Positions 1-64,000 of a stretch of 64,000 nt of DNA are shown piece after piece. The position numbers were made by a program, and so were the translations under genes. How positions within the stretch are numbered: position 1 is the first letter of the stretch; each line of letters begins with the position of its first letter. Source of the stretch: Catenuloplanes atrovinosus (GTDB taxonomy: Bacteria; Actinomycetota; Actinomycetes; Mycobacteriales; Micromonosporaceae). The stretch spans positions 4,175,001-4,239,000 of the forward strand of contig NZ_JAVDYB010000001.1 of assembly GCF_031458235.1 (NCBI RefSeq), given 5' to 3'. The notes under the pieces are model-generated. The model did not search any database. It saw nothing but the letters and a program-made list of their open reading frames with translations, and was not told where the DNA came from.

Positions 1-459
1 CTTGAGCCCGTGCCGCTCGGCCAGCGCGGTCAGCGGCGCCATGTCGACGCACTGACCGTAGAGATGCACCGGGACGACGGCCCTGGTCCGTGGCGTGATC
101 GCGGCGGCGACCCGGTCGACGTCCATCAGGAAGTCCTCGGCGCGCACGTCCACGAAGACCGGCGTCGCCCCGGCTCCGGCGATCGCCACCACGGTCGGCG
201 CCGCCGTGTTCGACACGGTGATCACCTCGTCGCCGGGCCCGACGCCCAGCGCCTCGAGGCCGAGCTTCACCGCGTTGGTCCCGTTGTCCACGCCGGTGGC
301 GTGGCCGAGCCCGTGGTACGCGGCGAACTCCGCCTCGAACCCGCGGACGCTCTCGCCGAGCACCAACTGCCCGGAGCCGAAAACCGTCTGCACCGCGTCG
401 AGGATGTCGTCCTTCTCCTTGGCGTACTCCGGCAGGTAATCCCATACACGAGTGGTCAC
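1..459 (-). CDS. evaB: DegT/DnrJ/EryC1 sugar aminotransferase, evaB-like (partial, C-terminus outside window)
   Basis: This is the N-terminal 153 codons of a PLP-dependent NDP-sugar aminotransferase that runs off the left edge. The GTG start at 459 gives [19 protein letters not shown], followed by the family's typical segments [46 protein letters not shown] and [13 protein letters not shown]. The PLP lysine lies beyond the edge. In vancosamine-type pathways EvaB puts the amino group on C-3 of the TDP-ketosugar; that role is inferred from the evaC, evaD and evaE homologues in this window. It is 36 bp downstream of a glycosyltransferase gene on the same strand, so the two are probably co-transcribed. 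Ristosamine or another 3-amino sugar pathway is also possible. Confidence 0.85.
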
Positions 460-495
460 TGGGCTGGCTCCCGATCGTCGAAGGGCGGTCTGACC

Positions 496-1707
496 TCACA
501 CGGCGGCGGCGGGCCTCTCCCGGCTGACCGTGTCGAGCAACTGGCGCGCGACCGTCGCGGCGGCGTCGTCGCGGATCGTGGCCGCGACCGCGGCCGCCCG
601 CGCCCGTGTCCCGGGCGCCAGCGCCGTGGTGAGCGCGGCCGACAGTGACTCGCGGGTGGGGTCCGGGCCGTCGTGGGCCACGCCGGCGCCCAGCGCGGCC
701 ACCCGCTCGGCGAAGTACGGCTGGTCCGTGTCCCGGGGGATCACGATCTGCGGGCTGCCGGCGCGGGTGGCCACGGTGGTCGTGCCCGCGCTGCCGTGGT
801 GGACGACCGCGGCCACCCGGCCGAACAGCACCTGCAGGTTGGTCTCCTCGACGACCAGGCAGTCGGCGCCGTCGTCGGGCGCGGCGAGGTCGGCCCAGCC
901 GCGGGACAGGATCACCCGCAGGCCGCGGGCCCGGATCGCCTCGATCGCCACGGTGGCGGCGTCGTCGGTGCCGGACTGGCTGCCGAACCCCACGTACACC
1001 GCGGGCGGGCCGGCCGCGAGGAACGCCTCCAGCTCCGCCGAGAGCGGCCGGTCGTCCGGCAGTATCCAGGCGCCGGTCTGCACCGCGTCCTGGCCGGGCC
1101 GCAGCGGTGCCAGGACCGGATCGGCCGCCATCCAGGGCCGGTCGGTGTGGCCGTACCCGAAGATGTCCGCCACCGGCGGCAGCCCGATCGCGGCCCGCCG
1201 ATCGTTGACCGGGCCGGCGAACCGGTCGCGGAACCGCTGCGCGCGCTGCTCCCACAGCACCCGGTTGTCGGTCACGCCGGGGGTACGCCGCTCGTCCAGC
1301 GGCGGCGGGTGGTGCGGCGACGGCAGGTAGACCGGTGCGTGGGTGGCGTAGAAGTACGGAATGCCGAGCCGCTCGGCGACCGACCGCACCGCGACCGCGG
1401 CGGACAGCTCCCCGGTCGTCACCACCGCGTCGCAGCCCTCGGCCGCCGGCGGTACCTGGTCGAACTGCATGGCGACGGCCTCGTACGCCATCCGCCGCTC
1501 CTCCTCGGGCGTCGGCCGCCGGCGCAGCATCATGCGCATCGCCCGGCCGATCGGCACCAGCGGCACGTCCACCTCGGCCAGCCGCTCGGCGGCCAGCGGC
1601 GGCGCGCACATCAGCACCTCCGCGCCCAGCTCTCGCAGCCGCACGCCCAGCGCCACCAGCGGTTCCACGTCGCCGCGGCTTCCGCAGGTGGTCAGCAGCA
1701 CACGCAT
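496..1707 (-). CDS. GT-B glycosyltransferase of the glycopeptide Gtf family
   Basis: A 403-aa GT1-family glycosyltransferase. The ATG at 1707 follows a strong GAGGAGG ribosome site and gives [20 protein letters not shown], the usual start of GtfA/B/C/D-type enzymes that glycosylate the glycopeptide aglycone. The nucleotide-sugar site [22 protein letters not shown] and the DQPYFAERV segment are intact. Upstream, separated by 58 bp, is a paralogous glycosyltransferase on the same strand. The sequence cannot tell whether it transfers glucose, GlcNAc or the aminosugar. The adjacent aminotransferase gene makes the aminosugar a reasonable guess for at least one of the pair. Confidence 0.9.
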
Positions 1708-1765
1708 CTCGTACCTCCTCTTCAACGGGGCCCGGCGCGTTCCCGCGCCCTCCGGCGCGGACGGC

Positions 1766-2980
1766 TCAGGCGGGGACGGCGGACTCGGCCACGTCGAGCA
1801 GCAGCCGCGCGGCCACCGTGGCCCCGTCGGCGCGGATCGTGCCGGCCACGGCGGCGGCACGCTCGCGGGTCCGCGGGCTCAGTGCCGTCGCGAGCGCGGC
1901 CGACAGCGACTCGACGGTCGGGGTCGGGCCGTCGTGCGCCGCGCCGATGCCCAGCGCCGCCACCCGGCCCGCGAGGTACGGCTGGTCCACCAGCTGCGGC
2001 ACGACGACCTGCGGAGCGCCGGCCCGGGCGGCCGCGGTGGTGGTGCCGACGCCGCCGTGGTGGACGACCGCGGCCACCCGGCGGAACAGCGCCTGGTGGT
2101 TCACCTCGCCGACGGCGATGCAGTCGGCGTGGTCCTCGGGCAGCGCCAGGCCGGCCCAGCCGCGGGAGAGGATCACCCGGCAGCCCTGGGCGCGGATCGC
2201 GTCGACCGCCACCCTGGCGGCGTCCGCGGGCGCGCGCATGCTACCGAATCCGACGTACACCGGAGGCGGACCGGCCTCCAGGAACGCGGTCAGGTCCGCG
2301 GGCAGCGGCCGGTCGTCGGGCGTGATCCAGGCGCCGGTCTGCACGACCGCGAGATCCGTCGGCCGCAGCGGCGCCAGGACCGGGTCCGCGGCCAGCAGCG
2401 GGCGGTCGGTGAAGCCGTACCCGAAGACGTCCTCCACCGGCGGCAGGCCGAGCTCCGCCCGGCGGCGGTTGAGCGGATCGCCGAACCGGCGGAGCGCGTG
2501 CCGGTTGTTCCGGTCCCACAGCTCCCGGTTGCCGGCTCCGTCCGCCGCGGACGGCTCGCCGAGCGGCGGCGGTGGCGGGTAGTGCGGCGACGGCACGAAG
2601 ATCGGGCAGTAGAAGCCGTAGAAGTACGGGATGCCCTGCGCCTCGGCCACCGACCGGACCGCGACCGCGGCGGCCAGCACGCCGGTCGCCACCACCGCGT
2701 CGCACCCCTCGGCCGCCGCCGGGACGGTCTCGAACTGCTCGGCCATCGCCTCGGCCGCGAGCCGCGGCGCGTCCTCGGGCCGGGGCCGCGCGCCGTTCAT
2801 CACGCTCCGGGCCGACCGGCCCACCGGCACCAGCGGCACGCCGGCCTCGGCCAGCCGGTCCGCCGAGTCCGGGGACGCGCACATCCGCACCTCGGCGCCG
2901 AGCTCCCGCAGCCGCACCGCCAGCGCCACCATCGGTTCGACGTCGCCCCGGCTGCCGGACGTGGACAACAGCACACGCAT
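1766..2980 (-). CDS. GT-B glycosyltransferase of the glycopeptide Gtf family (second copy)
   Basis: A 404-aa paralogue of the next gene downstream. The ATG at 2980 ([20 protein letters not shown]) is preceded by a GGAG site. A longer upstream extension exists in frame, but it lacks family similarity. The conserved C-terminal donor-binding motif [20 protein letters not shown] and the DQPYLAGRV segment are present, so the enzyme should be active. It is the first gene of a leftward unit: glycosyltransferase, glycosyltransferase, aminotransferase. The divergent 339-bp region upstream holds a candidate StrR/Bbr-type operator. Acceptor and sugar donor cannot be assigned from sequence alone. Confidence 0.9.
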
Positions 2981-3319
2981 CGCGCATTCTCCTATTCCGC
3001 GGGTTCTCGGCATCGACCGATCGCCCCATTCCGCCGGCGTACGCGGAATGGGGTCGTGCGGCGCCGGAATCGACCGGGTCGTCACCGGAGGGCACCACGG
3101 CGGTCGTCAACGCGCTGACAAATCCTTATCGGATGGATGAATCGGCGACTTTCGCCATCAGCGCCGATTCTGCTGAACAATGACGGTGTCCACGACCGGT
3201 CCAACCGACCGCTTCGGACACTTGGACGGAATCGACTGTCTTGCCGGCGCTCTCGCCCTCATCGATGCGTGATGGTTTAGTCCAGGTCGGGCGGATGCCC
3301 GACCCCGGAAGGAGCCACC
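2981..3319. other. Divergent intergenic region, glycosyltransferase / C-methyltransferase
   Basis: A 339-bp gap between divergently transcribed sugar genes. No convincing coding sequence is visible. It contains a candidate pathway-regulator operator (3199-3227). It also has an 8-bp inverted repeat, AATCGGCG at 3140-3147 and CGCCGATT at 3162-3169, of unknown role. Confidence 0.6.
3199..3227. promoter_or_regulatory. Candidate StrR/Bbr-family operator
   Basis: GTCCAA at 3199-3204 and TTGGAC at 3222-3227 are perfect inverted repeats separated by exactly 17 bp. This matches the GTCCAR-N17-TTGGAC arrangement known for Bbr/Tei15*-type StrR regulators of glycopeptide clusters. It lies between two divergent sugar-gene units. 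The regulator gene itself is not in the window. Confidence 0.75.
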
Positions 3320-4534
3320 ATGCCCCACACCTGCCAGATCTGCGGCGGCGCGCTCGAGGAGTTCCTGGACCTCGGCCGGCAGCCGCTCGCCGACGCCTTC
3401 CTGACCGAGCGCGATCTGCCGGACGAGTTCATGTACCGGCTCGCGGTCGGCGCCTGCCCGGCGTGCACGATGGTGCAGCTCGTCGAGCAGGTTCCGCGCG
3501 AGAAGATGTTCCACACGGACTACCCGTACTACTCCTCCGGCTCCTCGGTGATGCGCGAACACTTCCAGCGCACCGCGCGCACGCTGCTGGCCGCGGCCGG
3601 CCCGGACCCGTTCGTGGTGGAGATCGGCAGCAACGACGGCGTGCTGCTGCGGACCGTGCACGACGCGGGCGCGCGGCACCTCGGCTTCGAGCCGTCCGGC
3701 AAGGTCGCGGCGGCCTCGATGGAGTACGGGGTCCACGTGCGCAACGAGTTCTTCGACGCCGGCACCGCGGCCGACGCGCGGCGCGAGGAGGGGGCCGCGG
3801 ACGTCATCTTCTCGGCCAACACGATCTGCCACATCCCGTACATGCGCTCGGTGCTGGAGGGCATCCGCACGCTGCTCGCGCCGGACGGCGTCTTCGTCTT
3901 CGAGGACCCCTACTTCGGTGACATCGTGGCGAAGACGTCCTTCGACCAGATCTACGACGAGCACTTCTACTTCTTCACCGCCCGCTCGGTGCAGGCCATG
4001 GTCGCCCCGTTCGGCCTGGAACTGGTCGACGTGCGGCGGCTGCCGGTGCACGGCGGCGAGGTGCGCTACACCGTCGCCCACGCCGGGGCGCGCACGCCGT
4101 CGGACGCGGTCGCCACGCTGATCGCCGAGGAGCGGGCCCGGGGCCTGGCCGACCCGGCGACGCTGCGCCGCTTCGCGGCCGGCACCGCGCGCATCCGGGA
4201 CGACCTGCGGGCGCTGCTGCGGCGGCTGCGCGACGAGGGCCACCGGGTGGTCGGCTACGGCGCCACCGCCAAGAGCGCGACCGTCACCAACTACGCCGGC
4301 ATCGGGCCGGAGCTGGTCGAGTTCGTGTGCGACACGACGCCGGCCAAGCAGGGCCGGCTCACGCCGGGCATGCACATCCCGGTACGGCCCGCGGAGGCGT
4401 TCGCCGACCCGTACCCCGGCTACGCGCTGCTGTTCGCGTGGAACCACGCCGACGAGATCATGGCGAAGGAGCAGGGGTTCCGCGCGGCGGGCGGGAAGTG
4501 GATCCGGTACGTGCCCGACGTGCACGTCAGCTGA
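3320..4534 (+). CDS. evaC: NDP-hexose 3-C-methyltransferase, evaC-like
   Basis: A 404-aa SAM-dependent sugar C-methyltransferase of the TylC3/EvaC family. It would methylate C-3 of a TDP-3-amino-4-keto sugar and so create the branched carbon of vancosamine or eremosamine. Visible features are the N-terminal zinc-binding cysteine pairs (CQICGG near residue 4 and CPACTM near residue 48), the SAM loop VEIGSNDGVLLRTV near residue 98, and the C-terminal segment VVGYGATAKSATVTNY typical of this family. The ATG follows GGAAGGAG. The evaD-like gene starts 14 bp after its stop, so the two form an operon. The gene argues for a C-methylated sugar rather than plain ristosamine. Confidence 0.9.
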   Translation: MPHTCQICGGALEEFLDLGRQPLADAFLTERDLPDEFMYRLAVGACPACTMVQLVEQVPREKMFHTDYPYYSSGSSVMREHFQRTARTLLAAAGPDPFVVEIGSNDGVLLRTVHDAGARHLGFEPSGKVAAASMEYGVHVRNEFFDAGTAADARREEGAADVIFSANTICHIPYMRSVLEGIRTLLAPDGVFVFEDPYFGDIVAKTSFDQIYDEHFYFFTARSVQAMVAPFGLELVDVRRLPVHGGEVRYTVAHAGARTPSDAVATLIAEERARGLADPATLRRFAAGTARIRDDLRALLRRLRDEGHRVVGYGATAKSATVTNYAGIGPELVEFVCDTTPAKQGRLTPGMHIPVRPAEAFADPYPGYALLFAWNHADEIMAKEQGFRAAGGKWIRYVPDVHVS

Positions 4535-4548
4535 GGACGGAGCCCGGC

Positions 4549-5151
4549 ATGTCGGAACGAGCACGTCAGCTCGCGGTCGGCGGAGCGTACGCGTTCACCA
4601 CGCCCGCCTTCCCGGACGACCGCGGCGTCTTCCTGTCGCCGTACCAGCGCGCGGTCTTCGTCGAGGCGCTCGGCCATCCGCTGTTCCCGGTGGCCCAGTG
4701 CAGCTACAGCGTGTCCCGGCGCGGGGTGGTGCGGGGCGTGCACTACACCGCCACCCCGCCCGGCTGCGCCAAGTACGTCTACTGCCCGCGCGGCCGGGTG
4801 CTCGACATCGTGGTCGACCTGCGGGTGGGCAGCCCCACGTTCGGCGTCCACGACGCGGTGGAGCTGGCCGGCCCGGACTTCCCGGCCGTCTACCTCCCGG
4901 TCGGGGTGGGGCACGCGTTCGTCGCCCTGGAGGACGAGACCGTGATGACCTACCTGCTCTCCACCGAGTACCGGCCGGAGAACGAACTCGCGGTCGCCGC
5001 CCTGGACCCCGCGCTGGAGCTGCCGATCCCGCGCGACCTCACCCCGGTGCTGTCCGACCGGGACCGGCGGGCGGTCACGCTGAGCGAGGCGCTGGCCCGC
5101 GGGCTGCTGCCCAGCTACGAGGCCGCGCTCGCGATCCGGCCCGGCCGGTGA
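4549..5151 (+). CDS. evaD: dTDP-4-keto-6-deoxyhexose epimerase, evaD-like (RmlC family)
   Basis: A 200-aa cupin-fold sugar epimerase. The RmlC-type core is clear: SRRGVVRGVHYTATPPGCAK with the catalytic-base histidine, then VDLRVGSPTFG and YLPVGVGHAFVALED. In vancosamine-type pathways EvaD epimerises C-5 to give the L-sugar. The ATG at 4549 is chosen because it lies just after the evaC stop and gives the normal family length. It is convergent with the thymidylyltransferase gene, with a strong hairpin between them. Confidence 0.88.
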   Translation: MSERARQLAVGGAYAFTTPAFPDDRGVFLSPYQRAVFVEALGHPLFPVAQCSYSVSRRGVVRGVHYTATPPGCAKYVYCPRGRVLDIVVDLRVGSPTFGVHDAVELAGPDFPAVYLPVGVGHAFVALEDETVMTYLLSTEYRPENELAVAALDPALELPIPRDLTPVLSDRDRRAVTLSEALARGLLPSYEAALAIRPGR

Positions 5152-5154
5152 CGC

Positions 5155-5199
5155 GGCCGGCGGAGGTGCCCGACCCGCGGTCGAGCGCCTCCGCCGGCC
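5155..5199. terminator. Hairpin between convergent evaD and rfbA genes
   Basis: GGCCGGCGGAGG at 5155-5166 pairs perfectly with CCTCCGCCGGCC at 5188-5199 (12-bp stem, 21-nt loop). It sits exactly between two convergent genes, so it probably terminates both. Confidence 0.6.
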
Positions 5200-5202
5200 C
5201 GT

Positions 5203-6276
5203 TCACAGGTATGCGCACACCTGGACCCGGCTGTGGTCGCCGAGCAGCAGCCGGTGTGCCCGGGGCGTGCGCGGCGCCGGGATGACCTCCACCTCGCGGC
5301 CGATCAGCGACGCCTCGATCCGCCCCACGCCGCGGATCACCGAGCTGCCGAGCACCACGGAGTACTCCAGCTCGCTCTCGATGATCCGGCAGTCCTCCGC
5401 GACCGAGGTGAACGGCCCCACGTAGGAGTTCTCCACCACGGAGCCGGCCCCGATGATCACCGGCCCCACGATGCGGGAGCCGCGCACCACCGCGCCCGGA
5501 CCCACCGTCACCCGGCCGATCAGCTCCGAGGCGTCGTCCACCACGCCGGCGATCTCCGGTTCCAGCCCCTCCAGGACCAGCCGGTTGACCTCCAGGATGT
5601 CGGCGACGTTGCCGGTGTCCTTCCAGTAGCCCTCGGTTATCGTCGTCACCACCGGATGGCCGGCGTGCATCAGCCCGGAGATCGCGTGGCTGATCTCCAG
5701 TTCGCCCCGGGCCGAGGGCGTCAGGCCGGCCACGATCGGGTGCACCGCGGCGGTGAAGAGGAAGACGCCGACCAGCGCCAGATCGCTCTTGGGGTGCCGG
5801 GGCTTCTCCTCCAGCCCGATCAGCCGCCCCTCGACGTCCAGCTCCGCCACCCCGAACGCGCGCGGATCGGCGACCTTGGTCAGCATGATCTGCGCGGCGG
5901 GCCGGTCGGCGCGGAACTGCTCGACCAGCCCGGTGATGCCCCCGATCAGGAAGTTGTCGCCGAGGTACATCACGAAGTCGTCGTCGCCCAGGAACTCGCG
6001 GGCGATGAGCACCGTGTGCGCCAGGCCGAGCGGGGCCGCCTGCGGCAGGTAGGTCACCCGCAGGCCCCAGTCCGACCCGTCGCCGATGGCCCGCCGGACC
6101 TCCTCCGCCGTGTCGCCCACCACGATGCCGACCTCGGTGATGCCGGCCTCGGCGATCGACTCCAGCACGTAGAAGATGACCGGCTTGTTCGCGATCGGGA
6201 TGAGCTGTTTGGCGGAGGTGTGGGTGATCGGCCGCAGCCGGGTCCCCGCACCTCCCGCCGGTATCAGCGCCTTCAC
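5203..6276 (-). CDS. rfbA: Glucose-1-phosphate thymidylyltransferase (long form)
   Basis: A 357-aa nucleotidyltransferase that makes dTDP-glucose, the precursor of the deoxysugars. The N-terminal signature [20 protein letters not shown] and the MYLGDNFL and GYWKDTGNV motifs are present. The C-terminal part (about residue 245 onward) is a left-handed beta-helix with hexapeptide-type repeats, as in the StrD-like long form found in antibiotic clusters. The GTG start overlaps the stop of the last NRPS gene by 4 bp (GTGA), so the gene is translationally coupled to the assembly line. A matching dTDP-glucose 4,6-dehydratase is not in the window and could be supplied by primary metabolism. Confidence 0.93.
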
Positions 6277-9200
6277 GCCGCCGCTCCCGGGCGCCGGAGC
6301 TTCTCGGCGACGACCGCCCCGATCCGGGCCAGCGCCGCGGGCTGCACCATCTCGTAGTGGTTGACCTCGATCTCGTGCGGCTCGATCGCCCCGCCGGTCA
6401 GGTCCTGCCAGCTGGCGATCGCCTCGGCCACGGGCAGGTGCGCGGGACGGTCCACCGTGGCCACGAACAGCAGCACGTCGCTGCTGAACGGCGCGGCCGT
6501 GTGATCCGGGCCGACGGTCCAGAGGTTCCGCATCACCGCCTCCAGGCGGGCCCGGGCGCCGCCGCCCTGGACCAGTTGGCCGGCCAGCTCCAGCTCCTGC
6601 TGCTTCCGCTTCTCGAGCGCCTCCTCGTCGCGCGCGGCCTCCTCGGTCGGCGTGCCCTTCGCGTTCCGTCCCATGTAGACCGGGTACGCGTCGAGCAGCG
6701 CCAGCAGGCCGACCCGCTCGCCGGCCGCCTCCAGCAGCACGGTCATCGCCTGCGCGATCCGCCCGCCGAGGGACCAGCCCAGCAGGTGGTACGGCCCGGA
6801 CGGCTGCACGGTGCGGATCTGCGCGACGTAGTCGGCGGCCATCTCCTCGACGCTGCCGGGGAGCGCCTCCGTGCGGGCCAGGCCGCGCGCCTGCACGCCG
6901 TAGACCGGCTGGTTCGCCGGCAGGTGCCGCAGCAACGGCCCGTAGTTCCAGCTGAGGCCGCCGCTCGCGTGGACGCAGAAGAGCGGCGGGCGGTCGCCGG
7001 TCGCGCGCAGCGGCAGCAGCACCTCGTAGTCGCCGGTCTTCACCGAGGCGCCCGAACCGCGGCGCTCCCCCACCACGTGCAGTTCCCCGGCGGAGTTCTC
7101 GCGGGCGAGCAGGCCGGTACGCACCATCCGCCGCCCGGCCGGCCCGAACGGGCAGGGCTCGCCCGCGTCCACCGCGGGGCCGGTCACGTACAGCTCACCG
7201 ACGGCGCCGGGCGCGACCGGGCGCCGCCGGTCGTCGAGCAACAGCGCGCCGAGCGGGCCGGCCAGGTCCGCGACCGCCTCCGGCACGGCACCGGACCAGC
7301 GGACCGGCGCGATCACCGGATCGTCGCGCCGGGCGTCGTCCAGCAGCACGTCCAGCTCGCTGATCCGCCGGCCGGGGTCCTCCGCGACCTGCTCCAGCAC
7401 GCGGACCAGCCGCCGGGCCAGCGTCTCGGCGGTGTCCTCGTCGAACAGGTCCGCGGCGTAGTGCAGGATGCCGTCGATGCCGGCCTCGTCGTCCTCGTCG
7501 TCGCGGCGCTCGGTGAGCGCGAACGCCAGGTCCAGCTCGATCGCCTCCACCCCGGCGGGCTCCGCGGTGGTCCGCAGCGCGGGCAGGTCCGCGGCGTCCC
7601 AGGCGACGCTGTCCTCCTCGCTCACCCGCAGCCCGACTTGGAACACCGGGTGCCGGGAGAGCGAGGCGGGCAGGCCGAGCAGCTCCGGAATCCGCTCGAA
7701 CGGCACGTCCAGGTGCTGGCGCGCCTCCCGGACCGCCTCCTGCACGCGCGCGACGACCTCCAGGAACGTCGGATCGGCGGAGAGGTCCGTACGCACCGGG
7801 AACGGCCTGGCGAACGGCCCGATCATCGGCTCCAGGTCGATCAGGTCCTCGTCGCGCGGCAGCGTCGTGCCGATCACCAGGTCCTCGCCCGCACCGTACG
7901 CGACCAGCAGCATGGCGAGCGCGGCGTGCACCGTCTGGAGCGTGTCGGCGCCGGCCGCCTCCACCGTCCTCGCCAGCCGGGCGTGCGCGCCGGCGCCGAG
8001 CCGCACCGGGACCGTGCCGGCCCGCCGGGACGGGATGGCCGCCCGGGGGCGGTCGACCGGCAGCACCGTCTCCCCGTCGATCCCGGCCAGGTGGTTGCGC
8101 CAGAAGCCCACCTGGTCGCTCATCAGGCTGTCCTGCTCGCGCGCGCCGTCGAGCAGCCGTCCCTCCCAGATCGCGTAGTCGGCGAACTGGAGGACCAGCG
8201 GCGCGCGCTCCGGGGCGCGGCCGGCACGGCGCGCGCCGTACGCGGCCGCGAGGTCCCGGAAGAACACGTCCATCGACTCGTCGTCCGCGACGATCCGGTG
8301 CATTGTCACGCTCAGCACGTGCTCACGCTCGCCGAGCGCGAACAGGTCGCAGCGCCACGGCAGGTCCCGGGTGAGGTCGAACGGCCGCTCGCGCCGCTCG
8401 GCCAGCAGCCCGGGAAGGTCCTCCTCCGCGGCCGGGACCGGCGTCAGCCGTACCGCCGCGGTCTCGTGAACGTGCTGGTGCACGTCCTCGGCGCCGCCGG
8501 GGAACGTGGTGCGCAGGATCTCGTGGCGGACGGCCACGTCGCCGATCGCCGCCTCCAGCGCGGGCACGTCCAGGCGGCCGCGCAGGCGCAGCGCCACCGA
8601 CACGTGCAGCCCGCGGGTCTCCTCCGACGGGCCGGCCAGCAGCCAGGCCCGCAGCTGCCGGGCGGTGAGCGGCACCCGCTCCGGCCGGGTGACCGGCTCC
8701 AGCGCCGGGCGGGACTTCGCGGCCAGCGCGCGGGCCACGCCGGCCGGCGTGGGCGAGGAGAACAGCTGCCGGATGGGCAGATCCGCGCCGAGCTCCTCGC
8801 GGATGCGCGCGATCAGCCGCATGGCCAGCGCCGAGCTGCCGCCCAGTTCGTGGAAGGCGTCGTCGACGCCGGCCCGCTCGACGCCGAGGATCTCGGCGTA
8901 GAGCGCGCACAGCACCTTCTCCGTCTCGCTCTCCGGCGCCTTCGCGGACGCGCCGCCGGCCAGGTCCGGGGCGGGCAGCGCCCGGCGGTCGACCTTGCTG
9001 TTGGCGGTGACGGGCAGGCTGACCAGCCCGACGATCGCCACGGGCACCATGTAGGCGGGCAGCACCAGGCCCATCCGCCGCCGGATCTCCTCGGTGTCCA
9101 CCTCGCCGGCGTCGGAGACGACGTAGCCGACCAGCCGCCGCTCACCCGGCTGGTCCTCGCGCGCCACCACGACCGCCTCGCGGACGCCCGGCTGGGCCGC

Positions 9201-11837
9201 CAGCACGGCCTCCACCTCGGCCAGCTCCACCCGGAACCCGCGGATCTTCACCTGGTCGTCGGCGCGGCCGAGGAACACCACCTCGCCGTCGCGGTTCCAG
9301 CGTGCCAGGTCGCCGGTGCGGTACATGCGTTCGCCGTCGAGGAACGGGCAGGCCACGAATCGTTCGGCGGTCAGGTCCGGCCGGGCCAGGTAGCCGCGCG
9401 CCAGGCCGGTGCCCGCGATGTACAGCTCGCCGGTCACGCCCGGCGGAACCGGGCGCAGGAAGGCGTCGAGCAGGTAGATCCTGCGGTTGGTCATCGGGCG
9501 GCCGATCGGCAGCTCCGGCCCGACCGCCTCGCCCGGCTCGATCGGCTTCCAGGTGGCGCACAGCGTGGTCTCGGTCGGCCCGTACGTGTTGCGCACCACC
9601 AGGCCGGGCCGGGCCCGCCGCAGCTGCTCCACCGTGTGGGCGGGCACCACGTCGCCGCCGGTCCCGACCTCGCGCAGGCCGGTGAAGCAGTCCGGGGAGG
9701 ACTCCGCCAGCGCGCGGAACGTGCCGGCGGTCAGGTGCACCGCGGTCGCGCCCCGGGCCACGGCCTCGCGGATGCCGCCCGCGTCGACCACGCCCGGCTC
9801 GGCGACCAGGACCCGGCCGCCCGTGACGAGCGGCACCCACATCTCGTACAGCGAGGGGTCGAAGACGTGCGTGGCGTGCATCAGGACACCGTCGCCGGGG
9901 CCGATCCGCCAGCCGGCGTCGCCCGCCAGGCCGGCCACCGCGCCGTGCGGGACGGCCACGCCCTTCGGCTCACCGGTGGAGCCGGACGTGTACATGACGT
10001 ACGCCAGGTCGTCGGCGCCGATCCGGGCGGCCGGCGCCGTGGCGGCGCAGCGGTCCACGGCCGCGCGCGTCTCCGGAGCGTCCAGGACCACGAGGGTACG
10101 GCCGGGCAGCGCCTCGCCGGTGGCCGCCGTGCAGACGACCGCCGAGACGCCGGCGCCGTCCAGCACGAACGCGATCCGCTCGGCCGGGTGCGCGATGTCC
10201 ACCGGCACGTACGCGGCACCGGCCTTCCAGATCGCCAGGAACACGATCGGCAGGTCCGCGGACCGCTCCATGGCCACGCCCACCCGGTCGCCGCGCCGGA
10301 CGCCGCGTTCGATCAGGTAGGACGCCAGCCGGTTCGACGCCGCGTCGGCCTGCGCGTAGGTGAGTTCCGCGCCGTCCGGGCCGGCGATCGCCACCGCGTC
10401 CGGTGCCGCGGCCACCCGCCGGGCGAACAGCTCCGGCACGGACGCGCCGGGCACCGGCCCCGCGGTCGCGTTCCACTCGTCCACCACCGTGGCGCGCTCG
10501 GCCTCGCCGAGCAGCGTCAGCCGGCCGACCGGCACGTCCGGGTCGGCGACCAGCCGCTCCAGCACGCGGGCGATCGCGCCGGCGACCGACTCGGCGACCT
10601 CGCGGCCGAACAGGCCCCGGTCGTAGTTCAGGATCACCGGCATGCGCTCGCCCGGGCCGGAGACCAGCGTGAACGGGTAGTGCGAGGCGTCCCGTCCCTT
10701 CCGCACCGGTCGCATGTGCAGGCCGTCGCCGGCCGGCCGGTCGAGCCCGGTGCGCGGGAAGTTCTCGTAGATGACGAGCGTGTCGAAGACCGCGCCGGGG
10801 CCGGCGACGGCCTGCACCTCCTGCAGGCCGAGGTGCTGGTGGGCGCCGAGCGCCGACTGGGTGCGCTGGAGCCCGGCGAGCAGGTCGACGACGCGCTGCC
10901 CGCCGTCCAGCCGGGCGCGCACCGGCAGCGTGGTGAGCAGCATGCCGACCATCGACTCCACCCGGGCGAGCGCGGCGGGCCGCCCCGAGGAGGTGGAGCC
11001 GAACACCACGTCGGTACGGCCGGCCAGCTGCGCCAGCACGATCGCCCACGCGCCCTGCACCACGGTGTTCATGGTCAGGTCGCGGGCGCGCGCCAGCCGG
11101 GTCAGGCCGTCGGTCAGCTCCGCGGGCAGCTCGATCATCACCGTGTCGATGTCCGGCACCCGCGCCGGATCGGCGGGCGCGACCGCGGTGGGCGTGTCCA
11201 GCCCGGCGAGCGCGTTGCGCCACGCCGCCCGCGCCGCGTCCTTGTCCTGCCGGCCCAGCCAGGCGAGGTAGTCGCGGTAGGACACCGCGGGCGGCAGCCC
11301 GGACGCGTCGCCGTCCGCCGCGTAGATCGCGGCCAGCTCGCGGTGCAGGATCGGCATGGACCAGCCGTCCACCAGCACGTGGTGCAGCGTGTGCACCAGC
11401 AGGTGCCGGTCCGGGCCGAGCCGGATCAGGTGCAGCTTCATCAGCGGCGCGGTCTCCAGGCGGAGCCGCTCGGCCATCTCCTCCTCGGCCACCCGGCTCA
11501 CCTCGCCGTCGGCCAGGTCGTCCGGCAGCCCGGTCAGGTCGGTCTCGCGCCACGGGATCTCCACGTCCCGCTGGATCACCTGCACCATCTGCGCGCCGCT
11601 GACGTAGCGGAAGCAGGCGCGCAGCGCGGCGTGCCGGTCCACGAGCGCCTGCCAGGACGCCCGCAGCCGCGCCGCGTCCAGCGGCCCGTCGATGCCGTAG
11701 ACGGACTGCACGGTGTACGTGTCCGGCCCGTCCGCGTCGAGCGCGGTGTGGTAGAGCATCCCCTCCTGGAGCGGCGACAGCGGCCAGACGTCTTCCACGG
11801 TGGAACGGGGCTTCGCACGAGTGTCGTCGATGGTCAC
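6273..11837 (-). CDS. Glycopeptide NRPS, module 7 (C-A-T-X-TE)
   Basis: An 1854-aa terminal NRPS. The order is C7 (about 15-440, HHVLVDG near 150), A7 (about 460-950), T7 (Ser1002 in LGGSS), X (about 1035-1455), a linker, and TE (about 1600-1850, GWSLGG with Ser1689, late His in VNHYE). The A7 code read by hand is DPYHGGTLCK, the known code for 3,5-dihydroxyphenylglycine. The X domain carries HRIVADDES instead of HHxxxDG; this loss of condensation activity is characteristic of the glycopeptide X domain that docks the Oxy P450s. Between X and TE is a segment that resembles the C-terminal part of an A domain ([26 protein letters not shown]). The start is GTG at 11837, after AAGGAG and 10 bp downstream of the module 4-6 gene. 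Confidence 0.96.
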
Positions 11838-11847
11838 GGTCTACTCC

Positions 11848-14800
11848 TTATTCGCCGGCCGGTCCGGCCTCGAGTCGGTCCATCTGTTCGGGCGAGAGGG
11901 CCACCAGCGGGCCCGCGGGGGACTCCGGCGCCGCGGCGTCCCCGTCGTCGGCGGGGAGTTCCTTGACGAGCGCCGCCAGCCGTTCCGGCGTCTTCTCGTC
12001 GAACACCTGCCACGGGGTCAGTTCCAGCCCTTCCCGGCGGGCCCGGGTGGACAGCTGCATGGAGGTGATCGAGTCGCCGCCGAGCTCGAAGAAGCTGTCG
12101 TCGGCGGCCACCCGGTCCAGGCCCAGCACCTCCGCGAAGAGCGCGCACAGCCGCTCCTCCATGGCGGTGCGCGGGTCCCGCCCGGACGACGTACCGGCGA
12201 AGTCGGGGGCGCGCAGCGCCCGGTGATCGACCTTGCCGTTGGGGGTCAGGGGCATGGTCTCCAGCGGTACGAACGCGGCCGGCACCATGTGCTGGGGCAG
12301 GCGCGCGACCGCGGCCTCCCGGAGCGCGGTGATCAGCGTGTCGTCCGCCGGACCGGCCGCCGGGACGACGTACGCCACCAGCTGCTTCTCCCCCGGCCCG
12401 TCCTCGCGGGCGACCACCGCCACCTGGGCGACGCCCGGACGGCCCGCCAGCACGGCCTCGATCTCCCCCGGCTCGATCCGGTACCCGCGCACCTTGACCT
12501 GCGCGTCGGCCCGGCCGGCGAAGACCAGCTCGCCGTCCCGGGTCCAGCGCGCCCGGTCGCCGGTGCGGTACATCCGGCCGCCCGGCATGAACGGGTCCGC
12601 GACGAACCGCTCCGCGGTCAGGCCCGGCCGTCCCAGGTATCCGCGGGCGAGCCCGGCACCGGCCACGTAGAGCTCCCCGGCCACGCCCACCGGCACCGGC
12701 TGGAGGAACGCGTCGAGCAGGTACGCCCGCGTGTTCGTGATCGGACGGCCGATCGGGACCGCGTCCCGCCCGGGGGTCAGCGGCGCGCTCATCGTCGCGC
12801 ACACGGTCGTCTCGGTCGGCCCGTAGGCGTTGACCATCCGGTGCCCCGGCGCCCACCGGTCCACCAGCGCGGGCGGGCAGGCCTCGCCGGCCACGATCAG
12901 CGTCTCCAGGCTCGCCGGCAGGTCGTCCTCGACGGCCAGCACGCTCGGCGGCACCGTCACATGGGTGACGTCCCACCGGCGTACCGCCTCGCCCAGCGTC
13001 ACCCGGGGCGGCATGCTCTCCGGGCCGGCCAGCACGATGGACCCGCCGGACAGCAGCGCCATGCACACCTCGGAGACCGCGGCGTCGAAGCCGAGCGAGG
13101 CGAACTGGAGCACCCGCGACGCGGGCGTCACCGCGAAGCGCGCGATCTGGGCGCGCGCCAGGTTGCCCAGCCCGGCGTGGGTGACCAGCACGCCCTTGGG
13201 CACGCCGGTCGATCCGGACGTGTAGATCACGTACGCGCCGTCGGCCGCGAGCACGCGCGGCAGCGCGGTCCCCGGATCGGCCGCGGACGGCTCGCCCGGC
13301 ACCAGCACGGTGCCGGTGAAGCCGTCCGGCACGGCCGCCCGGGTCGCGGCCGAGCAGACCAGCACGTCCGGCGCCGCGTCGGCCAGCATCAGCGCGATCC
13401 GCTCGCCGGGGTAGTCCGGGTCGACCGGGACGAACACGCCGCCGGCCAGCGACACCCCGAGCAGCGTCACCACCAGCTCGGCCGACCGCTCCACCAGCAC
13501 GGCCACCCGGGTCTCCCGGCGCACGCCCGACGCGGCCAGCCGCCGCGCCAGCGTCTCCGCCTCGGCCAGCAGCTCGCCGAACGTCAGGTCGCGCGCCGCG
13601 GTCCGGACCGCCACCGCGTCCCGCGAGCGTTCCACCTGGCGGCGGAACAGCACCGGCAGCGGCTCCGCGGTCAGCGGTGCGGCGGTGTCGTTCCACTGCT
13701 CCACCACCAGCTCGCGGCGTGCGGCGTCGAGCAGGCCGATCCGGCCCACCGGCGTCCGCGGCGCGGCCACCACCTGCTCCAGCGCGTGGACGATCGCCGC
13801 GAGCATCTCCTCGGCCCGGGTCCGGTCGATCACGTCCGGCCGGTAGATGAACTCGCCGTGGACGCCGCCGTCCTCCGACGCGCGCATCGACACCGGGTAG
13901 TGCCCGCTGTCGTCCGGGATTCCGGCCGGGCGCATGACCAGCGCGTCCGGGCTCTCGGACGGGCGCGGCGGGCGCGGGTAGTTCTCGAACACCACGAGCG
14001 TGTCGAAGGCCGCGCCCGGCCCGGCGAACTGGTTGATCTCGCTCAGCCCGACGTGCTGGTGCGCCATCATCGCGACCTGGCGGCGTTGCAGATCCGTGAG
14101 CATGTCCACGAACGGCGTGGCGCCGTCCAGCCGCGCCCGGACCGGCAGCGTGTTCATGAACAGGCCGACCACGGAGCCGACGCCGGGGATCTCCGGCGGA
14201 CGGCCGGCCACGGCGGAGCCGAAGACCACGTCGTCGCGTCCGGTCAGCCGGGCCAGCAGCAGCGCCCAGACGCCCTGGAACAGCGTGTTCATCGTGACGC
14301 CGTGCCCGCGGGTGAACTCCGCCAGGCGCCGGCTCAGCGCGTCGTCGAGCGTGAACCGCACCCGCTCCGGCGCGACCGGCGCGCTGATGCTGTCCGGCGG
14401 CACCACATGGGTCGGCTCGTCCAGCCCGGCCAGCTCGGACCGCCAGGCCTCCCGGGCGGCCTCCTTGTCCTGGCGCGCCAGCCAGGCCAGGTAGTCGCGG
14501 TAGGAGGTCGGGGCCGGCAGCGCGCCGCCGTCCCCGCCGGCCTCGTACGCGGCCATCACGTCCACGGAGAGGATCGGCAGCGACCATCCGTCGCACGAGA
14601 TGTGGTGCGACGCCAGCATCAGCCGGTGCCGGCGCTCGCCGAGGCGGACCAGGTGCAGGCGCAGCAGCGGCGCCCGGGTCACGTCGAACCGGTCGTCGCG
14701 CAGCTCCGCCACCAGCCGGTCGAACTCGGCCAGCGCCTCGTCCTCCGGCAGGTGCGACAGGTCGGTCTCCCGCCAGGGCAGCGTCAGCTCGCGGGCGATC

Positions 14801-17800
14801 ACCTGCACGGCCGTGCCGGACTCGAGCTGGTGGAAGCTCGCGCGCAGCGCGGCGTGCCGGTCCAGCACGGCCTGCCAGGACGCGCGCAGCCGGGCGGCGT
14901 CCAGCGGCCCGTCGATGGCGAGCGTGCGCAGGCCCGCGTAGACGTCCGGGCCCCGCTCGTCGACCGCGTGGAACAGCAGCCCCTCCTGCAGCGGGGAGAG
15001 CGGCCAGATGTCGAGCAGGCCCGGTACGGCCGTCTCGATCTCCGCCACGTCCCGCTGCGACAGCGCGGCGAGCGGGAAGTCCGACGGCGTGTGCCCGCCC
15101 GCGCGGACGTCGCCCGCGTGCGCGGCCAGGCCGGTCAGCATGTCCAGCCAGGCCGTGCCGAGCGACTCCGCCGCGGCGTCGTCGAGGAGCCGGCCGGCCC
15201 AGGTCACGGTCAGGTCCAGCCGGGGGCCGTCCGCGGCGTCCAGCACGGCCGCGTCGATCTCCAGGGCGTGCCGCAGCGGCGCGTCCGGGTCGGCCGTGCC
15301 GCCGATGGTCCCGACCGGCTGCCAGGGCTCGGCGTCCCCGCCGGGCGCGGCGGCGAACCGGCCCAGGTAGTTGAACCCGATCTCCGGCGCCGGCAACGCG
15401 GCCAGGACCGGCCCGGTCTCGGCGTTGAGGTGACGCAGCATCCCGTAGCCGAGCCCGCCGTCCGGCACCGCGCGCACGCTCTCCTTGACGGCCTTCAGCA
15501 GGTCACCGGCCGCGTCGCCGCCCGACCTCGCCTCGGCCGGGTCGATCCCGGTCAGGTCCAGCCGGACCGGGTGCACGTCGGTGAACCAGCCGACCGTCCG
15601 GGACGGGTCCAGCCCGCCGATCGGCCGGCGGCCGTGCCCTTCGACGTCCACCACGACCGCGGTGCCGCCGCGCCATCCGGCCACCGCGCCCGCCAGCGTG
15701 GCCAGCAGCACCTCCTGAACTCCACAGTGGAAGGCCGAGGTGACCCGCTCCACCAGCGCGGCCGCCCGGTCCGGCGGCACGGTCCACGACCTGCGGCCCG
15801 CGGTCGAGACGGTGTCCCGCGCCGGGTCCGGCGCGCCCAGCCGGGGCGCGCCGTCGCCGAGGATCGCGGTCCATACCGGCAGCTCCGCGGTACGCGCCGC
15901 CGCCTGCTCGGCCAGCGTCCGCGCCCAGCGCCGGAACGAGACGTCCACCGGATCGGGCGCGGGCTCCCGGCCCTCGGCCACCGCCTCGCACGCGGCGCGC
16001 AGCTCCGGCAGCAGGATGCGCCAGGACACCGCGTCGGCCACGAGGTGGTGCGCGACCAGCGCGAGCCGGCCGGTGCGCCCGGGCCCGGCGTCCACCCACA
16101 CCGCGCGGATCAGCACGCCGGCGGCCGGGTCCAGCCGCGCCGCGGTCTCCGCGGCGGAGCGGTCCGCGAGCGCGTCGAGGTCGGCGTCGCCGGCCGCCAC
16201 GCGGTCGACCAGGCGCGCCGCGTCCACCGTGCCGCGCTCGGCCACGACCAGGCGGGGCTCCGCTCCCCCGGTCCCGACGACCCGGGCGCGCAGGAGGTCG
16301 TGCGCGTCGATCAGCGCGCCCAGCCCGGCCGCGAGCGTGTCCACCGTCAGCCCGGCGGGCGCGCCCACGGTCGTCCACTGCGCCAGCGCGCCCCGGGTCA
16401 GCGCGCCGGGATCGCGGTCGAGCAGCGCCCGCAGCACCGGCGTCCAGGGGACCTCGCCGGCGCCGTCGTCGGCACCGGCCGGCCGCTCACCGCCGCGCTC
16501 CGCGATCGCGGCCAGGCCGGCCGGCGTCCGGTGGTCGAAGACGTCGGTGGCGCCGAAGACCACGTTCTCCCGCCGGGCGCGCGAGGCGAGCTGCATCGAC
16601 AGGATCGAGTCGCCGCCCAGCTCGAAGAAGCTGTCGTCGGCGCCGACCCGGTCCACGCCGAGGATCTCGGCGAACAGCGCGCACAGCACCCGTTCGGTCT
16701 CGGTGCGCGGCTCGCGGCCGGCCGGCCTCCCGGCGAACTCGGGGTCGGGCAGCGCGGCGCGGTCGATCTTGCCGTTGACCGTCAGCGGGAAGCCGTCCAG
16801 CACCACCACCGCGGCCGGCACCATGAATTCCGGCAGCCGGGCCGCCAGGTTCTCGCGTACGGTGCCGGGGTCCGCGGCCGCGTCGCCCGCCGCCGTCACG
16901 TAGGCGATCAGCCGCTTCTCCCCCGGCCGGTCCTCGCGCGCCACCACCACCGCCTGCGCCACGCCGGGCTCCGCGGTCAGCGCCGCCTCGATCTCGGCCG
17001 GCTCGACCCGGTACCCGCGGATCTTCACCTGGGCGTCGGCGCGGCCGGCGAACAGCAGTTCGTCCCGGTCCGTCCAGCGGGCCAGGTCACCGGTGCGGTA
17101 CATCCGCTCGCCGGCGGCGAACGGGTCGGCGACGAACCGCTCCGCGGTCGCGGCGGCGGCGCCCAGATAGCCGCGGGCCAGGCCGGCGCCCGCGAGGTAC
17201 AGCTCGCCGGTCACGCCCGGGCCGACCGGCTGGAGGAACGCGTCGAGCACGTACACCCGACGGCCGGCCAGCGGACGGCCGATCGGCAGCGCGTCACCGG
17301 GCGCGGCGCCCGGCTCGATCACATGCCAGGTGGCGCAGAGCGTGGTCTCGGTCGGGCCGTAGAGGTGCCGGACGCGCACGTCCGGGCAGGCCGCGCGCAC
17401 CCGGGCGACGGAGGCCGGCGGGACGGCGTCGCCGCCGGTCAGCACCTCGCGCAGCCCGCGGAACGCGTCCGCCGCCTCGTCCGCCAGCGCCCGGAACGCC
17501 CCGGCGGTCAGGTGGACCGTGGTCACCCCGCGCGCGATCGCGTCCCGCAGCCGTTGCGCGTCGACCGTGCCCGGCTCCGCGACCAGCACGCGGGCGCCGG
17601 CGACCAGCGGCGCCCAGATCTCCAGCAGCGACGCGTCGAACGCGTGCGAGGCGTGCATCAGCACGTGGTCGTCCGCCCCGAGCGCCCAGCCCGGGTCGCC
17701 GGCCAGCGCCGCCACGCCGCCGTGCGGCACCGCCACGCCCTTCGGCACGCCGGTGGACCCGGACGTGTACATCACGTACGCCACGTCGTGCGCGCCGGCC

Positions 17801-20800
17801 GTGAACGACGGCGCCGGGCCGGTCGCGGGCGCGCCCGGGAGCACCGGCGCGATCCCGGCCGGCAGCAGGTGCCGGGTCGCCTCCGCGCAGACCGCCACGG
17901 ACACGCCGGCGCCGGTCAGCATCCGCGCGATCCGCTCCCCGGGGTCCTTCACGTTCACCGGTACGTACCCGGCCCCCGCCTTCCAGATCGCGAGCAGCGC
18001 CACGAACAGGCCGGCGCCGCGCTCCAGCACCACGCCGACGTGGTCGCCGCGCCGCACCCCCGCGCCGGCCAGGTGCCCGGCGAGCCGGTCCGACTCGCGG
18101 TCGAGGTCCGCGTAGGACAGCGTGCGGTCCCGGTCGGTGACCGCCACCGCGTCCGGCGAGCCGGCCACCCGCCGCCGGAACGCCTCCACCACGGTCGCGC
18201 CGCCGGCCGCCTCCCCGGTCGCGTGCCCGCGCGCCGGCCCTGCCGTCACGGCCAGCCGGCCGGTGAGCAGCGAGGGGTCCGCGACCAGTCGTTCCATCAC
18301 CCGCACGACCTGCCGGGCGACCTCCACGGCCGTCTCCCGGACGATGCGGTCCGGCCGGTACGACACGCGGATCTGGAGGCGCTCGCCGGGGCTGGCGCTC
18401 ATGGTCAGCGGGTAGCTGGTGCCGGTCCGGGTGACCGCCGAGCTGATGCGGACGGCACCGTCGGCGCCGAGGCCGGCGGCGTCCATCGGGAAGTTCTCGA
18501 CCATCATGATGGTGTCGAAGACCGCGCCCGGCCCGGTCACCTTCTGGATCTCCCGCAGCCCCATGTACTGGTGCTCGGTCAGCGCCACCTGGCGTGCCTG
18601 CAGGTCGTGGAGCAGGTCCAGCACCGGCCGGCCGCCGTCGAGGCGTACCCGCACCGGGACGGTGTTGATGAACATCCCCACCATCCGCTCGACGTCCGGG
18701 ACCTCGGCGGGGCGTCCGGACACCACCGTGCCGAACACCACGTCGGTACGGCCCGCGAGCCGCGCCAGCACCAGCGCCCAGGCGCCCTGCACGATCGTGC
18801 TCAACGTCAGCCCGTGCCCGCGGGCGAACTCGGTCAGCCGCCGAGTGTCCCGGAGGGACAGCGACTCGCAGTGCTCGTCCGGCATCACCATGGTCTTGCC
18901 CGCGTCCGCGTCCACCACGGTCGGCTCGTCCGCCCCGGCGAACTCCGCGCGCCACGCCGACCGGGTCGCCGCCCGGTCCTGACGGCTCAGCCAGGCCAGG
19001 TAGTCCCGGAAGGACGGCGGCGTCGCCGCGCCTTGGCCACCGGCGTACGCTGCCGACATCTCGCCCAGGATGATCGGCGTCGACCAGCCGTCCAGCACCA
19101 GGTGGTGGGAGGTCACCACGAGGCGGTGCCGGTGCTCGCCGAGCCGGATCAGCAGCAGCCGCAGCAGTGGCGCCCGGCCGATGTCGAAGCGGCGCGCCTG
19201 GTCCGCGGCGAGCAGGCGCCCGACCTCCGCGTCCGCGTCCGCCCCGGCCAGGTGCGACACGTCCGCCACCCGCCACGGGATGTCCGCGCCGGCCACCACG
19301 ACCTGCACCGTCTCGCCGGAGCGGAGCTGGTGGAACGTGGTCCGCAGCGATTCGTGCCGGGCGACCAGCGAGGTCCACGCCGCGTGCAGCCGGTCCGCCT
19401 CGAGCGGCCCGTCCAGGTCGAGGATGCGCTGGCTCTGGTAGACGTCGACGCCGGCCTCGTCGAGCGTGCGCTCGAAGAGCATGCCCTCCTGCAGCGCGGA
19501 CAGCGGCCAGACGTCGGTCAGCCCCGGCGCCGCCGCCTCCAGCTCCTCGACGTCCCGCTGTGCCAGCCGGACCAGGTCGAAGTCGGACGGCGTGTGCCCG
19601 CCCCCGGGGTGCGCGGCCAGCCCGGTCAGCAGCTCCAGCCAGGCCTCGCCGAGCCGGTCCACCGTGCCGGGGTCGAGGTCGCGGCCGTCCAGCGTGAGCC
19701 GCAGCCGGGGGCCGTCCGGGGTGTCCAGAACGTCCGCGGCGGCCTCCAGCGCGTGCGCCAGCACCAGATCCGGGCCGGCCTCGCCGGCGCCCAGCGTGCC
19801 CTCGCGCAGCTCCCACGGCGTGGCCGCGGAGGCCGCGCCGGACCGGCCGAGGTAGTTGAACCCGATCTCCGGGGCGGGCAGCGCGGCCAGCCGGTCCGCC
19901 GTGGCCGGGTTGAGGTGGCGCAGCAGCCCGTAGCCGAGCCCGTCGCCGGGCACCGCGCGGACCTGCTCCTTCACGGCCTTCAGCAGCGCGCCCGCGGCGG
20001 CGCCGCCGGCCGCGGCGGACGCCAGGTCGACGCCGGAGACGTCCAGGCGGACCGGGTGCGCGCTGGTGAACCAGCCGACGGTCCGCAGCAGGTCCTCGCC
20101 GTCGGCGGCGTGCCGGCCGTGGCCCTCCACGTCCACCAGCACGCCGTCACCGCCCCGCCGGCGTGCCACCGCACCGGCCAGGCCGGCGAGCAGGATCTCC
20201 GGGACTCCGCAGTGGAACGCGCCCGGCAGCCGGCCGAGCAGGCTCCGCGCCGCGTCCCCGGACAGCGTCGCCGACCACGAGTGCGGCTGCCCGGTGCGCG
20301 ATCCCACCGGCGGGTCCGCCGCGTCCAGCACCGCGACCCAGTGGTCCAGCTCGGCCACGGTGCTCTCGCTGAGCGCGCGCTCGGTCAGCCGCCGCGCCCA
20401 CGCCCGGTACGGCGTCGCCTCCGGCTCCAGCGCGGGGGTCCGGCCGGCGACCGCGTCGTCGTACGCCGCGCGCAGGTCCGGCAGCACGATGCCCCACGAG
20501 ACCGCGTCGACCACCAGGTGGTGCGCGACCAGCGCCAGGCGGCCCGGCCCGGCGTCCCCGGCGTCGATCCACACCACCCGCACGACGCTCCCGGCCGACG
20601 GGTCCAGCGTGGCCGCCGCCGCGCCGGCCTCGCGCGCGGCGAGCGCGTCCAGGTCCCCGGCCGCGGCCGGCACCCGGGTGATCAGGTCCGTCGCGGTCAC
20701 GGCGCCCCGCTCGGGCACCACCAGCCGTCCGCCCGGCTCGACCCGCGCGCGCAGCAGGTCGTGCGTGTCCAGCACGGCCCGCAGCGCCGTGGCCAGCGCG

Positions 20801-23800
20801 CCGGGGTCCAGGCCGGCCGGTGCGACCACCACCCGGGCCTGCGCGAAGCCGGGGCGTACCGCGTCGTCGCCGAGCGCGCGCATCACCGGCGTCCACGGCA
20901 CCTCGCCGATCGCCTGGTCCGCCGCGGGCCGGGCCGGGCGCGCCGGGCCGGCGGCCCGGGCCAGCGCGGCCAGCCGCTCCGGCGTCCGGTGCTCGAACAC
21001 CTGCCGCGGCGTCAGCGGGAGGCCCTCCCGGCGCGCGCGGGCGGCGACCTGCATCGACGAGATCGAATCGCCGCCGAGCGCGAAGAAGCTGTCCTCGGGC
21101 CCGACCCGGTCCAGGCCCAGAACCTGCGCGAACACGTCACAGAGCAGGCGCTCGGCCGCGGTGGCCGGCGCCCGGCCCGCGGCGGCCGGCGCGAACCGCG
21201 GTGCGGGCAGCGCCTGCCGGTCCACCTTGCCGTTCACGGTCAGCGGCAGCGCGTCCAGCACCAGCACCGCGGCCGGGAGCATGAACTCGGGCATCGTCTC
21301 GGCGAGCCGGGCCCGCAGCGACGCCGGGTCGGTGTCCGCGCCGGCCTCGGGCACCACGTAGCCGATCAGGTGCTCACCGCGCACGGAGACCACGGCCTGG
21401 GCCACGCCCGGCAGCCGGCCGAGCACCGCCTCGACCTCACCCGGCTCCACCCGGTAGCCGCGGATCTTGACCTGGTCGTCCGCGCGGCCGGCGAACACCA
21501 GCGCGCCGTCGTCCGCCCAGCGGGCCAGGTCACCGGTCCGGTACATCCGGCCGCCGGGTACGAACGGGTCGGCGACGAACCGCTCCGCCGTCAGCGCCGG
21601 ACGGCCCAGGTAACCGCGCGCCACGCCGGCGCCGGCCACGTACAGCTCGCCCGCCACGCCCGGGGGCAGCGGGCGCAGGAACGCGTCCAGCACGTAGGCG
21701 CGCCGGCCCGCGAGCGGGCGCCCGATCGGCAGCACCGCGCCGGTCCGGTCGCCGGGCTCGAGCAGCCACCAGGTCGCGCACAGCGTGGCCTCGGTCGGGC
21801 CGTAGAGGTGCCGCACCCGCACGTCCGGGCAGGCGCGCCGGACCCGCTCCACGGCCGCGAGCGGTACCGCGTCGCCGCCGGTCAGCACCTCGCGCAGCCC
21901 GGCGACCGACTCCGGCGACTCCTCGGCCAGGACGCGGAACGCGCCCGCGGTCAGGTGCGCGGCCGTGACGCCGCCGGCCACGTACCCGGCCAGCGCCGGC
22001 CCGTCCACCGCGCCCGGCCCGGCGATCGTCACCCGGGCGCCGGACAGCAGCGGCACCCAGATCTCGAACAGCGAGATGTCGAACGCGTGCGAGGCGTGCA
22101 TCAGCACGGCGTCGCCCGGCCCGATCCCCCAGCCGGGCTCGCCGGCCAGCGCCGCCACGTCGCCGTGCGTGACCGCGACGCCCTTCGGCGTGCCGGTCGA
22201 GCCCGAGGTGTACATGACGTAGGCGAGGTCGCCGGCGCCGGTGGCCACGGTCAGCGGCGTGGCGTCCTCGATCGCCCGCCGGGTCCGCGGGTCGTCCGGC
22301 ACGATCGGGTCGAGTCCGGCGTCGCGCACGGTGGCGCGGAACGTCTCCGCGCACACCGCCGCGGCCGGCGCGGCGTCGGTCAGCATGAACCGCACGCGCT
22401 CGGCCGGGTAGGCGGGGTCGACCGGCACGAACGCCGCGCCCGCCCGCCACACGCCGAGCAGCGTGGCGATCAGCGTGGACGAGCGTTCCATCAGTACCGC
22501 GACCCGGTCCCCGCGGCGGACGCCCCGGCCGGCGAGGTGGCCGGCGAGCCGTTCCGCGTACGCGTTCAGCTCCCCGTACGACATGGTGCCGTCGCGGCCG
22601 GCCACCGCCACCTCGTCGCGCCGGCCCGCCACCTGGCGGTCGAACAGCTCCAGCGCGTGCCGGTCCGGTGCCGCCCCGGACGCCGCGCTCCAGTCCCGTA
22701 CCACCAGCTCCCGCTCGGCCTCGCCGATCACCTCGACGTCGCCGACCGTGATTCCGGGCGTCCCGGTCAGCTGGCGCAGCACCCGGGTGAACCGCTCGAC
22801 GACGGCCAGCGCGGCCCGCTCGTCGAAGTGCTCAGGCAGGTAGTCGAGCTTGAGGAGCAGCGACTCACCGGGTACGGCGACGAGCGTGAGCGGGTAGTGG
22901 GCGGTCTCCCGGCCCTGGTGCACGCGGATGCCGAACGCGTCCGCGGAGCGCCGGGCGGCGAGCTCCCGGGGGAAGTTCTCGAAGACCAGCAGCGTGTCGA
23001 AGACCGCGCCGGGGCCGGCCGCCTTCTGGATGTCGGCAAGCCCCACGAACTGCTCGGGGATGAGTGCCGACTGCCGCTTCTGCAGCTCCGCCAGCAGTTC
23101 GGCGACCGGGGTCGCGCCGCGCAGCCGCACGCGGACCGGCACGGTGTTGAGGAACAGGCCGACCATCCGCTCCACGCCGGGCAGGTCCGCCGGGCGGGCC
23201 GACACCGTGGCGCCGAAGACGACGTCCGTGCGGCCGGCGAGCCGGGCCAGCACCAGCGCCCACGCGCCCTGCACCACCGTGTTCAGGGTCAGTCCGTGGC
23301 CGCGGGCGAGTTCCTCCAGCGCGCGGCTGAGCGGCCGCGGCAGCTCGACCGTGACGCTCTCCGGCACGCCCGGCCCGTGCCCCGGGTCGGCGGGCGCCAC
23401 CAGCGTCGGCTCGTCGGTGCCGCGCAGCTGCGCCGTCCACGCGGCCAGCGCGCGGTCCCGGTCCTGCCGGCGCAGCCAGGCCAGGTACTCCCCGTACGAC
23501 GTCACGTCCGGCAGGTCCGGTGCGCCGTCCCCGGCCGCGTACAGCGTGGACAGCTCGTCGAAGACGATCGGCAGCGACCAGCCGTCCATGATGGAGTGGT
23601 GGCAGGTGACCACCAGGCGGTGGCGGTCCGCGGCGAGCCGGATCAGCGTCAGCCGCAGCAACGGCGCCTTCGCCACGTCGAACGGGCGCAGCCGGTCCTC
23701 CTCGGCCAGCTCGCGTACTGCCGCGTCCGGCTCGTCGAGGCCGGAGAGGTCCGCCTCGCGCCACGGCAGGTCCACCCGCGCGGCGACGACCTGCACGGTC

Positions 23801-24024
23801 TCGCCGCTGCGGCGCTGACGGAAGCAGGCGCGCAGCGCGGCGTGCCGGGTCAGCAGCGCCTCCCACGCCGTACGCAGCCGCGCCGCGTCCACCGGCCCGT
23901 CCAGTTCCAGTATCCAGTGTCCGACGTAGACGTCCGGGCCCTGGTCGTCGTAGACGGCGTGGAACAGCAGGCCCTCCTGCAACGGCGACAGCGGCCAGAT
24001 GTCCTCGATCAGCGACTGCGTCAC
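11848..24024 (-). CDS. Glycopeptide NRPS, modules 4-6 (C-A-T-E, C-A-T-E, C-A-T)
   Basis: A 4058-aa NRPS for the central tripeptide. Carrier serines fall at about 987, 2473 and 3985. C domains begin near 1, 1490 and 3000 with intact motifs (HHSIMDG, HHLVLDG, HHISCDG). Epimerisation domains follow T4 and T5 ([10 protein letters not shown] near 1167, [10 protein letters not shown] near 2658), so residues 4 and 5 should be D. Hand-read codes are A4 DIFHLGLLCK and A5 DALHLGLLCK (both 4-hydroxyphenylglycine) and A6 DASTIAAVCK (tyrosine or beta-hydroxytyrosine class). This is the StaC/Tcp11/BpsB-type layout. The GTG at 24024 follows GGGAG and lies 38 bp after the module 3 gene. Confidence 0.96.
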
Positions 24025-24062
24025 GGATATCTCCCTCGTTCTTCGGAAGGCTGGGAAGTGGC

Positions 24063-27000
24063 TCACACGTCCGCGCCGAGCTCGGCCTCGAGTTCGGCGA
24101 TCTCGGCGCGGTCCAGGTCGACGAGGCCGAAGCGCTCCACCGGCGTCCGTGCCGGTTCGTCCGCACCGCCGGCCGGCGGTGCGGACAGGGCCGCGAGGCC
24201 CGCGGGCGTCCGGCGCTCGAACACCTCGCGCGCGCCGAAGCTCATCCCGTCGCGCCGGGCGCGCACCGCGAGCTGCATCGACGTGATCGAGTCGCCGCCC
24301 AGTTCGAAGAAGCTGTCGTCGGCGCCGACCCGATCCAGGCCGAGCACCTCGGCGAAGAGCGCGCACAGCGCCCGTTCCGCCGCGGTGGCCGGCTCCCGGC
24401 CGGAGACCCGCGCGCTGAAGTCGGGGTCGGGCAGCGCGTCCCGGTCCACCTTCCCGTTCGGGGTGACCGGCAGCGCGTCCAGCACCAGCACGGCGGCCGG
24501 CACCATGTAGTCGGGCAGCACCGCGGCGAGCCGTTCGCGCAGCGACTCCGGGTCCGCCTCGCCGTCCGCGGTCACGTAGCCGATCAGCCGGCCGTCCCGG
24601 GCCAGCACCACGGCCTGGTGGACGCCGGGCTGCGCGGCCAGCACCGTCTCGACCTCACCCGGTTCCACCCGGAAACCGCGGATCTTGACCTGCGTGTCGG
24701 CCCGCCCGGCGAACACCAGTTCGCCGTCACCGGTCCAGTACGCCAGGTCACCGCTGCGGTACATCCGCTCGCCCGGGACGAAGGCGTCGGCCACGAACCG
24801 TTCCGCGGTCAGCGCCGCCCGGCCCAGGTAGCCGTGGGCCACGCCGGCGCCGGCGATGTAGAGGTCGCCCACGACGCCCGGCGGGAGCGGGCGGAGGAAG
24901 ACGTCCAGCACGTACATCCGGCGGCCGGGCTGCGGCCCGCCGATCGGCAGGACCGGGCCCAGCCGGTCGCCCGGGTCGATCCGCTTCCGGGTCACGCACA
25001 TGGTGGTCTCGGTCGGGCCGTACGTGTGCCAGAGCAGCAGGTCGGGGCACGCCCGCCGGAGCCGCTCCACCGCGTCCAGCGGCACCACGTCGCCGCCGGT
25101 CGCCACCACGCGCAGCCCCGCGAAGGACTCCGCCGCCTCGTGCGCCAGCGCGCGGAACTGCCCGGCGGTGAAGTTCACCGCGGTGAGCCCGTCCGCCACG
25201 TGCGCGGCGAGCCGCCGCGCGTCCACCACGCCCGGCTCGGCGATCATCACCTGCGCGCCGCGGGCGAGCGGCACCCACACGTCGAACACGGACGCGTCGA
25301 ACGTGTGCGGCGCGTGCATCAACACGGCGTCGCCCGCCCCCACGCCCCAGCCGGGGTCGCCGGCGAACACCGGTACGCCCCCGTGCGGGACCGCCACGCC
25401 CTTCGGCATCCCGGTCGATCCGGACGTGTACATCACGTACGCCAGGTCGTCCGGCCCGATCCCGGCCGGCGGCAGCGCGCTCTCGGCCAGGTCGTCCACG
25501 TCGATCCGCCGATGACCGGCCGGCACCGCGCCCGCGGTCCCCGCCCCGCACAGCACGGCCGTGACCCCGGCGTCGGCCAGCATGAACGCCACCCGGTCCG
25601 CCGGGTAGCCCGGGTCGACCGGCACGAACGCGGCGCCGGCCTTCCACACCGCGAGCCAGGCCGCCGGCACCTCGGCCGAACGCTCCAGCATCACCCCGAC
25701 GCGGTCGCCGCGCCGCACGCCCCGGCCGGCCAGCGTCCGCGCCAGCCGGCCCGACCACGCGTCGAGCTCCGCGTACGACCACGACCGTCCCCCGGCCGTC
25801 ATCGCGGTCGCGCCGGGTGTGCGCGCCGCGTGCCGGCCGAACAGGTGCAGCGCGGTCGGCGCGTCCACGGTCCGCGGCGTCTTGTTCCACCGCTCGACCG
25901 TCAGCGCGCGGCCGGCCTCGCTGAGCGGGTCCAGGCGGCCCACGGCGGCGTCCGGTGCCGCGATCATCCGCTCCAGCACGCGGGTGAACCCGTGCAGCGT
26001 CTCCTCGGCGACGCCCGGGTCGAGCGTCTCCGGCCGGTACTGGACCTCGGTCTCCAGGCGCTCGCCCGGCATGACGCCCAGCGTGATCGCGTACGGCGAC
26101 GCCTGCCGGACCTCCAGCGGGCTCAGCCGCAGCTCGCGCCGGGCGTCCGGCGCCGCGCCCGGGTCGACGTAGTTCTCGAACACCACGATCGTGTCGAAGC
26201 TCGCCGCGCCGAGCTTCTGGATCTCCGGCAGCCCCAGGTGGTGGTGCGCGATCAGCGCGGACTGCCGCCTCTGCAGTTCGGTCAGCGTCTCCAGGACGGT
26301 CCGGTTGCCGTCCAGCCGCACGCGTACCGGCACGGTGTTGATGAACAGGCCCGCGACGCGCTCCACGCCGGGCAGTTCCGCCGGGCGCCCGGCGACCGTG
26401 GCACCGAAGACCACGTCGGTGCGGCGCGCCAGCCGGGCCAGCACCAGCGCCCACGCGCCCTGGATCAGCGTGTTCAGCGTCAGCCCGCGCTCGCGGGCGA
26501 ACCCGGTGAGCGCGGACGTGAACTCCGCGGAGTGGCGGACCACCGCGCGGGCCGGTAGCTCCGGTGCCCGGCCGGGCCGCTCCGGCAGGCCGAGCGCGGA
26601 CCCGTCGGCGCCGGACAGCTCCGCCCGCCACGCCGCCCGGGCGGCCTCCCGGTCCTGCCGTCCCAGCCAGGCCAGATAGTCACGGTACGAGCCGGCCGGC
26701 GGCGGCCCGGCGGCGACGCCCCCGGCCTCGTACACCCGGAGCAGGTCGGCCTCGACGATCGCGCGCGACCAGCCGTCCATCAGCAGGTGGTGGCTGGTGG
26801 TCACCAGGCAGTGCCGCTCCGGGCCGAGCCGGATCAGCGACAGCCGCAGCAGCGGGGGCCTGGCCAGGTCGAACCGCCGGGCCCGCTCCTTCTCCGCGAT
26901 CGTGCTCACCTCGGCCGACGCGTCCTCGGCGGACAGTCCGGACAGGTCGTGCTCGGCCCACGGCAGCTCCACCCGGCGGGGGATCAGCTGCACGGTCTCG

Positions 27001-27239
27001 CCGGACCTGCGCCGGTGGAAGGACGCGCGCAGCGCCGGGTGCCGGTCCAGGACGGCCGCCCAGGACCGGCGGAACCGGTCGGTGTCCAGCGGCCCCTCGA
27101 TCAGCTGCGTCTGCTGGATGAGGTAGATGTCCGGCGCCTCGTCGTCGATCGAGGCGTGGTAGAGCATCCCCTCCTGCATCGGTGACAGCGGCCAGAGCTC
27201 CGCGAGCGCCGATCCGGGGGACGTCGACGGAGTGTTCAC
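24063..27239 (-). CDS. Glycopeptide NRPS, module 3 (C-A-T)
   Basis: A 1058-aa single-module NRPS with C3 (HHLLMDGWS near residue 148), A3 and T3 (Ser984 in LGGDS). There is no E domain, consistent with an L residue at position 3. A stand-alone module 3 gene is the teicoplanin/A47934 arrangement. In vancomycin-type clusters module 3 is fused to modules 1-2. The A3 code reads DAFNAGTMCK, which differs from the usual Dpg code at five positions but shares its GT-x-CK end. Dpg is the likeliest substrate, not a certain one. The start is GTG at 27239, overlapping the stop of the module 1-2 gene by 2 bp within GTGA. An open frame extends further upstream but only shadows that gene. Confidence 0.94.
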
Positions 27240-30200
27240 GATGTCTGGCCTCCATTGAGTTCGGCTGCGAGCGCCTCGAAGCCCTCGATCTCGTCCTGGT
27301 CCAGGTCGAGCAGGTCGAAGTCGGACGCGGTGTGCCCGCCGGCCGACGGGTCCTCCGCGCGCCGGGCCAGCCCGGACAGCACCTCCAGCCACTCGCGGCC
27401 CAGCCGCTCCGCCTCACCGTCGGCCAGCCGCCCGGCCGGCCAGCTCAGTGCCAGCCTGAGCAGCGGACCGTCCGGCCCGTCCTCGAGGACCACGTCCGCG
27501 TCCAGGTCGTGCGGCAGATCCGCGCCCGGGCCGAGCATGCCGCCGACGCCGCCCACCGGCTCCCACTCCCGTGCCTCGGTGACGTGCCGGCCCATGTAGT
27601 TGAAGCCGATCCGCGGCGACGGCAGCGCGGCCAGTTCCGGTCCCGTCTCCGGGTTGAGGAACCGCAGCAGGCCGTAGCCGAGCCCGTCGCCCGGCACCGT
27701 CCGGGACTGCTCCTTGACGGCCTTCAGCAGCCGTTCCGCCGCCGGGCCGCCGGCCGGTACGCCGGTCAGGTCGAGGCCGGCCAGGTCCAGGCGCACCGGG
27801 TGCACGCCGGTGAACCAGCCCACCGTGCGGGACACGTCCAGCCCGCCGACCGGGTGACGGCCGTGGCCCTCCACGTCGACCAGCACCACGTCCCCGCCGC
27901 GCCACCGCGCGACCGCGCCCGCCAGCCCGGCGAGCAGCACCTCGTGCACGCCGCAGAAGAACACCGCGGGTGCCCGCCCGGCCAGCACGGACGCCCGGGC
28001 CGGCGGCAGCACCCAGGAGCGCGAACACACGCCGCCCGCGCCCGGCGCGGGCCCGCCGCCGTGGTGCTCGCCCGCGCCGGCCACGGATCGCCAGTACGGC
28101 AGCTCCGCCACCCGCTCCGCGGAGACCGCGTCCCGCACCAGCGCGTCCGCCCACCGCCGGAACGACACCGGCACCGGGTCCAGCGCGGGTGCGCGGCCGG
28201 CCGCCACCGCCTCGTACGCCTGCCGGACGTCCGGGACCAGCACCCGCCAGGACACGCCGTCGACCGCGAGGTGGTGCGCCACCAGCACCAGCCGCCCCGG
28301 CCGGTCCGGACCGGCGTCGACCAGCACGGCCCGCGTCACCGCGCCCGCCGCCGGGTCCAGCCGGGCCACCGCGGCCCGCGCCGCCTCCTGCGCCACGTCG
28401 TCCGGGTCCGCGGCCGGGCCGGCCACCACCCGGCTCACCGCGCCGGCGACGTCCACCGACCCGGGCGGGCCGGTCAGCAGCCGGCCGGAGTCCACCCGCA
28501 GCCGCAGCATGTCGTGCGTGTCCACCACCGCGGTCAGCGCGGTCACCAGCGTCCGCTCGTCCAGGCCCGGGGGTACGGCGACCACCGTCCACTGCGCGAA
28601 GCCCGCGTCCAGCGCCGCGTCGCCCAGCAGCCGCATCACCGGCGTCCACGCGACCTCGCCCGGGCCGTCGGCCGTGGTGGCGCCGTCCCGGTCCGGCCGC
28701 GGCGCGTGCGCCACGACGCGGGCGAGCCGTTCCGGCGTGCGCGCCTCGAAGACGTCGTGCGCGGCGAACGTCAGCCCCCGGCGCCGGGCGCGGGCCACCA
28801 GTTGCATCGAGGTGATGGAGTCGCCGCCCACGGCGAAGAAGCTGTCGTCCACGCCGACCCGGTCCAGCCGCAGCACCTCGGCGAACAGCTCGCACAGCGC
28901 CCGCTCGACGTCCGTGGCCGGCCGGCGGCCGGTGGTCCCGGCCGCGAAGTCGGGGTCCGGCAGCGCACCGCGGTCGATCTTGCCGTTCGGCGTGGCCGGC
29001 AACGCCTCCAGCGCCACCACCACCGCGGGCACCAGGTGGTGCGGCAGCCGGGAGGCGAGATCGTCGCGGACCGCCCGCGCGTCGACGCCGGCCGGCGAGA
29101 CGTAGCCGATCAGCCGGTCGTCCCGGACGGTCACCGCGGCCTGGGCGACGCCGGGGTACGCGGACAGCGCGGCCTCGATCTCGCCGGGCTCGACCCGGAA
29201 GCCGCGGACCTTGATCTGCTCGTCGGCCCGCCCGGCGAAGACCAACTCGCCGTCGCCGGTCCGGTACGCCAGGTCGCCCGTGCGGTACATCCGCGCGCCG
29301 GGGACGAACGGGTCGGCGACGAACCGCTCCGCGGTCAGCGCGGACCGGCCCAGGTAGCCGCGGGCCAGCCCGATGCCGGTGACGTACAGCTCGCCGGTGA
29401 GCCCCGGCGGCAGCGGCCGGAGGAACGCGTCCAGCACGTAGCACCGGCCGCCCGCGATCGGCGTACCGATCGGGACGATGCCCCGGCCGGAGCTCAGCGG
29501 CGCGCTCATGGTCGCGCACACCGTCGCCTCGGTCGGCCCGTAGGCGTTGACCAGCCGCCGTCCCGCCGCCCAGCGGTCCACCAGGCTGGGCGGGCAGGCC
29601 TCGCCGGCCACCACCACGGTCTCCAGCCGGTCCGGCAGCGCGTCCGCGGTGGCCAGCACCGACGGTGGCACGGTCACGTGGGTGACCTCCCACCGGTCCA
29701 GGGCCTCGGCCAGCGACACCCGCGGCGGCAGGTCCTGCTCCGGCGCCATCACCAGCCGCGCGCCGGACAGCAGCGCCATCAGCACCTCGGACACCATCGC
29801 GTCGAAGCCGAGCGCCGCGAACTGCAGCACCCGGGACGACGGCGACACCGCGAAGCGCGCGATCTGCGCGGCGGCCAGGTTTCCCAGGCCCGCGTGCGGG
29901 ACGACGACGCCCTTCGGGGTGCCGGTCGACCCGGACGTGTAGATGACGTACGCGGCGTCGTCCGGCCGCACCCGCGGCAGCCGGGCCGCCGCGCCCGCGA
30001 TCAGGTCGGTCTCCTCGAGCACCAGCAGCCGATCCGCGAAGTCCGCGGGGACCGCCTCCCGGGTCTTGCCCACGCACACCACCAGCGCGGGGTCCGCCTC
30101 GCCGAGGATCAGCCGGACCCGTTCCTCGGGGTAGGCCGGGTCCACCGGCACGAAGGCGCCGCCGGCCAGCGACACGCCCAGCATGCCGACCACCCACCAC

Positions 30201-33200
30201 GCCGACCTGCCGACCACCACGCCGATCCGGCTCTCCCGCCCGGCCCCGCGCGCGGTCAGCGCCGCGGCCAGGCCGGCCGCGCGGTCCCACAGCTCCCGGT
30301 AGGTCAGTTCGCCGTCGCCGTCCACCACGGCCACGTCCCGCGGCCGGGCCGCCACCGCGCGCCGTACCAGTTCGGGCAGCGAGTCCCCGGCCGCCAGCGC
30401 CGGGACCGGCCGGTTCGCCGGCGCCGTGCCGACGCCGAACGCGCCCACCGATCCGGACGGGTCCGCGGCGAGCGCGCCGAGCGCGTCGGCGAACCACCCG
30501 AGCACCGACTCCGCGACGGTCTCCTCGACCTGCCCGTGCCGGTACGCGAGCTGGATGCGCAGGCGGTCGCCCGGGATGATGCCGAGCGTCAGCGGGTAGT
30601 GCGTGCCCTCGATCGTGCCCAGGTAGGTGAACCGGCCGAAGTCGCGCGGATAGCTCTCGAACACCAGCAGCGAGTCGAACGTGACGCCCGGCCCGGCCGC
30701 CTTCTGGATCTCCGACAGTCCCAGGTGCTGGTGCGGCATCAGGGCCGCCTGGCGCCGTTGCAGGCCGGCGAGCATGTCGACGATCCGCTCGCCGCCGTGC
30801 AGCGGCACCCGGACCGGCACCGTGTTCATCATCAGGCCCGGCATCGACTCGACGTCCGGCAGCTCCGCGGGACGGCTGGCGACCGTGGTGCCGAACACCA
30901 CGTCGGTCCGCCGCGCGAGGCGCGCCAGCACCATCGCCCACACGCCCTGCACCACGGTGTTGAGCGTCAGCCCGTGGTCGCGGGTCAGCTCCAGCAGCGC
31001 GGCGTACCGCTCCGGCGCCAGGAACGCCACCCGGTACTCGTAGCCGGTGCCGGCCGCCGCGCCGCCGATCCGCGCGGGCTCGTCCAGGCCGGCCAGTTCC
31101 GCGCGCCAGGCCTCGCGCGCCGCCTCCCGGTCCTGCCGTTGCAGCCAGGCCAGATAGTCCCGGTACGACGCGGTGCCCGCCCGCTCCGGCAGCCGCCCGC
31201 CGGCCGCGTACGCCTCGGACACCTCGCTCAGGATCACCGACACCGACCAGCCGTCCATCAGCGCGTGGTGGTGCACGACCAGCAGCCGGTGCCGGTCCTC
31301 GCCGAGCCGGGCCAGCACCAGCCGGAACAGCGGCGCCGTGGCCAGGTCGAAGCGCTGCTGCTGTTCCCGCCCGGCCAGCTCCCGCACGGCCGCGTCGGCG
31401 TCCCCGGCGCCGGTCAGGTCCACCTCGCGCCACGGCAGCACGACGTGCTCCGCGACCGCCTGCACCGTCTTCCCGGACGCCAGGCGGTGGAAGCTCAGCC
31501 GCAGCTCCGCGTGCCGGGCGAAGACCGACTCCCAGGCCGCGCGCAGCCGGTCCACGTCCAGCGGCCCGTGCAGCCCCAGAATCCACTGCCCCTGGTAGAT
31601 GTCCGGACCCTCGGCGTCCAGCGTCGACTGGAAGAACAGCCCCTCCTGCAGCGGCGCCAGCGGCCAGACCTCCGCGGCCCCCGGTACGACCGCCGCCAGC
31701 TCCCCCCGGTCCTCCGCGGTGAGCGTGATCAGCGGGCGGTCGGCGGGCCCGTCGGCCGGCGCCGGGCGCGCCACCGCCGCCAGCCGTGCCGGGGTGCCCT
31801 CCTCGAAGACCTGGGACGGCGTCACCAGCAGCCCGGCCCGGGTGGCGCGCGCCGCCAGCCGCATCGCGGCGATGGAGTCACCACCCAGCTCGAACAGGCT
31901 GTCGTCGACCCCGATCCGGTCCCGGCCGAGCACGTCCGCGAAGAGCGCGCACAGCACCCGCTCCGTCTCGGTGCCGGGCTCCCGGCCGGTGGCGCCGGCC
32001 GCGAAGACGGGCGCGGGCAGCGCGGCGCGGTCGACCTTGCCGTTGCCGGTCAGCGGCAGCGCGTCCAGCGCGATCACCGCGGCCGGGACCAGGTGGTCCG
32101 GCAGCACCGCGCCGAGCCGTTCCCGGATGCGGTCCGGGTCCGCGTCCGCCACCACGTAGGCGATCAGGCGCCCGTCGAGCGGCACCACCACGGCCTCGTG
32201 CACGTCCGGCGCGGCGGTCAGCGCGGCCTCGATCTCGCCCGGCTCGACCCGGAACCCGCGGATCTTCACCTGGTCGTCGGCGCGGCCCGCGAACACCAGC
32301 TCGCCGTCCGGCGTGCGGCGCGCCAGGTCGCCGGTGCGGTACATCCGCTCGCCGGCCGCGGACGGGTCCGCCACGAACCGCTCCGCGGTGAGCGCGGACC
32401 GGCCCAGGTAGCCGTCGGCCAGGCCGGCGCCGGACAGGTACAGGTCGCCGGTCACGCCGGGCGGCACCGGCCGCAGCGCCGCGTCCAGCACCTGGGCGCG
32501 GCGGCCCGGCAGCGGGTGGCCGATCGGCAGCACCGGGCCCAGCTCGTCGCCCGGGGCGAGCAGCCGCCAGGTCGCGCACAGCGTCGTCTCGGTCGGGCCG
32601 TACAGGTGCCGGACGCGCGCGCCGGGGTGGGCCGCGCGCACCTTCTCGACCGCGTGCACCGGCACCACGTCGCCGCCGGTCAGCACCTCGCGCAGCCCGG
32701 CGAAGGACTCCGGCGACTCCTCCGCCACCGCGCGGAAGCTGCCCGCGGTCAGGTGCGCGCGGGTCACGCCGGCCGCGACGGCCTCGCGCAGGCGCCGGGC
32801 GTCCACCGGGCCGGGCGCGGCGATCACCACGCGGGCTCCGGACACCAGCGGCACCCAGATCTCGTACAGGGAGGCGTCGAACGCGTACGGCGCGTGCATG
32901 AGGACCGCGTCGCCGGGCTCCACGGCCCAGCCGTCGGCGCCGACCAGCTCCGCGACGCTCCGGTGCGGCACGGCCACGCCCTTCGGCGTGCCGGTCGAGC
33001 CGGAGGTGTACATGACGTACGCCAGGTCGCCGGGCCGGACGGTGAGCGCGGGCGGGTCGCCGGTGCCGTCGTCCGCCACCACGATCGGCGTGATCCCCGT
33101 CGGTACGCGGTCGCGCGTGGCCGCCGAGCACAGCATCAGCGAGGTCCCCGCGTCCGCCGCCATGAACGCCACCCGCGGCGCCGGGTAGCCGGCGTCCACC

Positions 33201-33463
33201 GGTACGTACGCCGCGCCCGCCTTCCAGACGGCGAGCAGCGCCACCAGCAGGTCCGCCGAGCGCTCCAGCATGACCGCGACGCGGTCGCCGCGGCGCACGC
33301 CCCGGCCGGCCAGGCGCGCGGCCAGCCGCCCGGCGAGCCCGTCGAGCTCCCGGTACGTCAGCGTGCGGGCGCCGTCGACCACGGCCACCGCGTCCGGCGT
33401 CCGGTCCGCCCGCACGGCGAGCAGTTCCGGCACCGTCGGCGCGGCCTGCGCTGCGGAATCCAT
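27236..33463 (-). CDS. Glycopeptide NRPS, modules 1-2 (A-T, C-A-T-E)
   Basis: A 2075-aa initiating NRPS without an N-terminal C domain. The order is A1 (about 10-490), T1 (Ser530), C2 (HHALMDGWS near 730), A2, T2 (Ser1549), E2 ([10 protein letters not shown] near 1729) and a C-terminal tail. The A1 code is DAYHLGLLCK (4-hydroxyphenylglycine). The A2 code is DASTVAAVCK, one of the classic tyrosine codes. No E domain follows T1, although residue 1 is D in known glycopeptides. ATG 33463 is preferred over ATG 33469 because GGAGG lies 6 nt before it but abuts the earlier one. It is the first gene of a leftward operon: four NRPS genes followed by rfbA. A candidate StrR-type operator lies about 100 bp upstream. 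Confidence 0.95.
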
Positions 33464-33563
33464 CGTCATCCTCCGTCATCGATCGGCGAGGATTGGCCGG
33501 CCTCGCGGATCGCGGACCACCGAGATCCCCATGATGCTGAACGGGATCGATGTCTACGAGCTG

Positions 33564-33592
33564 GTCCAAGCGCTCATTTCTGACGCTTGGAC
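33564..33592. promoter_or_regulatory. Candidate StrR/Bbr-family operator upstream of the NRPS operon
   Basis: GTCCAA at 33564-33569 and TTGGAC at 33587-33592 form a perfect inverted repeat with a 17-bp spacer, the same architecture as the site at 3199-3227. It sits about 100 bp upstream of the first NRPS start, the expected place for pathway-specific activation. Confidence 0.78.
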
Positions 33593-33662
33593 GCGGCCGT
33601 CATCGCGCTTACCGCGTGCGCCGGCGGCGGTGACCAGCGCCGTCGGGAACGCGGCGGAGACA

Positions 33663-33690
33663 TATCGTCGGCGTATCGAAAACGGGATAC
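33663..33690 (+). promoter_or_regulatory. Candidate VanR operator (11-bp direct repeat), ligase promoter
   Basis: TATCGTCGGCG (33663) is followed directly by TATCGAAAACG (33674), then GGATAC. OmpR-type regulators such as VanR commonly bind direct repeats spaced about one helical turn. Matching copies occur before vanR2 and vanH, with conserved flanks reaching about 30 bp downstream (CAACA, GCTGC). Confidence 0.7.
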
Positions 33691-33725
33691 CTTCTCGCAA
33701 CACCGCGCTGCCTTGAATGGGCCGC

Positions 33726-33860
33726 ATGCTTCACGGCCGGCCCGGCGGCGTGTTCCGTGGCGAGCCCGTGCGAATGACGGCCCCCACCTCCAGCGCCCCC
33801 ACGGCGGCACCCATAATCCATGGATGCGGGCGGGACGAGGCTGTGTCGATCGGCCTCTAG
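33726..33860 (+). pseudogene. vanH 5' remnant upstream of the ligase gene
   Basis: A 44-codon open frame (ATG 33726, TAG 33858-33860) at the position where vanH would sit. Its end, HGCGRDEAVSIGL, matches MYGCGQDEAVLFREL of the intact vanH in this window. At DNA level GGATGCGG-GGACGAGGC-GT is shared (33822-33844). The promoter in front of it is also homologous to the vanH promoter up to the ATG. I read this as what is left of a vanH gene after an internal deletion. It could still be translated as a short leader peptide. Confidence 0.65.
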
Positions 33861-33899
33861 ACCTACACGCTCAATGTCCGAGATTCGAAGGCGAGCAGC

Positions 33900-34943
33900 A
33901 TGAGTAGACTGAAAGTCGGAATTCTGTTCGGGGGCCGCTCCGAGGAACATCCCATCTCCATCAAGTCCGCGCAAGAAGTCGCCAAGAACCTCGATCTCGA
34001 GAAGTACGAGCCGTACTACATCGGGATCACCAAGGACGGCGCGTGGAAGCTCTGCGACGGCCCGAGCCCGGAGTGGGAGAGCGGCACCACCCGCCCGGCC
34101 GTGCTGTCCCCGGACCGCGCCACCGGCGGTCTGCTGATCCTCGAGGACGGCCGGTTCGAGACGCTCCCGCTCGACGTCGTGCTGCCGGTGCTGCACGGCA
34201 AGCAGGGCGAGGACGGCGCGATGCAGGGTCTGATGGAGCTGTCCGGCATCCCGTACGTGGGCTGTGACATCCAGAGCTCCGCGCTGTGCATGGACAAGTC
34301 CCTGGCGTACCTGGTGGTGCGCAGCGCGGGCATCGCCACGCCGAACTTCTGGATCGTCAACTCGGACCAGGACGTGGACCCGGGCCAGCTGACGTACCCG
34401 GTCTTCGTCAAGCCCGCCCGCTCGGGTTCGTCGTTCGGCGTCAGCAAGGTCACCCGCCAGGAGGAGCTGGGCGACGCGCTCAAGACCGCCCGGCAGTACG
34501 ACTCCAAGGTGCTGATCGAGGAGGCGGTCGTCGCCAGCGAGATCGGCTGCGCCGTCATGGGCAACGACGAGGAGCTGTTCACCGGCGAGGTGGACCACAT
34601 CGCGCTGTCCCACGGCTTCTTCCGGATTCACCAGGAGGACCAGCCGGAGGTCCGGTCGGAGAACTCGACGCCGATCGTCCCGGCCGACATCCCGGAGGAG
34701 TCGCGCGCGCTCGTCCAGCAGACCGCGAAGGCGATCTACCGCGCGCTGGGCTGCCGCGGGCTCGCCCGGGTCGACATGTTCCTCAAGGAGGACGGCTCCG
34801 TCGTGCTCAACGAGGTCAACACGCTGCCCGGCCTGACGTCGTACAGCCGCTACCCGCGGATGATGGCCGCCGCGGGCCTGCCGCTGGGCGAGGTCATCGA
34901 CCGGCTGGTGTCGCTGGCGCTGGCCGGACGGGCCGAGGGCTAG
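33900..34943 (+). CDS. vanA: D-alanine-D-lactate ligase (VanA family)
   Basis: A 347-aa ATP-grasp ligase that makes D-Ala-D-Lac, the peptidoglycan precursor ending that glycopeptides cannot bind. It follows VanA almost motif by motif: VGILFGGRSEEHPISIKSA, YIGITKDGAWKLC, HGKQGEDGAMQGL, GCDIQSSALCMDKSL, FVKPARSGSSFGV, FRIHQE (the histidine that favours lactate over alanine), GCRGLARVDMFL and LNEVNTLPG. ATG 33900 follows AAGGCGAG. In other producers it is the middle gene of vanHAX. Here it stands alone, transcribed rightward, with vanH and vanX 3-5 kb away on the other strand. Confidence 0.95.
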   Translation: MSRLKVGILFGGRSEEHPISIKSAQEVAKNLDLEKYEPYYIGITKDGAWKLCDGPSPEWESGTTRPAVLSPDRATGGLLILEDGRFETLPLDVVLPVLHGKQGEDGAMQGLMELSGIPYVGCDIQSSALCMDKSLAYLVVRSAGIATPNFWIVNSDQDVDPGQLTYPVFVKPARSGSSFGVSKVTRQEELGDALKTARQYDSKVLIEEAVVASEIGCAVMGNDEELFTGEVDHIALSHGFFRIHQEDQPEVRSENSTPIVPADIPEESRALVQQTAKAIYRALGCRGLARVDMFLKEDGSVVLNEVNTLPGLTSYSRYPRMMAAAGLPLGEVIDRLVSLALAGRAEG

Positions 34944-34955
34944 GCATCTCGTCGT

Positions 34956-34984
34956 CGCGCGCTGGGGCGATGCTCCAGCGCGCG
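34956..34984. terminator. Hairpin between convergent vanA and vanS
   Basis: CGCGCGCTGG at 34956-34965 pairs with CCAGCGCGCG at 34975-34984 (10-bp stem, 9-nt loop) in the 52-bp gap between two convergent genes. Confidence 0.55.
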
Positions 34985-34995
34985 GATCGAGATCC

Positions 34996-36090
34996 TCACC
35001 GGTCCGGCGGCGCCGCGGGCAGCCGCACGGTGACGCACAGGCCGCCGTCCGCCCGCGGGCTGAGCGCGAGCGTGCCGTCGTGCGCGTGCACGATCGCGTT
35101 GACGATCGCCAGGCCCAGCCCGACGCCGGCGTGGTCCGCGCGGATGCGCTGCTCGGTGCCGCGCTGGAACGGCTCGGTCAGGGTGGCGGTGAGCGCGGGC
35201 GTGAGTTCCTTGCCGGTGTTCTCGACCGTCAGCGTCACGCTTTCCGGCCCGTCGCTCGTCGTCACCCAGACGTAGCCGTGCTCCGGCAGGTTGTGCACGA
35301 CCGCGTTCTGCACCAGGTTCGTGGTGAGCTGGAGCAGCAGCGTGGGCGAGCCGACGGTGTGCGCGATGTCGCCCGCGGTCTCGATGGTCGCGCCGTACTT
35401 CTCCGCCAGCGGCAGCAGCGTCTCCGCGGCCTGCTCCGCGACCAGCGACAGGTCCACCCGCTCCCGGGCGAAGGACCGCTGCTCCGCGCGGCTGAACAGC
35501 AGCAGCGCCTCGGTGAGCGCGATCGCCCGCGCGTTGACCGCGTAGAGCCGGTCGACCACCTCGCCGGTGGCGCTGTTCGGATCCTTGCGCGCCACGTCGA
35601 GCAGCGTCTGCATGATCGCCAGCGGTGTGCGCAGCTCGTGCGAGGCGTTGGCGGCGAATCGCCGGTGCTCCGCGACCAGCGCCTCCAGGCGGTCGAGCAT
35701 CAGGTCGAAGGCGTCGGCCAGCTCGCGGAACTCGTCGCCGCGACCGGGCAGCCGGAGGCGGTGCGAGAGCGAGCCGTCCGCGGCCGTGCGCGCCGCGTCC
35801 GTGATCCGGGTCAGCGGCGCGAGCATCCGGCCGGCCACGATCCAGCCGCCCACCAGCCCGAAGACCAGCAGGAACAGCAGCACCCCGGCGGCTCGCGGCG
35901 CGAACGTGCGCAGCGCTCCGGGCGGCGGGCCGGGCACGTGGCGCAGCAGGAACACCCACACGGCGGTCAGCAGCAGGCCCCCGGCCAGCAGCAGGAACCC
36001 GGCGTAGCTGAGGGTCAGCTTGAGGCGGACGCTCGCCCCGCGGGCTCTATCCAAGATCTCCTCCGCCACGCGCGGCCTCCGGCTGGGCAC
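34996..36090 (-). CDS. vanS: Membrane sensor histidine kinase, VanS-like
   Basis: A 364-aa sensor kinase with two transmembrane segments (about 25-50 and 66-90) enclosing a very short extracytoplasmic loop of roughly 15 residues. Then come HAMP, the phospho-acceptor box FAANASHELRTPLA (His151), and the ATPase boxes N (TNLVQNAVVHN) and G (HAGVGLGLAIVNAIVHAHDG). The short loop is typical of actinomycete VanS, which detects the glycopeptide itself. The GTG at 36090 overlaps vanR by 44 bp; GTG 36070 is an alternative start with a smaller overlap. It forms a vanR-vanS operon and is the only kinase in the window, so both VanR proteins may depend on it. Confidence 0.88.
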   Translation of the reverse strand: MPSRRPRVAEEILDRARGASVRLKLTLSYAGFLLLAGGLLLTAVWVFLLRHVPGPPPGALRTFAPRAAGVLLFLLVFGLVGGWIVAGRMLAPLTRITDAARTAADGSLSHRLRLPGRGDEFRELADAFDLMLDRLEALVAEHRRFAANASHELRTPLAIMQTLLDVARKDPNSATGEVVDRLYAVNARAIALTEALLLFSRAEQRSFARERVDLSLVAEQAAETLLPLAEKYGATIETAGDIAHTVGSPTLLLQLTTNLVQNAVVHNLPEHGYVWVTTSDGPESVTLTVENTGKELTPALTATLTEPFQRGTEQRIRADHAGVGLGLAIVNAIVHAHDGTLALSPRADGGLCVTVRLPAAPPDR

Positions 36091-36742
36091 TGATGCGGTA
36101 CCCTACGCCGGCCACGGTGGCGATGAGCCATGGTTCGCCGAGCCGCTTGCGCAGCGCGGAGACGGTGATCCGCACCGCGTTGGTGAACGGGTCGGCGTTC
36201 TCGTCCCAGGCGCGCTCCAGCAACTCCTTCGCGCTGACCACGCCCCCCTCCGCGGCGACCAGCACCTCCAGCACGGCGAACTGCTTGCGGGTGAGCGGGA
36301 CGTACCGCCCGTCCCGGTGCACCTCGCGGCGGAACGGGTCGAGCCGCAGGCCCGCTATCTCCCGCACCGGCGGCCGGTTGTAGGCGCGCCGGCGGTTGAG
36401 CGCCCGCAATCTGATCACGAGTTCGCGGAATTCAAACGGCTTGGTGACGTAGTCGTCCGCGCCCAGCTCGAATCCGGTCGCCTTGTCGTCGATCCGATCG
36501 GCGGCGGTGAGCATGAGAATGGGAATGCCGCTGCCGGAGGAGACGATTCGCTTGGCGATCTCGTCGCCGGACGGCCCGGGGATGTCGCGGTCCAGGACGG
36601 CGATGTCGTAGGCGTTGATGCTGAGCAGTTCGAGCGCGGTGTCGCCGTCGCCGGCGATGTCGGCCGCGATCGCTTCCAGGCGCAGCCCATCGCGGATCGC
36701 TTCCGCGAGATAGGGCTCGTCCTCGACGATCAACACACGCAC
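36047..36742 (-). CDS. vanR: OmpR-family response regulator VanR (copy 1, partnered with VanS)
   Basis: A 231-aa winged-helix response regulator. The receiver has the acidic pair EDE near residue 8, the phospho-acceptor Asp51 (AVLDRDIPG), and the lysine of YVTKPF near 100. The C-terminal domain has the PFTNAVRITVSALRKRLG recognition helix and ends with the VGYRI wing. The GTG start at 36742 matches the length of the second copy. The stop overlaps vanS, so the pair is co-transcribed. It is about 90 percent identical to the divergent copy 179 bp away. Confidence 0.92.
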   Translation of the reverse strand: MRVLIVEDEPYLAEAIRDGLRLEAIAADIAGDGDTALELLSINAYDIAVLDRDIPGPSGDEIAKRIVSSGSGIPILMLTAADRIDDKATGFELGADDYVTKPFEFRELVIRLRALNRRRAYNRPPVREIAGLRLDPFRREVHRDGRYVPLTRKQFAVLEVLVAAEGGVVSAKELLERAWDENADPFTNAVRITVSALRKRLGEPWLIATVAGVGYRISAQPEAARGGGDLG

Positions 36743-36766
36743 GCTCCGATGCTACGAGTCGGCTCA

Positions 36767-36790
36767 TATCGTCGGCCTATCGAAAACCGC
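36767..36790 (+). promoter_or_regulatory. Candidate VanR operator, vanR2 promoter
   Basis: TATCGTCGGCC (36767) is followed directly by TATCGAAAACC (36778), then GCATAC. It has the same layout as the sites before vanA and vanH. It lies in the divergent region between the two vanR genes and is oriented toward copy 2, which suggests autoregulation. Confidence 0.7.
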
Positions 36791-36920
36791 ATACGTGTCG
36801 ACAACATTACGCTGCGTGAGTGTCAGTGCACCGGAGCGCACGGAAACGCACCGGGGAAAGCCCCACCCCACGGACGGCGTCGAAGGTCGACGATTTGCGC
36901 TGACTCGTACCATTGGGCTC

Positions 36921-37610
36921 ATGCGTGTGCTGGTCGTCGAGGACGAACCCTACCTGGCGGAGGCGATCCGCGATGGGCTGCGTCTGGAGGCGATCGCGGC
37001 CGACATCGCCGGCGACGGCGACACCGCGCTGGAACTACTCAGCGTCAACGCCTACGACATCGCGGTCCTCGACCGGGGCATCCCCGGCCCGGGCCCGTCC
37101 GGTGACGAGATCGCCGAGCGGATCGTCGCCTCGCGCAGCGGCATCCCCATCCTGATGCTCACCGCGGCGGACCGGATCGACGACAAGGCCACCGGGTTCG
37201 AGCTGGGCGCCGACGACTACGTCACCAAGCCGTTCGAGCTGCGCGAGCTGGTACTCCGGCTGCGGGCGCTCAACCGCCGGCGCGCGCACAGCCGGCCGCC
37301 GGTGCGGGAGATAGCGGGCCTGCGGCTCGACTCGTTCCGCCGCGAGGTCTACCGGGACGGGCGGTACGTGGCGCTCACCCGCAAGCAGTTCGCCGTGCTG
37401 GAGGTGCTGGTCGCCAGCGAGGGCGGCGTGATCAGCGCGGAGGAGCTGCTGGAGCGCGCCTGGGACGGCAACGCCGACCCGTTCACCAACGCGGTCCGGA
37501 TCACCGTCTCCGCGCTGCGCAAGCGGCTCGGCGAGCCGCGGATCATCGCGACGATACCGGGCGTCGGCTATCGGATCGACATCGGCCAGGAGGCCGCCGA
37601 CCGCGGCTAG
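36921..37610 (+). CDS. vanR: OmpR-family response regulator, second VanR paralogue (no adjacent kinase)
   Basis: A 229-aa regulator nearly identical to VanR copy 1 (about 90 percent by hand alignment). The phospho-acceptor Asp51 is kept. The following loop reads DRGIPGPGPSGDE, a D-to-G change and a two-residue insertion compared with DRDIPGPSGDE in copy 1. The DNA-binding helix PFTNAVRITVSALRKRLG is unchanged, so both proteins should see the same operator. ATG 36921 is chosen by alignment with copy 1; the longer frame upstream has no family similarity and would run across the candidate operator's promoter. It points toward vanX and ends at a hairpin. It may be a functional orphan or a relic of a duplicated van locus. 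Confidence 0.9.
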   Translation: MRVLVVEDEPYLAEAIRDGLRLEAIAADIAGDGDTALELLSVNAYDIAVLDRGIPGPGPSGDEIAERIVASRSGIPILMLTAADRIDDKATGFELGADDYVTKPFELRELVLRLRALNRRRAHSRPPVREIAGLRLDSFRREVYRDGRYVALTRKQFAVLEVLVASEGGVISAEELLERAWDGNADPFTNAVRITVSALRKRLGEPRIIATIPGVGYRIDIGQEAADRG

Positions 37611-37629
37611 CGGGGGATCTCTCCCCCGC
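37610..37629. terminator. Hairpin between convergent vanR2 and vanX
   Basis: GCGGGGG (37610-37616) pairs with CCCCCGC (37623-37629) around a 6-nt loop, directly at the end of vanR2 and 15 bp before the vanX stop on the other strand. Confidence 0.6.
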
Positions 37630-37643
37630 CGCCGCGTCCCGCC

Positions 37644-38261
37644 TCAGCGCTGATTCGCGATGGGGAAGTCGAAGTACGTGTCGGGGTAGGGCTCGTCCCG
37701 CAGCGTGTAGTGCCACCACTCGCAGTCGTACCGGACGAATCCGCTCTCCTCCATGATGGAGCAGAGGTGTTCCCGGTTCTTCGTCTCGTCCGGCGTGATC
37801 CCCTCCGCGCCGTGGTGCGAGACCGGGTCCATCAGGTCGTAGTCGCCGCCCATCCAGACCACCTCGTTCGTGGCGAGGTCGTAGATGGTCAGGTCGACCG
37901 TGCTGCCGCGGCTGTGGCCGGACTTCGCGGCCACGTACCCCTGCTCGAACATCTGCGGACGGTCGATGTTCGGATAGTGGCGCGGCTTGCGCCGGCCGTC
38001 CTCCGGCTGCTCCGACCAGCGCAGGAAGCAGTCCACCGCGCGCTGCGGCCGGTACCCGTCCCAGAGCAGCAGGCCGAATCCGCGCGACTCGGCCTTCTCC
38101 TGCGCGCGGGCCAGCGCGGCACACAGCGCCTTGGTGCCGACGATCCGATTCACCTCGTACCCGTCCACCGGCTTGCCGGTGAAGTTGTCCCAGGTGGCGT
38201 ACTTGGCGTCCCAGCGAATTCCCGGTACGAGTTCGTCCACGAAGGCGAAGTCGTCATTCAT
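37644..38261 (-). CDS. vanX: D-Ala-D-Ala dipeptidase VanX
   Basis: A 205-aa zinc dipeptidase that destroys D-Ala-D-Ala so that only D-Ala-D-Lac precursors are used. All key VanX residues sit at their canonical numbers: Arg71 (WDGYRPQRAV), His116 and Asp123 (SGHSRGSTVDLT), Glu181 and His184 (CEWWHYTL). The ATG at 38261 follows GGGAGAC. The gene is 45 bp downstream of vanH, so the two form an operon. The ligase that normally lies between vanH and vanX is absent here. Confidence 0.96.
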   Translation of the reverse strand: MNDDFAFVDELVPGIRWDAKYATWDNFTGKPVDGYEVNRIVGTKALCAALARAQEKAESRGFGLLLWDGYRPQRAVDCFLRWSEQPEDGRRKPRHYPNIDRPQMFEQGYVAAKSGHSRGSTVDLTIYDLATNEVVWMGGDYDLMDPVSHHGAEGITPDETKNREHLCSIMEESGFVRYDCEWWHYTLRDEPYPDTYFDFPIANQR

Positions 38262-38306
38262 CGGTCGTCTCCCGGCAGGGTCATCGGCACGATTCCGGCG
38301 CGCAGC

Positions 38307-39350
38307 CTAGCCACGCTGCTCGCCGCTGGCGAAGCTCACACAATTGATCAGGCTGTTCTCGACGGTGTCGCTGAGCGCGTGATCGGTGTAATAGGCCGTG
38401 TGCGGGCTGATCAGCACATTCGGCATTTCCTGCAGCCGCAGCAACGCCTTGCTCTCGATCGGGTTGTTCCGCCGATCGGTGTAAAATATACCCTCTTCGC
38501 CCTCGATGACGTCCAGCGCCGCGCCGCCGAGCCGCCCGCTCTCCAGCGCCGCGAGCAGCGCCTCGGTGTCGATCAGCGGGCCACGCCCGGTATTGATGAT
38601 GAACGCGCCGTCCTTCATCCCCGCGATCCGCTGCGCGTTGATGAGATGGTGCGTGTCCGCGGTGAGCGGCGTGTGCAGCGTGACGATGTCGCTCTCCCGC
38701 AGCAATTCGTCCAGCGGCACGTAGGGGGCGACGGAGACGTCCCGCCGGCTGTCGCAGGCCAGCACGCGGCAGCGGAAGCCGGCCAACCGGTCGATCACGG
38801 CCGAGCCGATCCGGCCGGTGCCGACCACGCCGACGGTCAGGTCGCGCAGCTCCCGCCCGCGCGTGTCGCTCAGCCGGTAGTCATGGGCGTCGGTGCGGCG
38901 AACCATGGCCTTCGCGTGGCGGACGGCCATCAGCATCATCATGAGCGTGAAGTCGGCCACGCTGTCCGGCGAGTACGCGACGTTGCCGACGGAGATGCCG
39001 ACGCTCTTCGCGTACGCCACGTCCAGGTGGTTGTACCCGATGCTGCGCGTCGAGATGTACTCCACACCGGCCCGGCTCAGCGCCAGCAGCGTGTCGTTGG
39101 TGATCCGGGTCTTGTGCCCGACGCTGATGCACCGGTTCCCGGCAGCCAGATCGACGTTGGCCTCGGAGACCGCCGCCTCCGTGATCGTCGGCCGCACGCC
39201 GAAGCGCGGTGCCAGCTCACGGAACAAGACGGCCTCGTCCTGGCCGCATCCGTACATGGTGATCCCCGTCGTCTCGGCGACGGAGGCGGACGACGACGTC
39301 AGCGATCCGGTGCGGGAGGCCGCCGTTGGTGCTGGTTCGCTGTAACCCAT
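38307..39350 (-). CDS. vanH: D-lactate dehydrogenase VanH
   Basis: A 347-aa 2-hydroxyacid dehydrogenase that reduces pyruvate to D-lactate for the VanA-type ligase. Motifs: SVGHKTRI, STRSIGYNHLD, NVAYSPDSVADF, the Rossmann motif VGVVGTGRIGSAVIDRL, NTGRGPLIDT, ALDVIEGEEGIF and the catalytic-His segment LISPHTAYYT. The first 31 residues before MYGCGQDEAV are an N-terminal extension relative to enterococcal VanH. ATG 39350 is kept because the candidate VanR operator and promoter lie just upstream. It is the first gene of the vanH-vanX operon. Confidence 0.95.
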   Translation of the reverse strand: MGYSEPAPTAASRTGSLTSSSASVAETTGITMYGCGQDEAVLFRELAPRFGVRPTITEAAVSEANVDLAAGNRCISVGHKTRITNDTLLALSRAGVEYISTRSIGYNHLDVAYAKSVGISVGNVAYSPDSVADFTLMMMLMAVRHAKAMVRRTDAHDYRLSDTRGRELRDLTVGVVGTGRIGSAVIDRLAGFRCRVLACDSRRDVSVAPYVPLDELLRESDIVTLHTPLTADTHHLINAQRIAGMKDGAFIINTGRGPLIDTEALLAALESGRLGGAALDVIEGEEGIFYTDRRNNPIESKALLRLQEMPNVLISPHTAYYTDHALSDTVENSLINCVSFASGEQRG

Positions 39351-39389
39351 GGCGGACAGTCAAGGGAGCACGGTGTTGCCAGCACGTAT

Positions 39390-39413
39390 GAGGTTTTTGA
39401 TATGCCCACGATA
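39390..39413 (-). promoter_or_regulatory. Candidate VanR operator, vanHX promoter
   Basis: On the minus strand TATCGTGGGCA (from 39413) is followed by TATCAAAAACC (from 39402), then TCATAC. This is the third copy of the 11-bp direct repeat. It begins 63 bp before the vanH ATG, the expected activation distance. The downstream flank CAACACCG is also shared with the vanA promoter. Confidence 0.72.
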
Positions 39414-39419
39414 TGTGCG

Positions 39420-40364
39420 TCAGCGTTCCCGCCACATGGCGCGCAGCGACTCCGCCAGGCCGTGCTCCGGGGTCCAGCCCAGCACGTCCGCGGCGCGCCG
39501 GACGTCCGCCTGGATCCAGTCGCCGCCCACGCTGCGCACCGCGCTGCCGTCGTCGTAGAGCGCGCCCTCGGGCAGCCCGGCCGCCTCGGTCAGCGCGCGG
39601 ATCACGTCCGCGATCGGCACCGCGGCGCCGCTGCCGATGTTGAACGCCTGACCGGTGGCGGTGGAGGCGAGCGCACGGCTCACCGCCGCGGCCACGTCCC
39701 GCACGTCCACGAAGTCGCGGCGCGCGTCGGCCACGCCCATGCCGACGCGCTCGCCGCCGGCCGCGGCGCGGGCCCGCGCCAGCAGCTTGCCCGGCAGGCC
39801 GGCCGGGGAGGGATGCGGCCCGGTCACGTTCGTCAGCCGGAGCACGACGCCGTCGATCCGGCCGGACCGGGCCGCGTCCAGCACCGCGGTGGAGCCGCCG
39901 AGCTTGCTGCGGGCGTAGTCGCCGGCCGGGCGCGGCGCGGCGTCCTCGTGCACGGATACGCCGGGCGGCACCGGGCCGTACTCGTGGATGGTGCCGAGGT
40001 GGACCAGCCGCGGGCGCCAGGGCACCGCGGCGATCGCGTCGACCAGCCGGCGCACCGCGCGCACGTTCGTCTCGATCAGGTGCTCCGCCGGGTGGTCCCA
40101 GCCGTCCGAGGTGTTGGCGCCGTCCGTGGCGTTGACCACCGCGCCGATCCGCTCGTCGCACAGCAGCGCGGTCAGCCGTGGCACGTCCGCGGCGGCGACG
40201 TCCATCCGCAGGAACCGGCCGGCGTCCGGCACCGCGGTCGCGTGCCGCGCCACGGCCAGCACGGTCCACCCGTCCCGGCGCAGCCGCGCGCAGACGTGCC
40301 GGCCGATCGAGCCGGTGCCGCCCAGCACCACCACGCGCCGGCCGGTGCCGAGTTCGCGATCCAT
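39420..40364 (-). CDS. evaE: NDP-sugar 4-ketoreductase, evaE-like
   Basis: A 314-aa extended short-chain dehydrogenase. It has the NAD(P) loop VVLGGTGSIGRHV near the N-terminus, the YARSK active-site motif near residue 160, and VLRLTNVTGPHP. EvaE-type enzymes reduce C-4 in the last step of TDP-epivancosamine or eremosamine synthesis. ATG 40364 is chosen; GTG 40370 is also possible. It is separated from the other sugar genes by the NRPS and van blocks and lies 70 bp upstream of vanH on the same strand. It is the last gene on the right that clearly belongs to the antibiotic cluster. Confidence 0.85.
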   Translation of the reverse strand: MDRELGTGRRVVVLGGTGSIGRHVCARLRRDGWTVLAVARHATAVPDAGRFLRMDVAAADVPRLTALLCDERIGAVVNATDGANTSDGWDHPAEHLIETNVRAVRRLVDAIAAVPWRPRLVHLGTIHEYGPVPPGVSVHEDAAPRPAGDYARSKLGGSTAVLDAARSGRIDGVVLRLTNVTGPHPSPAGLPGKLLARARAAAGGERVGMGVADARRDFVDVRDVAAAVSRALASTATGQAFNIGSGAAVPIADVIRALTEAAGLPEGALYDDGSAVRSVGGDWIQADVRRAADVLGWTPEHGLAESLRAMWRER

Positions 40365-40422
40365 GCGCACCCCCGCTCAGGTCTGGGCCCACGGTAGGGG
40401 CGGGCCGGCGCGGGGGGCCAGC

Positions 40423-40451
40423 GTCCAACCCCGGGCCGGCGAACCTTAGGG
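40423..40451. promoter_or_regulatory. Possible degenerate StrR/Bbr site upstream of evaE
   Basis: GTCCAA at 40423-40428 is followed after exactly 17 bp by TTAGGG, which keeps four of six bases of TTGGAC. The position 59 bp upstream of the evaE start makes it a weak candidate operator. Confidence 0.3.
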
Positions 40452-40485
40452 AACCTTTAGGGCGGCGACCTCTGGCTTCGATCTG

Positions 40486-40498
40486 TTAAGAGTCTTAA
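40486..40498. promoter_or_regulatory. AT-rich palindrome upstream of the chitinase
   Basis: TTAAGAGTCTTAA is a perfect 13-bp palindrome around a central G, in the only AT-rich stretch of the 183-bp gap before the chitinase. It may be a repressor site or part of the promoter. It does not resemble a DasR box. Confidence 0.4.
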
Positions 40499-40547
40499 TA
40501 ATTGGCGAACCCCAATACCTCCGGCTCCCCCACTGGAGAAGATCGCC

Positions 40548-41729
40548 ATGAAGCTCAACCGGAAGTTCGCGGCCGCGCTGGTCGTGGCCCTCACCGGAAC
40601 CGGGATGGGCGCCTCGCTGGCGCTCGCCCCCGGCGCCTCCGCCGCCGTCGCCTGCGCCCCGGCCTGGAGCGCGTCCGCCGTCTACGTCAAGGACAACACC
40701 GTCTCGTACGCGTCCCGCAACTACACCGCGAAGTGGTGGACGCAGAACGAGGTCCCGACCGCCAGCGGCCAGTGGGGCGTCTGGGCCGACAACGGCGCGT
40801 GCGGCGGCACCACCCCGCCGACCACCCCGCCGGTCACGCCGCCGCCCACCACCGGCACCAAGATGGCGTCCGCGCCGTACATCTACCCCGGCTGGGGCAA
40901 CCCGCCGGCGCCGGCGACCGTGATGAACGCGACCGGGATCAAGGCGTTCACCATCGCGTTCGTGCTGGCCAACGGCTGCAATCCGGTGTGGGACGGGGAG
41001 AGCGGGCTGACCGGCGGCGTGCACGCCAGCACGATCGCGGCGATCCGGGCGGCCGGTGGCGACGTCGTACCGTCGATCGGCGGCTGGAGCGGCAACAAGC
41101 TCGGCCCGAACTGCGCCACGCCGGAGGCGCTGGCCGGCGCGTACCAGAAGGTGATCGACGCGTTCGGCCTCAAGGCGATCGACATCGACATCGAGAACAC
41201 GGACGAGTTCGAGAACTACACGGTCCAGGACCGCATCCTGGGCGCACTGAAGATCATCAAGCGGAACAACCCGTCGGTGAAGACGATCCTCACCTTCGGC
41301 ACCACGCCGACCGGCCCCAACGTGCACGGCATCCGCCTGATCAACCAGGCCCGGGCGCTCGACGCGAACATCGACATCTTCACGCAGATGCCGTTCGACT
41401 TCAACGGCGGCGCGGACATGTACGCCAGCACCGTGGGCGCCTCCGAGGGCCTGAAGAAGCAGCTCAAGACCACGTTCGGCTGGACCGACGCGCAGGCGTA
41501 CTCACGGATGGGCATCTCCGGCATGAACGGCCTGTCCGACCAGCAGGAGCTGACCACGGTCGAGACCTGGACCCGCATCCGCGACTACGCGAAGGCCAAC
41601 AACCTCGCCCGCTTCACGTTCTGGGCGGTCAACCGCGACCGCGGCTGCGCCGGCGGCGGCGTCGTCTCCCACTGCAGCGGCATCGACCAGTCCGACTGGG
41701 CCTTCACCAAGGTCAGCGCCGGGTTCTGA
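40548..41729 (+). CDS. Secreted chitinase: CBM5/12 plus GH18
   Basis: A 393-aa secreted protein. Residues 1 to about 33 are a Sec signal peptide ending near GASAAVA. Residues 35-82 form a small chitin-binding module (CAPAWSASAVYVKDNTVSY, KWWTQNEVP, WGVWADNGACGG). A Pro/Thr linker leads into a GH18 barrel with SIGGWSGNKLG and the catalytic strand IDIDIENTDEF (general acid Glu216). The first Asp of the full DxxDxDxE motif is replaced by Lys, as in some bacterial GH18 enzymes of this short type. ATG 40548 follows GGAGAAG. It ends at a very strong hairpin. It is probably unrelated to the antibiotic cluster. Confidence 0.92.
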   Translation: MKLNRKFAAALVVALTGTGMGASLALAPGASAAVACAPAWSASAVYVKDNTVSYASRNYTAKWWTQNEVPTASGQWGVWADNGACGGTTPPTTPPVTPPPTTGTKMASAPYIYPGWGNPPAPATVMNATGIKAFTIAFVLANGCNPVWDGESGLTGGVHASTIAAIRAAGGDVVPSIGGWSGNKLGPNCATPEALAGAYQKVIDAFGLKAIDIDIENTDEFENYTVQDRILGALKIIKRNNPSVKTILTFGTTPTGPNVHGIRLINQARALDANIDIFTQMPFDFNGGADMYASTVGASEGLKKQLKTTFGWTDAQAYSRMGISGMNGLSDQQELTTVETWTRIRDYAKANNLARFTFWAVNRDRGCAGGGVVSHCSGIDQSDWAFTKVSAGF

Positions 41730-41742
41730 GAACCGGATCACG

Positions 41743-41779
41743 AGCGGTTCCGGGGGTACGGCGTACCCCCGGAACCGCT
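41743..41779. terminator. Strong terminator hairpin after the chitinase
   Basis: AGCGGTTCCGGGGGTACG (41743-41760) and its exact reverse complement (41762-41779) flank a single G, followed by TTCTC. It lies between convergent genes and probably acts in both directions. Confidence 0.85.
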
Positions 41780-41782
41780 TTC

Positions 41783-42247
41783 TCATGGCGCCGGAACGGC
41801 CGCCGCCGCCAGGTGCGCGTTCTCCTGGTGGGCCGCGGTGAGCCGCACCCGGCTGAGGCGCCAGCCGTCCGGCGTGCGGACCGCCTCGTCGTCGTAGAAG
41901 CCGACCACCAGCCAGCGGTCCGGACCGTCACCGGCCACCTCGCCGGGCACCCAGTGCTCGGCGCGCACGTGCGCGTGGATCGTCGCGCGGTCGCCGTCGA
42001 TCTCGACGACGTGGCCGGTGATGGCGTGGTGCGTCGCGGTGAACACGCCGAACGCGCCACGGAGGATCTCGAGGTAGTCGGAGAGCGGCACCGTCATCGG
42101 CGGCACCCCGGCCACGGACTCGAAGTCGAGCGCGATCGGATCGGTGAAGACCCGGCCGGGCAGGTCGGTGAAGTCCCGCAGGTCAGCTATGTCGGCGTAT
42201 CGGCTCAGCAACTCGATGAGCTCGGCGCGGTCGGTGAGCGCGTTCAT
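41783..42247 (-). CDS. SnoaL/NTF2-like protein
   Basis: A 154-aa single-domain protein of the SnoaL_4/NTF2-like fold: an N-terminal helix (MNALTDRAELIELLSRYADIAD), then beta strands THHAITGHVVEIDGDRA and WLVVGFYDDEAVRTPDGWRLS. The class includes hydroxylating, dehydratase-like and ligand-binding proteins, so no function is assigned. ATG 42247. It is expressed from a short promoter region with two similar 14-bp imperfect palindromes. Confidence 0.75.
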   Translation of the reverse strand: MNALTDRAELIELLSRYADIADLRDFTDLPGRVFTDPIALDFESVAGVPPMTVPLSDYLEILRGAFGVFTATHHAITGHVVEIDGDRATIHAHVRAEHWVPGEVAGDGPDRWLVVGFYDDEAVRTPDGWRLSRVRLTAAHQENAHLAAAAVPAP

Positions 42248-42271
42248 CGCACGGCGTCCTCTCCTGGTTTA

Positions 42272-42307
42272 ACGACAACCTGTCGCAAAGATTACGACAC
42301 ATCGTCG
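42272..42307. promoter_or_regulatory. Pair of 14-bp imperfect palindromes
   Basis: ACGACAACCTGTCG (42272-42285) and ACGACACATCGTCG (42294-42307) are two related dyads 22 bp apart, in the promoter of the SnoaL-like gene. They may be two sites for one dimeric repressor. Confidence 0.35.
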
Positions 42308-42373
42308 CGAAAGGCCAGGAGCCAGTGCGCGCCGGCCCGGTCTCGAGCACGGTGCCGACCGTGCGGGGCAGCA

Positions 42374-44182
42374 TCATTCCGGCGAGTGGTCCGACGAGTA
42401 GGGCGAACTGACGCCGGCGTACGCGAGGTGCATGATCATGCCGTTGGCGCCGTGCGAGAAGTTGTGGCAGTGGTCCATCCAGATGCCCGGGTTGTCCGCG
42501 ACGAACTCCACCTCGTACGCCTCGCCGGTGCCGACGTTGAGCGTGTCGGTCCACCATGGACTCCCGGAGACCGGCACGCCGTTGCGGGACAGCACCCGGA
42601 TCCGATGCCCGTGCAGGTGGAACGGATGATCGGCCACGCTGCGGCTGGCGATGCGCACCCGCACCCGGTCGCCGAGCGACACGTCCAGCGTCGGTACGGC
42701 CGGGTACAGCCGCCCGTTGATCAGGCTGCTCACGTAGGAGAACCGGCCCTGGCTGAACCCGAAGCCGTCGTCCAGCCGGAGGTCGAACGTCCGCTGGTAC
42801 GCGCCGTCCGGCCGGTCCGCGCCGGAGCCGTACGCCAGCGGGTCGAACAGCGCGCCGCCGGCCGGCGCGACCGGGTCACGCGCCCCCGGCAAGGCCAGCG
42901 TGAGCGTGGCGTCCGGGCTGCCGTCCACCGCGACGATCACCGCCTCGGCCGGCATGGTGAACGCCACGTCGTACCGTCCGCCCGCGGCCAGCGGCAGCCC
43001 GGTGCCCGCGCGCAGCTCGGTGGCGCCCTGGATCGCGTTGCCGTCCAGCGCCGCGACCCGGAACGGCACGCCGCCGACCCGGATCGTCTGCCGGTCCTCG
43101 GAGCTGTTGACCAGGCGCAGCAGCACGGTCGTGCCGGGCGCCGCGTCCTGCCGCGCCGGCCGGTCCGCCACGTCCAGCGCCGCCCCCTCCGTGCCCGGCC
43201 ACACGTGCGTGAACAGCGTCCGCTCCAGCGCCGCGACCGGCGCGGCCTCGTCGATGATCAGCGCGCCGAACAGTCCCTTCGCCACGTTCCGCGAGCCGTC
43301 CCGGTGCGTGTGGTACCAGTAGGTGCCGGCCCGGGTCGGCACGAACCGGTAGACGTGCCGCTGCCCCGGCGGCACCGCGTCCTGCGTCACGCCGGGCACG
43401 CCGTCCTCCGCGTTCGGCACGTCCACGCCGTGCCAGTGCAGCGTGACTCCCTCGGCGACGTCCGTGTTGACCAGCGTCACCTCGACCAGCTGGCCCTTTC
43501 GCGCACGCAGCTGCGGTCCCGGCGCGGCCCCGTTCACCGTGATCCCCTCGACGGTACGGCCGGAGGCCAGCGTGATCGCGCCGCGCGCGGCCGTGAGCGT
43601 GAACCGCACGTCCGCCGCCCGGTCGCGCGGCCCGGTGAGCCGGTCGACGCTCTGCTGCCCGCCCGCGTGCCGGTGCGCACCCTCCGCGGCCGCGTTCGCC
43701 CGCTCCGCCACCACCAGCGTCACGGCGGGCACCAGCAGCGCGACCGTGGCCAGCCACGGCAGCGCGGCCGGCCGCGACCCGGCCGCCCGCCGGCGGGTGA
43801 GCGGCACGGACAGCGCGGCGACCAGCACCAGCACCGCGACCGAACCGGCCAGCACCGCGGTCACGTCCCGCGGGCCGAACGGCACCAGCAGCCACCAGAC
43901 GGACAGCAGCACGCCGGCCGTGGCCACGTGCGCCGCGGTCCGGCCCGGCCGCCACAGCGCCCAGGCGACCGGCAGCACCGCCAGCGGCACCTGCACGGTC
44001 AGCCGCGAGTCCGCCAGCAGCACGCTGCCGGTCATCAGCGCCACGGCGACCGCCAGCCGCGACGCCACCACGGCGGCGACCACGCGGGCCCAGGTCCGGC
44101 CCGGCCGGAACCCGTAGACCGGCGCGACCGCGAGCGCCACCACCGCCAAGGTCAGGTCGACGAAAATCAGAATCCCGTACAC
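42374..44182 (-). CDS. Multicopper oxidase with N-terminal membrane domain
   Basis: A 602-aa protein. Residues 1 to about 190 carry several hydrophobic segments (for example VDLTLAVVALAVAPVYG and AVLAGSVAVLVLVAALSVPL), then a cupredoxin-type oxidase body. All copper-ligand motifs are present: HWHG, WYHTHRDG, HPFHLHGH and the type-1 site HCHNFSHGANGM. It should be an exported, membrane-anchored oxidase, possibly acting on copper or phenolic substrates. GTG 44182 is chosen because it begins the first membrane helix; the upstream frame is low-complexity and non-homologous. The family is known from actinomycete three-domain oxidases. The substrate is unknown. Confidence 0.88.
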   Translation of the reverse strand: MYGILIFVDLTLAVVALAVAPVYGFRPGRTWARVVAAVVASRLAVAVALMTGSVLLADSRLTVQVPLAVLPVAWALWRPGRTAAHVATAGVLLSVWWLLVPFGPRDVTAVLAGSVAVLVLVAALSVPLTRRRAAGSRPAALPWLATVALLVPAVTLVVAERANAAAEGAHRHAGGQQSVDRLTGPRDRAADVRFTLTAARGAITLASGRTVEGITVNGAAPGPQLRARKGQLVEVTLVNTDVAEGVTLHWHGVDVPNAEDGVPGVTQDAVPPGQRHVYRFVPTRAGTYWYHTHRDGSRNVAKGLFGALIIDEAAPVAALERTLFTHVWPGTEGAALDVADRPARQDAAPGTTVLLRLVNSSEDRQTIRVGGVPFRVAALDGNAIQGATELRAGTGLPLAAGGRYDVAFTMPAEAVIVAVDGSPDATLTLALPGARDPVAPAGGALFDPLAYGSGADRPDGAYQRTFDLRLDDGFGFSQGRFSYVSSLINGRLYPAVPTLDVSLGDRVRVRIASRSVADHPFHLHGHRIRVLSRNGVPVSGSPWWTDTLNVGTGEAYEVEFVADNPGIWMDHCHNFSHGANGMIMHLAYAGVSSPYSSDHSPE

Positions 44183-44300
44183 CGCACCACGGTGACCGCC
44201 GGGGCCGCTTCCCCGCGTCGGCAGTCGGTGCCTACCGCCGGATCTAGGCATCGACCGGCCCGCCCGGCCACGGAGGTGGCGGGACGGGCCGTCCGCGCGG

Positions 44301-45719
44301 TCAGCGGCCGTAGGTCTCCAGCAGCCGCAGCCAGATCTCGCTGACCGTGGGGTACGCCGGCACCGCGTGCCAGAGCCGGTCCAGCGGCACCTCACCGGCC
44401 ACCGCGATCGTCGCGGCGTGAATCAGCTCCGCGACGTCCGGCCCGGCCAGCGTGCACCCGACGATCACGTGCCGGTCCTCGTCCACCACCATCCGGGCGC
44501 GGCCCCGATAGCCGTCCGCGTGCAGCGAGGCGCCGGCGACCGCGCCCAGGTCGTAGTCCACGACCCGGGTCCGCAGCCCGGCCTCGTCCGCCGCGGCGGC
44601 GGTCAGGCCCACCGACGCGACCTCCGGCTCGGTGAACACCACCTGCGGCACCGCGCTCACGTCCGCGGTGGCGGCGTGCCGGCCCCAGCGGCCGTCCTCC
44701 ACGGGCTCGCCCTTCGCGCGCGCCACGATCACGTCGCCGGTCGCGCGGGCCTGGTACTTGCCCTGGTGGGTGAGGAGCACGCGCCGGTTCACGTCGCCGG
44801 CCGCGTACAGCCAGCCGCCGCCGTCGACCACCCGCATCGTCTCGTCGACCGTCAGCCAGGAGCCGGGCCGCAGCCCGATCCGGTCCAGGCCGACGTCCCA
44901 CGTGTTCGGCGTGCGCCCGACCGCGACCAGGACCTCGTCGGCCTCGATCTCCTCGCCACCGGCCAGCGTGATGCGTACGGTGCCGTCCGCGTCGCGGCGC
45001 ACCGCGGTCGCCTCGGCGCCCGTCCGCACCGACGCGCCGGCCTCCCGCAGCGCCTCGGCGACCAGCTCTCCGGCGAACGGCTCGGCCGCCGGCAGCACGC
45101 CGCCCCGGGCCAGCAGCGTCACCGCGCTGCCGAGCGCCGCGAACGCGGTGGCCATCTCCGACCCGACCACGCCGGCACCGATCACGGCGAGCCGGCCCGG
45201 CACCGCGCTCGCGGCGGCCGCCTCCCGGCTGGTCCACGGCGCGGACGCGCGCAGCCCGTCGATGTCCGGCACCAGCGCGCCGCTGCCGGTGGCGACGACC
45301 ACGGCGTGCCGGGCGGTCAGCGTGCTGATGACGCCGTCGTCGCCGGTCACCTCGACGACCTTGGCGGAGGCGATCCGGCCGTGGCCGCGGTGCAGCGCGA
45401 TCCCGGCCGACTCCAGCCAGGCGACCTGGCCGTCGTCCTTCCAGTGCGCGGCGAACTCGTCGCGCCGGCCGAGCACCGCGGCCACGTCCAGATCCCCGGT
45501 CGCCGCCTCCCGCGCGCCGGGCAGCCGACGGGCCGCCCGCAGCGCGGACGCGCTCCGCAGCAGCGCCTTGGTGGGCATGCAGGCCCAGTACGAGCACTCG
45601 CCGCCGACCAGCTCGCGCTCCACGATCGCGGCCGTCAGGCCGCCCTTGACGACGCGGTCGGCGACGTTCTCCCCGACCGGCCCGGCGCCGATGACGACGA
45701 CGTCGTAGGTGGTGTCCAT
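44301..45719 (-). CDS. Class I pyridine nucleotide-disulfide oxidoreductase
   Basis: A 472-aa FAD/NAD(P)H oxidoreductase of the lipoamide dehydrogenase/mercuric reductase family. It shows the FAD loop VVVIGAGPVGENVADR, the redox-active CSYWAC disulfide motif (GGECSYWACMPTKAL), the NAD loop LAVIGAGVVGSEMATAF, and the second FAD motif WLYAAGDVNRRVLLTHQGKYQ. The usual catalytic HPT near the C-terminus is YPT here (VPAYPTVSE), so the acid-base histidine is replaced. It is not a normal lipoamide dehydrogenase and its substrate is unknown. It lies 1 bp downstream of the HdeD-like gene and is probably co-transcribed with it under the TetR regulator. Confidence 0.88.
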   Translation of the reverse strand: MDTTYDVVVIGAGPVGENVADRVVKGGLTAAIVERELVGGECSYWACMPTKALLRSASALRAARRLPGAREAATGDLDVAAVLGRRDEFAAHWKDDGQVAWLESAGIALHRGHGRIASAKVVEVTGDDGVISTLTARHAVVVATGSGALVPDIDGLRASAPWTSREAAAASAVPGRLAVIGAGVVGSEMATAFAALGSAVTLLARGGVLPAAEPFAGELVAEALREAGASVRTGAEATAVRRDADGTVRITLAGGEEIEADEVLVAVGRTPNTWDVGLDRIGLRPGSWLTVDETMRVVDGGGWLYAAGDVNRRVLLTHQGKYQARATGDVIVARAKGEPVEDGRWGRHAATADVSAVPQVVFTEPEVASVGLTAAAADEAGLRTRVVDYDLGAVAGASLHADGYRGRARMVVDEDRHVIVGCTLAGPDVAELIHAATIAVAGEVPLDRLWHAVPAYPTVSEIWLRLLETYGR

Positions 45720-45720
45720 G

Positions 45721-46278
45721 TCACGCCTCCCGGGCGGCGCGGCCCAGCCGCAGGGCCGAGATGAGGAAGAAGACGCCGCCCGGGATGGCGTACCCGATCG
45801 CGTTGGTCAGCGTGATCCCGTCCTGGGCGGCCGACGCGATGAACGACGTACCGGCGAGCACGGAGATGGCGCCGCTGATGATCATCGGCCACTGGCCGCC
45901 CATCCGGCGCCGGGTGACGCCCACGATGAGCTGGAGCAGCCCGGCGACGACGGCCCACGCGCCCCAGACGCGCAGCACGGCCGGGATGCCGGAGGTGGTG
46001 GCGATCGCCACGCCGACCGCGGTGAGCAGGCTGATCGCGATGTTCGCGTAGAGCAGGACCGGCCGCCCGGTGGTACGCGACGCCCGCAGGTCGACCACGG
46101 CCGCGGCCACGTCGAACAGCGGGTAGAGCACGAGCAGCGCGATCGCGAGCGGGCCGAGGTTCGCCGCGGTGGTGAACATCGCGAGCGCCCAGACGATGGC
46201 GAAGGCGAAGCGGACGAAGTACAACCGCCGCAGGGTCGACGCGGTCCCAGCGACGCCGGGTGATGCAGTGGTGGTCAC
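45721..46278 (-). CDS. HdeD/DUF308-like membrane protein
   Basis: A 185-aa protein with about six hydrophobic helices and a polar N-terminus, resembling the HdeD/DUF308 family of small inner-membrane proteins. The GTG at 46278 follows AAGGATCC; an upstream in-frame start would run through the candidate operators. It is the first gene of a leftward pair with the disulfide oxidoreductase and divergent from the TetR gene. No specific function can be given. Confidence 0.75.
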   Translation of the reverse strand: MTTTASPGVAGTASTLRRLYFVRFAFAIVWALAMFTTAANLGPLAIALLVLYPLFDVAAAVVDLRASRTTGRPVLLYANIAISLLTAVGVAIATTSGIPAVLRVWGAWAVVAGLLQLIVGVTRRRMGGQWPMIISGAISVLAGTSFIASAAQDGITLTNAIGYAIPGGVFFLISALRLGRAAREA

Positions 46279-46318
46279 AGTGGATCCTTTCCAACGACCG
46301 GCTCGACCGGCACCAACA

Positions 46319-46416
46319 AGAACGAACGTTCTGTCACGCCGAAGCATGGACCGTCGCCGCCGCACTGTCAAGACCGAACGTTCTACCTACCTAACTCCGT
46401 GCGGAACGAACGTTCT
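46319..46416. promoter_or_regulatory. Three GAACGTTC-type operator boxes
   Basis: Boxes AGAACGAACGTTCT (46319-46332), AGACCGAACGTTCT (46371-46384) and GGAACGAACGTTCT (46403-46416) share the core GAACGTTCT. They fill the divergent promoter region between the membrane-protein gene and the TetR gene, the usual place for autorepression. Confidence 0.75.
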
Positions 46417-46434
46417 GTCCGCTACAGTCGGCAC

Positions 46435-47031
46435 ATGACGCACGGCGACCTCGCGACCCGGCCCTCGGAGGCACGGCTGCGGCTGCTCACCACGGCGACC
46501 CGGATCTTCTACGCCGAGGGCATCCACGCGGTCGGCGTCGACCGGATCACGGCCGAGGCCAAGGTGACCCGGGCCACCTTCTACCGGCACTTCCCGAGCA
46601 AGGAAGATCTGGTGCTGGCGTACCTGCGCGCGGTGCACCAGTTGGAGCGCGACCGGTTCGACGCGGCCGTCGCCGGCAACGCGTCACCGGGCGACGCACT
46701 GCTCGGCATCGCGGACGCGATCGCGGAGAGCATCCGGACGCCCGGCTTCCGCGGGTGCGCCTTCCTGAACGCCGCCGCGGAGTATCCCGCCGCCGACCAC
46801 CCCGTACACCGGGAGATCATCACCCATCGGCAGTGGTTCCTGGAGACCATCACGGCGCTGCTCGCGCGCGCCACGGACGAGCCGGCGGACCCGGCCGCGC
46901 GCCACTACGTGATGCTCCGCGACGGGGCCATGGCGGCCGGCTGCCTGTTCGACCCGAAGCTGGTGGCCGAGACGTTCCTGCACGGCGTCGAGGGCCTGGT
47001 CCGCATCCACACCGGCCGCCGGACCACCTGA
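46435..47031 (+). CDS. TetR-family regulator
   Basis: A 198-aa TetR regulator. The N-terminal helix-turn-helix is clear (LLTTATRIFYAEGIHAVGVD, then KVTRATFYRHFPSKEDLV), and the C-terminal ligand domain is of the TetR_C type. ATG 46435 is chosen because it lies just after the last operator box; the longer frame would include the box. It probably represses itself, the HdeD/oxidoreductase pair and the EthD-like gene, since the same 14-bp boxes occur in both promoters. The presence of a redox enzyme suggests sensing of a reactive or electrophilic compound. That is inference. Confidence 0.9.
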   Translation: MTHGDLATRPSEARLRLLTTATRIFYAEGIHAVGVDRITAEAKVTRATFYRHFPSKEDLVLAYLRAVHQLERDRFDAAVAGNASPGDALLGIADAIAESIRTPGFRGCAFLNAAAEYPAADHPVHREIITHRQWFLETITALLARATDEPADPAARHYVMLRDGAMAAGCLFDPKLVAETFLHGVEGLVRIHTGRRTT

Positions 47032-47037
47032 AACGGC

Positions 47038-47073
47038 ATCGGCGCCACGGGCCGGGTGGCCCGTGGCGCCGAT
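47038..47073. terminator. Hairpin between convergent genes
   Basis: ATCGGCGCCACGGGCC (47038-47053), loop GGGT, and the exact complement (47058-47073) form a 16-bp perfect stem between the TetR stop and the EthD-like stop. Confidence 0.85.
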
Positions 47074-47084
47074 CGGGCGATCCG

Positions 47085-47387
47085 CTAGCGCTCGATGTCC
47101 GAGAACAGCCCCTTGAACGGCACCCGCGTGCCGGCCAGCCCGCCGAAGACCTCGGCCGCCGCCGGGGTGGCCACCGCGGCGGACGCGTCCTCGTAGCTGT
47201 CGAAGTACAGGTCCAGCGTCCGGTACGCGGGCGTGGGCGTGCCGTCCTCCTTCGGCCACACCTTGGCCGACTCCAGTCGCAGCAGCCGCGGGAGCGTGGC
47301 CGCGGCGGCCCGCACCTCCGCGTAGGCCTTCTCGAACTCGTCCGGGTCCGCGGGGTTGTCGATGACCAGCGTGATCTTGGTGGGCAC
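47085..47387 (-). CDS. EthD-like dimeric alpha/beta-barrel protein
   Basis: A 100-aa protein (MPTKITLVIDNPADPDEFEK, RLLRLESAKVWPKEDG, YRTLDLYFDSYEDASAAV) with the ferredoxin-like alternation and spacing of EthD-family stress-responsive barrels. These usually dimerise and often accompany oxidative degradation enzymes. Its promoter has two of the GAACGTTC boxes, so it likely belongs to the regulon of the convergent TetR gene. Confidence 0.7.
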   Translation of the reverse strand: MPTKITLVIDNPADPDEFEKAYAEVRAAAATLPRLLRLESAKVWPKEDGTPTPAYRTLDLYFDSYEDASAAVATPAAAEVFGGLAGTRVPFKGLFSDIER

Positions 47388-47407
47388 GGGGCTCTCCTCG
47401 CTCAGGT

Positions 47408-47474
47408 GTAACGAACGTTCTATCCACCTGGAACGCTATCGAGCGCGGACCGCCCGGTCAAGACCGAACGTTCT
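47408..47474. promoter_or_regulatory. Two more GAACGTTC-type operator boxes
   Basis: GTAACGAACGTTCT (47408-47421) and AGACCGAACGTTCT (47461-47474) lie upstream of the EthD-like gene. The second is part of a longer stretch identical to the flank of the box at 46371 and overlaps the 3' end of the neighbouring dehydrogenase gene. Confidence 0.7.
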
Positions 47475-48354
47475 ACCTCTCCATCCGCTCCAGGTCGTCG
47501 AGGAGGCTCGGCCGCTTCGGCACCCAGTCCAATTCCTCGCGGGTACGCACGCCGGACGACGGCTGGTCGATCGCCATGATCGCGCCGATCGGGCCGTACG
47601 TCTCCGCGGGCACCGGCCGGACCGGCAGGCCCAGGCGGCGGCCGATGACCGTGGCGAGGTCGCGCACCCGGTCCCCCTCGTCGGCCACGGCGTGCCAGGC
47701 GCGGCCGGCCGGTGACCGCTCCAGCGCCAGCCGGAAGAGCACGGCCGCGTCGAGCACGTGCACCGCGGGCCAGCGCTGCTCGCCGTCGCCCGGGTAGCCG
47801 GACACGCCACTCTCCCGCGCGACGGCGGCCAGCATGGCCGCGAAGCCGCCGGGCCCACCGTGGTGCACGCTGCGCGGCAGCCGGACGGAGGAGGCGCGGA
47901 CCCCGCGCGCGGCCAGCGCCAGCGCGCCGGTGACCGCGACACCCCGGCCACCGACCGGCCCGTCCGTGGACGCGGGGTCGTCCTCGGTGGACACGCGGCC
48001 GGCCATGACCGGCGTGCCGGCCACGGTCACGAACGGCCGGTCACTGCCGATCAGGACCTCACCGAGGGCGGCGATCGCGGCGCTCTCCTCCGCGACCGCG
48101 CCGGCCAGCGCCTCCGCGGTGCTGAAGTCGTGGTGGAACGCCAGGTGGATGACGCCCTCGGCCCGCGCGGCGCCGGCGCGCAGGACGTCGAGGTCGGCGA
48201 GGCCGCCGCGCAGCGGCTCGGCGCCGGCCCGCTCGGCGGCCCGGGCGGACGCGTCGGAGCGGGCGAGGGCGAGGACGGTGTGGCCGTTGCCGAGCAGCTC
48301 GGCGACGACCGCGGACCCGATCGCGCCGGTGCCGCCGGTGACGAAGACGTGCAT
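47473..48354 (-). CDS. NAD-dependent epimerase/dehydratase family protein
   Basis: A 293-aa atypical extended SDR with the nucleotide loop MHVFVTGGTGAIGSAVVAEL and a C-terminal domain typical of epimerase-like proteins. The standard YxxxK catalytic motif is not obvious, as is common in the NmrA/atypical branch of this family. ATG 48354. It is divergent from a TetR gene with two perfect operator palindromes between them, so it is probably repressed by that regulator. The substrate is unknown. Confidence 0.8.
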   Translation of the reverse strand: MHVFVTGGTGAIGSAVVAELLGNGHTVLALARSDASARAAERAGAEPLRGGLADLDVLRAGAARAEGVIHLAFHHDFSTAEALAGAVAEESAAIAALGEVLIGSDRPFVTVAGTPVMAGRVSTEDDPASTDGPVGGRGVAVTGALALAARGVRASSVRLPRSVHHGGPGGFAAMLAAVARESGVSGYPGDGEQRWPAVHVLDAAVLFRLALERSPAGRAWHAVADEGDRVRDLATVIGRRLGLPVRPVPAETYGPIGAIMAIDQPSSGVRTREELDWVPKRPSLLDDLERMER

Positions 48355-48367
48355 GACTTCTCCCCAA

Positions 48368-48424
48368 GTGATGGGACTCTTGTCCCGTCACCGTAGCAGA
48401 GTGATGGGACCAAAGTCCCGTCAC
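48368..48424. promoter_or_regulatory. Two 24-bp TetR operator palindromes
   Basis: Site 1 (48368-48391) and site 2 (48401-48424) both read GTGATGGGAC-N4-GTCCCGTCAC. Their starts are 33 bp apart, about three helical turns, so two dimers would bind on the same face. They cover the whole divergent promoter between the epimerase-like gene and the TetR gene. Confidence 0.85.
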
Positions 48425-48437
48425 TATGATGGACCGC

Positions 48438-49016
48438 ATGGCACGGTGGGAGCCCGGCGCGCGCGAGCGCCTCGTCCTCGCGGCCGTCGACCTGTTCAAC
48501 GAGCAGGGCTACGACGCCACGACGGTGGTCCAGATCGCGGAGCGGGCCGGGGTCACCAAGAGCACGTTCTTCCGGCACTTCCCGGACAAGCGCAGCGTGC
48601 TCGCGGCCGGCCAGGAGACGCTGAGCCGCGCGTTCGCCGCCGGGATCGCCGAGGCCCCGGCCGGCGCCGGCCCGCTCGACGCCGTCGCCGCCGGCCTGGA
48701 GCGCGTCTCCGCCTCGATGGGCCCGCTCAACCGCGAGCTGGCGCCGCGCCTGCGGGCCGCCGTCGCCGCGAACGCCGAGCTGCAGGAGCACACCGCGCTC
48801 AAGACGGTCGGGCTGGCGGCCGCGGTGACGGCCGCCCTGGTCGCGCGCGGCGTGCCCGACCCGGTCGCGGCGCTCGCGGGCGAGCTGGGCACGCTCGCCT
48901 TCAAGCGCGGCTTCGCCGAGTGGTCCGAGGGCGACCGCGCCGCTCACGACGACCTGTCCCGCTACACGCTGGCCGCCCTCGCCGACCTGCGCGTCGCCAC
49001 CGCCGCGCTGGGCTGA
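48438..49016 (+). CDS. TetR-family regulator
   Basis: A 192-aa TetR regulator with the pattern MARWEPGARERLVLAAVDLF and helix-turn-helix AERAGVTKSTFFRHFPDKRSV. ATG 48438 is chosen because family members usually begin at M-x-RWEP; ATGs at 48426 and 48429 are also in frame. It should bind the two adjacent palindromes and repress itself and the divergent epimerase-like gene. The inducer is unknown. Confidence 0.9.
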   Translation: MARWEPGARERLVLAAVDLFNEQGYDATTVVQIAERAGVTKSTFFRHFPDKRSVLAAGQETLSRAFAAGIAEAPAGAGPLDAVAAGLERVSASMGPLNRELAPRLRAAVAANAELQEHTALKTVGLAAAVTAALVARGVPDPVAALAGELGTLAFKRGFAEWSEGDRAAHDDLSRYTLAALADLRVATAALG

Positions 49017-49077
49017 CCGCCCGATCGTCCATAGTGGTGGGAACGCATCAGTCCCGTCGCCCGTGGAGGACCGCGCA

Positions 49078-49374
49078 GTGACCGCCTACGTCATCATCGA
49101 TCTCGATGTCACCGATTCGGCCGGATTCCGCGAGTACGCCGAGGCCGTACTCCCGATGATCCGGCGCGCCGGGGGCCGCCCGCTGGTCTCCGACCGGCAG
49201 CCCGTGGTCCTGGAGGGCGACTGGACGCCGTCCACCGTGGTCATGTACGAGTTCCCGGACCGGGAGGCCGCGGAGCGCTTCTGGCACTCGCCGGAGTACC
49301 AGCCGCTCAAGGAGCTGCGCCGCCGGTACGCGACGGTCCGGGTCGTCGTCGCGGAGAACCCCCCGCGCCCGTGA
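49078..49374 (+). CDS. DUF1330 family protein
   Basis: A 98-aa dimeric alpha/beta-barrel protein of the DUF1330 type (AYVIIDLDVTDSAGFREY, GDWTPSTVVMYEFPDREAAERFW, SPEYQPLKELRR). GTG 49078 is chosen because GGAGG lies 8 nt upstream. It is convergent with the amidohydrolase gene, with only 6 bp between the stops. Function unknown. Confidence 0.85.
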   Translation: MTAYVIIDLDVTDSAGFREYAEAVLPMIRRAGGRPLVSDRQPVVLEGDWTPSTVVMYEFPDREAAERFWHSPEYQPLKELRRRYATVRVVVAENPPRP

Positions 49375-49380
49375 CGGCCG

Positions 49381-50445
49381 TCAGCCGCCGAACGGCACGC
49401 CGCCGCACCAGACGCGGACGACCCCGCGGGTGGCGCGGATGTCGGCCAGCGGGTCGCCGTCGATCAGCAGCAGGTCCGCGCGCAGGCCCGGGCGCACGGC
49501 GCCGCGGTCGGCGAGCCCGAAGTGGCGGGCCGGCAGCACCGTGGCCGCGCGCAGCGCCTCGGCGGGCGTGAGGCCGGCGTCGACGAGTAGCTCCAGCTCG
49601 CGGTGCATGCTCTCGCCGTGCGGCACCGGTGACGGGCTGCCGGGTGCGGCGTTCGCGTCGGTGCCGGCCAGGATCGGCACGCCGGCCCGGTGCAGCTCGC
49701 CGACGCCGCGGGCCGCGCCCGCGTACGCCTCGGCCCGGCCCAGCGCGCGGGCGAGCTCCTCCATTATGGTCAGCGTCGGCACCGCGACGCGCCCGTCCGC
49801 CGCCACCCGGGCCGCCGTCGCGCCGTCCAGCGGCGGGCCGAGCGGCACGTGCGTCACGACGTCCGCGCCGATGTCGAGGGCCAGCGCGTACGCGCCGGCC
49901 GAGGCGGCGTGCGCCACCACGATCCGGCCACGGGCGTGCGCGGCGGACACCACCGCCGTGGCCGCGGCGGGGTCGGGCCCGCCCTCACCCGGCGCCTCCA
50001 GCACGATCTTGATGTAGTCGGCGCCGTCCGCGAGCCGCGTCTCCACGTACCGCTCGGCATGATCCGGGTCCGTCAGGACCGCCTCCGCGGGCATTCCCAG
50101 GTGCGAGTGCGGCCCGGCCGGACCGATCACCGGCAGGCCCGCGCTGCGGAGGTCCGCCGTGCCGGGCACGCCGCGCAGCGACGCGGCCAGACCGGCCGGC
50201 CAGCTCGCCATGTCGAGCCCCGTGGTCACGCCGTGGGCCGCGAGCCGGTCCAGCGTCTCCCGCCCGTGCAGGTGCACGTGGGCGTCGATCAGGCCCGGCA
50301 GCAGCACCGCGCCGCCACCGTCGTAGGGCGCGGCGCCGGTCGGGTCGTCGCCGATCAGCCCGCCGTCGACGACCACGGTGCGCGGCTCGGTGAGGCGCTC
50401 GCCGTCGAAGACCCGGATGTTGGTGAGGGCGGTCCTGTCGCTCAT
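49381..50445 (-). CDS. Amidohydrolase family protein
   Basis: A 354-aa metal-dependent amidohydrolase (imidazolonepropionase/prolidase-like branch). It shows the metal-binding DAHVHLHG, the YIKIVLEAPGEGG segment that can supply a bridging lysine, VVAHAASAGAYALALD, GTDANAAPGSP for the last Asp, and the C-terminal PGLRADLLLIDGDPL. It is divergent from a TetR gene with a 24-bp palindrome between, so expression is probably substrate-induced. The cyclic amide or dipeptide substrate is unknown. Confidence 0.88.
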   Translation of the reverse strand: MSDRTALTNIRVFDGERLTEPRTVVVDGGLIGDDPTGAAPYDGGGAVLLPGLIDAHVHLHGRETLDRLAAHGVTTGLDMASWPAGLAASLRGVPGTADLRSAGLPVIGPAGPHSHLGMPAEAVLTDPDHAERYVETRLADGADYIKIVLEAPGEGGPDPAAATAVVSAAHARGRIVVAHAASAGAYALALDIGADVVTHVPLGPPLDGATAARVAADGRVAVPTLTIMEELARALGRAEAYAGAARGVGELHRAGVPILAGTDANAAPGSPSPVPHGESMHRELELLVDAGLTPAEALRAATVLPARHFGLADRGAVRPGLRADLLLIDGDPLADIRATRGVVRVWCGGVPFGG

Positions 50446-50457
50446 GCGCGCTCCCCG

Positions 50458-50481
50458 TTAAGAGACGAATTTGTTCCTTAA
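50458..50481. promoter_or_regulatory. Candidate TetR operator
   Basis: A 24-bp imperfect palindrome with arms TTAAGAGACGAA and TTTGTTCCTTAA (9 of 12 pairs match), 12 bp upstream of the amidohydrolase start and 38 bp upstream of the TetR start. Confidence 0.6.
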
Positions 50482-50519
50482 TGTAGGCCATCCGCCCGCC
50501 GGGCGCTATACAGGACCTC

Positions 50520-51125
50520 ATGACCACCACGCCGGCCCGCGCCACCCGGCGCCGCGGCGACGAGCTGACCCGCGCGATCTACCTGGCCACGCTGGCCGAA
50601 CTCGCCGAGACCAGCTTCGACAAGCTCAGCTTCGACCGGGTCGCCGCGCGCGCCGGCACCGGCAAGGGCGGCATCTACCGCCGCTGGGCCTCCCCCGCCG
50701 ACCTCGTCCTCGCCGCCCTGACCGACCCGCTCTGCGGCTTCCCGGACACCCCCGACCCGCGCACCGGCAGCCTCCGCACCGACCTGCTCACCCTGCTGCG
50801 CGGCTTCGCCCACGCACTCGACGAGCCGCACGGCCGCGCACTGCGCCCGCTGATGGCCCAGCGCGCCCGCCACCCCCATCTGTACGAGCGCATCCGGGAC
50901 CTGGTCTTCCGCCCCCGCCAGGAAATGATCCTCGGCGTGCTCCGGACCGCGGTGGACCGCGGCGAGGCCCGTCCCGGCGCGGTCACCCCCCGGATCGCGG
51001 CGCTCGGCCCACGCTTGGTGCTGGCCTCCCACATGGACGCCGGCCCCGTCCCGGACACCGAGACCACCGCCATCGTCGACGAAATCCTCATACCGCTGAT
51101 CCGGCCTCTCTCACCCACCCCCTGA
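50520..51125 (+). CDS. TetR-family regulator
   Basis: A 201-aa TetR regulator with helix-turn-helix FDRVAARAGTGKGGIYRRWASPADLVLAAL and a TetR_C-type C-terminal domain. ATG 50520. It is divergent from the amidohydrolase gene and probably represses it through the palindrome at 50458-50481. Confidence 0.9.
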   Translation: MTTTPARATRRRGDELTRAIYLATLAELAETSFDKLSFDRVAARAGTGKGGIYRRWASPADLVLAALTDPLCGFPDTPDPRTGSLRTDLLTLLRGFAHALDEPHGRALRPLMAQRARHPHLYERIRDLVFRPRQEMILGVLRTAVDRGEARPGAVTPRIAALGPRLVLASHMDAGPVPDTETTAIVDEILIPLIRPLSPTP

Positions 51126-51311
51126 CGCGAGACCCATCACAGCCGTAAGGATCCGCAACTAAATCAGCTTGCCGAGCAGCTCGGCGCCCGCGTGATTGCT
51201 CGCGACCGAGGTCGTCAGTTGGACGGTGGATTCGGAGAATTGGCGGTCAACATTGAACGGCGAGTCACTACGGCAGACGGCATCGCTCGAATCCTGGGAG
51301 GTGAGTGAAAC

Positions 51312-51599
51312 TTGCTTCGCGGACACGCAGCTAGCAGCCCCGACGCCCTGAATGAGATCCACAAACGGTGGGTCGCCGGTCGCAACCGAGATACTGCCAG
51401 TGCCGACTATCGCGATGAATGGTACGACGAGCAGTGTGGGTTATGTAAGTTTTGGTTCCCGCTTGCCGGCGAATTGGGATCGGACTATGGAGTTTGCGCT
51501 AACGCCCAATCACCCTTTGACGGTAGGGTCCGATTTGAGCATGACGGCTGCGATGAATTCGACGATGCGGGAGAGTGGGTCACGCCTGATTCAGCGTGA
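51312..51599 (+). CDS. DUF3027-like small protein
   Basis: A 95-aa protein rich in acidic residues. Its centre (YDEQCGLCKFWFPLAGELG, YGVCANAQSPFDG, FEHDGC) resembles the short DUF3027 domain found in many actinobacteria, where the conserved cysteines could hold a metal. The TTG start at 51312 follows GGGAGG at 11 nt. Base composition is clearly less GC-rich than the flanks. Function unknown. Confidence 0.6.
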   Translation: MLRGHAASSPDALNEIHKRWVAGRNRDTASADYRDEWYDEQCGLCKFWFPLAGELGSDYGVCANAQSPFDGRVRFEHDGCDEFDDAGEWVTPDSA

Positions 51600-51633
51600 C
51601 GGGCCAGGCAATCAATAATGTCCAGCACATCGA

Positions 51634-52095
51634 ATGTCTTTAGTGGCAGAATCCGTCTTCGGGCGACTCATTTGGACATTGGGTGACGCCTCTGCCAAGA
51701 TGCCGATGCCGCCATCTTTGTACGCTGGCAGGCACATCGTCGGCACCCGGGCCACATGGGAAGGCGCTACTCTGCGACTCGGTACGGGATGCCGCGGACG
51801 ACGTGACTCGGCGTCGCGAGTGGTTCAGCGCCGATCCCCGAACCACTCACGAGGTGGCTGGTGGTTGGATCGCCCCGTTCGGCCGGACTGTCCGAGGCTT
51901 CGTGTGGCGGGCGGTCGGGTGTGGTGGGCGTGCGCGCGGGGAACTCTGTGCCTGAGGACCACGGCCGGCTTCACCTTCGAGATATACAGCGATCTCGCTT
52001 ACGGAGAATGGATTCTCTCGGTGTGGTCTCCCGACGACGAACAGCGGATTCCCGTCTACGACCTCGAGGGACCGATCCCGCCCGAGCTGGCATAG
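51634..52095 (+). CDS. Hypothetical protein, possibly a decayed gene
   Basis: A 153-codon frame. Only the last 45 residues (TAGFTFEIYSDLAYGEWIL, then SVWSPDDEQRIPVYDLEG) look like a real folded domain. The first two thirds are Arg- and Gly-rich and unlike protein. The real gene may be shorter, frameshifted or a remnant. It lies in the same lower-GC island as the preceding DUF3027-like gene. Confidence 0.35.
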   Translation: MSLVAESVFGRLIWTLGDASAKMPMPPSLYAGRHIVGTRATWEGATLRLGTGCRGRRDSASRVVQRRSPNHSRGGWWLDRPVRPDCPRLRVAGGRVWWACARGTLCLRTTAGFTFEIYSDLAYGEWILSVWSPDDEQRIPVYDLEGPIPPELA

Positions 52096-52106
52096 GGATG
52101 CGCGAG

Positions 52107-54209
52107 TCACGCGTCGGTCGGGGGGTCCAGCGCGGTGAGCAGGCGTTCGGCGGTGGGGAGTTCGGGGTGGTTGAGCATGCGGAGGATCGGCAGGGCGGCG
52201 TGCAGCGCCGCGGCGGCCTCGGTGGGCCGCCGTTGCGTGTGGGCGAGCGTGGCGAGCCGTAGGTCGACGAGCGCGGTCTGCAGGGTGGCGCCGTCGGCAT
52301 CGAGGAGGTCTCGGGCCTGCCGGAGCGGCGGCTCGGCCTCGGTGGTGCGGCCGGCGGCGAGCAGCGTCTGGCCGAGGATGGTCAGGCATCGGCCCTGGCT
52401 GTAGCGGTCCGGCAGCGCGGCCAGCCGCGCCGGCAGCGGCTCCAGGCCGGCGATCGCCTCGTCGAAGCGGGACAGGCCGGCCAGCGCGCGGGCCCGGTGC
52501 ATGCGGATCAGCAGGCGGCCACGCGGGGAGCCGTCGCGGTCGGTCAGCGGTACGGCCTCGTCGAAGTGGGCGAGCGCGGCCGCGTAGGACTCGCGGTGCA
52601 GTTCGGCGAGGCCGAGCCACTCCAGGGCGCTGGCGGTGCCGCGGCCGTGTCCCTGCGATCGGGCGATGCCGAGCGAGCGGGTCAACGCGGCGATAGCGGG
52701 TTCGGCGCGGCCGGACTCCAGGTACGCGCAGCCGAGCTGGTGATGCATCCGCAACTGCGCGACCGGGTCGCCGGACTCGGTCGCGGCGCGGACGCCGAGC
52801 TCGTGGGTGCGGATCCAGGCCTGGTAGTCGCGTCCGCGGAAATACAGGTTCCACAGCGCCTCGCAGAGCTGCCAGACCAGATCGTGCCAGCCGTGGTCGT
52901 ACGCGACCGTCACCGTCACGGCCAGGTTCGCGGCCTGGGCGCTGAGGTGTTCCATGGCGGCGGCACGTTCGGCGGCGTCCGGCGAGGCGGTGAGGCCGGC
53001 GTAGCGCGGGCCGGCCCGGAAGCGGTTCGACACGGTGGCGTCGGCGCGAACGGTGTCGTCCAGGCGGTGTTCGACCACCCGGCGCACGGCGTCGGCGAGG
53101 GCGCCCGGTGGCTCGTCCCGGGTGGCGACCTCGCGGGCGTGGGCGAGGATCAGGCTGTGCATCCGGTAGCCGGTGCCGTGCTCCTCGATCAGGTGCACCT
53201 CGGCGAGCGTCTGCAGCAGGTCTTCGGCCTCGCCGGGCGGGAGCGCGGCGAGCGCGGCGGCCGACTCGGCGCTCACGTCCGGGCCGGGATGGTGGCCTAG
53301 CAGCCGGTACAGCCGGGCGACCGGCGCGGTCAGCTGCTGGTACAGCACGTCGTAGATCGCGCGCACCACCGGGACCCCCTCCACGGTGAGGCTGTCGAGC
53401 GGCTGCCGCGCGGCGTGCACCAGGCGGGCGATCGGCCAGCGCGGACGGCTCGCCAGGCGGGCGCCGGCCGCGGACACCGCCAGCGGCAGGTACTCGCACA
53501 GGCTGGTCAGCGCGACCGCGTCGGGGCGCTCCGCGGCCACCCGGGCCTGATCGATCAGCGCCCCGAGCAGGGCCAGCGCCTCGTCCTCGGGCATCCGGCC
53601 GAGCTCCAGCAACGCGTTCCGGTCGCCGCCCAGGCCGTCGAGGGAGTGCCAGCTGGTGACCAGCACGACCGCGCCGGTGGACGCCGGGATGAGCGGCCGC
53701 ACCTGGCTCGCGCTGAGCGCGTCGTCCAGCAGCACGAGGACCCGCCGGTCGGCGGTGAGGGTACGGTACAGCGCCGTTCGCTGGTCGAGCGTCTGCGGTA
53801 CGCGTGCGGCGTCCACGCCGAGCGCGATGAGGAACTGGCCGAGCACCTCGGTGGTGGACGTCGGCACGTCGGTGCGGCCGCCGAGCGTGGCGTACAGCTG
53901 CCCGTCCGGGAAGTCCGCGCTGACCTGGTGACCCCAGTGCAGCGCGAGCGCGGTCTTGCCGACGCCGCCCTCGCCGGTCACGACCACGGTGATCGGGCGT
54001 CCCGGCCGCGCGCCGGTGCCACGGTGCCGGTCCAGCGAGCGGACCGCGTCGCGCCGGCCGCTGAACACGCCCGGTCCCGCGGGCAGCATGCGCGGCACCG
54101 GTGGTGGGGCGGCCGCACGCTGGTGAAAGTGGACGCCGCCGAAGACCTGGCGGGCCAGGACCGCCAGGTCGGCGCTGCCGCCGAAGTCGTTCACGTGTTC
54201 GGCAGCCAC
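52107..54209 (-). CDS. NB-ARC ATPase with TPR repeats (AfsR/STAND type, no DNA-binding domain)
   Basis: A 700-aa STAND NTPase. The start is the GTG at 54209 (VAAEHVNDFGG), after GGGGGAGGG. Residues 1-25 carry a beta-repeat motif (FGGSADLAV, QVFGGVHFH). The NB-ARC domain follows, with Walker A VTGEGGVGKTALAL near residue 80 and Walker B VLVLLDDAL near 160. The C-terminal half has TPR helices (HHQLGCAYLESGRAEPAI, LEWLGLAELHRESYAAALAH). Such proteins act as signal-triggered switches in regulation or in conflict/defence. It is divergent from a small protein with a matching beta-repeat motif. The output is unknown. Confidence 0.85.
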   Translation of the reverse strand: MAAEHVNDFGGSADLAVLARQVFGGVHFHQRAAAPPPVPRMLPAGPGVFSGRRDAVRSLDRHRGTGARPGRPITVVVTGEGGVGKTALALHWGHQVSADFPDGQLYATLGGRTDVPTSTTEVLGQFLIALGVDAARVPQTLDQRTALYRTLTADRRVLVLLDDALSASQVRPLIPASTGAVVLVTSWHSLDGLGGDRNALLELGRMPEDEALALLGALIDQARVAAERPDAVALTSLCEYLPLAVSAAGARLASRPRWPIARLVHAARQPLDSLTVEGVPVVRAIYDVLYQQLTAPVARLYRLLGHHPGPDVSAESAAALAALPPGEAEDLLQTLAEVHLIEEHGTGYRMHSLILAHAREVATRDEPPGALADAVRRVVEHRLDDTVRADATVSNRFRAGPRYAGLTASPDAAERAAAMEHLSAQAANLAVTVTVAYDHGWHDLVWQLCEALWNLYFRGRDYQAWIRTHELGVRAATESGDPVAQLRMHHQLGCAYLESGRAEPAIAALTRSLGIARSQGHGRGTASALEWLGLAELHRESYAAALAHFDEAVPLTDRDGSPRGRLLIRMHRARALAGLSRFDEAIAGLEPLPARLAALPDRYSQGRCLTILGQTLLAAGRTTEAEPPLRQARDLLDADGATLQTALVDLRLATLAHTQRRPTEAAAALHAALPILRMLNHPELPTAERLLTALDPPTDA

Positions 54210-54282
54210 ACATCCCTCCCCCACGAGCCCGCGCCGCCACGCGAGCCTACTCGACCGTGGCACCGGCCACTATGGTGGAACG

Positions 54283-54648
54283 ATGGACCCGTTGACCGCC
54301 ACCGTCCTCGCCACCGCGATCGCGCCGCTGGTCAGCGGCGCCGCCGGAGAGGCCGGCCGGCAGGCCTGGCAGTCGCTGGCCGACCGCACCCGGGCGGTCT
54401 TCCGGCGGGACGCCGGCGAGCTGCCCGCCGAGCCGGAGCCCGCGCAGGTTCCGGCGGTCGCCGAGACGCTCGCCGCGCGGGCCGCGGACGACCCCGGCCT
54501 CGCCCGGTGGCTGCGGCAGTGGCTGGAGCAGGAGGCACGGCCGGCCGCGGGCCACGTGACGAACGTCGTCAGCGGCACCGCCGGCACGGTGATCATGGGC
54601 CGTGACTTCTCCGGCGGGATCACCATCGGGCGTGACGACGCCCGATGA
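54283..54648 (+). CDS. Small protein with beta-repeat adaptor-like motif
   Basis: A 121-aa protein. An alpha-helical N-terminal domain (MDPLTATVLATAIAPLVSGA, RQAWQSLADRTRAVF) is followed by a C-terminal segment HVTNVVSGTAGTVIMGRD and FSGGITIG. This end parallels the N-terminal motif of the divergent NB-ARC protein (HVNDFGGSADLAVLARQ, then VFGGVHF), suggesting the two proteins recognise each other. The glycosyltransferase-like gene follows 37 bp downstream on the same strand. No enzyme motif is seen. Confidence 0.6.
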   Translation: MDPLTATVLATAIAPLVSGAAGEAGRQAWQSLADRTRAVFRRDAGELPAEPEPAQVPAVAETLAARAADDPGLARWLRQWLEQEARPAAGHVTNVVSGTAGTVIMGRDFSGGITIGRDDAR

Positions 54649-54685
54649 CGCGGGGGTAGCCTGGTCGTCCCCGGCGGGAGGGTCG

Positions 54686-56384
54686 ATGACGGCGATATCG
54701 TGGCGGCGGGTCCCGGTGGGCGCGCAGAGCGGCCATTGGAACACGGTGCGGTACGAGCGGCGGATCCTCGTCGTCGTGCACAACATGACCGCGGCGAACC
54801 GGCTGGCCGACATCCTCCCCGTCTTCTCCGGCGACGTCCGCGTGCAGATGGTCTTCACCTGTCCCGGGTCGTCGCCGTTCACCCGCGAGGTCGAGGATTT
54901 CCTGTCGGCGCTGCCGGCCATCCCGTGGGAGCAGGCGGTGAGCACACCGTTCGACCTGGCGCTGGCGGCCAGCCACGGCGGCGATCTCCACGAGATAGCG
55001 GCGCCGCTGTTCATCTTCCCGCACGGCGTCGGCTACTCGAAATACTCCCCGCCCGGGACAGTAACCGGCACCATTCCGAACGGGTTGAACGAGCCGGGAG
55101 CCGGGAGCCGGGAGCCGGGAGCCGTTCGGCATGTCGCCGCGGTGGCTGATGCACGGTGAGACCGTCGTTCCGTCCGTTCTCGCGCTGTCGCACGCCGAGC
55201 AGCGGGGACGGCTCGCCCGGTGGACGCCCGCCGCGGCCGGCCGGGGCCTGGTGGTCGGCGATCCCTGCTACGACCGCCTGCTGATCAGCAGGCGGCTGCG
55301 GGACGCGTACCGGCGCGCCTACGGCGTGGACGACGGCAGGCGCCTGGTGTTCGTGTCGTCCACCTGGTGGAGCAGATCGTCGTTCGGCTCGGACCCCGGC
55401 CTGATCGCCCGGCTGGCCGCCGCGCTTCCGGTCGACGAGTACCAGCTCGTCGCCGCGCTGCACCCGTCGACCTGGGCCGCGCACGGCGCCTGGCAGGTCC
55501 GGGCCTGGCTGGCCGAGCCGCTGCGGTCCGGCCTGGTCCTGCTCGACCCCCGGCAGGGCTGGCACACCGCGCTGCTCGCCGCCGACCTGGTGATCGGCGA
55601 TCACGGCGCGGTCACCTGCTACGCGGCGGGCTGCGGGATTCCGGTGGTGCTGGCCGCCTCGGCGGACGAGGAGGTCATCGCCGAGTCCGTGATCGGCCAG
55701 TTGCTTCGCACCGCGCCGCGGCTGCGCCCCGAGGGCGACCTGCGCGCCCAGCTCGACGACACCATCGCCCGGTTCGACCCGGAGTCGTACGCGGGCGTCC
55801 GTGATCTCATCTCGTCCGAGCCGGGCCGCGCCGCCGCGCTGATCCGGGCCGCCGGCTACGCGGCGATGAGCCTGCCGGAGCCGCCGGCCCCGGTGCGGCC
55901 GCTGCCGTTTCCGCCCCCGGACCGGATCACGCGCCAGGACCCCGCCGCCGCGATCGTCACCGTACGCACCGAGCCGGGCGGCGTCCGCGTGAGCCGCCAT
56001 CCGGCCGCCGTCGCCCTGGAGCGGCGGCCACCCGGGTTGACCACCGGCCACCTGGTCGCGGCGGACGACCCGGACGGCCTCCCCTGGCTGGAGGCGGCCG
56101 ATGTGATCGTCGGCCGCGCCCCGCAGCCGGAGGACGGCTGGGCCGGGCGGACGCTGCGCTCCTTCCCCGGCTGCGCGCTCGCCGCCGTACCGCTGGATGA
56201 TCGGCGGTGTCTGGTGACCGGCCGGGACGGCGCGCGGCGGCTGTTCACCGCCGGTGCGGCGTTGCCCGACGCCGCGGTGCTGGCCTCGGTCGCGTACACG
56301 CACGACGCGCCCGCCGGGAGCATCCCCTTGATCACCCCGGCGGGCGTCGTCACCGTCGCATGGCGGCCGGTGGACCAGGTGTGA
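54686..56384 (+). pseudogene. GT-B-like transferase gene interrupted at a heptanucleotide repeat (possibly phase-variable)
   Basis: Two adjacent frames form one protein of about 560 residues. The first (54686-55159) has RILVVVHNMTAANRLADILP, WEQAVSTPFDLALAASHGG and PLFIFPHGVGYSKYSPPG. The second continues with FGMSPRWLMHGETVVPSVLA, VVGDPCYDR, STWWSRSSFG and ADLVIGDHGAVTCYAAGCG. Together they resemble actinobacterial GT-B or glycerophosphotransferase-like proteins of unknown substrate. The frame changes exactly at the GAGCCGG tandem repeat (55091-55124). Removing one 7-bp unit, or adding two, would join the halves. As it stands, translation ends 26 codons after the first repeat base region, at 55159. 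ATG 54686 follows GGGAGGG. Confidence 0.75.
55091..55124. repeat. Heptanucleotide tandem repeat (GAGCCGG, four copies plus six bases)
   Basis: Four exact copies of GAGCCGG followed by GAGCCG lie inside a coding gene, at the point where its frame shifts by +1. A unit length not divisible by three means slipped-strand gain or loss toggles the frame. Confidence 0.9.
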
Positions 56385-56385
56385 T

Positions 56386-58704
56386 CTAGACCGCCACCAC
56401 GCGCCAGGTCTTGTCGGGGCTGCCGTTGTCGGGTCCTTGGATGACCGGGGTGCCCCAGGCGGTGGCGCCGCCGAGCAGGCCGAGCAGTTTGCCGCTGTGG
56501 GCGTTGCGGATGCGTACCGTGCCGTCGCCGTTGTCGATCAGGGTCCAGCGGTGGTCGGCGGTGCCGTTGTCCGACCATTGCAGCACGCGGGCGTCGTCGC
56601 TGGTGGACATGGTGTCGACGCCGAGGACCTTGCCGCTGTTGACGTTGCGGAGGCGGACGTCGCCGCCGTCGGGGAGGCGCTCCCAGCGGTGGTCGGCGGT
56701 GCCGGTGTCGCCCCAGACGATCGCCGGGCCGCCGTCGGCGGTGGACATGTCCTGGATGCCGAGCACCAGCCCGGTCGCCGCGTTGACCAGCTTGTACGTG
56801 GTCGTGGCCGAGCCTGTGTTCCAGTACACGGTGTAGTTGAACCCGTGGGCGTCGTGGAACGGGCCCAGGTTGACGGTCTGCCCGTTGGCGGTGGCGGTGA
56901 ACGCCAGGCCGCCGGTCCTGGTGATCGACGCGACGGTCAGTGACGGCAGCGCGGTCAGCGTGGTGTTGCCGTAGTTCCCGCAGAGCACGACCGGGCCGTA
57001 CGTGACGGCCTGCACGTGCGGGGCGTCGTTGGCGGGCTTCATGATCACGCGCATCGGCAGCCGGACCGTGACGGTGTCGCCGTCCGCCCAGGCGCGCGTG
57101 ACGGTGGCGTACCCGCCGGGGGTGGTGTCGATCGTCTGCGCGGTGCCGTTGACGCTGATCGTCGCGCCGGTCGTCCACGCGGGGATGCGGACGCGGATGC
57201 CCCAGGTGCCGCTCATCGTGCCGGACAGGCGCAGAGTGGTGGTGTCGGTGGCCGGGTAGGTGGTGGTCTGGGTGACGGTGATGCCGCGCTGGGCCCAGGT
57301 GAGCACCGACGGTACGAACAGGTTCACGGTCAGCGTGGTGCCGTTGTGGAAGTAGATCGAGTCCATCAGCTTCGTGTTGGTCTCGATGCCGGTGCCCTGG
57401 CAGCACCAGAAGCTGTCGTAGTCGGTGCTCCAGGTGCCGCCGCCCCAGGCCGGCCCGACGCCGCGCCGGCCGCCCGGGCGCAGCGGCGTGAAGTAGGTGA
57501 TGTGGCCGTTGGCGCTGGCCGGGTTCTGTGCGCCGACGAGGTGGTTGAGCAGCGCGGTCTCGTAGTAGTCGAAGTACGCGGCCCGGTTCGGGTCGAGCAG
57601 CCACAGCTCGCGCGTGAGGTCGAGCATGTTGTACGTGTTGCACTGCTCGCAGGTGTCGTTGGTGAGGTAGCCGGCGATCGCGTTCGGCGGGCGGAAGTGC
57701 TCGGCCTGGCTGTTGCCGCCGATGACGTAGGTGTGCGCGCCGACCGTGATGTTCCAGGCGTTGCCGGCGATGTCCCGGTACCGGGTGGTGCCGGTGGCCT
57801 TGTACTCGCGGGCCGCGCCGATCCACTTCGGGACCTGGGTGTTGGCGTGCAGCCCGTTGAGCCGGTCCTGGCCGGCGGCGAGCGGATCGAACACGGCCCG
57901 GTGGTCGAAGCGCTGCGCCACGGTCAGCCAGCGCTGGTCGCCGGTCTGCTGGTAGAGGTCGGTGAGCACCGCGTTCATGCCGCCGAACTCGGTGCCCAGC
58001 ATGGCCTGCAGCTGGCTGTCGGTGAGCCGCCCGGTGCGGGTGTCGACCCAGCCGGCGAGCGCGAGCAGCACGGTGCGGGCGCGGTCGTCGCCGATGTACC
58101 GCCAGACGTCGAGCAGGCCGGCCAGCGTCTTGTGGATGCAGTAGTAGGGAACGTTGCCGTTGGTCAGCGTGCGGTTCTCCACCGCGGTGATGTCGGACTC
58201 CGGGAAGCCGGACAGGTAGCCGGCGGTGAATCCGGCCGCGGCGTTGTTGGCCTGGCATCTCGCCAGCTCCGCGACCATGCGCACGGCCTTGTCCCGGCAG
58301 GTGGTGTCGCCGAGCACCGCCCAGGCCTGCGCCCACGCGGTGAGGAAGTGGCCCTGCACGTGCGACCGGAACGGGAAGGTGGGCGCGTCCCAGCCGCCGT
58401 TCGCGGCGGCGCCGCCGGTGGAGAGCCGGTGGTTGGCCCGGAAGACGTACAGCAGCCGCTCGACGTCGACCGCGCGCAGGTAGTTCAGGGTGCGGTTCTG
58501 GTTGTCCAGGAACCGGCCGGCGGTCAGCCGGACCTGCCCGAGCGGGAACGCGTACGCGCCGACGCCGAGATCCGGGCGGACCGGCGGCAGTTCGGCCGCG
58601 GACGCCGGCGCGGCGTGGGCCACGGTGGCGCCGGTGGCCGAGACGATCGCGCCGGCGCCCGCGAGGTGCAGCATCTGCCGCCGACTGAGGTGCGCGGAGG
58701 ACAT
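56386..58704 (-). CDS. Secreted GH127 beta-L-arabinofuranosidase-like enzyme with ricin-type lectin repeats
   Basis: A 772-aa exported glycosidase. The ATG at 58704 follows AAGGAGC and begins a twin-Arg-like signal (SRRQMLHLAGAGAIVSATGA). The GH127/DUF1680 (alpha/alpha)6 body carries the metal and nucleophile cysteine set: CEQCNTYNMLDLTREL for the Glu and Cys ligands and DSFWCCQGTGIE for the paired cysteines. The last 140 residues hold three ricin-type repeats (for example LVNAATGLVLGIQDMSTADG, LRNVNSGKVLGVDTMSTSDD). It probably removes arabinofuranose from plant polysaccharide. The GH62 gene lies 64 bp upstream on the same strand. Confidence 0.9.
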   Translation of the reverse strand: MSSAHLSRRQMLHLAGAGAIVSATGATVAHAAPASAAELPPVRPDLGVGAYAFPLGQVRLTAGRFLDNQNRTLNYLRAVDVERLLYVFRANHRLSTGGAAANGGWDAPTFPFRSHVQGHFLTAWAQAWAVLGDTTCRDKAVRMVAELARCQANNAAAGFTAGYLSGFPESDITAVENRTLTNGNVPYYCIHKTLAGLLDVWRYIGDDRARTVLLALAGWVDTRTGRLTDSQLQAMLGTEFGGMNAVLTDLYQQTGDQRWLTVAQRFDHRAVFDPLAAGQDRLNGLHANTQVPKWIGAAREYKATGTTRYRDIAGNAWNITVGAHTYVIGGNSQAEHFRPPNAIAGYLTNDTCEQCNTYNMLDLTRELWLLDPNRAAYFDYYETALLNHLVGAQNPASANGHITYFTPLRPGGRRGVGPAWGGGTWSTDYDSFWCCQGTGIETNTKLMDSIYFHNGTTLTVNLFVPSVLTWAQRGITVTQTTTYPATDTTTLRLSGTMSGTWGIRVRIPAWTTGATISVNGTAQTIDTTPGGYATVTRAWADGDTVTVRLPMRVIMKPANDAPHVQAVTYGPVVLCGNYGNTTLTALPSLTVASITRTGGLAFTATANGQTVNLGPFHDAHGFNYTVYWNTGSATTTYKLVNAATGLVLGIQDMSTADGGPAIVWGDTGTADHRWERLPDGGDVRLRNVNSGKVLGVDTMSTSDDARVLQWSDNGTADHRWTLIDNGDGTVRIRNAHSGKLLGLLGGATAWGTPVIQGPDNGSPDKTWRVVAV

Positions 58705-58768
58705 CGGAACGCTCCTTGGATGAGAGGGATGGACGGTGGCCCGGGGAGGGCGGGCCACCGTCACGCCG

Positions 58769-60247
58769 TCAGCGCTGCAGGGTCAACAGCCCCGGCCGGT
58801 ACGGCAGCAGGCCGTAGTCGCCGCCCGAGGCCGGGTCGCGGCCCTGGTAGAGGAAGCGCAGGTTGCAGGGGTCGATGGTCATGGTCTGGTCCGCGCTGGT
58901 GCGCAGCAGCTCGCCGTGGCTGATGTCGTTGGTCCAGGTGGCGCCGCTGTTGGCGCGGCCGGCGAACGGGTTGCTCTCGCTGGTCGCCTGCGGGGTCCAG
59001 GAGCCGCCCAGGCTGCTCGAGGTGAACGAGCGGAAGTAGCGCCCGTTCGCGCCGATCGCCTCGACGATCATCAGGTACTGGTTCTGGCCCGCGACCTTGT
59101 AGACCTGCACCGCCTCGAAGAGGTTGTTCGTGGTGTCGCTCATGACCACGGTGGAGGTGGAGCCGAAGCTGCCCGGGAAGTTCCCGATCGGCATGCTGGC
59201 CCGGTAGATCCGGCCGTTGTCACCGGCGAAGAACAGGTACATGGTCGACGCGTCACCGATCACGGCCTGGTCGATCGGCCCGGTCGGCGAGTTGGAGATG
59301 CTGCCGGAGAACAGCGTCTGCGGCGCCGACCAGCCGTTCGGGTTCGTCGGGTCGCTGGACGTGCGGTAGGAGAACGCCGGCCCGCCCCACTGGTAGGCGA
59401 GCACCCACACGTTGCGCGGGGCGAAGTAGAACAGCGACGGGGCGACCGTGGCCGACGACATCGCGTTCTGCGTGGCCGAGCCCATCTCCGAGTAGTTCGT
59501 GAACAGGCTGAAGTTCATCGAACCCCAGGTCGTGCCGGTGTCGTGGGTGGTGGCGTAGACGAGCTGCCGGCCGTTGTACGGCGCCACGGTGAAGTCCTTG
59601 AGCGACACCCAGCCCGGCCGCGGCTGCGCCAGCGGACCGGTCGAGCTCCACCGGTACGTCGAGGGAAGCGAGCAGTTGCCGGTCGGCGGCGGCGTGGTGG
59701 GCGTGCCGGCGCCGAGCCGGACGAGCTGCCACTGCTGGTTGGTGCCGTTCCAGTCGCTGTACTGCACGATGTTGCCGCCGTCCGCGGTGGACGCGCCCTG
59801 CACCTCGATCGCCTTGCCGCTGTTGCGGTTGATCAGCTGGATGTAGCCGTCCACGTCCTGCACGGTGAACTGCTGGTTGGCGGCGTTCTGGTCGGCCCAC
59901 TGGACGATGGCGCCACCGTCCGCGGTGGACCAGTTGTGGACGTCGAGCACCTTGCCGGACAGCCGGGACTTCAACCGGTACTGCCCGCCGCCGGAGTCGA
60001 CGAACTGCCACTGCTGCTGGTTGCCGTCGTTGCGCGCCCACTGGGTGATCCGCGCGCCGTCGCTCGTGGCCAGGTTGTAGACGTCCAGCGCCTTGCCGCT
60101 GTTGCGGTTGACCAGCACGTACCACGCGCTGGTGTCGATGGTGGCGGCCGACGCCGCGGTGGCGGTCACCACCGCGGTCGCGGTGCCGACCAGCGCGGTC
60201 ACGAGCGCGAGCACCAGCCCGTACCGCCGCCTATTCTTGATCTTCAT
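58769..60247 (-). CDS. Secreted GH62 alpha-L-arabinofuranosidase with N-terminal ricin-type lectin domain
   Basis: A 492-aa secreted arabinoxylan-debranching enzyme. The ATG at 60247 begins [20 protein letters not shown], a Sec signal. Residues about 40-170 form a CBM13/ricin trefoil with three repeats ([53 protein letters not shown]). A short Pro/Thr linker leads to the five-bladed GH62 domain ([54 protein letters not shown]). It is the first gene of an arabinan-degrading pair with GH127 and has a LacI-type operator upstream. Confidence 0.94.
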
Positions 60248-60617
60248 TCCGTGCGTCCTTCCGGCCACCGCGCAGGTGGCCTGAATGGGGGGATTCGGGT
60301 CCATGAGAGCGCTAACATGGCGTGGCCACCAATATTGCCATCTCGTTTCATGACATTCAAGAAGCGTGATGGATATGCCGCATAGTGGCAGCTCAGAGCG
60401 ATGGCTTAGCTAAGTCTTAAATGGCGCGACCCGATCAATGGCGCGTTCATAACAGTTTTTCAGTGGGCGAATCCAGATCGCTTTCTCCGACCGGCGGGCG
60501 GCCCGCCGGCACCCCGCCGGGAAAAAGTTCGTCGATCTTGTCGATCCGGTGAGGGTCGCGCTCGACCCATGAGTGAGAGCCGGCGCACGGCCGGTCCGCA
60601 CACCTCGGAGGATCGAC
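60248..60617. other. Divergent intergenic region with operator-like sites
   Basis: A 370-bp gap that is AT-rich in its middle. It holds a LacI-type dyad (60304-60317), the palindrome CTTAGCTAAG (60404-60413) and a GC-rich hairpin (60491-60509, 9-bp arms). No gene is visible in it. Confidence 0.6.
60304..60317. promoter_or_regulatory. Candidate LacI-family operator upstream of GH62
   Basis: TGAGAGCGCTAACA is an imperfect dyad around AGCGCT, the core of actinobacterial LacI-family sites that control glycosidase genes. It lies 57 bp upstream of the GH62 start. Confidence 0.55.
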
Positions 60618-61019
60618 ATGACCACCACCCGCATCGCCCCCACCGGCCTGCGCACGCTGCTGCTGGAGGGCGTCGCCGCGATCGCCGTCGCCAGCGCCGC
60701 CACCACGGCCGTCGCGGCCGCCGGGCGCGGCGCCGGGATCAGCCTGGACATCGCGGGCGCGCCGATCCCGCTGTCCGGCTTCGCCACGCTCACCGCGTTC
60801 TTCTCGCTGATCGGCGTGGTGCTCGCGGTGGTCCTGCGCCGCTTCGCCCGCCGGCCACGCCGCACGTTCACCGCCACCACCGTGGTCCTGACGCTGCTGT
60901 CGCTGGTCCCGGACGTGATCGCGGACGCCACCTGGGACACCCGCGTCCTGCTCATGATCACCCACCTGGTCGCGGCCGCGATCGTGATCCCCGTGCTCGC
61001 CCGCCGCCTCCCCCGATGA
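60618..61019 (+). CDS. DUF6069-like membrane protein
   Basis: A 133-aa protein with four predicted membrane helices (LLLEGVAAIAVASAATTAVA, LTAFFSLIGVVLAVVL, FTATTVVLTLLSLVPDVIAD, LLMITHLVAAAIVIPVLA), matching the general form of DUF6069 proteins of actinobacteria. ATG 60618 follows GGAGGATCG. Function unknown. Confidence 0.72.
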   Translation: MTTTRIAPTGLRTLLLEGVAAIAVASAATTAVAAAGRGAGISLDIAGAPIPLSGFATLTAFFSLIGVVLAVVLRRFARRPRRTFTATTVVLTLLSLVPDVIADATWDTRVLLMITHLVAAAIVIPVLARRLPR

Positions 61020-61028
61020 ACCCCTGAA

Positions 61029-61658
61029 TCAGGTGGTCGACGGAATCATGGTGTCTTGGAGCCAGTACCAGCCGTCGCCCAGCGACCACCGGGTGCGGAA
61101 CTGGGAGCCGTAGCAGTCGTAGGTGCCGGCGGGCGGCGCGTCCCCGAGAAAGGCGAAGCCGCCCACACCGTCCGGCGTCGTGGTCCGGGCCGGCAGCAGC
61201 AGCCCCGACCCGCCGATCCGCGCCACCGAACCCTTGATCGACAGATGGCGCAGCTCCGGCGGAAGCAACTCGCCGTAGTAGGAGTCCGGGATCAGGCCGC
61301 CACCGGCCGCGACGGCGACGACCGCCGCGAAGTCGGCACGATGAACCCGGTAGTAGCCGCGCACCGACGCCGCCGTCCAGTCGACCGCCACCACGGCCGC
61401 CGCCACCACGGCCGCCACCGCCAGCCCCGCCACCGTCCGCTTCGGACGCCGCGGCGCCCACTCCCCCGCCACCACCATCGCGGTGACGATCGCCGCCGTC
61501 AGGTACGCCGCTCCCCGCACCAGCCCGGCCTCCGACGCCATGACCACCCGGGCGACCCACACCCCGCCCACCTCGACGGCCACCACCGCCGCCCACGCCG
61601 CGCAGACCAGCGCCACCCGGGCCACCACACCCCACACCCGCCCACCCACGCCCCACAT
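61029..61658 (-). CDS. Hypothetical membrane-anchored protein
   Basis: A 209-aa protein with about three N-terminal hydrophobic segments (VVARVALVCAAWAAVVAVEV, LVRGAAYLTAAIVTAMVVAG, VAGLAVAAVVAAAVVAVDW), then a soluble domain ending in YDCYGSQFRTRWSLGDGWYW. I do not recognise the family. The start is uncertain because the N-terminus is G/V-rich. It is convergent with the DUF6069-like gene. Confidence 0.55.
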   Translation of the reverse strand: MWGVGGRVWGVVARVALVCAAWAAVVAVEVGGVWVARVVMASEAGLVRGAAYLTAAIVTAMVVAGEWAPRRPKRTVAGLAVAAVVAAAVVAVDWTAASVRGYYRVHRADFAAVVAVAAGGGLIPDSYYGELLPPELRHLSIKGSVARIGGSGLLLPARTTTPDGVGGFAFLGDAPPAGTYDCYGSQFRTRWSLGDGWYWLQDTMIPSTT

Positions 61659-61690
61659 TGAACCATCCCCCCACCCCCCTCTTCGCCCCG

Positions 61691-61748
61691 CGATCTAGGG
61701 CGGATTCCAGCGTTTCGATCTCCAATCACGTGAATCCGCCCTAGATCG
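61691..61748. repeat. 17-bp perfect inverted repeat
   Basis: CGATCTAGGGCGGATTC (61691-61707) and its exact reverse complement (61732-61748) enclose a 24-bp loop. It could be a terminator, a REP-like palindrome or the footprint of a small mobile element. It adjoins a glycosidase gene remnant. Confidence 0.7.
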
Positions 61749-61779
61749 ACGGGGCGGTGGCCCGGGACAGGGCAGCGGT

Positions 61780-62146
61780 CACGGTGGGGCGGCGCCCGGA
61801 CCGCGGCGAGATGCGTCGGGTCGAGGACGCGCGACGGTGCGATGGAGAACTGCATCATCGGACTCAACGCGGCGACCTGGGCGTCGAACTTGAAGCCGTC
61901 CACGCCGGTCTCGGCGATCAGCGCGTCCAGCCGTCCGGTGATCCACGCGACCGCGCCGGGATGCGTGAGATGGGTTGGACGGGTCGTCGCCGGCCGGGGC
62001 GAGGTCGCGCCGGAACGGCCGGGTGCCGAAGGGCATCCGTACCCCGTCCTCGATCGCGCCGCCCCACCAGCCCTCGCCGGCCTCCACGGGCAACTCCCAC
62101 CGGTCCTGGGGGTCGGAGATCGCGTCGCTACCATGCTGGGTCATCA
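61780..62146 (-). pseudogene. GH31 alpha-glycosidase remnant
   Basis: Two overlapping minus-strand frames encode pieces of a GH31 family enzyme. The first has SDPQDRWELPVEAGEGWWGG and MPFGTRPFRRDLAPAGDDP (about 62146-61970). The second, in another frame, has THPGAVAWITGRLDALIAET and GVDGFKFDA, the nucleophile region of GH31 (about 61975-61820). Both ends are missing and the frame is broken, so the gene is dead. The start of the next gene on the plus strand lies right beside it. Confidence 0.6.
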
Positions 62147-62160
62147 ACGGGGAGGAATTC

Positions 62161-63681
62161 ATGAATGGATTGTGGCGGTCGATGATGGCCGCGTGCGGGA
62201 TCGGGGCGGTGGTGATCGGGCTCGGGGTCGCCGCGCCGGGGCCGGCCGGGGCGCAGGCGGTGGCGCCGGTGACGTTCAGCAACTGGGACGTCGGGATCGG
62301 CGGGCCCGGGCAGGGGCCGGACCCGGCGGGCAAGCCGGTGCGGATCGAGATGTCCTGGTGGGCGGTGCAGGACGATCCGGGTGATCCGTACGACTGGACG
62401 GAGTACGACGAGGTCGTCGCGCGGGCGGAGGCGGCCGGGCAGAAGATCCTCGTGCTGATCACCTACGCGCCGCCGTGGGCGAACGGCGGCCACACGCTGG
62501 CGGACGGGCTGGACCACTGGTTCCCGCTGCCGGAGTGGGACGCGGAGTGGGACGAGTTCGTCGTGGCGCTGACCCGGCGGTACGCGGGGCGGGTGTGGGC
62601 CTACGAGATCTGGAACGAGCCGAACCACGCCGCGTTCGGCAACTACGGCGGCGGCACGGACCTGGAGCGCAAGACCCGCTACTGGACGCTCGCGGACCGT
62701 ACGTACAGCCTGATCAAGGACGAGTGCGAGGCCTGCACCGTGCTGGCCGGCGGCTCCGCGGCCGGCACCCGGCCGGCGAACCAGCCCGCGATCCCGGACA
62801 GCGTGCCGAACCCGAACTCGCCCGCCGAGTGGCTGACCTTCTACTACGCGAACGACTTCGGCGACGCCTTCGACGCGGTGGCGCACCACCCGTACCCGAT
62901 CTGGCATCAGCGGCAGGGCCCGTCACAGTCGGACTGCGCGCGGCCGGACCGGGTCCTGTACGGCCCGTCCTACCAGCCCGGCAAGCCGTACCACCGGCAG
63001 TGCGGTCAGCTGGCCGCGCTGCGCGCGGTGCTGGTCGATCACGGCGAGGGGCACAAGAAGATCTGGGGCACCGAGTGGGGGTACCCGACGAAGTCCGGCA
63101 TGGGCGCGTCGCACCCGTCCCTGGAGCTGATCCGGGACTTCGAGGTCGAGGGCGTGCACCGCTGGCGGGAGACCGACTACCTCGGGCCGCTCTTCCTGTA
63201 CCAGTACCGGGACTCGGCCGGCTGTACGGACGCCGACGTGAACCCGGAGTGCCACTACGGCATCGTCCGCCGGGACGGCACGCGCAAGGAGCCGCGCTAC
63301 AGCGAGCTGGCGAAGAAGGTCGCGAACCACATGCCGGCCTCGCTGACCACCGGCGAGAGCATCCGGGCGTACTCGGCGCTGCGGTCGCCGAACGGCCGCT
63401 TCCACCTGTGGATGCAGGGTGACGGCAACCTGGTGCTGTACGACTCGTCCACCGGCCGCGCGCTGTGGAGCGTGGTGAACAAGGGCGCCCGGCGCCTGCT
63501 CGTCCAGCCGGACGGCAACCTGGTGCTCTACAAGAACGCGGACACGCCGGTCGCGGTCTGGTCCAGCCAGACGCCCACCGCGGGCCGGGCCACGCTGTGG
63601 ATGCAGGACGACGGCAACCTGGTGCTCTACCGCGACGACACCGGCCGGCCGGTCTGGGCCAGCAACACCGTGGTGAGCTGA
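62161..63681 (+). CDS. Secreted clan-A glycoside hydrolase with C-terminal bulb-type lectin domain
   Basis: A 506-aa secreted protein. The start is ATG 62161 after GGGGAGGA; the preceding frame is non-homologous. A signal peptide ends near PGPAGAQA. The (beta/alpha)8 catalytic domain has the acid/base in YEIWNEPNHAAFGNY (Glu153) and the nucleophile in KIWGTEWGYPTK (Glu305), as in GH39/GH5-like clan-A enzymes. Residues about 395-505 form a bulb-type mannose-lectin fold with three QxDGNLVLY signatures (MQGDGNLVLY, VQPDGNLVLY, MQDDGNLVLY). The substrate is unknown. The lectin suggests binding to mannose-containing or plant-cell glycans. Confidence 0.85.
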   Translation: MNGLWRSMMAACGIGAVVIGLGVAAPGPAGAQAVAPVTFSNWDVGIGGPGQGPDPAGKPVRIEMSWWAVQDDPGDPYDWTEYDEVVARAEAAGQKILVLITYAPPWANGGHTLADGLDHWFPLPEWDAEWDEFVVALTRRYAGRVWAYEIWNEPNHAAFGNYGGGTDLERKTRYWTLADRTYSLIKDECEACTVLAGGSAAGTRPANQPAIPDSVPNPNSPAEWLTFYYANDFGDAFDAVAHHPYPIWHQRQGPSQSDCARPDRVLYGPSYQPGKPYHRQCGQLAALRAVLVDHGEGHKKIWGTEWGYPTKSGMGASHPSLELIRDFEVEGVHRWRETDYLGPLFLYQYRDSAGCTDADVNPECHYGIVRRDGTRKEPRYSELAKKVANHMPASLTTGESIRAYSALRSPNGRFHLWMQGDGNLVLYDSSTGRALWSVVNKGARRLLVQPDGNLVLYKNADTPVAVWSSQTPTAGRATLWMQDDGNLVLYRDDTGRPVWASNTVVS

Positions 63682-63765
63682 CCTGAGCAGGGGGCCGCCA
63701 CTTCGTTGCGGCGAAGCGGTGGCCTCCCCGCACGTGGCCGTGCCCCGGCGGGGCACACTGGCACG

Positions 63766-64000
63766 GTGACGACGGAGCAGACCGGCGCGGGACCGCTCGG
63801 GGCGGACGAACAGAAGATCAGCTTCGACCGGTACGCATCCGCGGAGCTCGCGCTGCCGGACACCCGGCCCGAGGCGCTACATGAGCTTATGTCCGAGTTC
63901 AACCGGTTCATGATGGTTTACCGGTTCGGGATGGCCGAGATGAGCACCAAGGTCAGCATCCTGGCCGAGGAACTGTCCCACCGCGCGGCCGGCAACCCGA
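63766..64000 (+). CDS. Probable RelA/SpoT-domain (small alarmone synthetase-like) protein, partial
   Basis: The first 78 codons of a gene cut by the right edge. GTG 63766 gives VTTEQTGAGPLGADEQ. The part LHELMSEFNRFMMVYRFGMA and MSTKVSILAEELSHRAAGNP resembles the helical start of small (p)ppGpp synthetase/GTP pyrophosphokinase-like proteins, where NPI leads into the RelA/SpoT domain. The catalytic part is outside the window, so the call is provisional. Confidence 0.5.
   Translation, partial: MTTEQTGAGPLGADEQKISFDRYASAELALPDTRPEALHELMSEFNRFMMVYRFGMAEMSTKVSILAEELSHRAAGNP

Follow-up and report, generated by a model that had tools for sequence, protein, structure and literature searches.

The van locus of Catenuloplanes atrovinosus consists of two opposite-facing copies of vanHAX that are gutted in a complementary manner, one retaining the ligase and the other retaining vanH and vanX. 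We interpret it, with a probability of roughly 0.87, as the locus providing self-resistance within a teicoplanin/vancomycin-type glycopeptide biosynthetic cluster, in which two opposed van units have each come to lack the inside of a different gene and both halves are needed. Within the analysed stretch of 64,000 nucleotides (the window), vanH (38307-39350) and vanX (37644-38261) run leftward on the minus strand with no ligase gene between them, and vanA (33900-34943) runs rightward on the plus strand, alone. vanA and vanX lie on opposite strands, 2.7 kb apart, and the three genes do not form one operon; two response regulator genes, vanR1 and vanR2, stand back to back at the locus centre. vanHAX is usually regarded as a single block. 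The preliminary description of this locus had reported the divided layout and had taken the three genes to be normally one operon; all its elements were recovered in place, and each of the 80 named vanH loci has vanA directly after vanH, with a gap between matches of -4 to +24 bp. Own-genome searches recovered a single copy each of vanH, vanX and a VanA-type ligase gene, shared out between the two units, and found no second vanHAX.

The assignment of vanA as a D-alanine--(R)-lactate ligase is based on the NCBIfam equivalog model NF000206 (610.8 bits, cut-off 550); the gene is the sole close match in its own genome, the next match being 36% identical. vanX was identified as a D-Ala-D-Ala dipeptidase by NF033115 (401.3 bits, cut-off 320). 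vanH, annotated as the D-lactate dehydrogenase gene, is full length, shares 79% identity with its counterpart in the intact vanHAX of genome G073 and is also the sole close match in its own genome, where the next matches reach 30-44%, but it falls below the cut-offs of both the specific model NF000112 (573.9 bits, cut-off 625) and the general model NF000492 (529.5 bits, cut-off 540).

The left unit opens with a vanH-type promoter carrying a VanR-type box, now placed before vanA (33656-33728, plus strand), which scores 58.6 bits (E 8e-16) against a profile of 80 vanH promoters. It is followed by a 5' stub of vanH (33726-33860, plus strand), a 44-codon frame ending HGCGRDEAVSIGL, which was recognised by block profile, pairwise score and translation and which contains HGCGRDEAV as a recognisable vanH block. 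The YGCGxDEAV block profile, built from 42 places in named relatives and scanned across 127,930 positions in the window, scores 33.0 here and ranks this place second, between the intact vanH (54.1) and the next place (1.3). The first ~30 codons of the frame, ahead of the block, showed no independent match. When 33640-33900 was aligned with the reverse complement of 39200-39420, the promoter portion scored 60 (1000 shuffles: mean 18.4, maximum 31), and the sequence from the start codon on, with the promoter excluded, gave a score of 31 over 23 bases that was matched by one of 2000 shuffles. The vanH-homologous promoter and the 44-codon vanH remnant proposed earlier in front of the ligase are both confirmed by these results, and the likeness between the two sides extends beyond the operator.

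Immediately before vanA lies a 3' stub of vanH, QCPRFEGEQHE (33872-33907, plus strand), which resembles the named junctions in both its ending and its overlap. Its last residues, ..RFEGEQHE, stand in the place of ..FESGNQHG or similar endings in relatives, and it retains exactly the 8-nt vanH/vanA overlap (stop end 33907, vanA start 33900) seen at 56 of the 71 named junctions. The vanH-end profile scores 13.9 at 33873, the second place in the window after the intact vanH end (18.5) and ahead of the next (8.1), and the stub bears the Shine-Dalgarno-like stretch of vanA. Since the vanH promoter, the vanH start and the last vanH codons all stand before vanA, the left vanH has lost its interior. 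Behind the left vanA no vanX remnant was found (a score this high arose in 165 of 1000 shuffles), so the loss of the left vanX is proposed from the common plan of van units.

It had also been suggested that the 44-codon stub may serve as a short translated leader; such a leader could control vanA expression by attenuation or coupling. The stub frame does open at the old vanH start behind a conserved promoter, and another short frame, from 33820, ends by an ATGA overlap with vanA. However, the stub frame itself ends 39 nt ahead of vanA, the 5' and 3' stubs do not share a reading frame, and predicted folding of the region is weaker than that of most shuffled sequences (z +1.60; 195 of 200 shuffles were equally or more stable), so that a leader function is quite unlikely. 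The same stub was not found in related sequences.

The right unit has the reciprocal structure. Its vanH promoter with a VanR-type box (39348-39416, minus strand), identified by the promoter profile (63.5 bits) and the genome box scan, stands before vanH, a mini-vanA and vanX. The mini-vanA (38258-38314, minus strand) is an in-frame stretch of 18 codons, VARLRAGIVPMTLPGDDR, assembled from both vanA ends, as indicated by the vanA-start and vanA-end profiles and by its translation; it overlaps the vanH stop by the same 8 nt (38307, 38314) and the vanX start by ATGA. The vanA-start profile scores 16.0 at 38314, second in the window to vanA itself (39.9) and followed by 1.0; the match of the 3'-end profile is weak by itself (16.9 bits, with an unrelated site at 14.2). 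At this junction the vanA start is joined in frame to a vanA end reading LPGDDR, close to the LPGDI of the nearest intact relative, G073, and unlike the LAGRAEG tail of the left vanA.

A simpler history would have vanA leave a vanHAX operon with a promoter of its own, by transposition or inversion and with no second unit, as the finding of one intact copy each of vanH, vanA and vanX might suggest. Fragments on both sides would not result from such a move, and each side here keeps both ends of the gene lacking there: both vanH ends stand before vanA, both vanA ends lie between vanH and vanX, and vanR is present twice. This explanation is therefore rejected as highly improbable. In its place, there is strong support for two inverted van units that carry complementary deletions, from the ends left by both deleted genes, the inverted second vanR and the division of a single vanH, vanX and ligase between the units. 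The opposite orientation is evident in the vanR arms and in the vanH promoter, vanH start and vanH-vanA junction found on both sides, and both vanH and vanA show complementary loss with remnants.

The two units meet at the vanR genes. vanS, encoding the sensor kinase (34996-36090, minus strand; VanS-O 456.6 bits), and vanR1 (36047-36742, minus strand; VanR-O 450.6 bits) belong to the left side, and vanR2 (36921-37610, plus strand; VanR-O 436.6 bits) is a second response regulator gene inverted relative to vanR1; VanS-O and VanR-O are the best-scoring models, with all scores under the allele-level cut-offs of 720 and 505, respectively. vanR1 and vanR2 form an inverted repeat, with one pair of arms of 533 nt (85%) and another of 170 nt (91%). 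There is no vanS behind vanR2, and a search for a vanS remnant there found none (931 of 1000 shuffles reach the score), so that loss of a right vanS is likewise proposed from the common plan. A VanR-type box (36764-36817, plus strand; 46.3 bits) lies 22 bp from vanR1 and points at vanR2. Boxes of this kind are taken to be VanR binding sites at promoters. Among 49 vanR loci from named relatives, 48 have one ~19-25 bp upstream on the other strand, and three of these boxes score weakly (10-16 bits). Across the 8.9 Mb genome the box pattern has three matches, all at this locus, with no control matches. The leader of vanR2 (36880-36916, minus strand), with a partly decayed half-box, is a mirror copy of the vanR1 leader, with a local alignment score of 38 that none of 2000 shuffles reached (maximum 22). 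A decayed divergent box before vanR2 was set aside as a call of its own, for the box profile alone gave p 0.06 and what supports it is the vanR1-leader alignment; no box was found by profile before vanR2 of G072 (p 0.34). The vanH 3' end before vanA, the mini-vanA, the second inverted vanR and the third VanR-type box are additional to the features of the preliminary description.

The vanHAX-vanRS loci of glycopeptide producers and other actinomycetes contain the same genes and the same VanR-type promoter, and their common plan in relatives is vanH>vanA>vanX> <vanS <vanR; the window locus differs in having vanA apart from vanH and vanX, both deleted genes as stubs, and vanR twice. Three genomes of the same family carry related clusters. 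In G073 the NRPS set is the same and vanH is the nearest found in the family, but the van locus is ordinary, Mur ligase> vanH>vanA>vanX> .. <vanS <vanR. In G072 the van locus lies near the same NRPS, separated from it by a methyltransferase gene, and includes, as in the window, a block vanR> <vanX <vanH without vanA or vanS, together with a second vanH close to the NRPS and facing out from it. Unlike the window, no ligase was found in this stretch of G072, vanH is fused directly to vanX with no intervening mini-vanA, these genes are followed by a VanY-type gene and by a vanR fragment accompanied by vanS, and a complete vanHAX is present on another contig. G047 likewise has a vanH without vanA, situated behind a Mur-ligase gene where G073 has its vanHAX; unlike the window, no vanX follows that vanH, and a complete vanHAX lies 4.4 kb away.

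The preliminary description had proposed an inverted duplication of the van locus followed by complementary deletions. The inverted units and their complementary losses stand, as seen from the stubs and the doubled vanR, but descent of both units from one inverted duplication is only possible, as the trees conflict. Alternatively, two van units of different descent were joined in opposite orientation, or the second was acquired, before the complementary losses, a history to which we assign somewhat less than an even chance. In the protein and codon-position-1+2 trees vanR2 pairs with the vanR of G072, not with vanR1; the two proteins are 87% identical to each other and each is nearer to an Amycolatopsis vanR (93% and 91%). 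The window vanX groups as sister to its counterpart in the second vanHAX of G047 (99/96), the window vanH falls in a glycopeptide-cluster clade (99/95), the tails of the left vanA and the mini-vanA differ, and a second, complete vanHAX exists in each of G047 and G072. Against different descent, the full vanR DNA tree makes vanR1 and vanR2 sisters (100/95), a result that shared base composition or gene conversion could mimic; vanR1 and vanR2 as one clade are not rejected (AU p 0.21), and a constraint uniting vanR1, vanR2 and the G072 vanR gives a marginally better fit than the unconstrained tree. The vanR leaders also mirror one another, a likeness that any pair of vanR loci would be expected to show.

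The vanX and vanH trees are mosaic. Grouping of the window vanH with G072 Hb passes the AU test unrejected (p 0.27), the placement of the left vanA is weak (pairing with vanA of G047, G073 and G072 not rejected, AU p 0.46, 0.41 and 0.39), and pairing of the window vanX with that of G073 (p 0.18) or with the G072 cluster copy (p 0.52) is not rejected. A full inverted duplication common to the window and G072, suggested by the shared vanR> <vanX <vanH block and the NRPS-near vanH, was also considered and was not retained. The two vanH genes of G072 are sisters (98/89), so that a shared full duplication would need gene conversion or separate duplications.

Under the interpretation of two opposed units, the ancestor would have carried the common van plan, vanH-vanA-vanX facing vanS-vanR, twice, in opposite orientation and with the vanR ends together. 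The left unit would have lost ~295 vanH codons and all recognisable vanX, giving promoter - vanH stub - vanA, and the right unit ~327 vanA codons in frame and vanS, giving promoter - vanH - 18-codon mini-vanA - vanX; both codon numbers are estimates by inspection. The gene ends may have been retained because the next gene needs them, the 5' end for its promoter and the 3' end for its ribosome-binding stretch and start overlap. VanS would activate VanR1 and/or VanR2 and so switch on both promoters together. VanH, producing D-lactate, and VanX, removing D-Ala-D-Ala, would come from the right transcript and VanA, producing D-Ala-D-Lac, from the left, and resistance thus probably depends on both halves, each holding genes missing from the other. 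The DNA itself demonstrates the stubs, the promoters on both sides, the presence of vanR1 and vanR2, and the absence of a second vanHAX among the genome matches. The locus presents an operon broken without gene loss, through opposed units and complementary internal deletions in which promoters, start-stop overlaps and ribosome-binding stretches were spared. The scars are still legible within one genome, where the splitting of an operon by complementary loss becomes testable, and the locus offers a natural case where D-Ala-D-Lac ligase dosage may be separate from that of VanH and VanX. The arrangement would escape a search for intact vanHAX.

A close relative of the terminal synthetase of the cluster occurs in four of 354 genomes of the family. 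vanH without its vanA is found in three of the four genomes with a related terminal synthetase versus none of the 35 other vanH genomes of the same family, and no separate ligase was found among the relatives compared. More speculatively, and in our opinion rather doubtfully, selection in the glycopeptide clusters of this family might uncouple the ligase from vanH-vanX, its own VanR promoter setting D-Ala-D-Lac supply apart from D-Ala-D-Ala removal; the mini-vanA would then be a coupling cistron passing ribosomes from vanH to vanX, and the loss of vanA in three of four genomes would be a trend and not chance decay.

Identities between vanR1 and vanR2 at the three codon positions are 88.6/96.1/76.3%, which suggest purifying selection on both genes. 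vanR2 carries a two-residue insertion and a change of D to G beside the predicted phospho-acceptor, and may therefore not function normally.

The van locus takes the form of two inverted units, and of this form we are certain. The left unit carries vanA, a lone rightward ligase gene (33900-34943, + strand), while the right unit consists of vanH (38307-39350, - strand) and vanX (37644-38261, - strand), which run leftward; vanS (34996-36090, -), vanR1 (36047-36742, -) and vanR2 (36921-37610, +) lie between them. Gene calls and family models bear out the positions, strands and identities assigned to vanH, vanX and the lone ligase in the preliminary description. vanA reaches the D-Ala-D-Lac equivalog cut-off, vanX lies above the cut-off of its own family model, and vanH is full length with a score slightly under the general vanH-model cut-off. 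Searches of the source genome, a single contig of 8.9 Mb, returned a single copy each of vanH, vanX and a VanA-type ligase, the next matches being partial and 30-49% identical, and found no second, complete vanHAX.

The usual organisation of van genes is described in PMC8698665 and PMC7325946, the former including a complete vanHAXRS set in a producer's genome. Separation of vanA from vanH-vanX with stubs is not described in the titles and opening lines of abstracts among the matches listed; an arrangement like that of G072, a same-family genome with a related cluster, may be drawn in the figures of PMC8698665. Among named loci, vanA stands directly behind vanH in 80 of 80 (the top 80 among 194 relatives that the search returned), with a gap of -4 to +24 bp, and in many the order is vanH, vanA and vanX in one direction followed by vanS and vanR in the other. 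Five loci (L061, L069, L085, L086 and L097), four of them from Kribbella, have vanH-vanA and no vanX match above the score used.

The left unit opens with remnants of vanH. A remnant before the ligase had been proposed, and it proves real on the evidence of promoter match, coding match and block profile. When the left region was aligned with the right vanH promoter, the 60 bp before the stub matched with a score of 60 (shuffle maximum 31, n=1000). A profile built on the vanH promoters of 80 named relatives scores 58.6 bits at the left promoter and 63.5 bits at the right one. The coding part of the 5' stub (33726-33860, +), aligned alone, scores 31, a value equalled by 1 of 2000 shuffles; in a vanH block profile built from 42 places the left stub ranks second of 127,930 positions. 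The 3' end of vanH is also present (33872-33907, +), in a frame different from that of the 5' stub: 12 codons, QCPRFEGEQHE and a stop, end 8 nt inside vanA. Such an ending is typical of the 71 named junctions at which vanH and vanA matches could both be followed. The vanH stop lies inside vanA in 66, of which 56 have the same 8-nt overlap and one has a vanH without a stop until far inside vanA, and FE occurs within the last ten vanH residues in 65. The vanH-end profile (70 junctions, as for the vanA-start and vanA-end profiles) places the left stub second in the window at 13.9, after the true vanH end (18.5) and before the next site (8.1). Since both ends of vanH are present before vanA, the middle of the left vanH has been lost, about codons 42 to 336 as estimated by inspection. 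A fold test of the region before vanA found no unusual folding. Comparison with shuffles revealed neither a vanX remnant behind the left vanA (score reached by 165 of 1000) nor a vanS remnant behind vanR2 (931 of 1000).

The right unit retains a reciprocal stub, a mini-vanA (38258-38314, -) between vanH and vanX that reads VARLRAGIVPMTLPGDDR and then a stop. Its first nine codons resemble the vanA start, with a profile score of 16.0, second in the window (vanA 39.9, next 1.0). Its last ten codons resemble the vanA end (16.9, rank 2), a weaker match because an unrelated site scores 14.2; LPGDI, with which the intact vanA of the same-family genome G073 ends, occupies the same place as the mini-vanA ending. 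The mini-vanA is in frame, with the usual 8-nt overlap with the vanH stop and an ATGA overlap with the vanX start.

Between the units, vanR1 and vanR2 stand back to back; the inverted repeat that they form aligns over 533 nt (85%) and 170 nt (91%), with 595 of 702 aligned columns identical. In named relatives, 48 of 49 vanR loci have a VanR-type box, a putative VanR operator, lying some 19-25 bp upstream and directed away from vanR, and vanR1 has such a box. Upstream of vanR2 is a mirror copy of the vanR1 leader with a decayed half-box (alignment score 38, shuffle maximum 22, n=2000); by itself, the box profile falls short of significance there (p 0.06). Beside its predicted phospho-acceptor vanR2 shows VLDRGIPGPGPSGDE, bearing a two-residue insertion and a D to G change, a feature absent from 55 of the 58 other vanR compared, the remaining 3 giving no motif-search match. 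In G072 (L136), a 26-codon vanR fragment (12652-12729) lies directly before vanS and adjoins a VanY-type gene, a complete vanR being present elsewhere in the same locus.

An inverted duplication followed by complementary deletions had been suggested as the origin of the locus. The two inverted units and the vanH and vanA stubs speak for it, but a single duplication is the simplest origin rather than a proven one, as the trees disagree. The full vanR DNA tree joins vanR1 with vanR2 (100/95) and then with G072 vanR (98/88), whereas vanR2 joins G072 vanR in the protein tree (SH-aLRT 87) and with codon positions 1+2 (99/85). An AU test nevertheless does not reject the vanR1+vanR2 pairing (p 0.21), and a group of both with G072 vanR fits slightly better than the free tree. 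The window vanH falls in a clade (99/95) with those of G073, the lone copy of G047 (another same-family genome with a related cluster) and two sister copies from the G072 cluster (98/89). vanS groups with G072 and G047 (SH-aLRT 97), and vanX with the second operon of G047 (99/96). Bootstrap values had not settled for the full vanR DNA tree, the vanR codon/constraint set and vanH. By these gene histories the locus is a mosaic.

Left of the van locus, frame reading and domain content reveal large leftward NRPS-type frames (27236-33469, 24063-27392, 11848-24366 and 6273-11837, all -), which from their order and size, compared with teicoplanin-type clusters, we take to be the NRPS of a glycopeptide cluster. 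Frame 6273-11837 contains condensation, adenylation, carrier and thioesterase domains, and its last 600 residues, presumably an X-TE region, match in 4 of 354 family genomes (E <= 1e-90): the source, G047, G072 and G073, the latter three at 80-83% identity. vanH was found in none of four other genomes of the same genus (E <= 1e-80). At that threshold vanH occurs at 42 places in the family, spread over 39 of the 354 genomes; all were inspected, with a vanH-vanA gap of up to 450 bp allowed and three second copies of places not counted. vanH has no vanA behind it at four places in three genomes, namely the window, the lone vanH of G047 and both vanH genes of the G072 cluster. All three genomes are among the four with the terminal synthetase, and the other 35 vanH genomes show no such case (hypergeometric p 4.4e-4, with a post hoc grouping that ignores kinship among the four); the fourth, G073, has an intact van operon. 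In Amycolatopsis, a genus with glycopeptide producers, A. orientalis (L059) and other named members keep vanH-vanA-vanX together, and loss of vanA is therefore not general to producers. vanH is fused straight to vanX in G072 and ends, by eye, at the apparent vanX start in G047; each has another complete vanHAX, of which the searches found none in the source genome. The second vanH of G072 (8319-9440 in L136) lies near the NRPS, is 63% identical to the window vanH on a long branch and runs straight into vanR. Two genomes counted as having vanA gave partial matches, G119 for vanA (two pieces with a gap, L155, 8436-9405) and G121 for vanH (L156, 4128-4799); either gene may be interrupted.

The box is retained at both promoters, each of the genes vanH, vanA and vanX has its full length, and the searches turned up no backup operon; we therefore infer that the left vanA and right vanH-vanX halves act together under VanRS. 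Purine-rich, ribosome-binding-like stretches precede vanA (AAGGCGAG) and vanX (GGGAGA); the retained gene ends carry these stretches and the promoter, which would explain where the deletions stopped. The box pattern with <=3 mismatches matches three times in the whole genome, always at the van locus (reversed control 0), and so the VanR regulon likely comprises vanR2 together with the units on either side, vanA on the left and vanH-vanX on the right. In G047 (L134), VanR-type boxes at 5987-6057, 12112-12180, 13569-13636 and 14853-14928 precede the lone vanH and genes labelled by Pfam as VanY-type, Mur-ligase and PhyH-type dioxygenase, and in G073 (L139) one at 8128-8197 precedes a Mur-ligase gene (Pfam label), a sign that the VanR regulon may be larger in these clusters.
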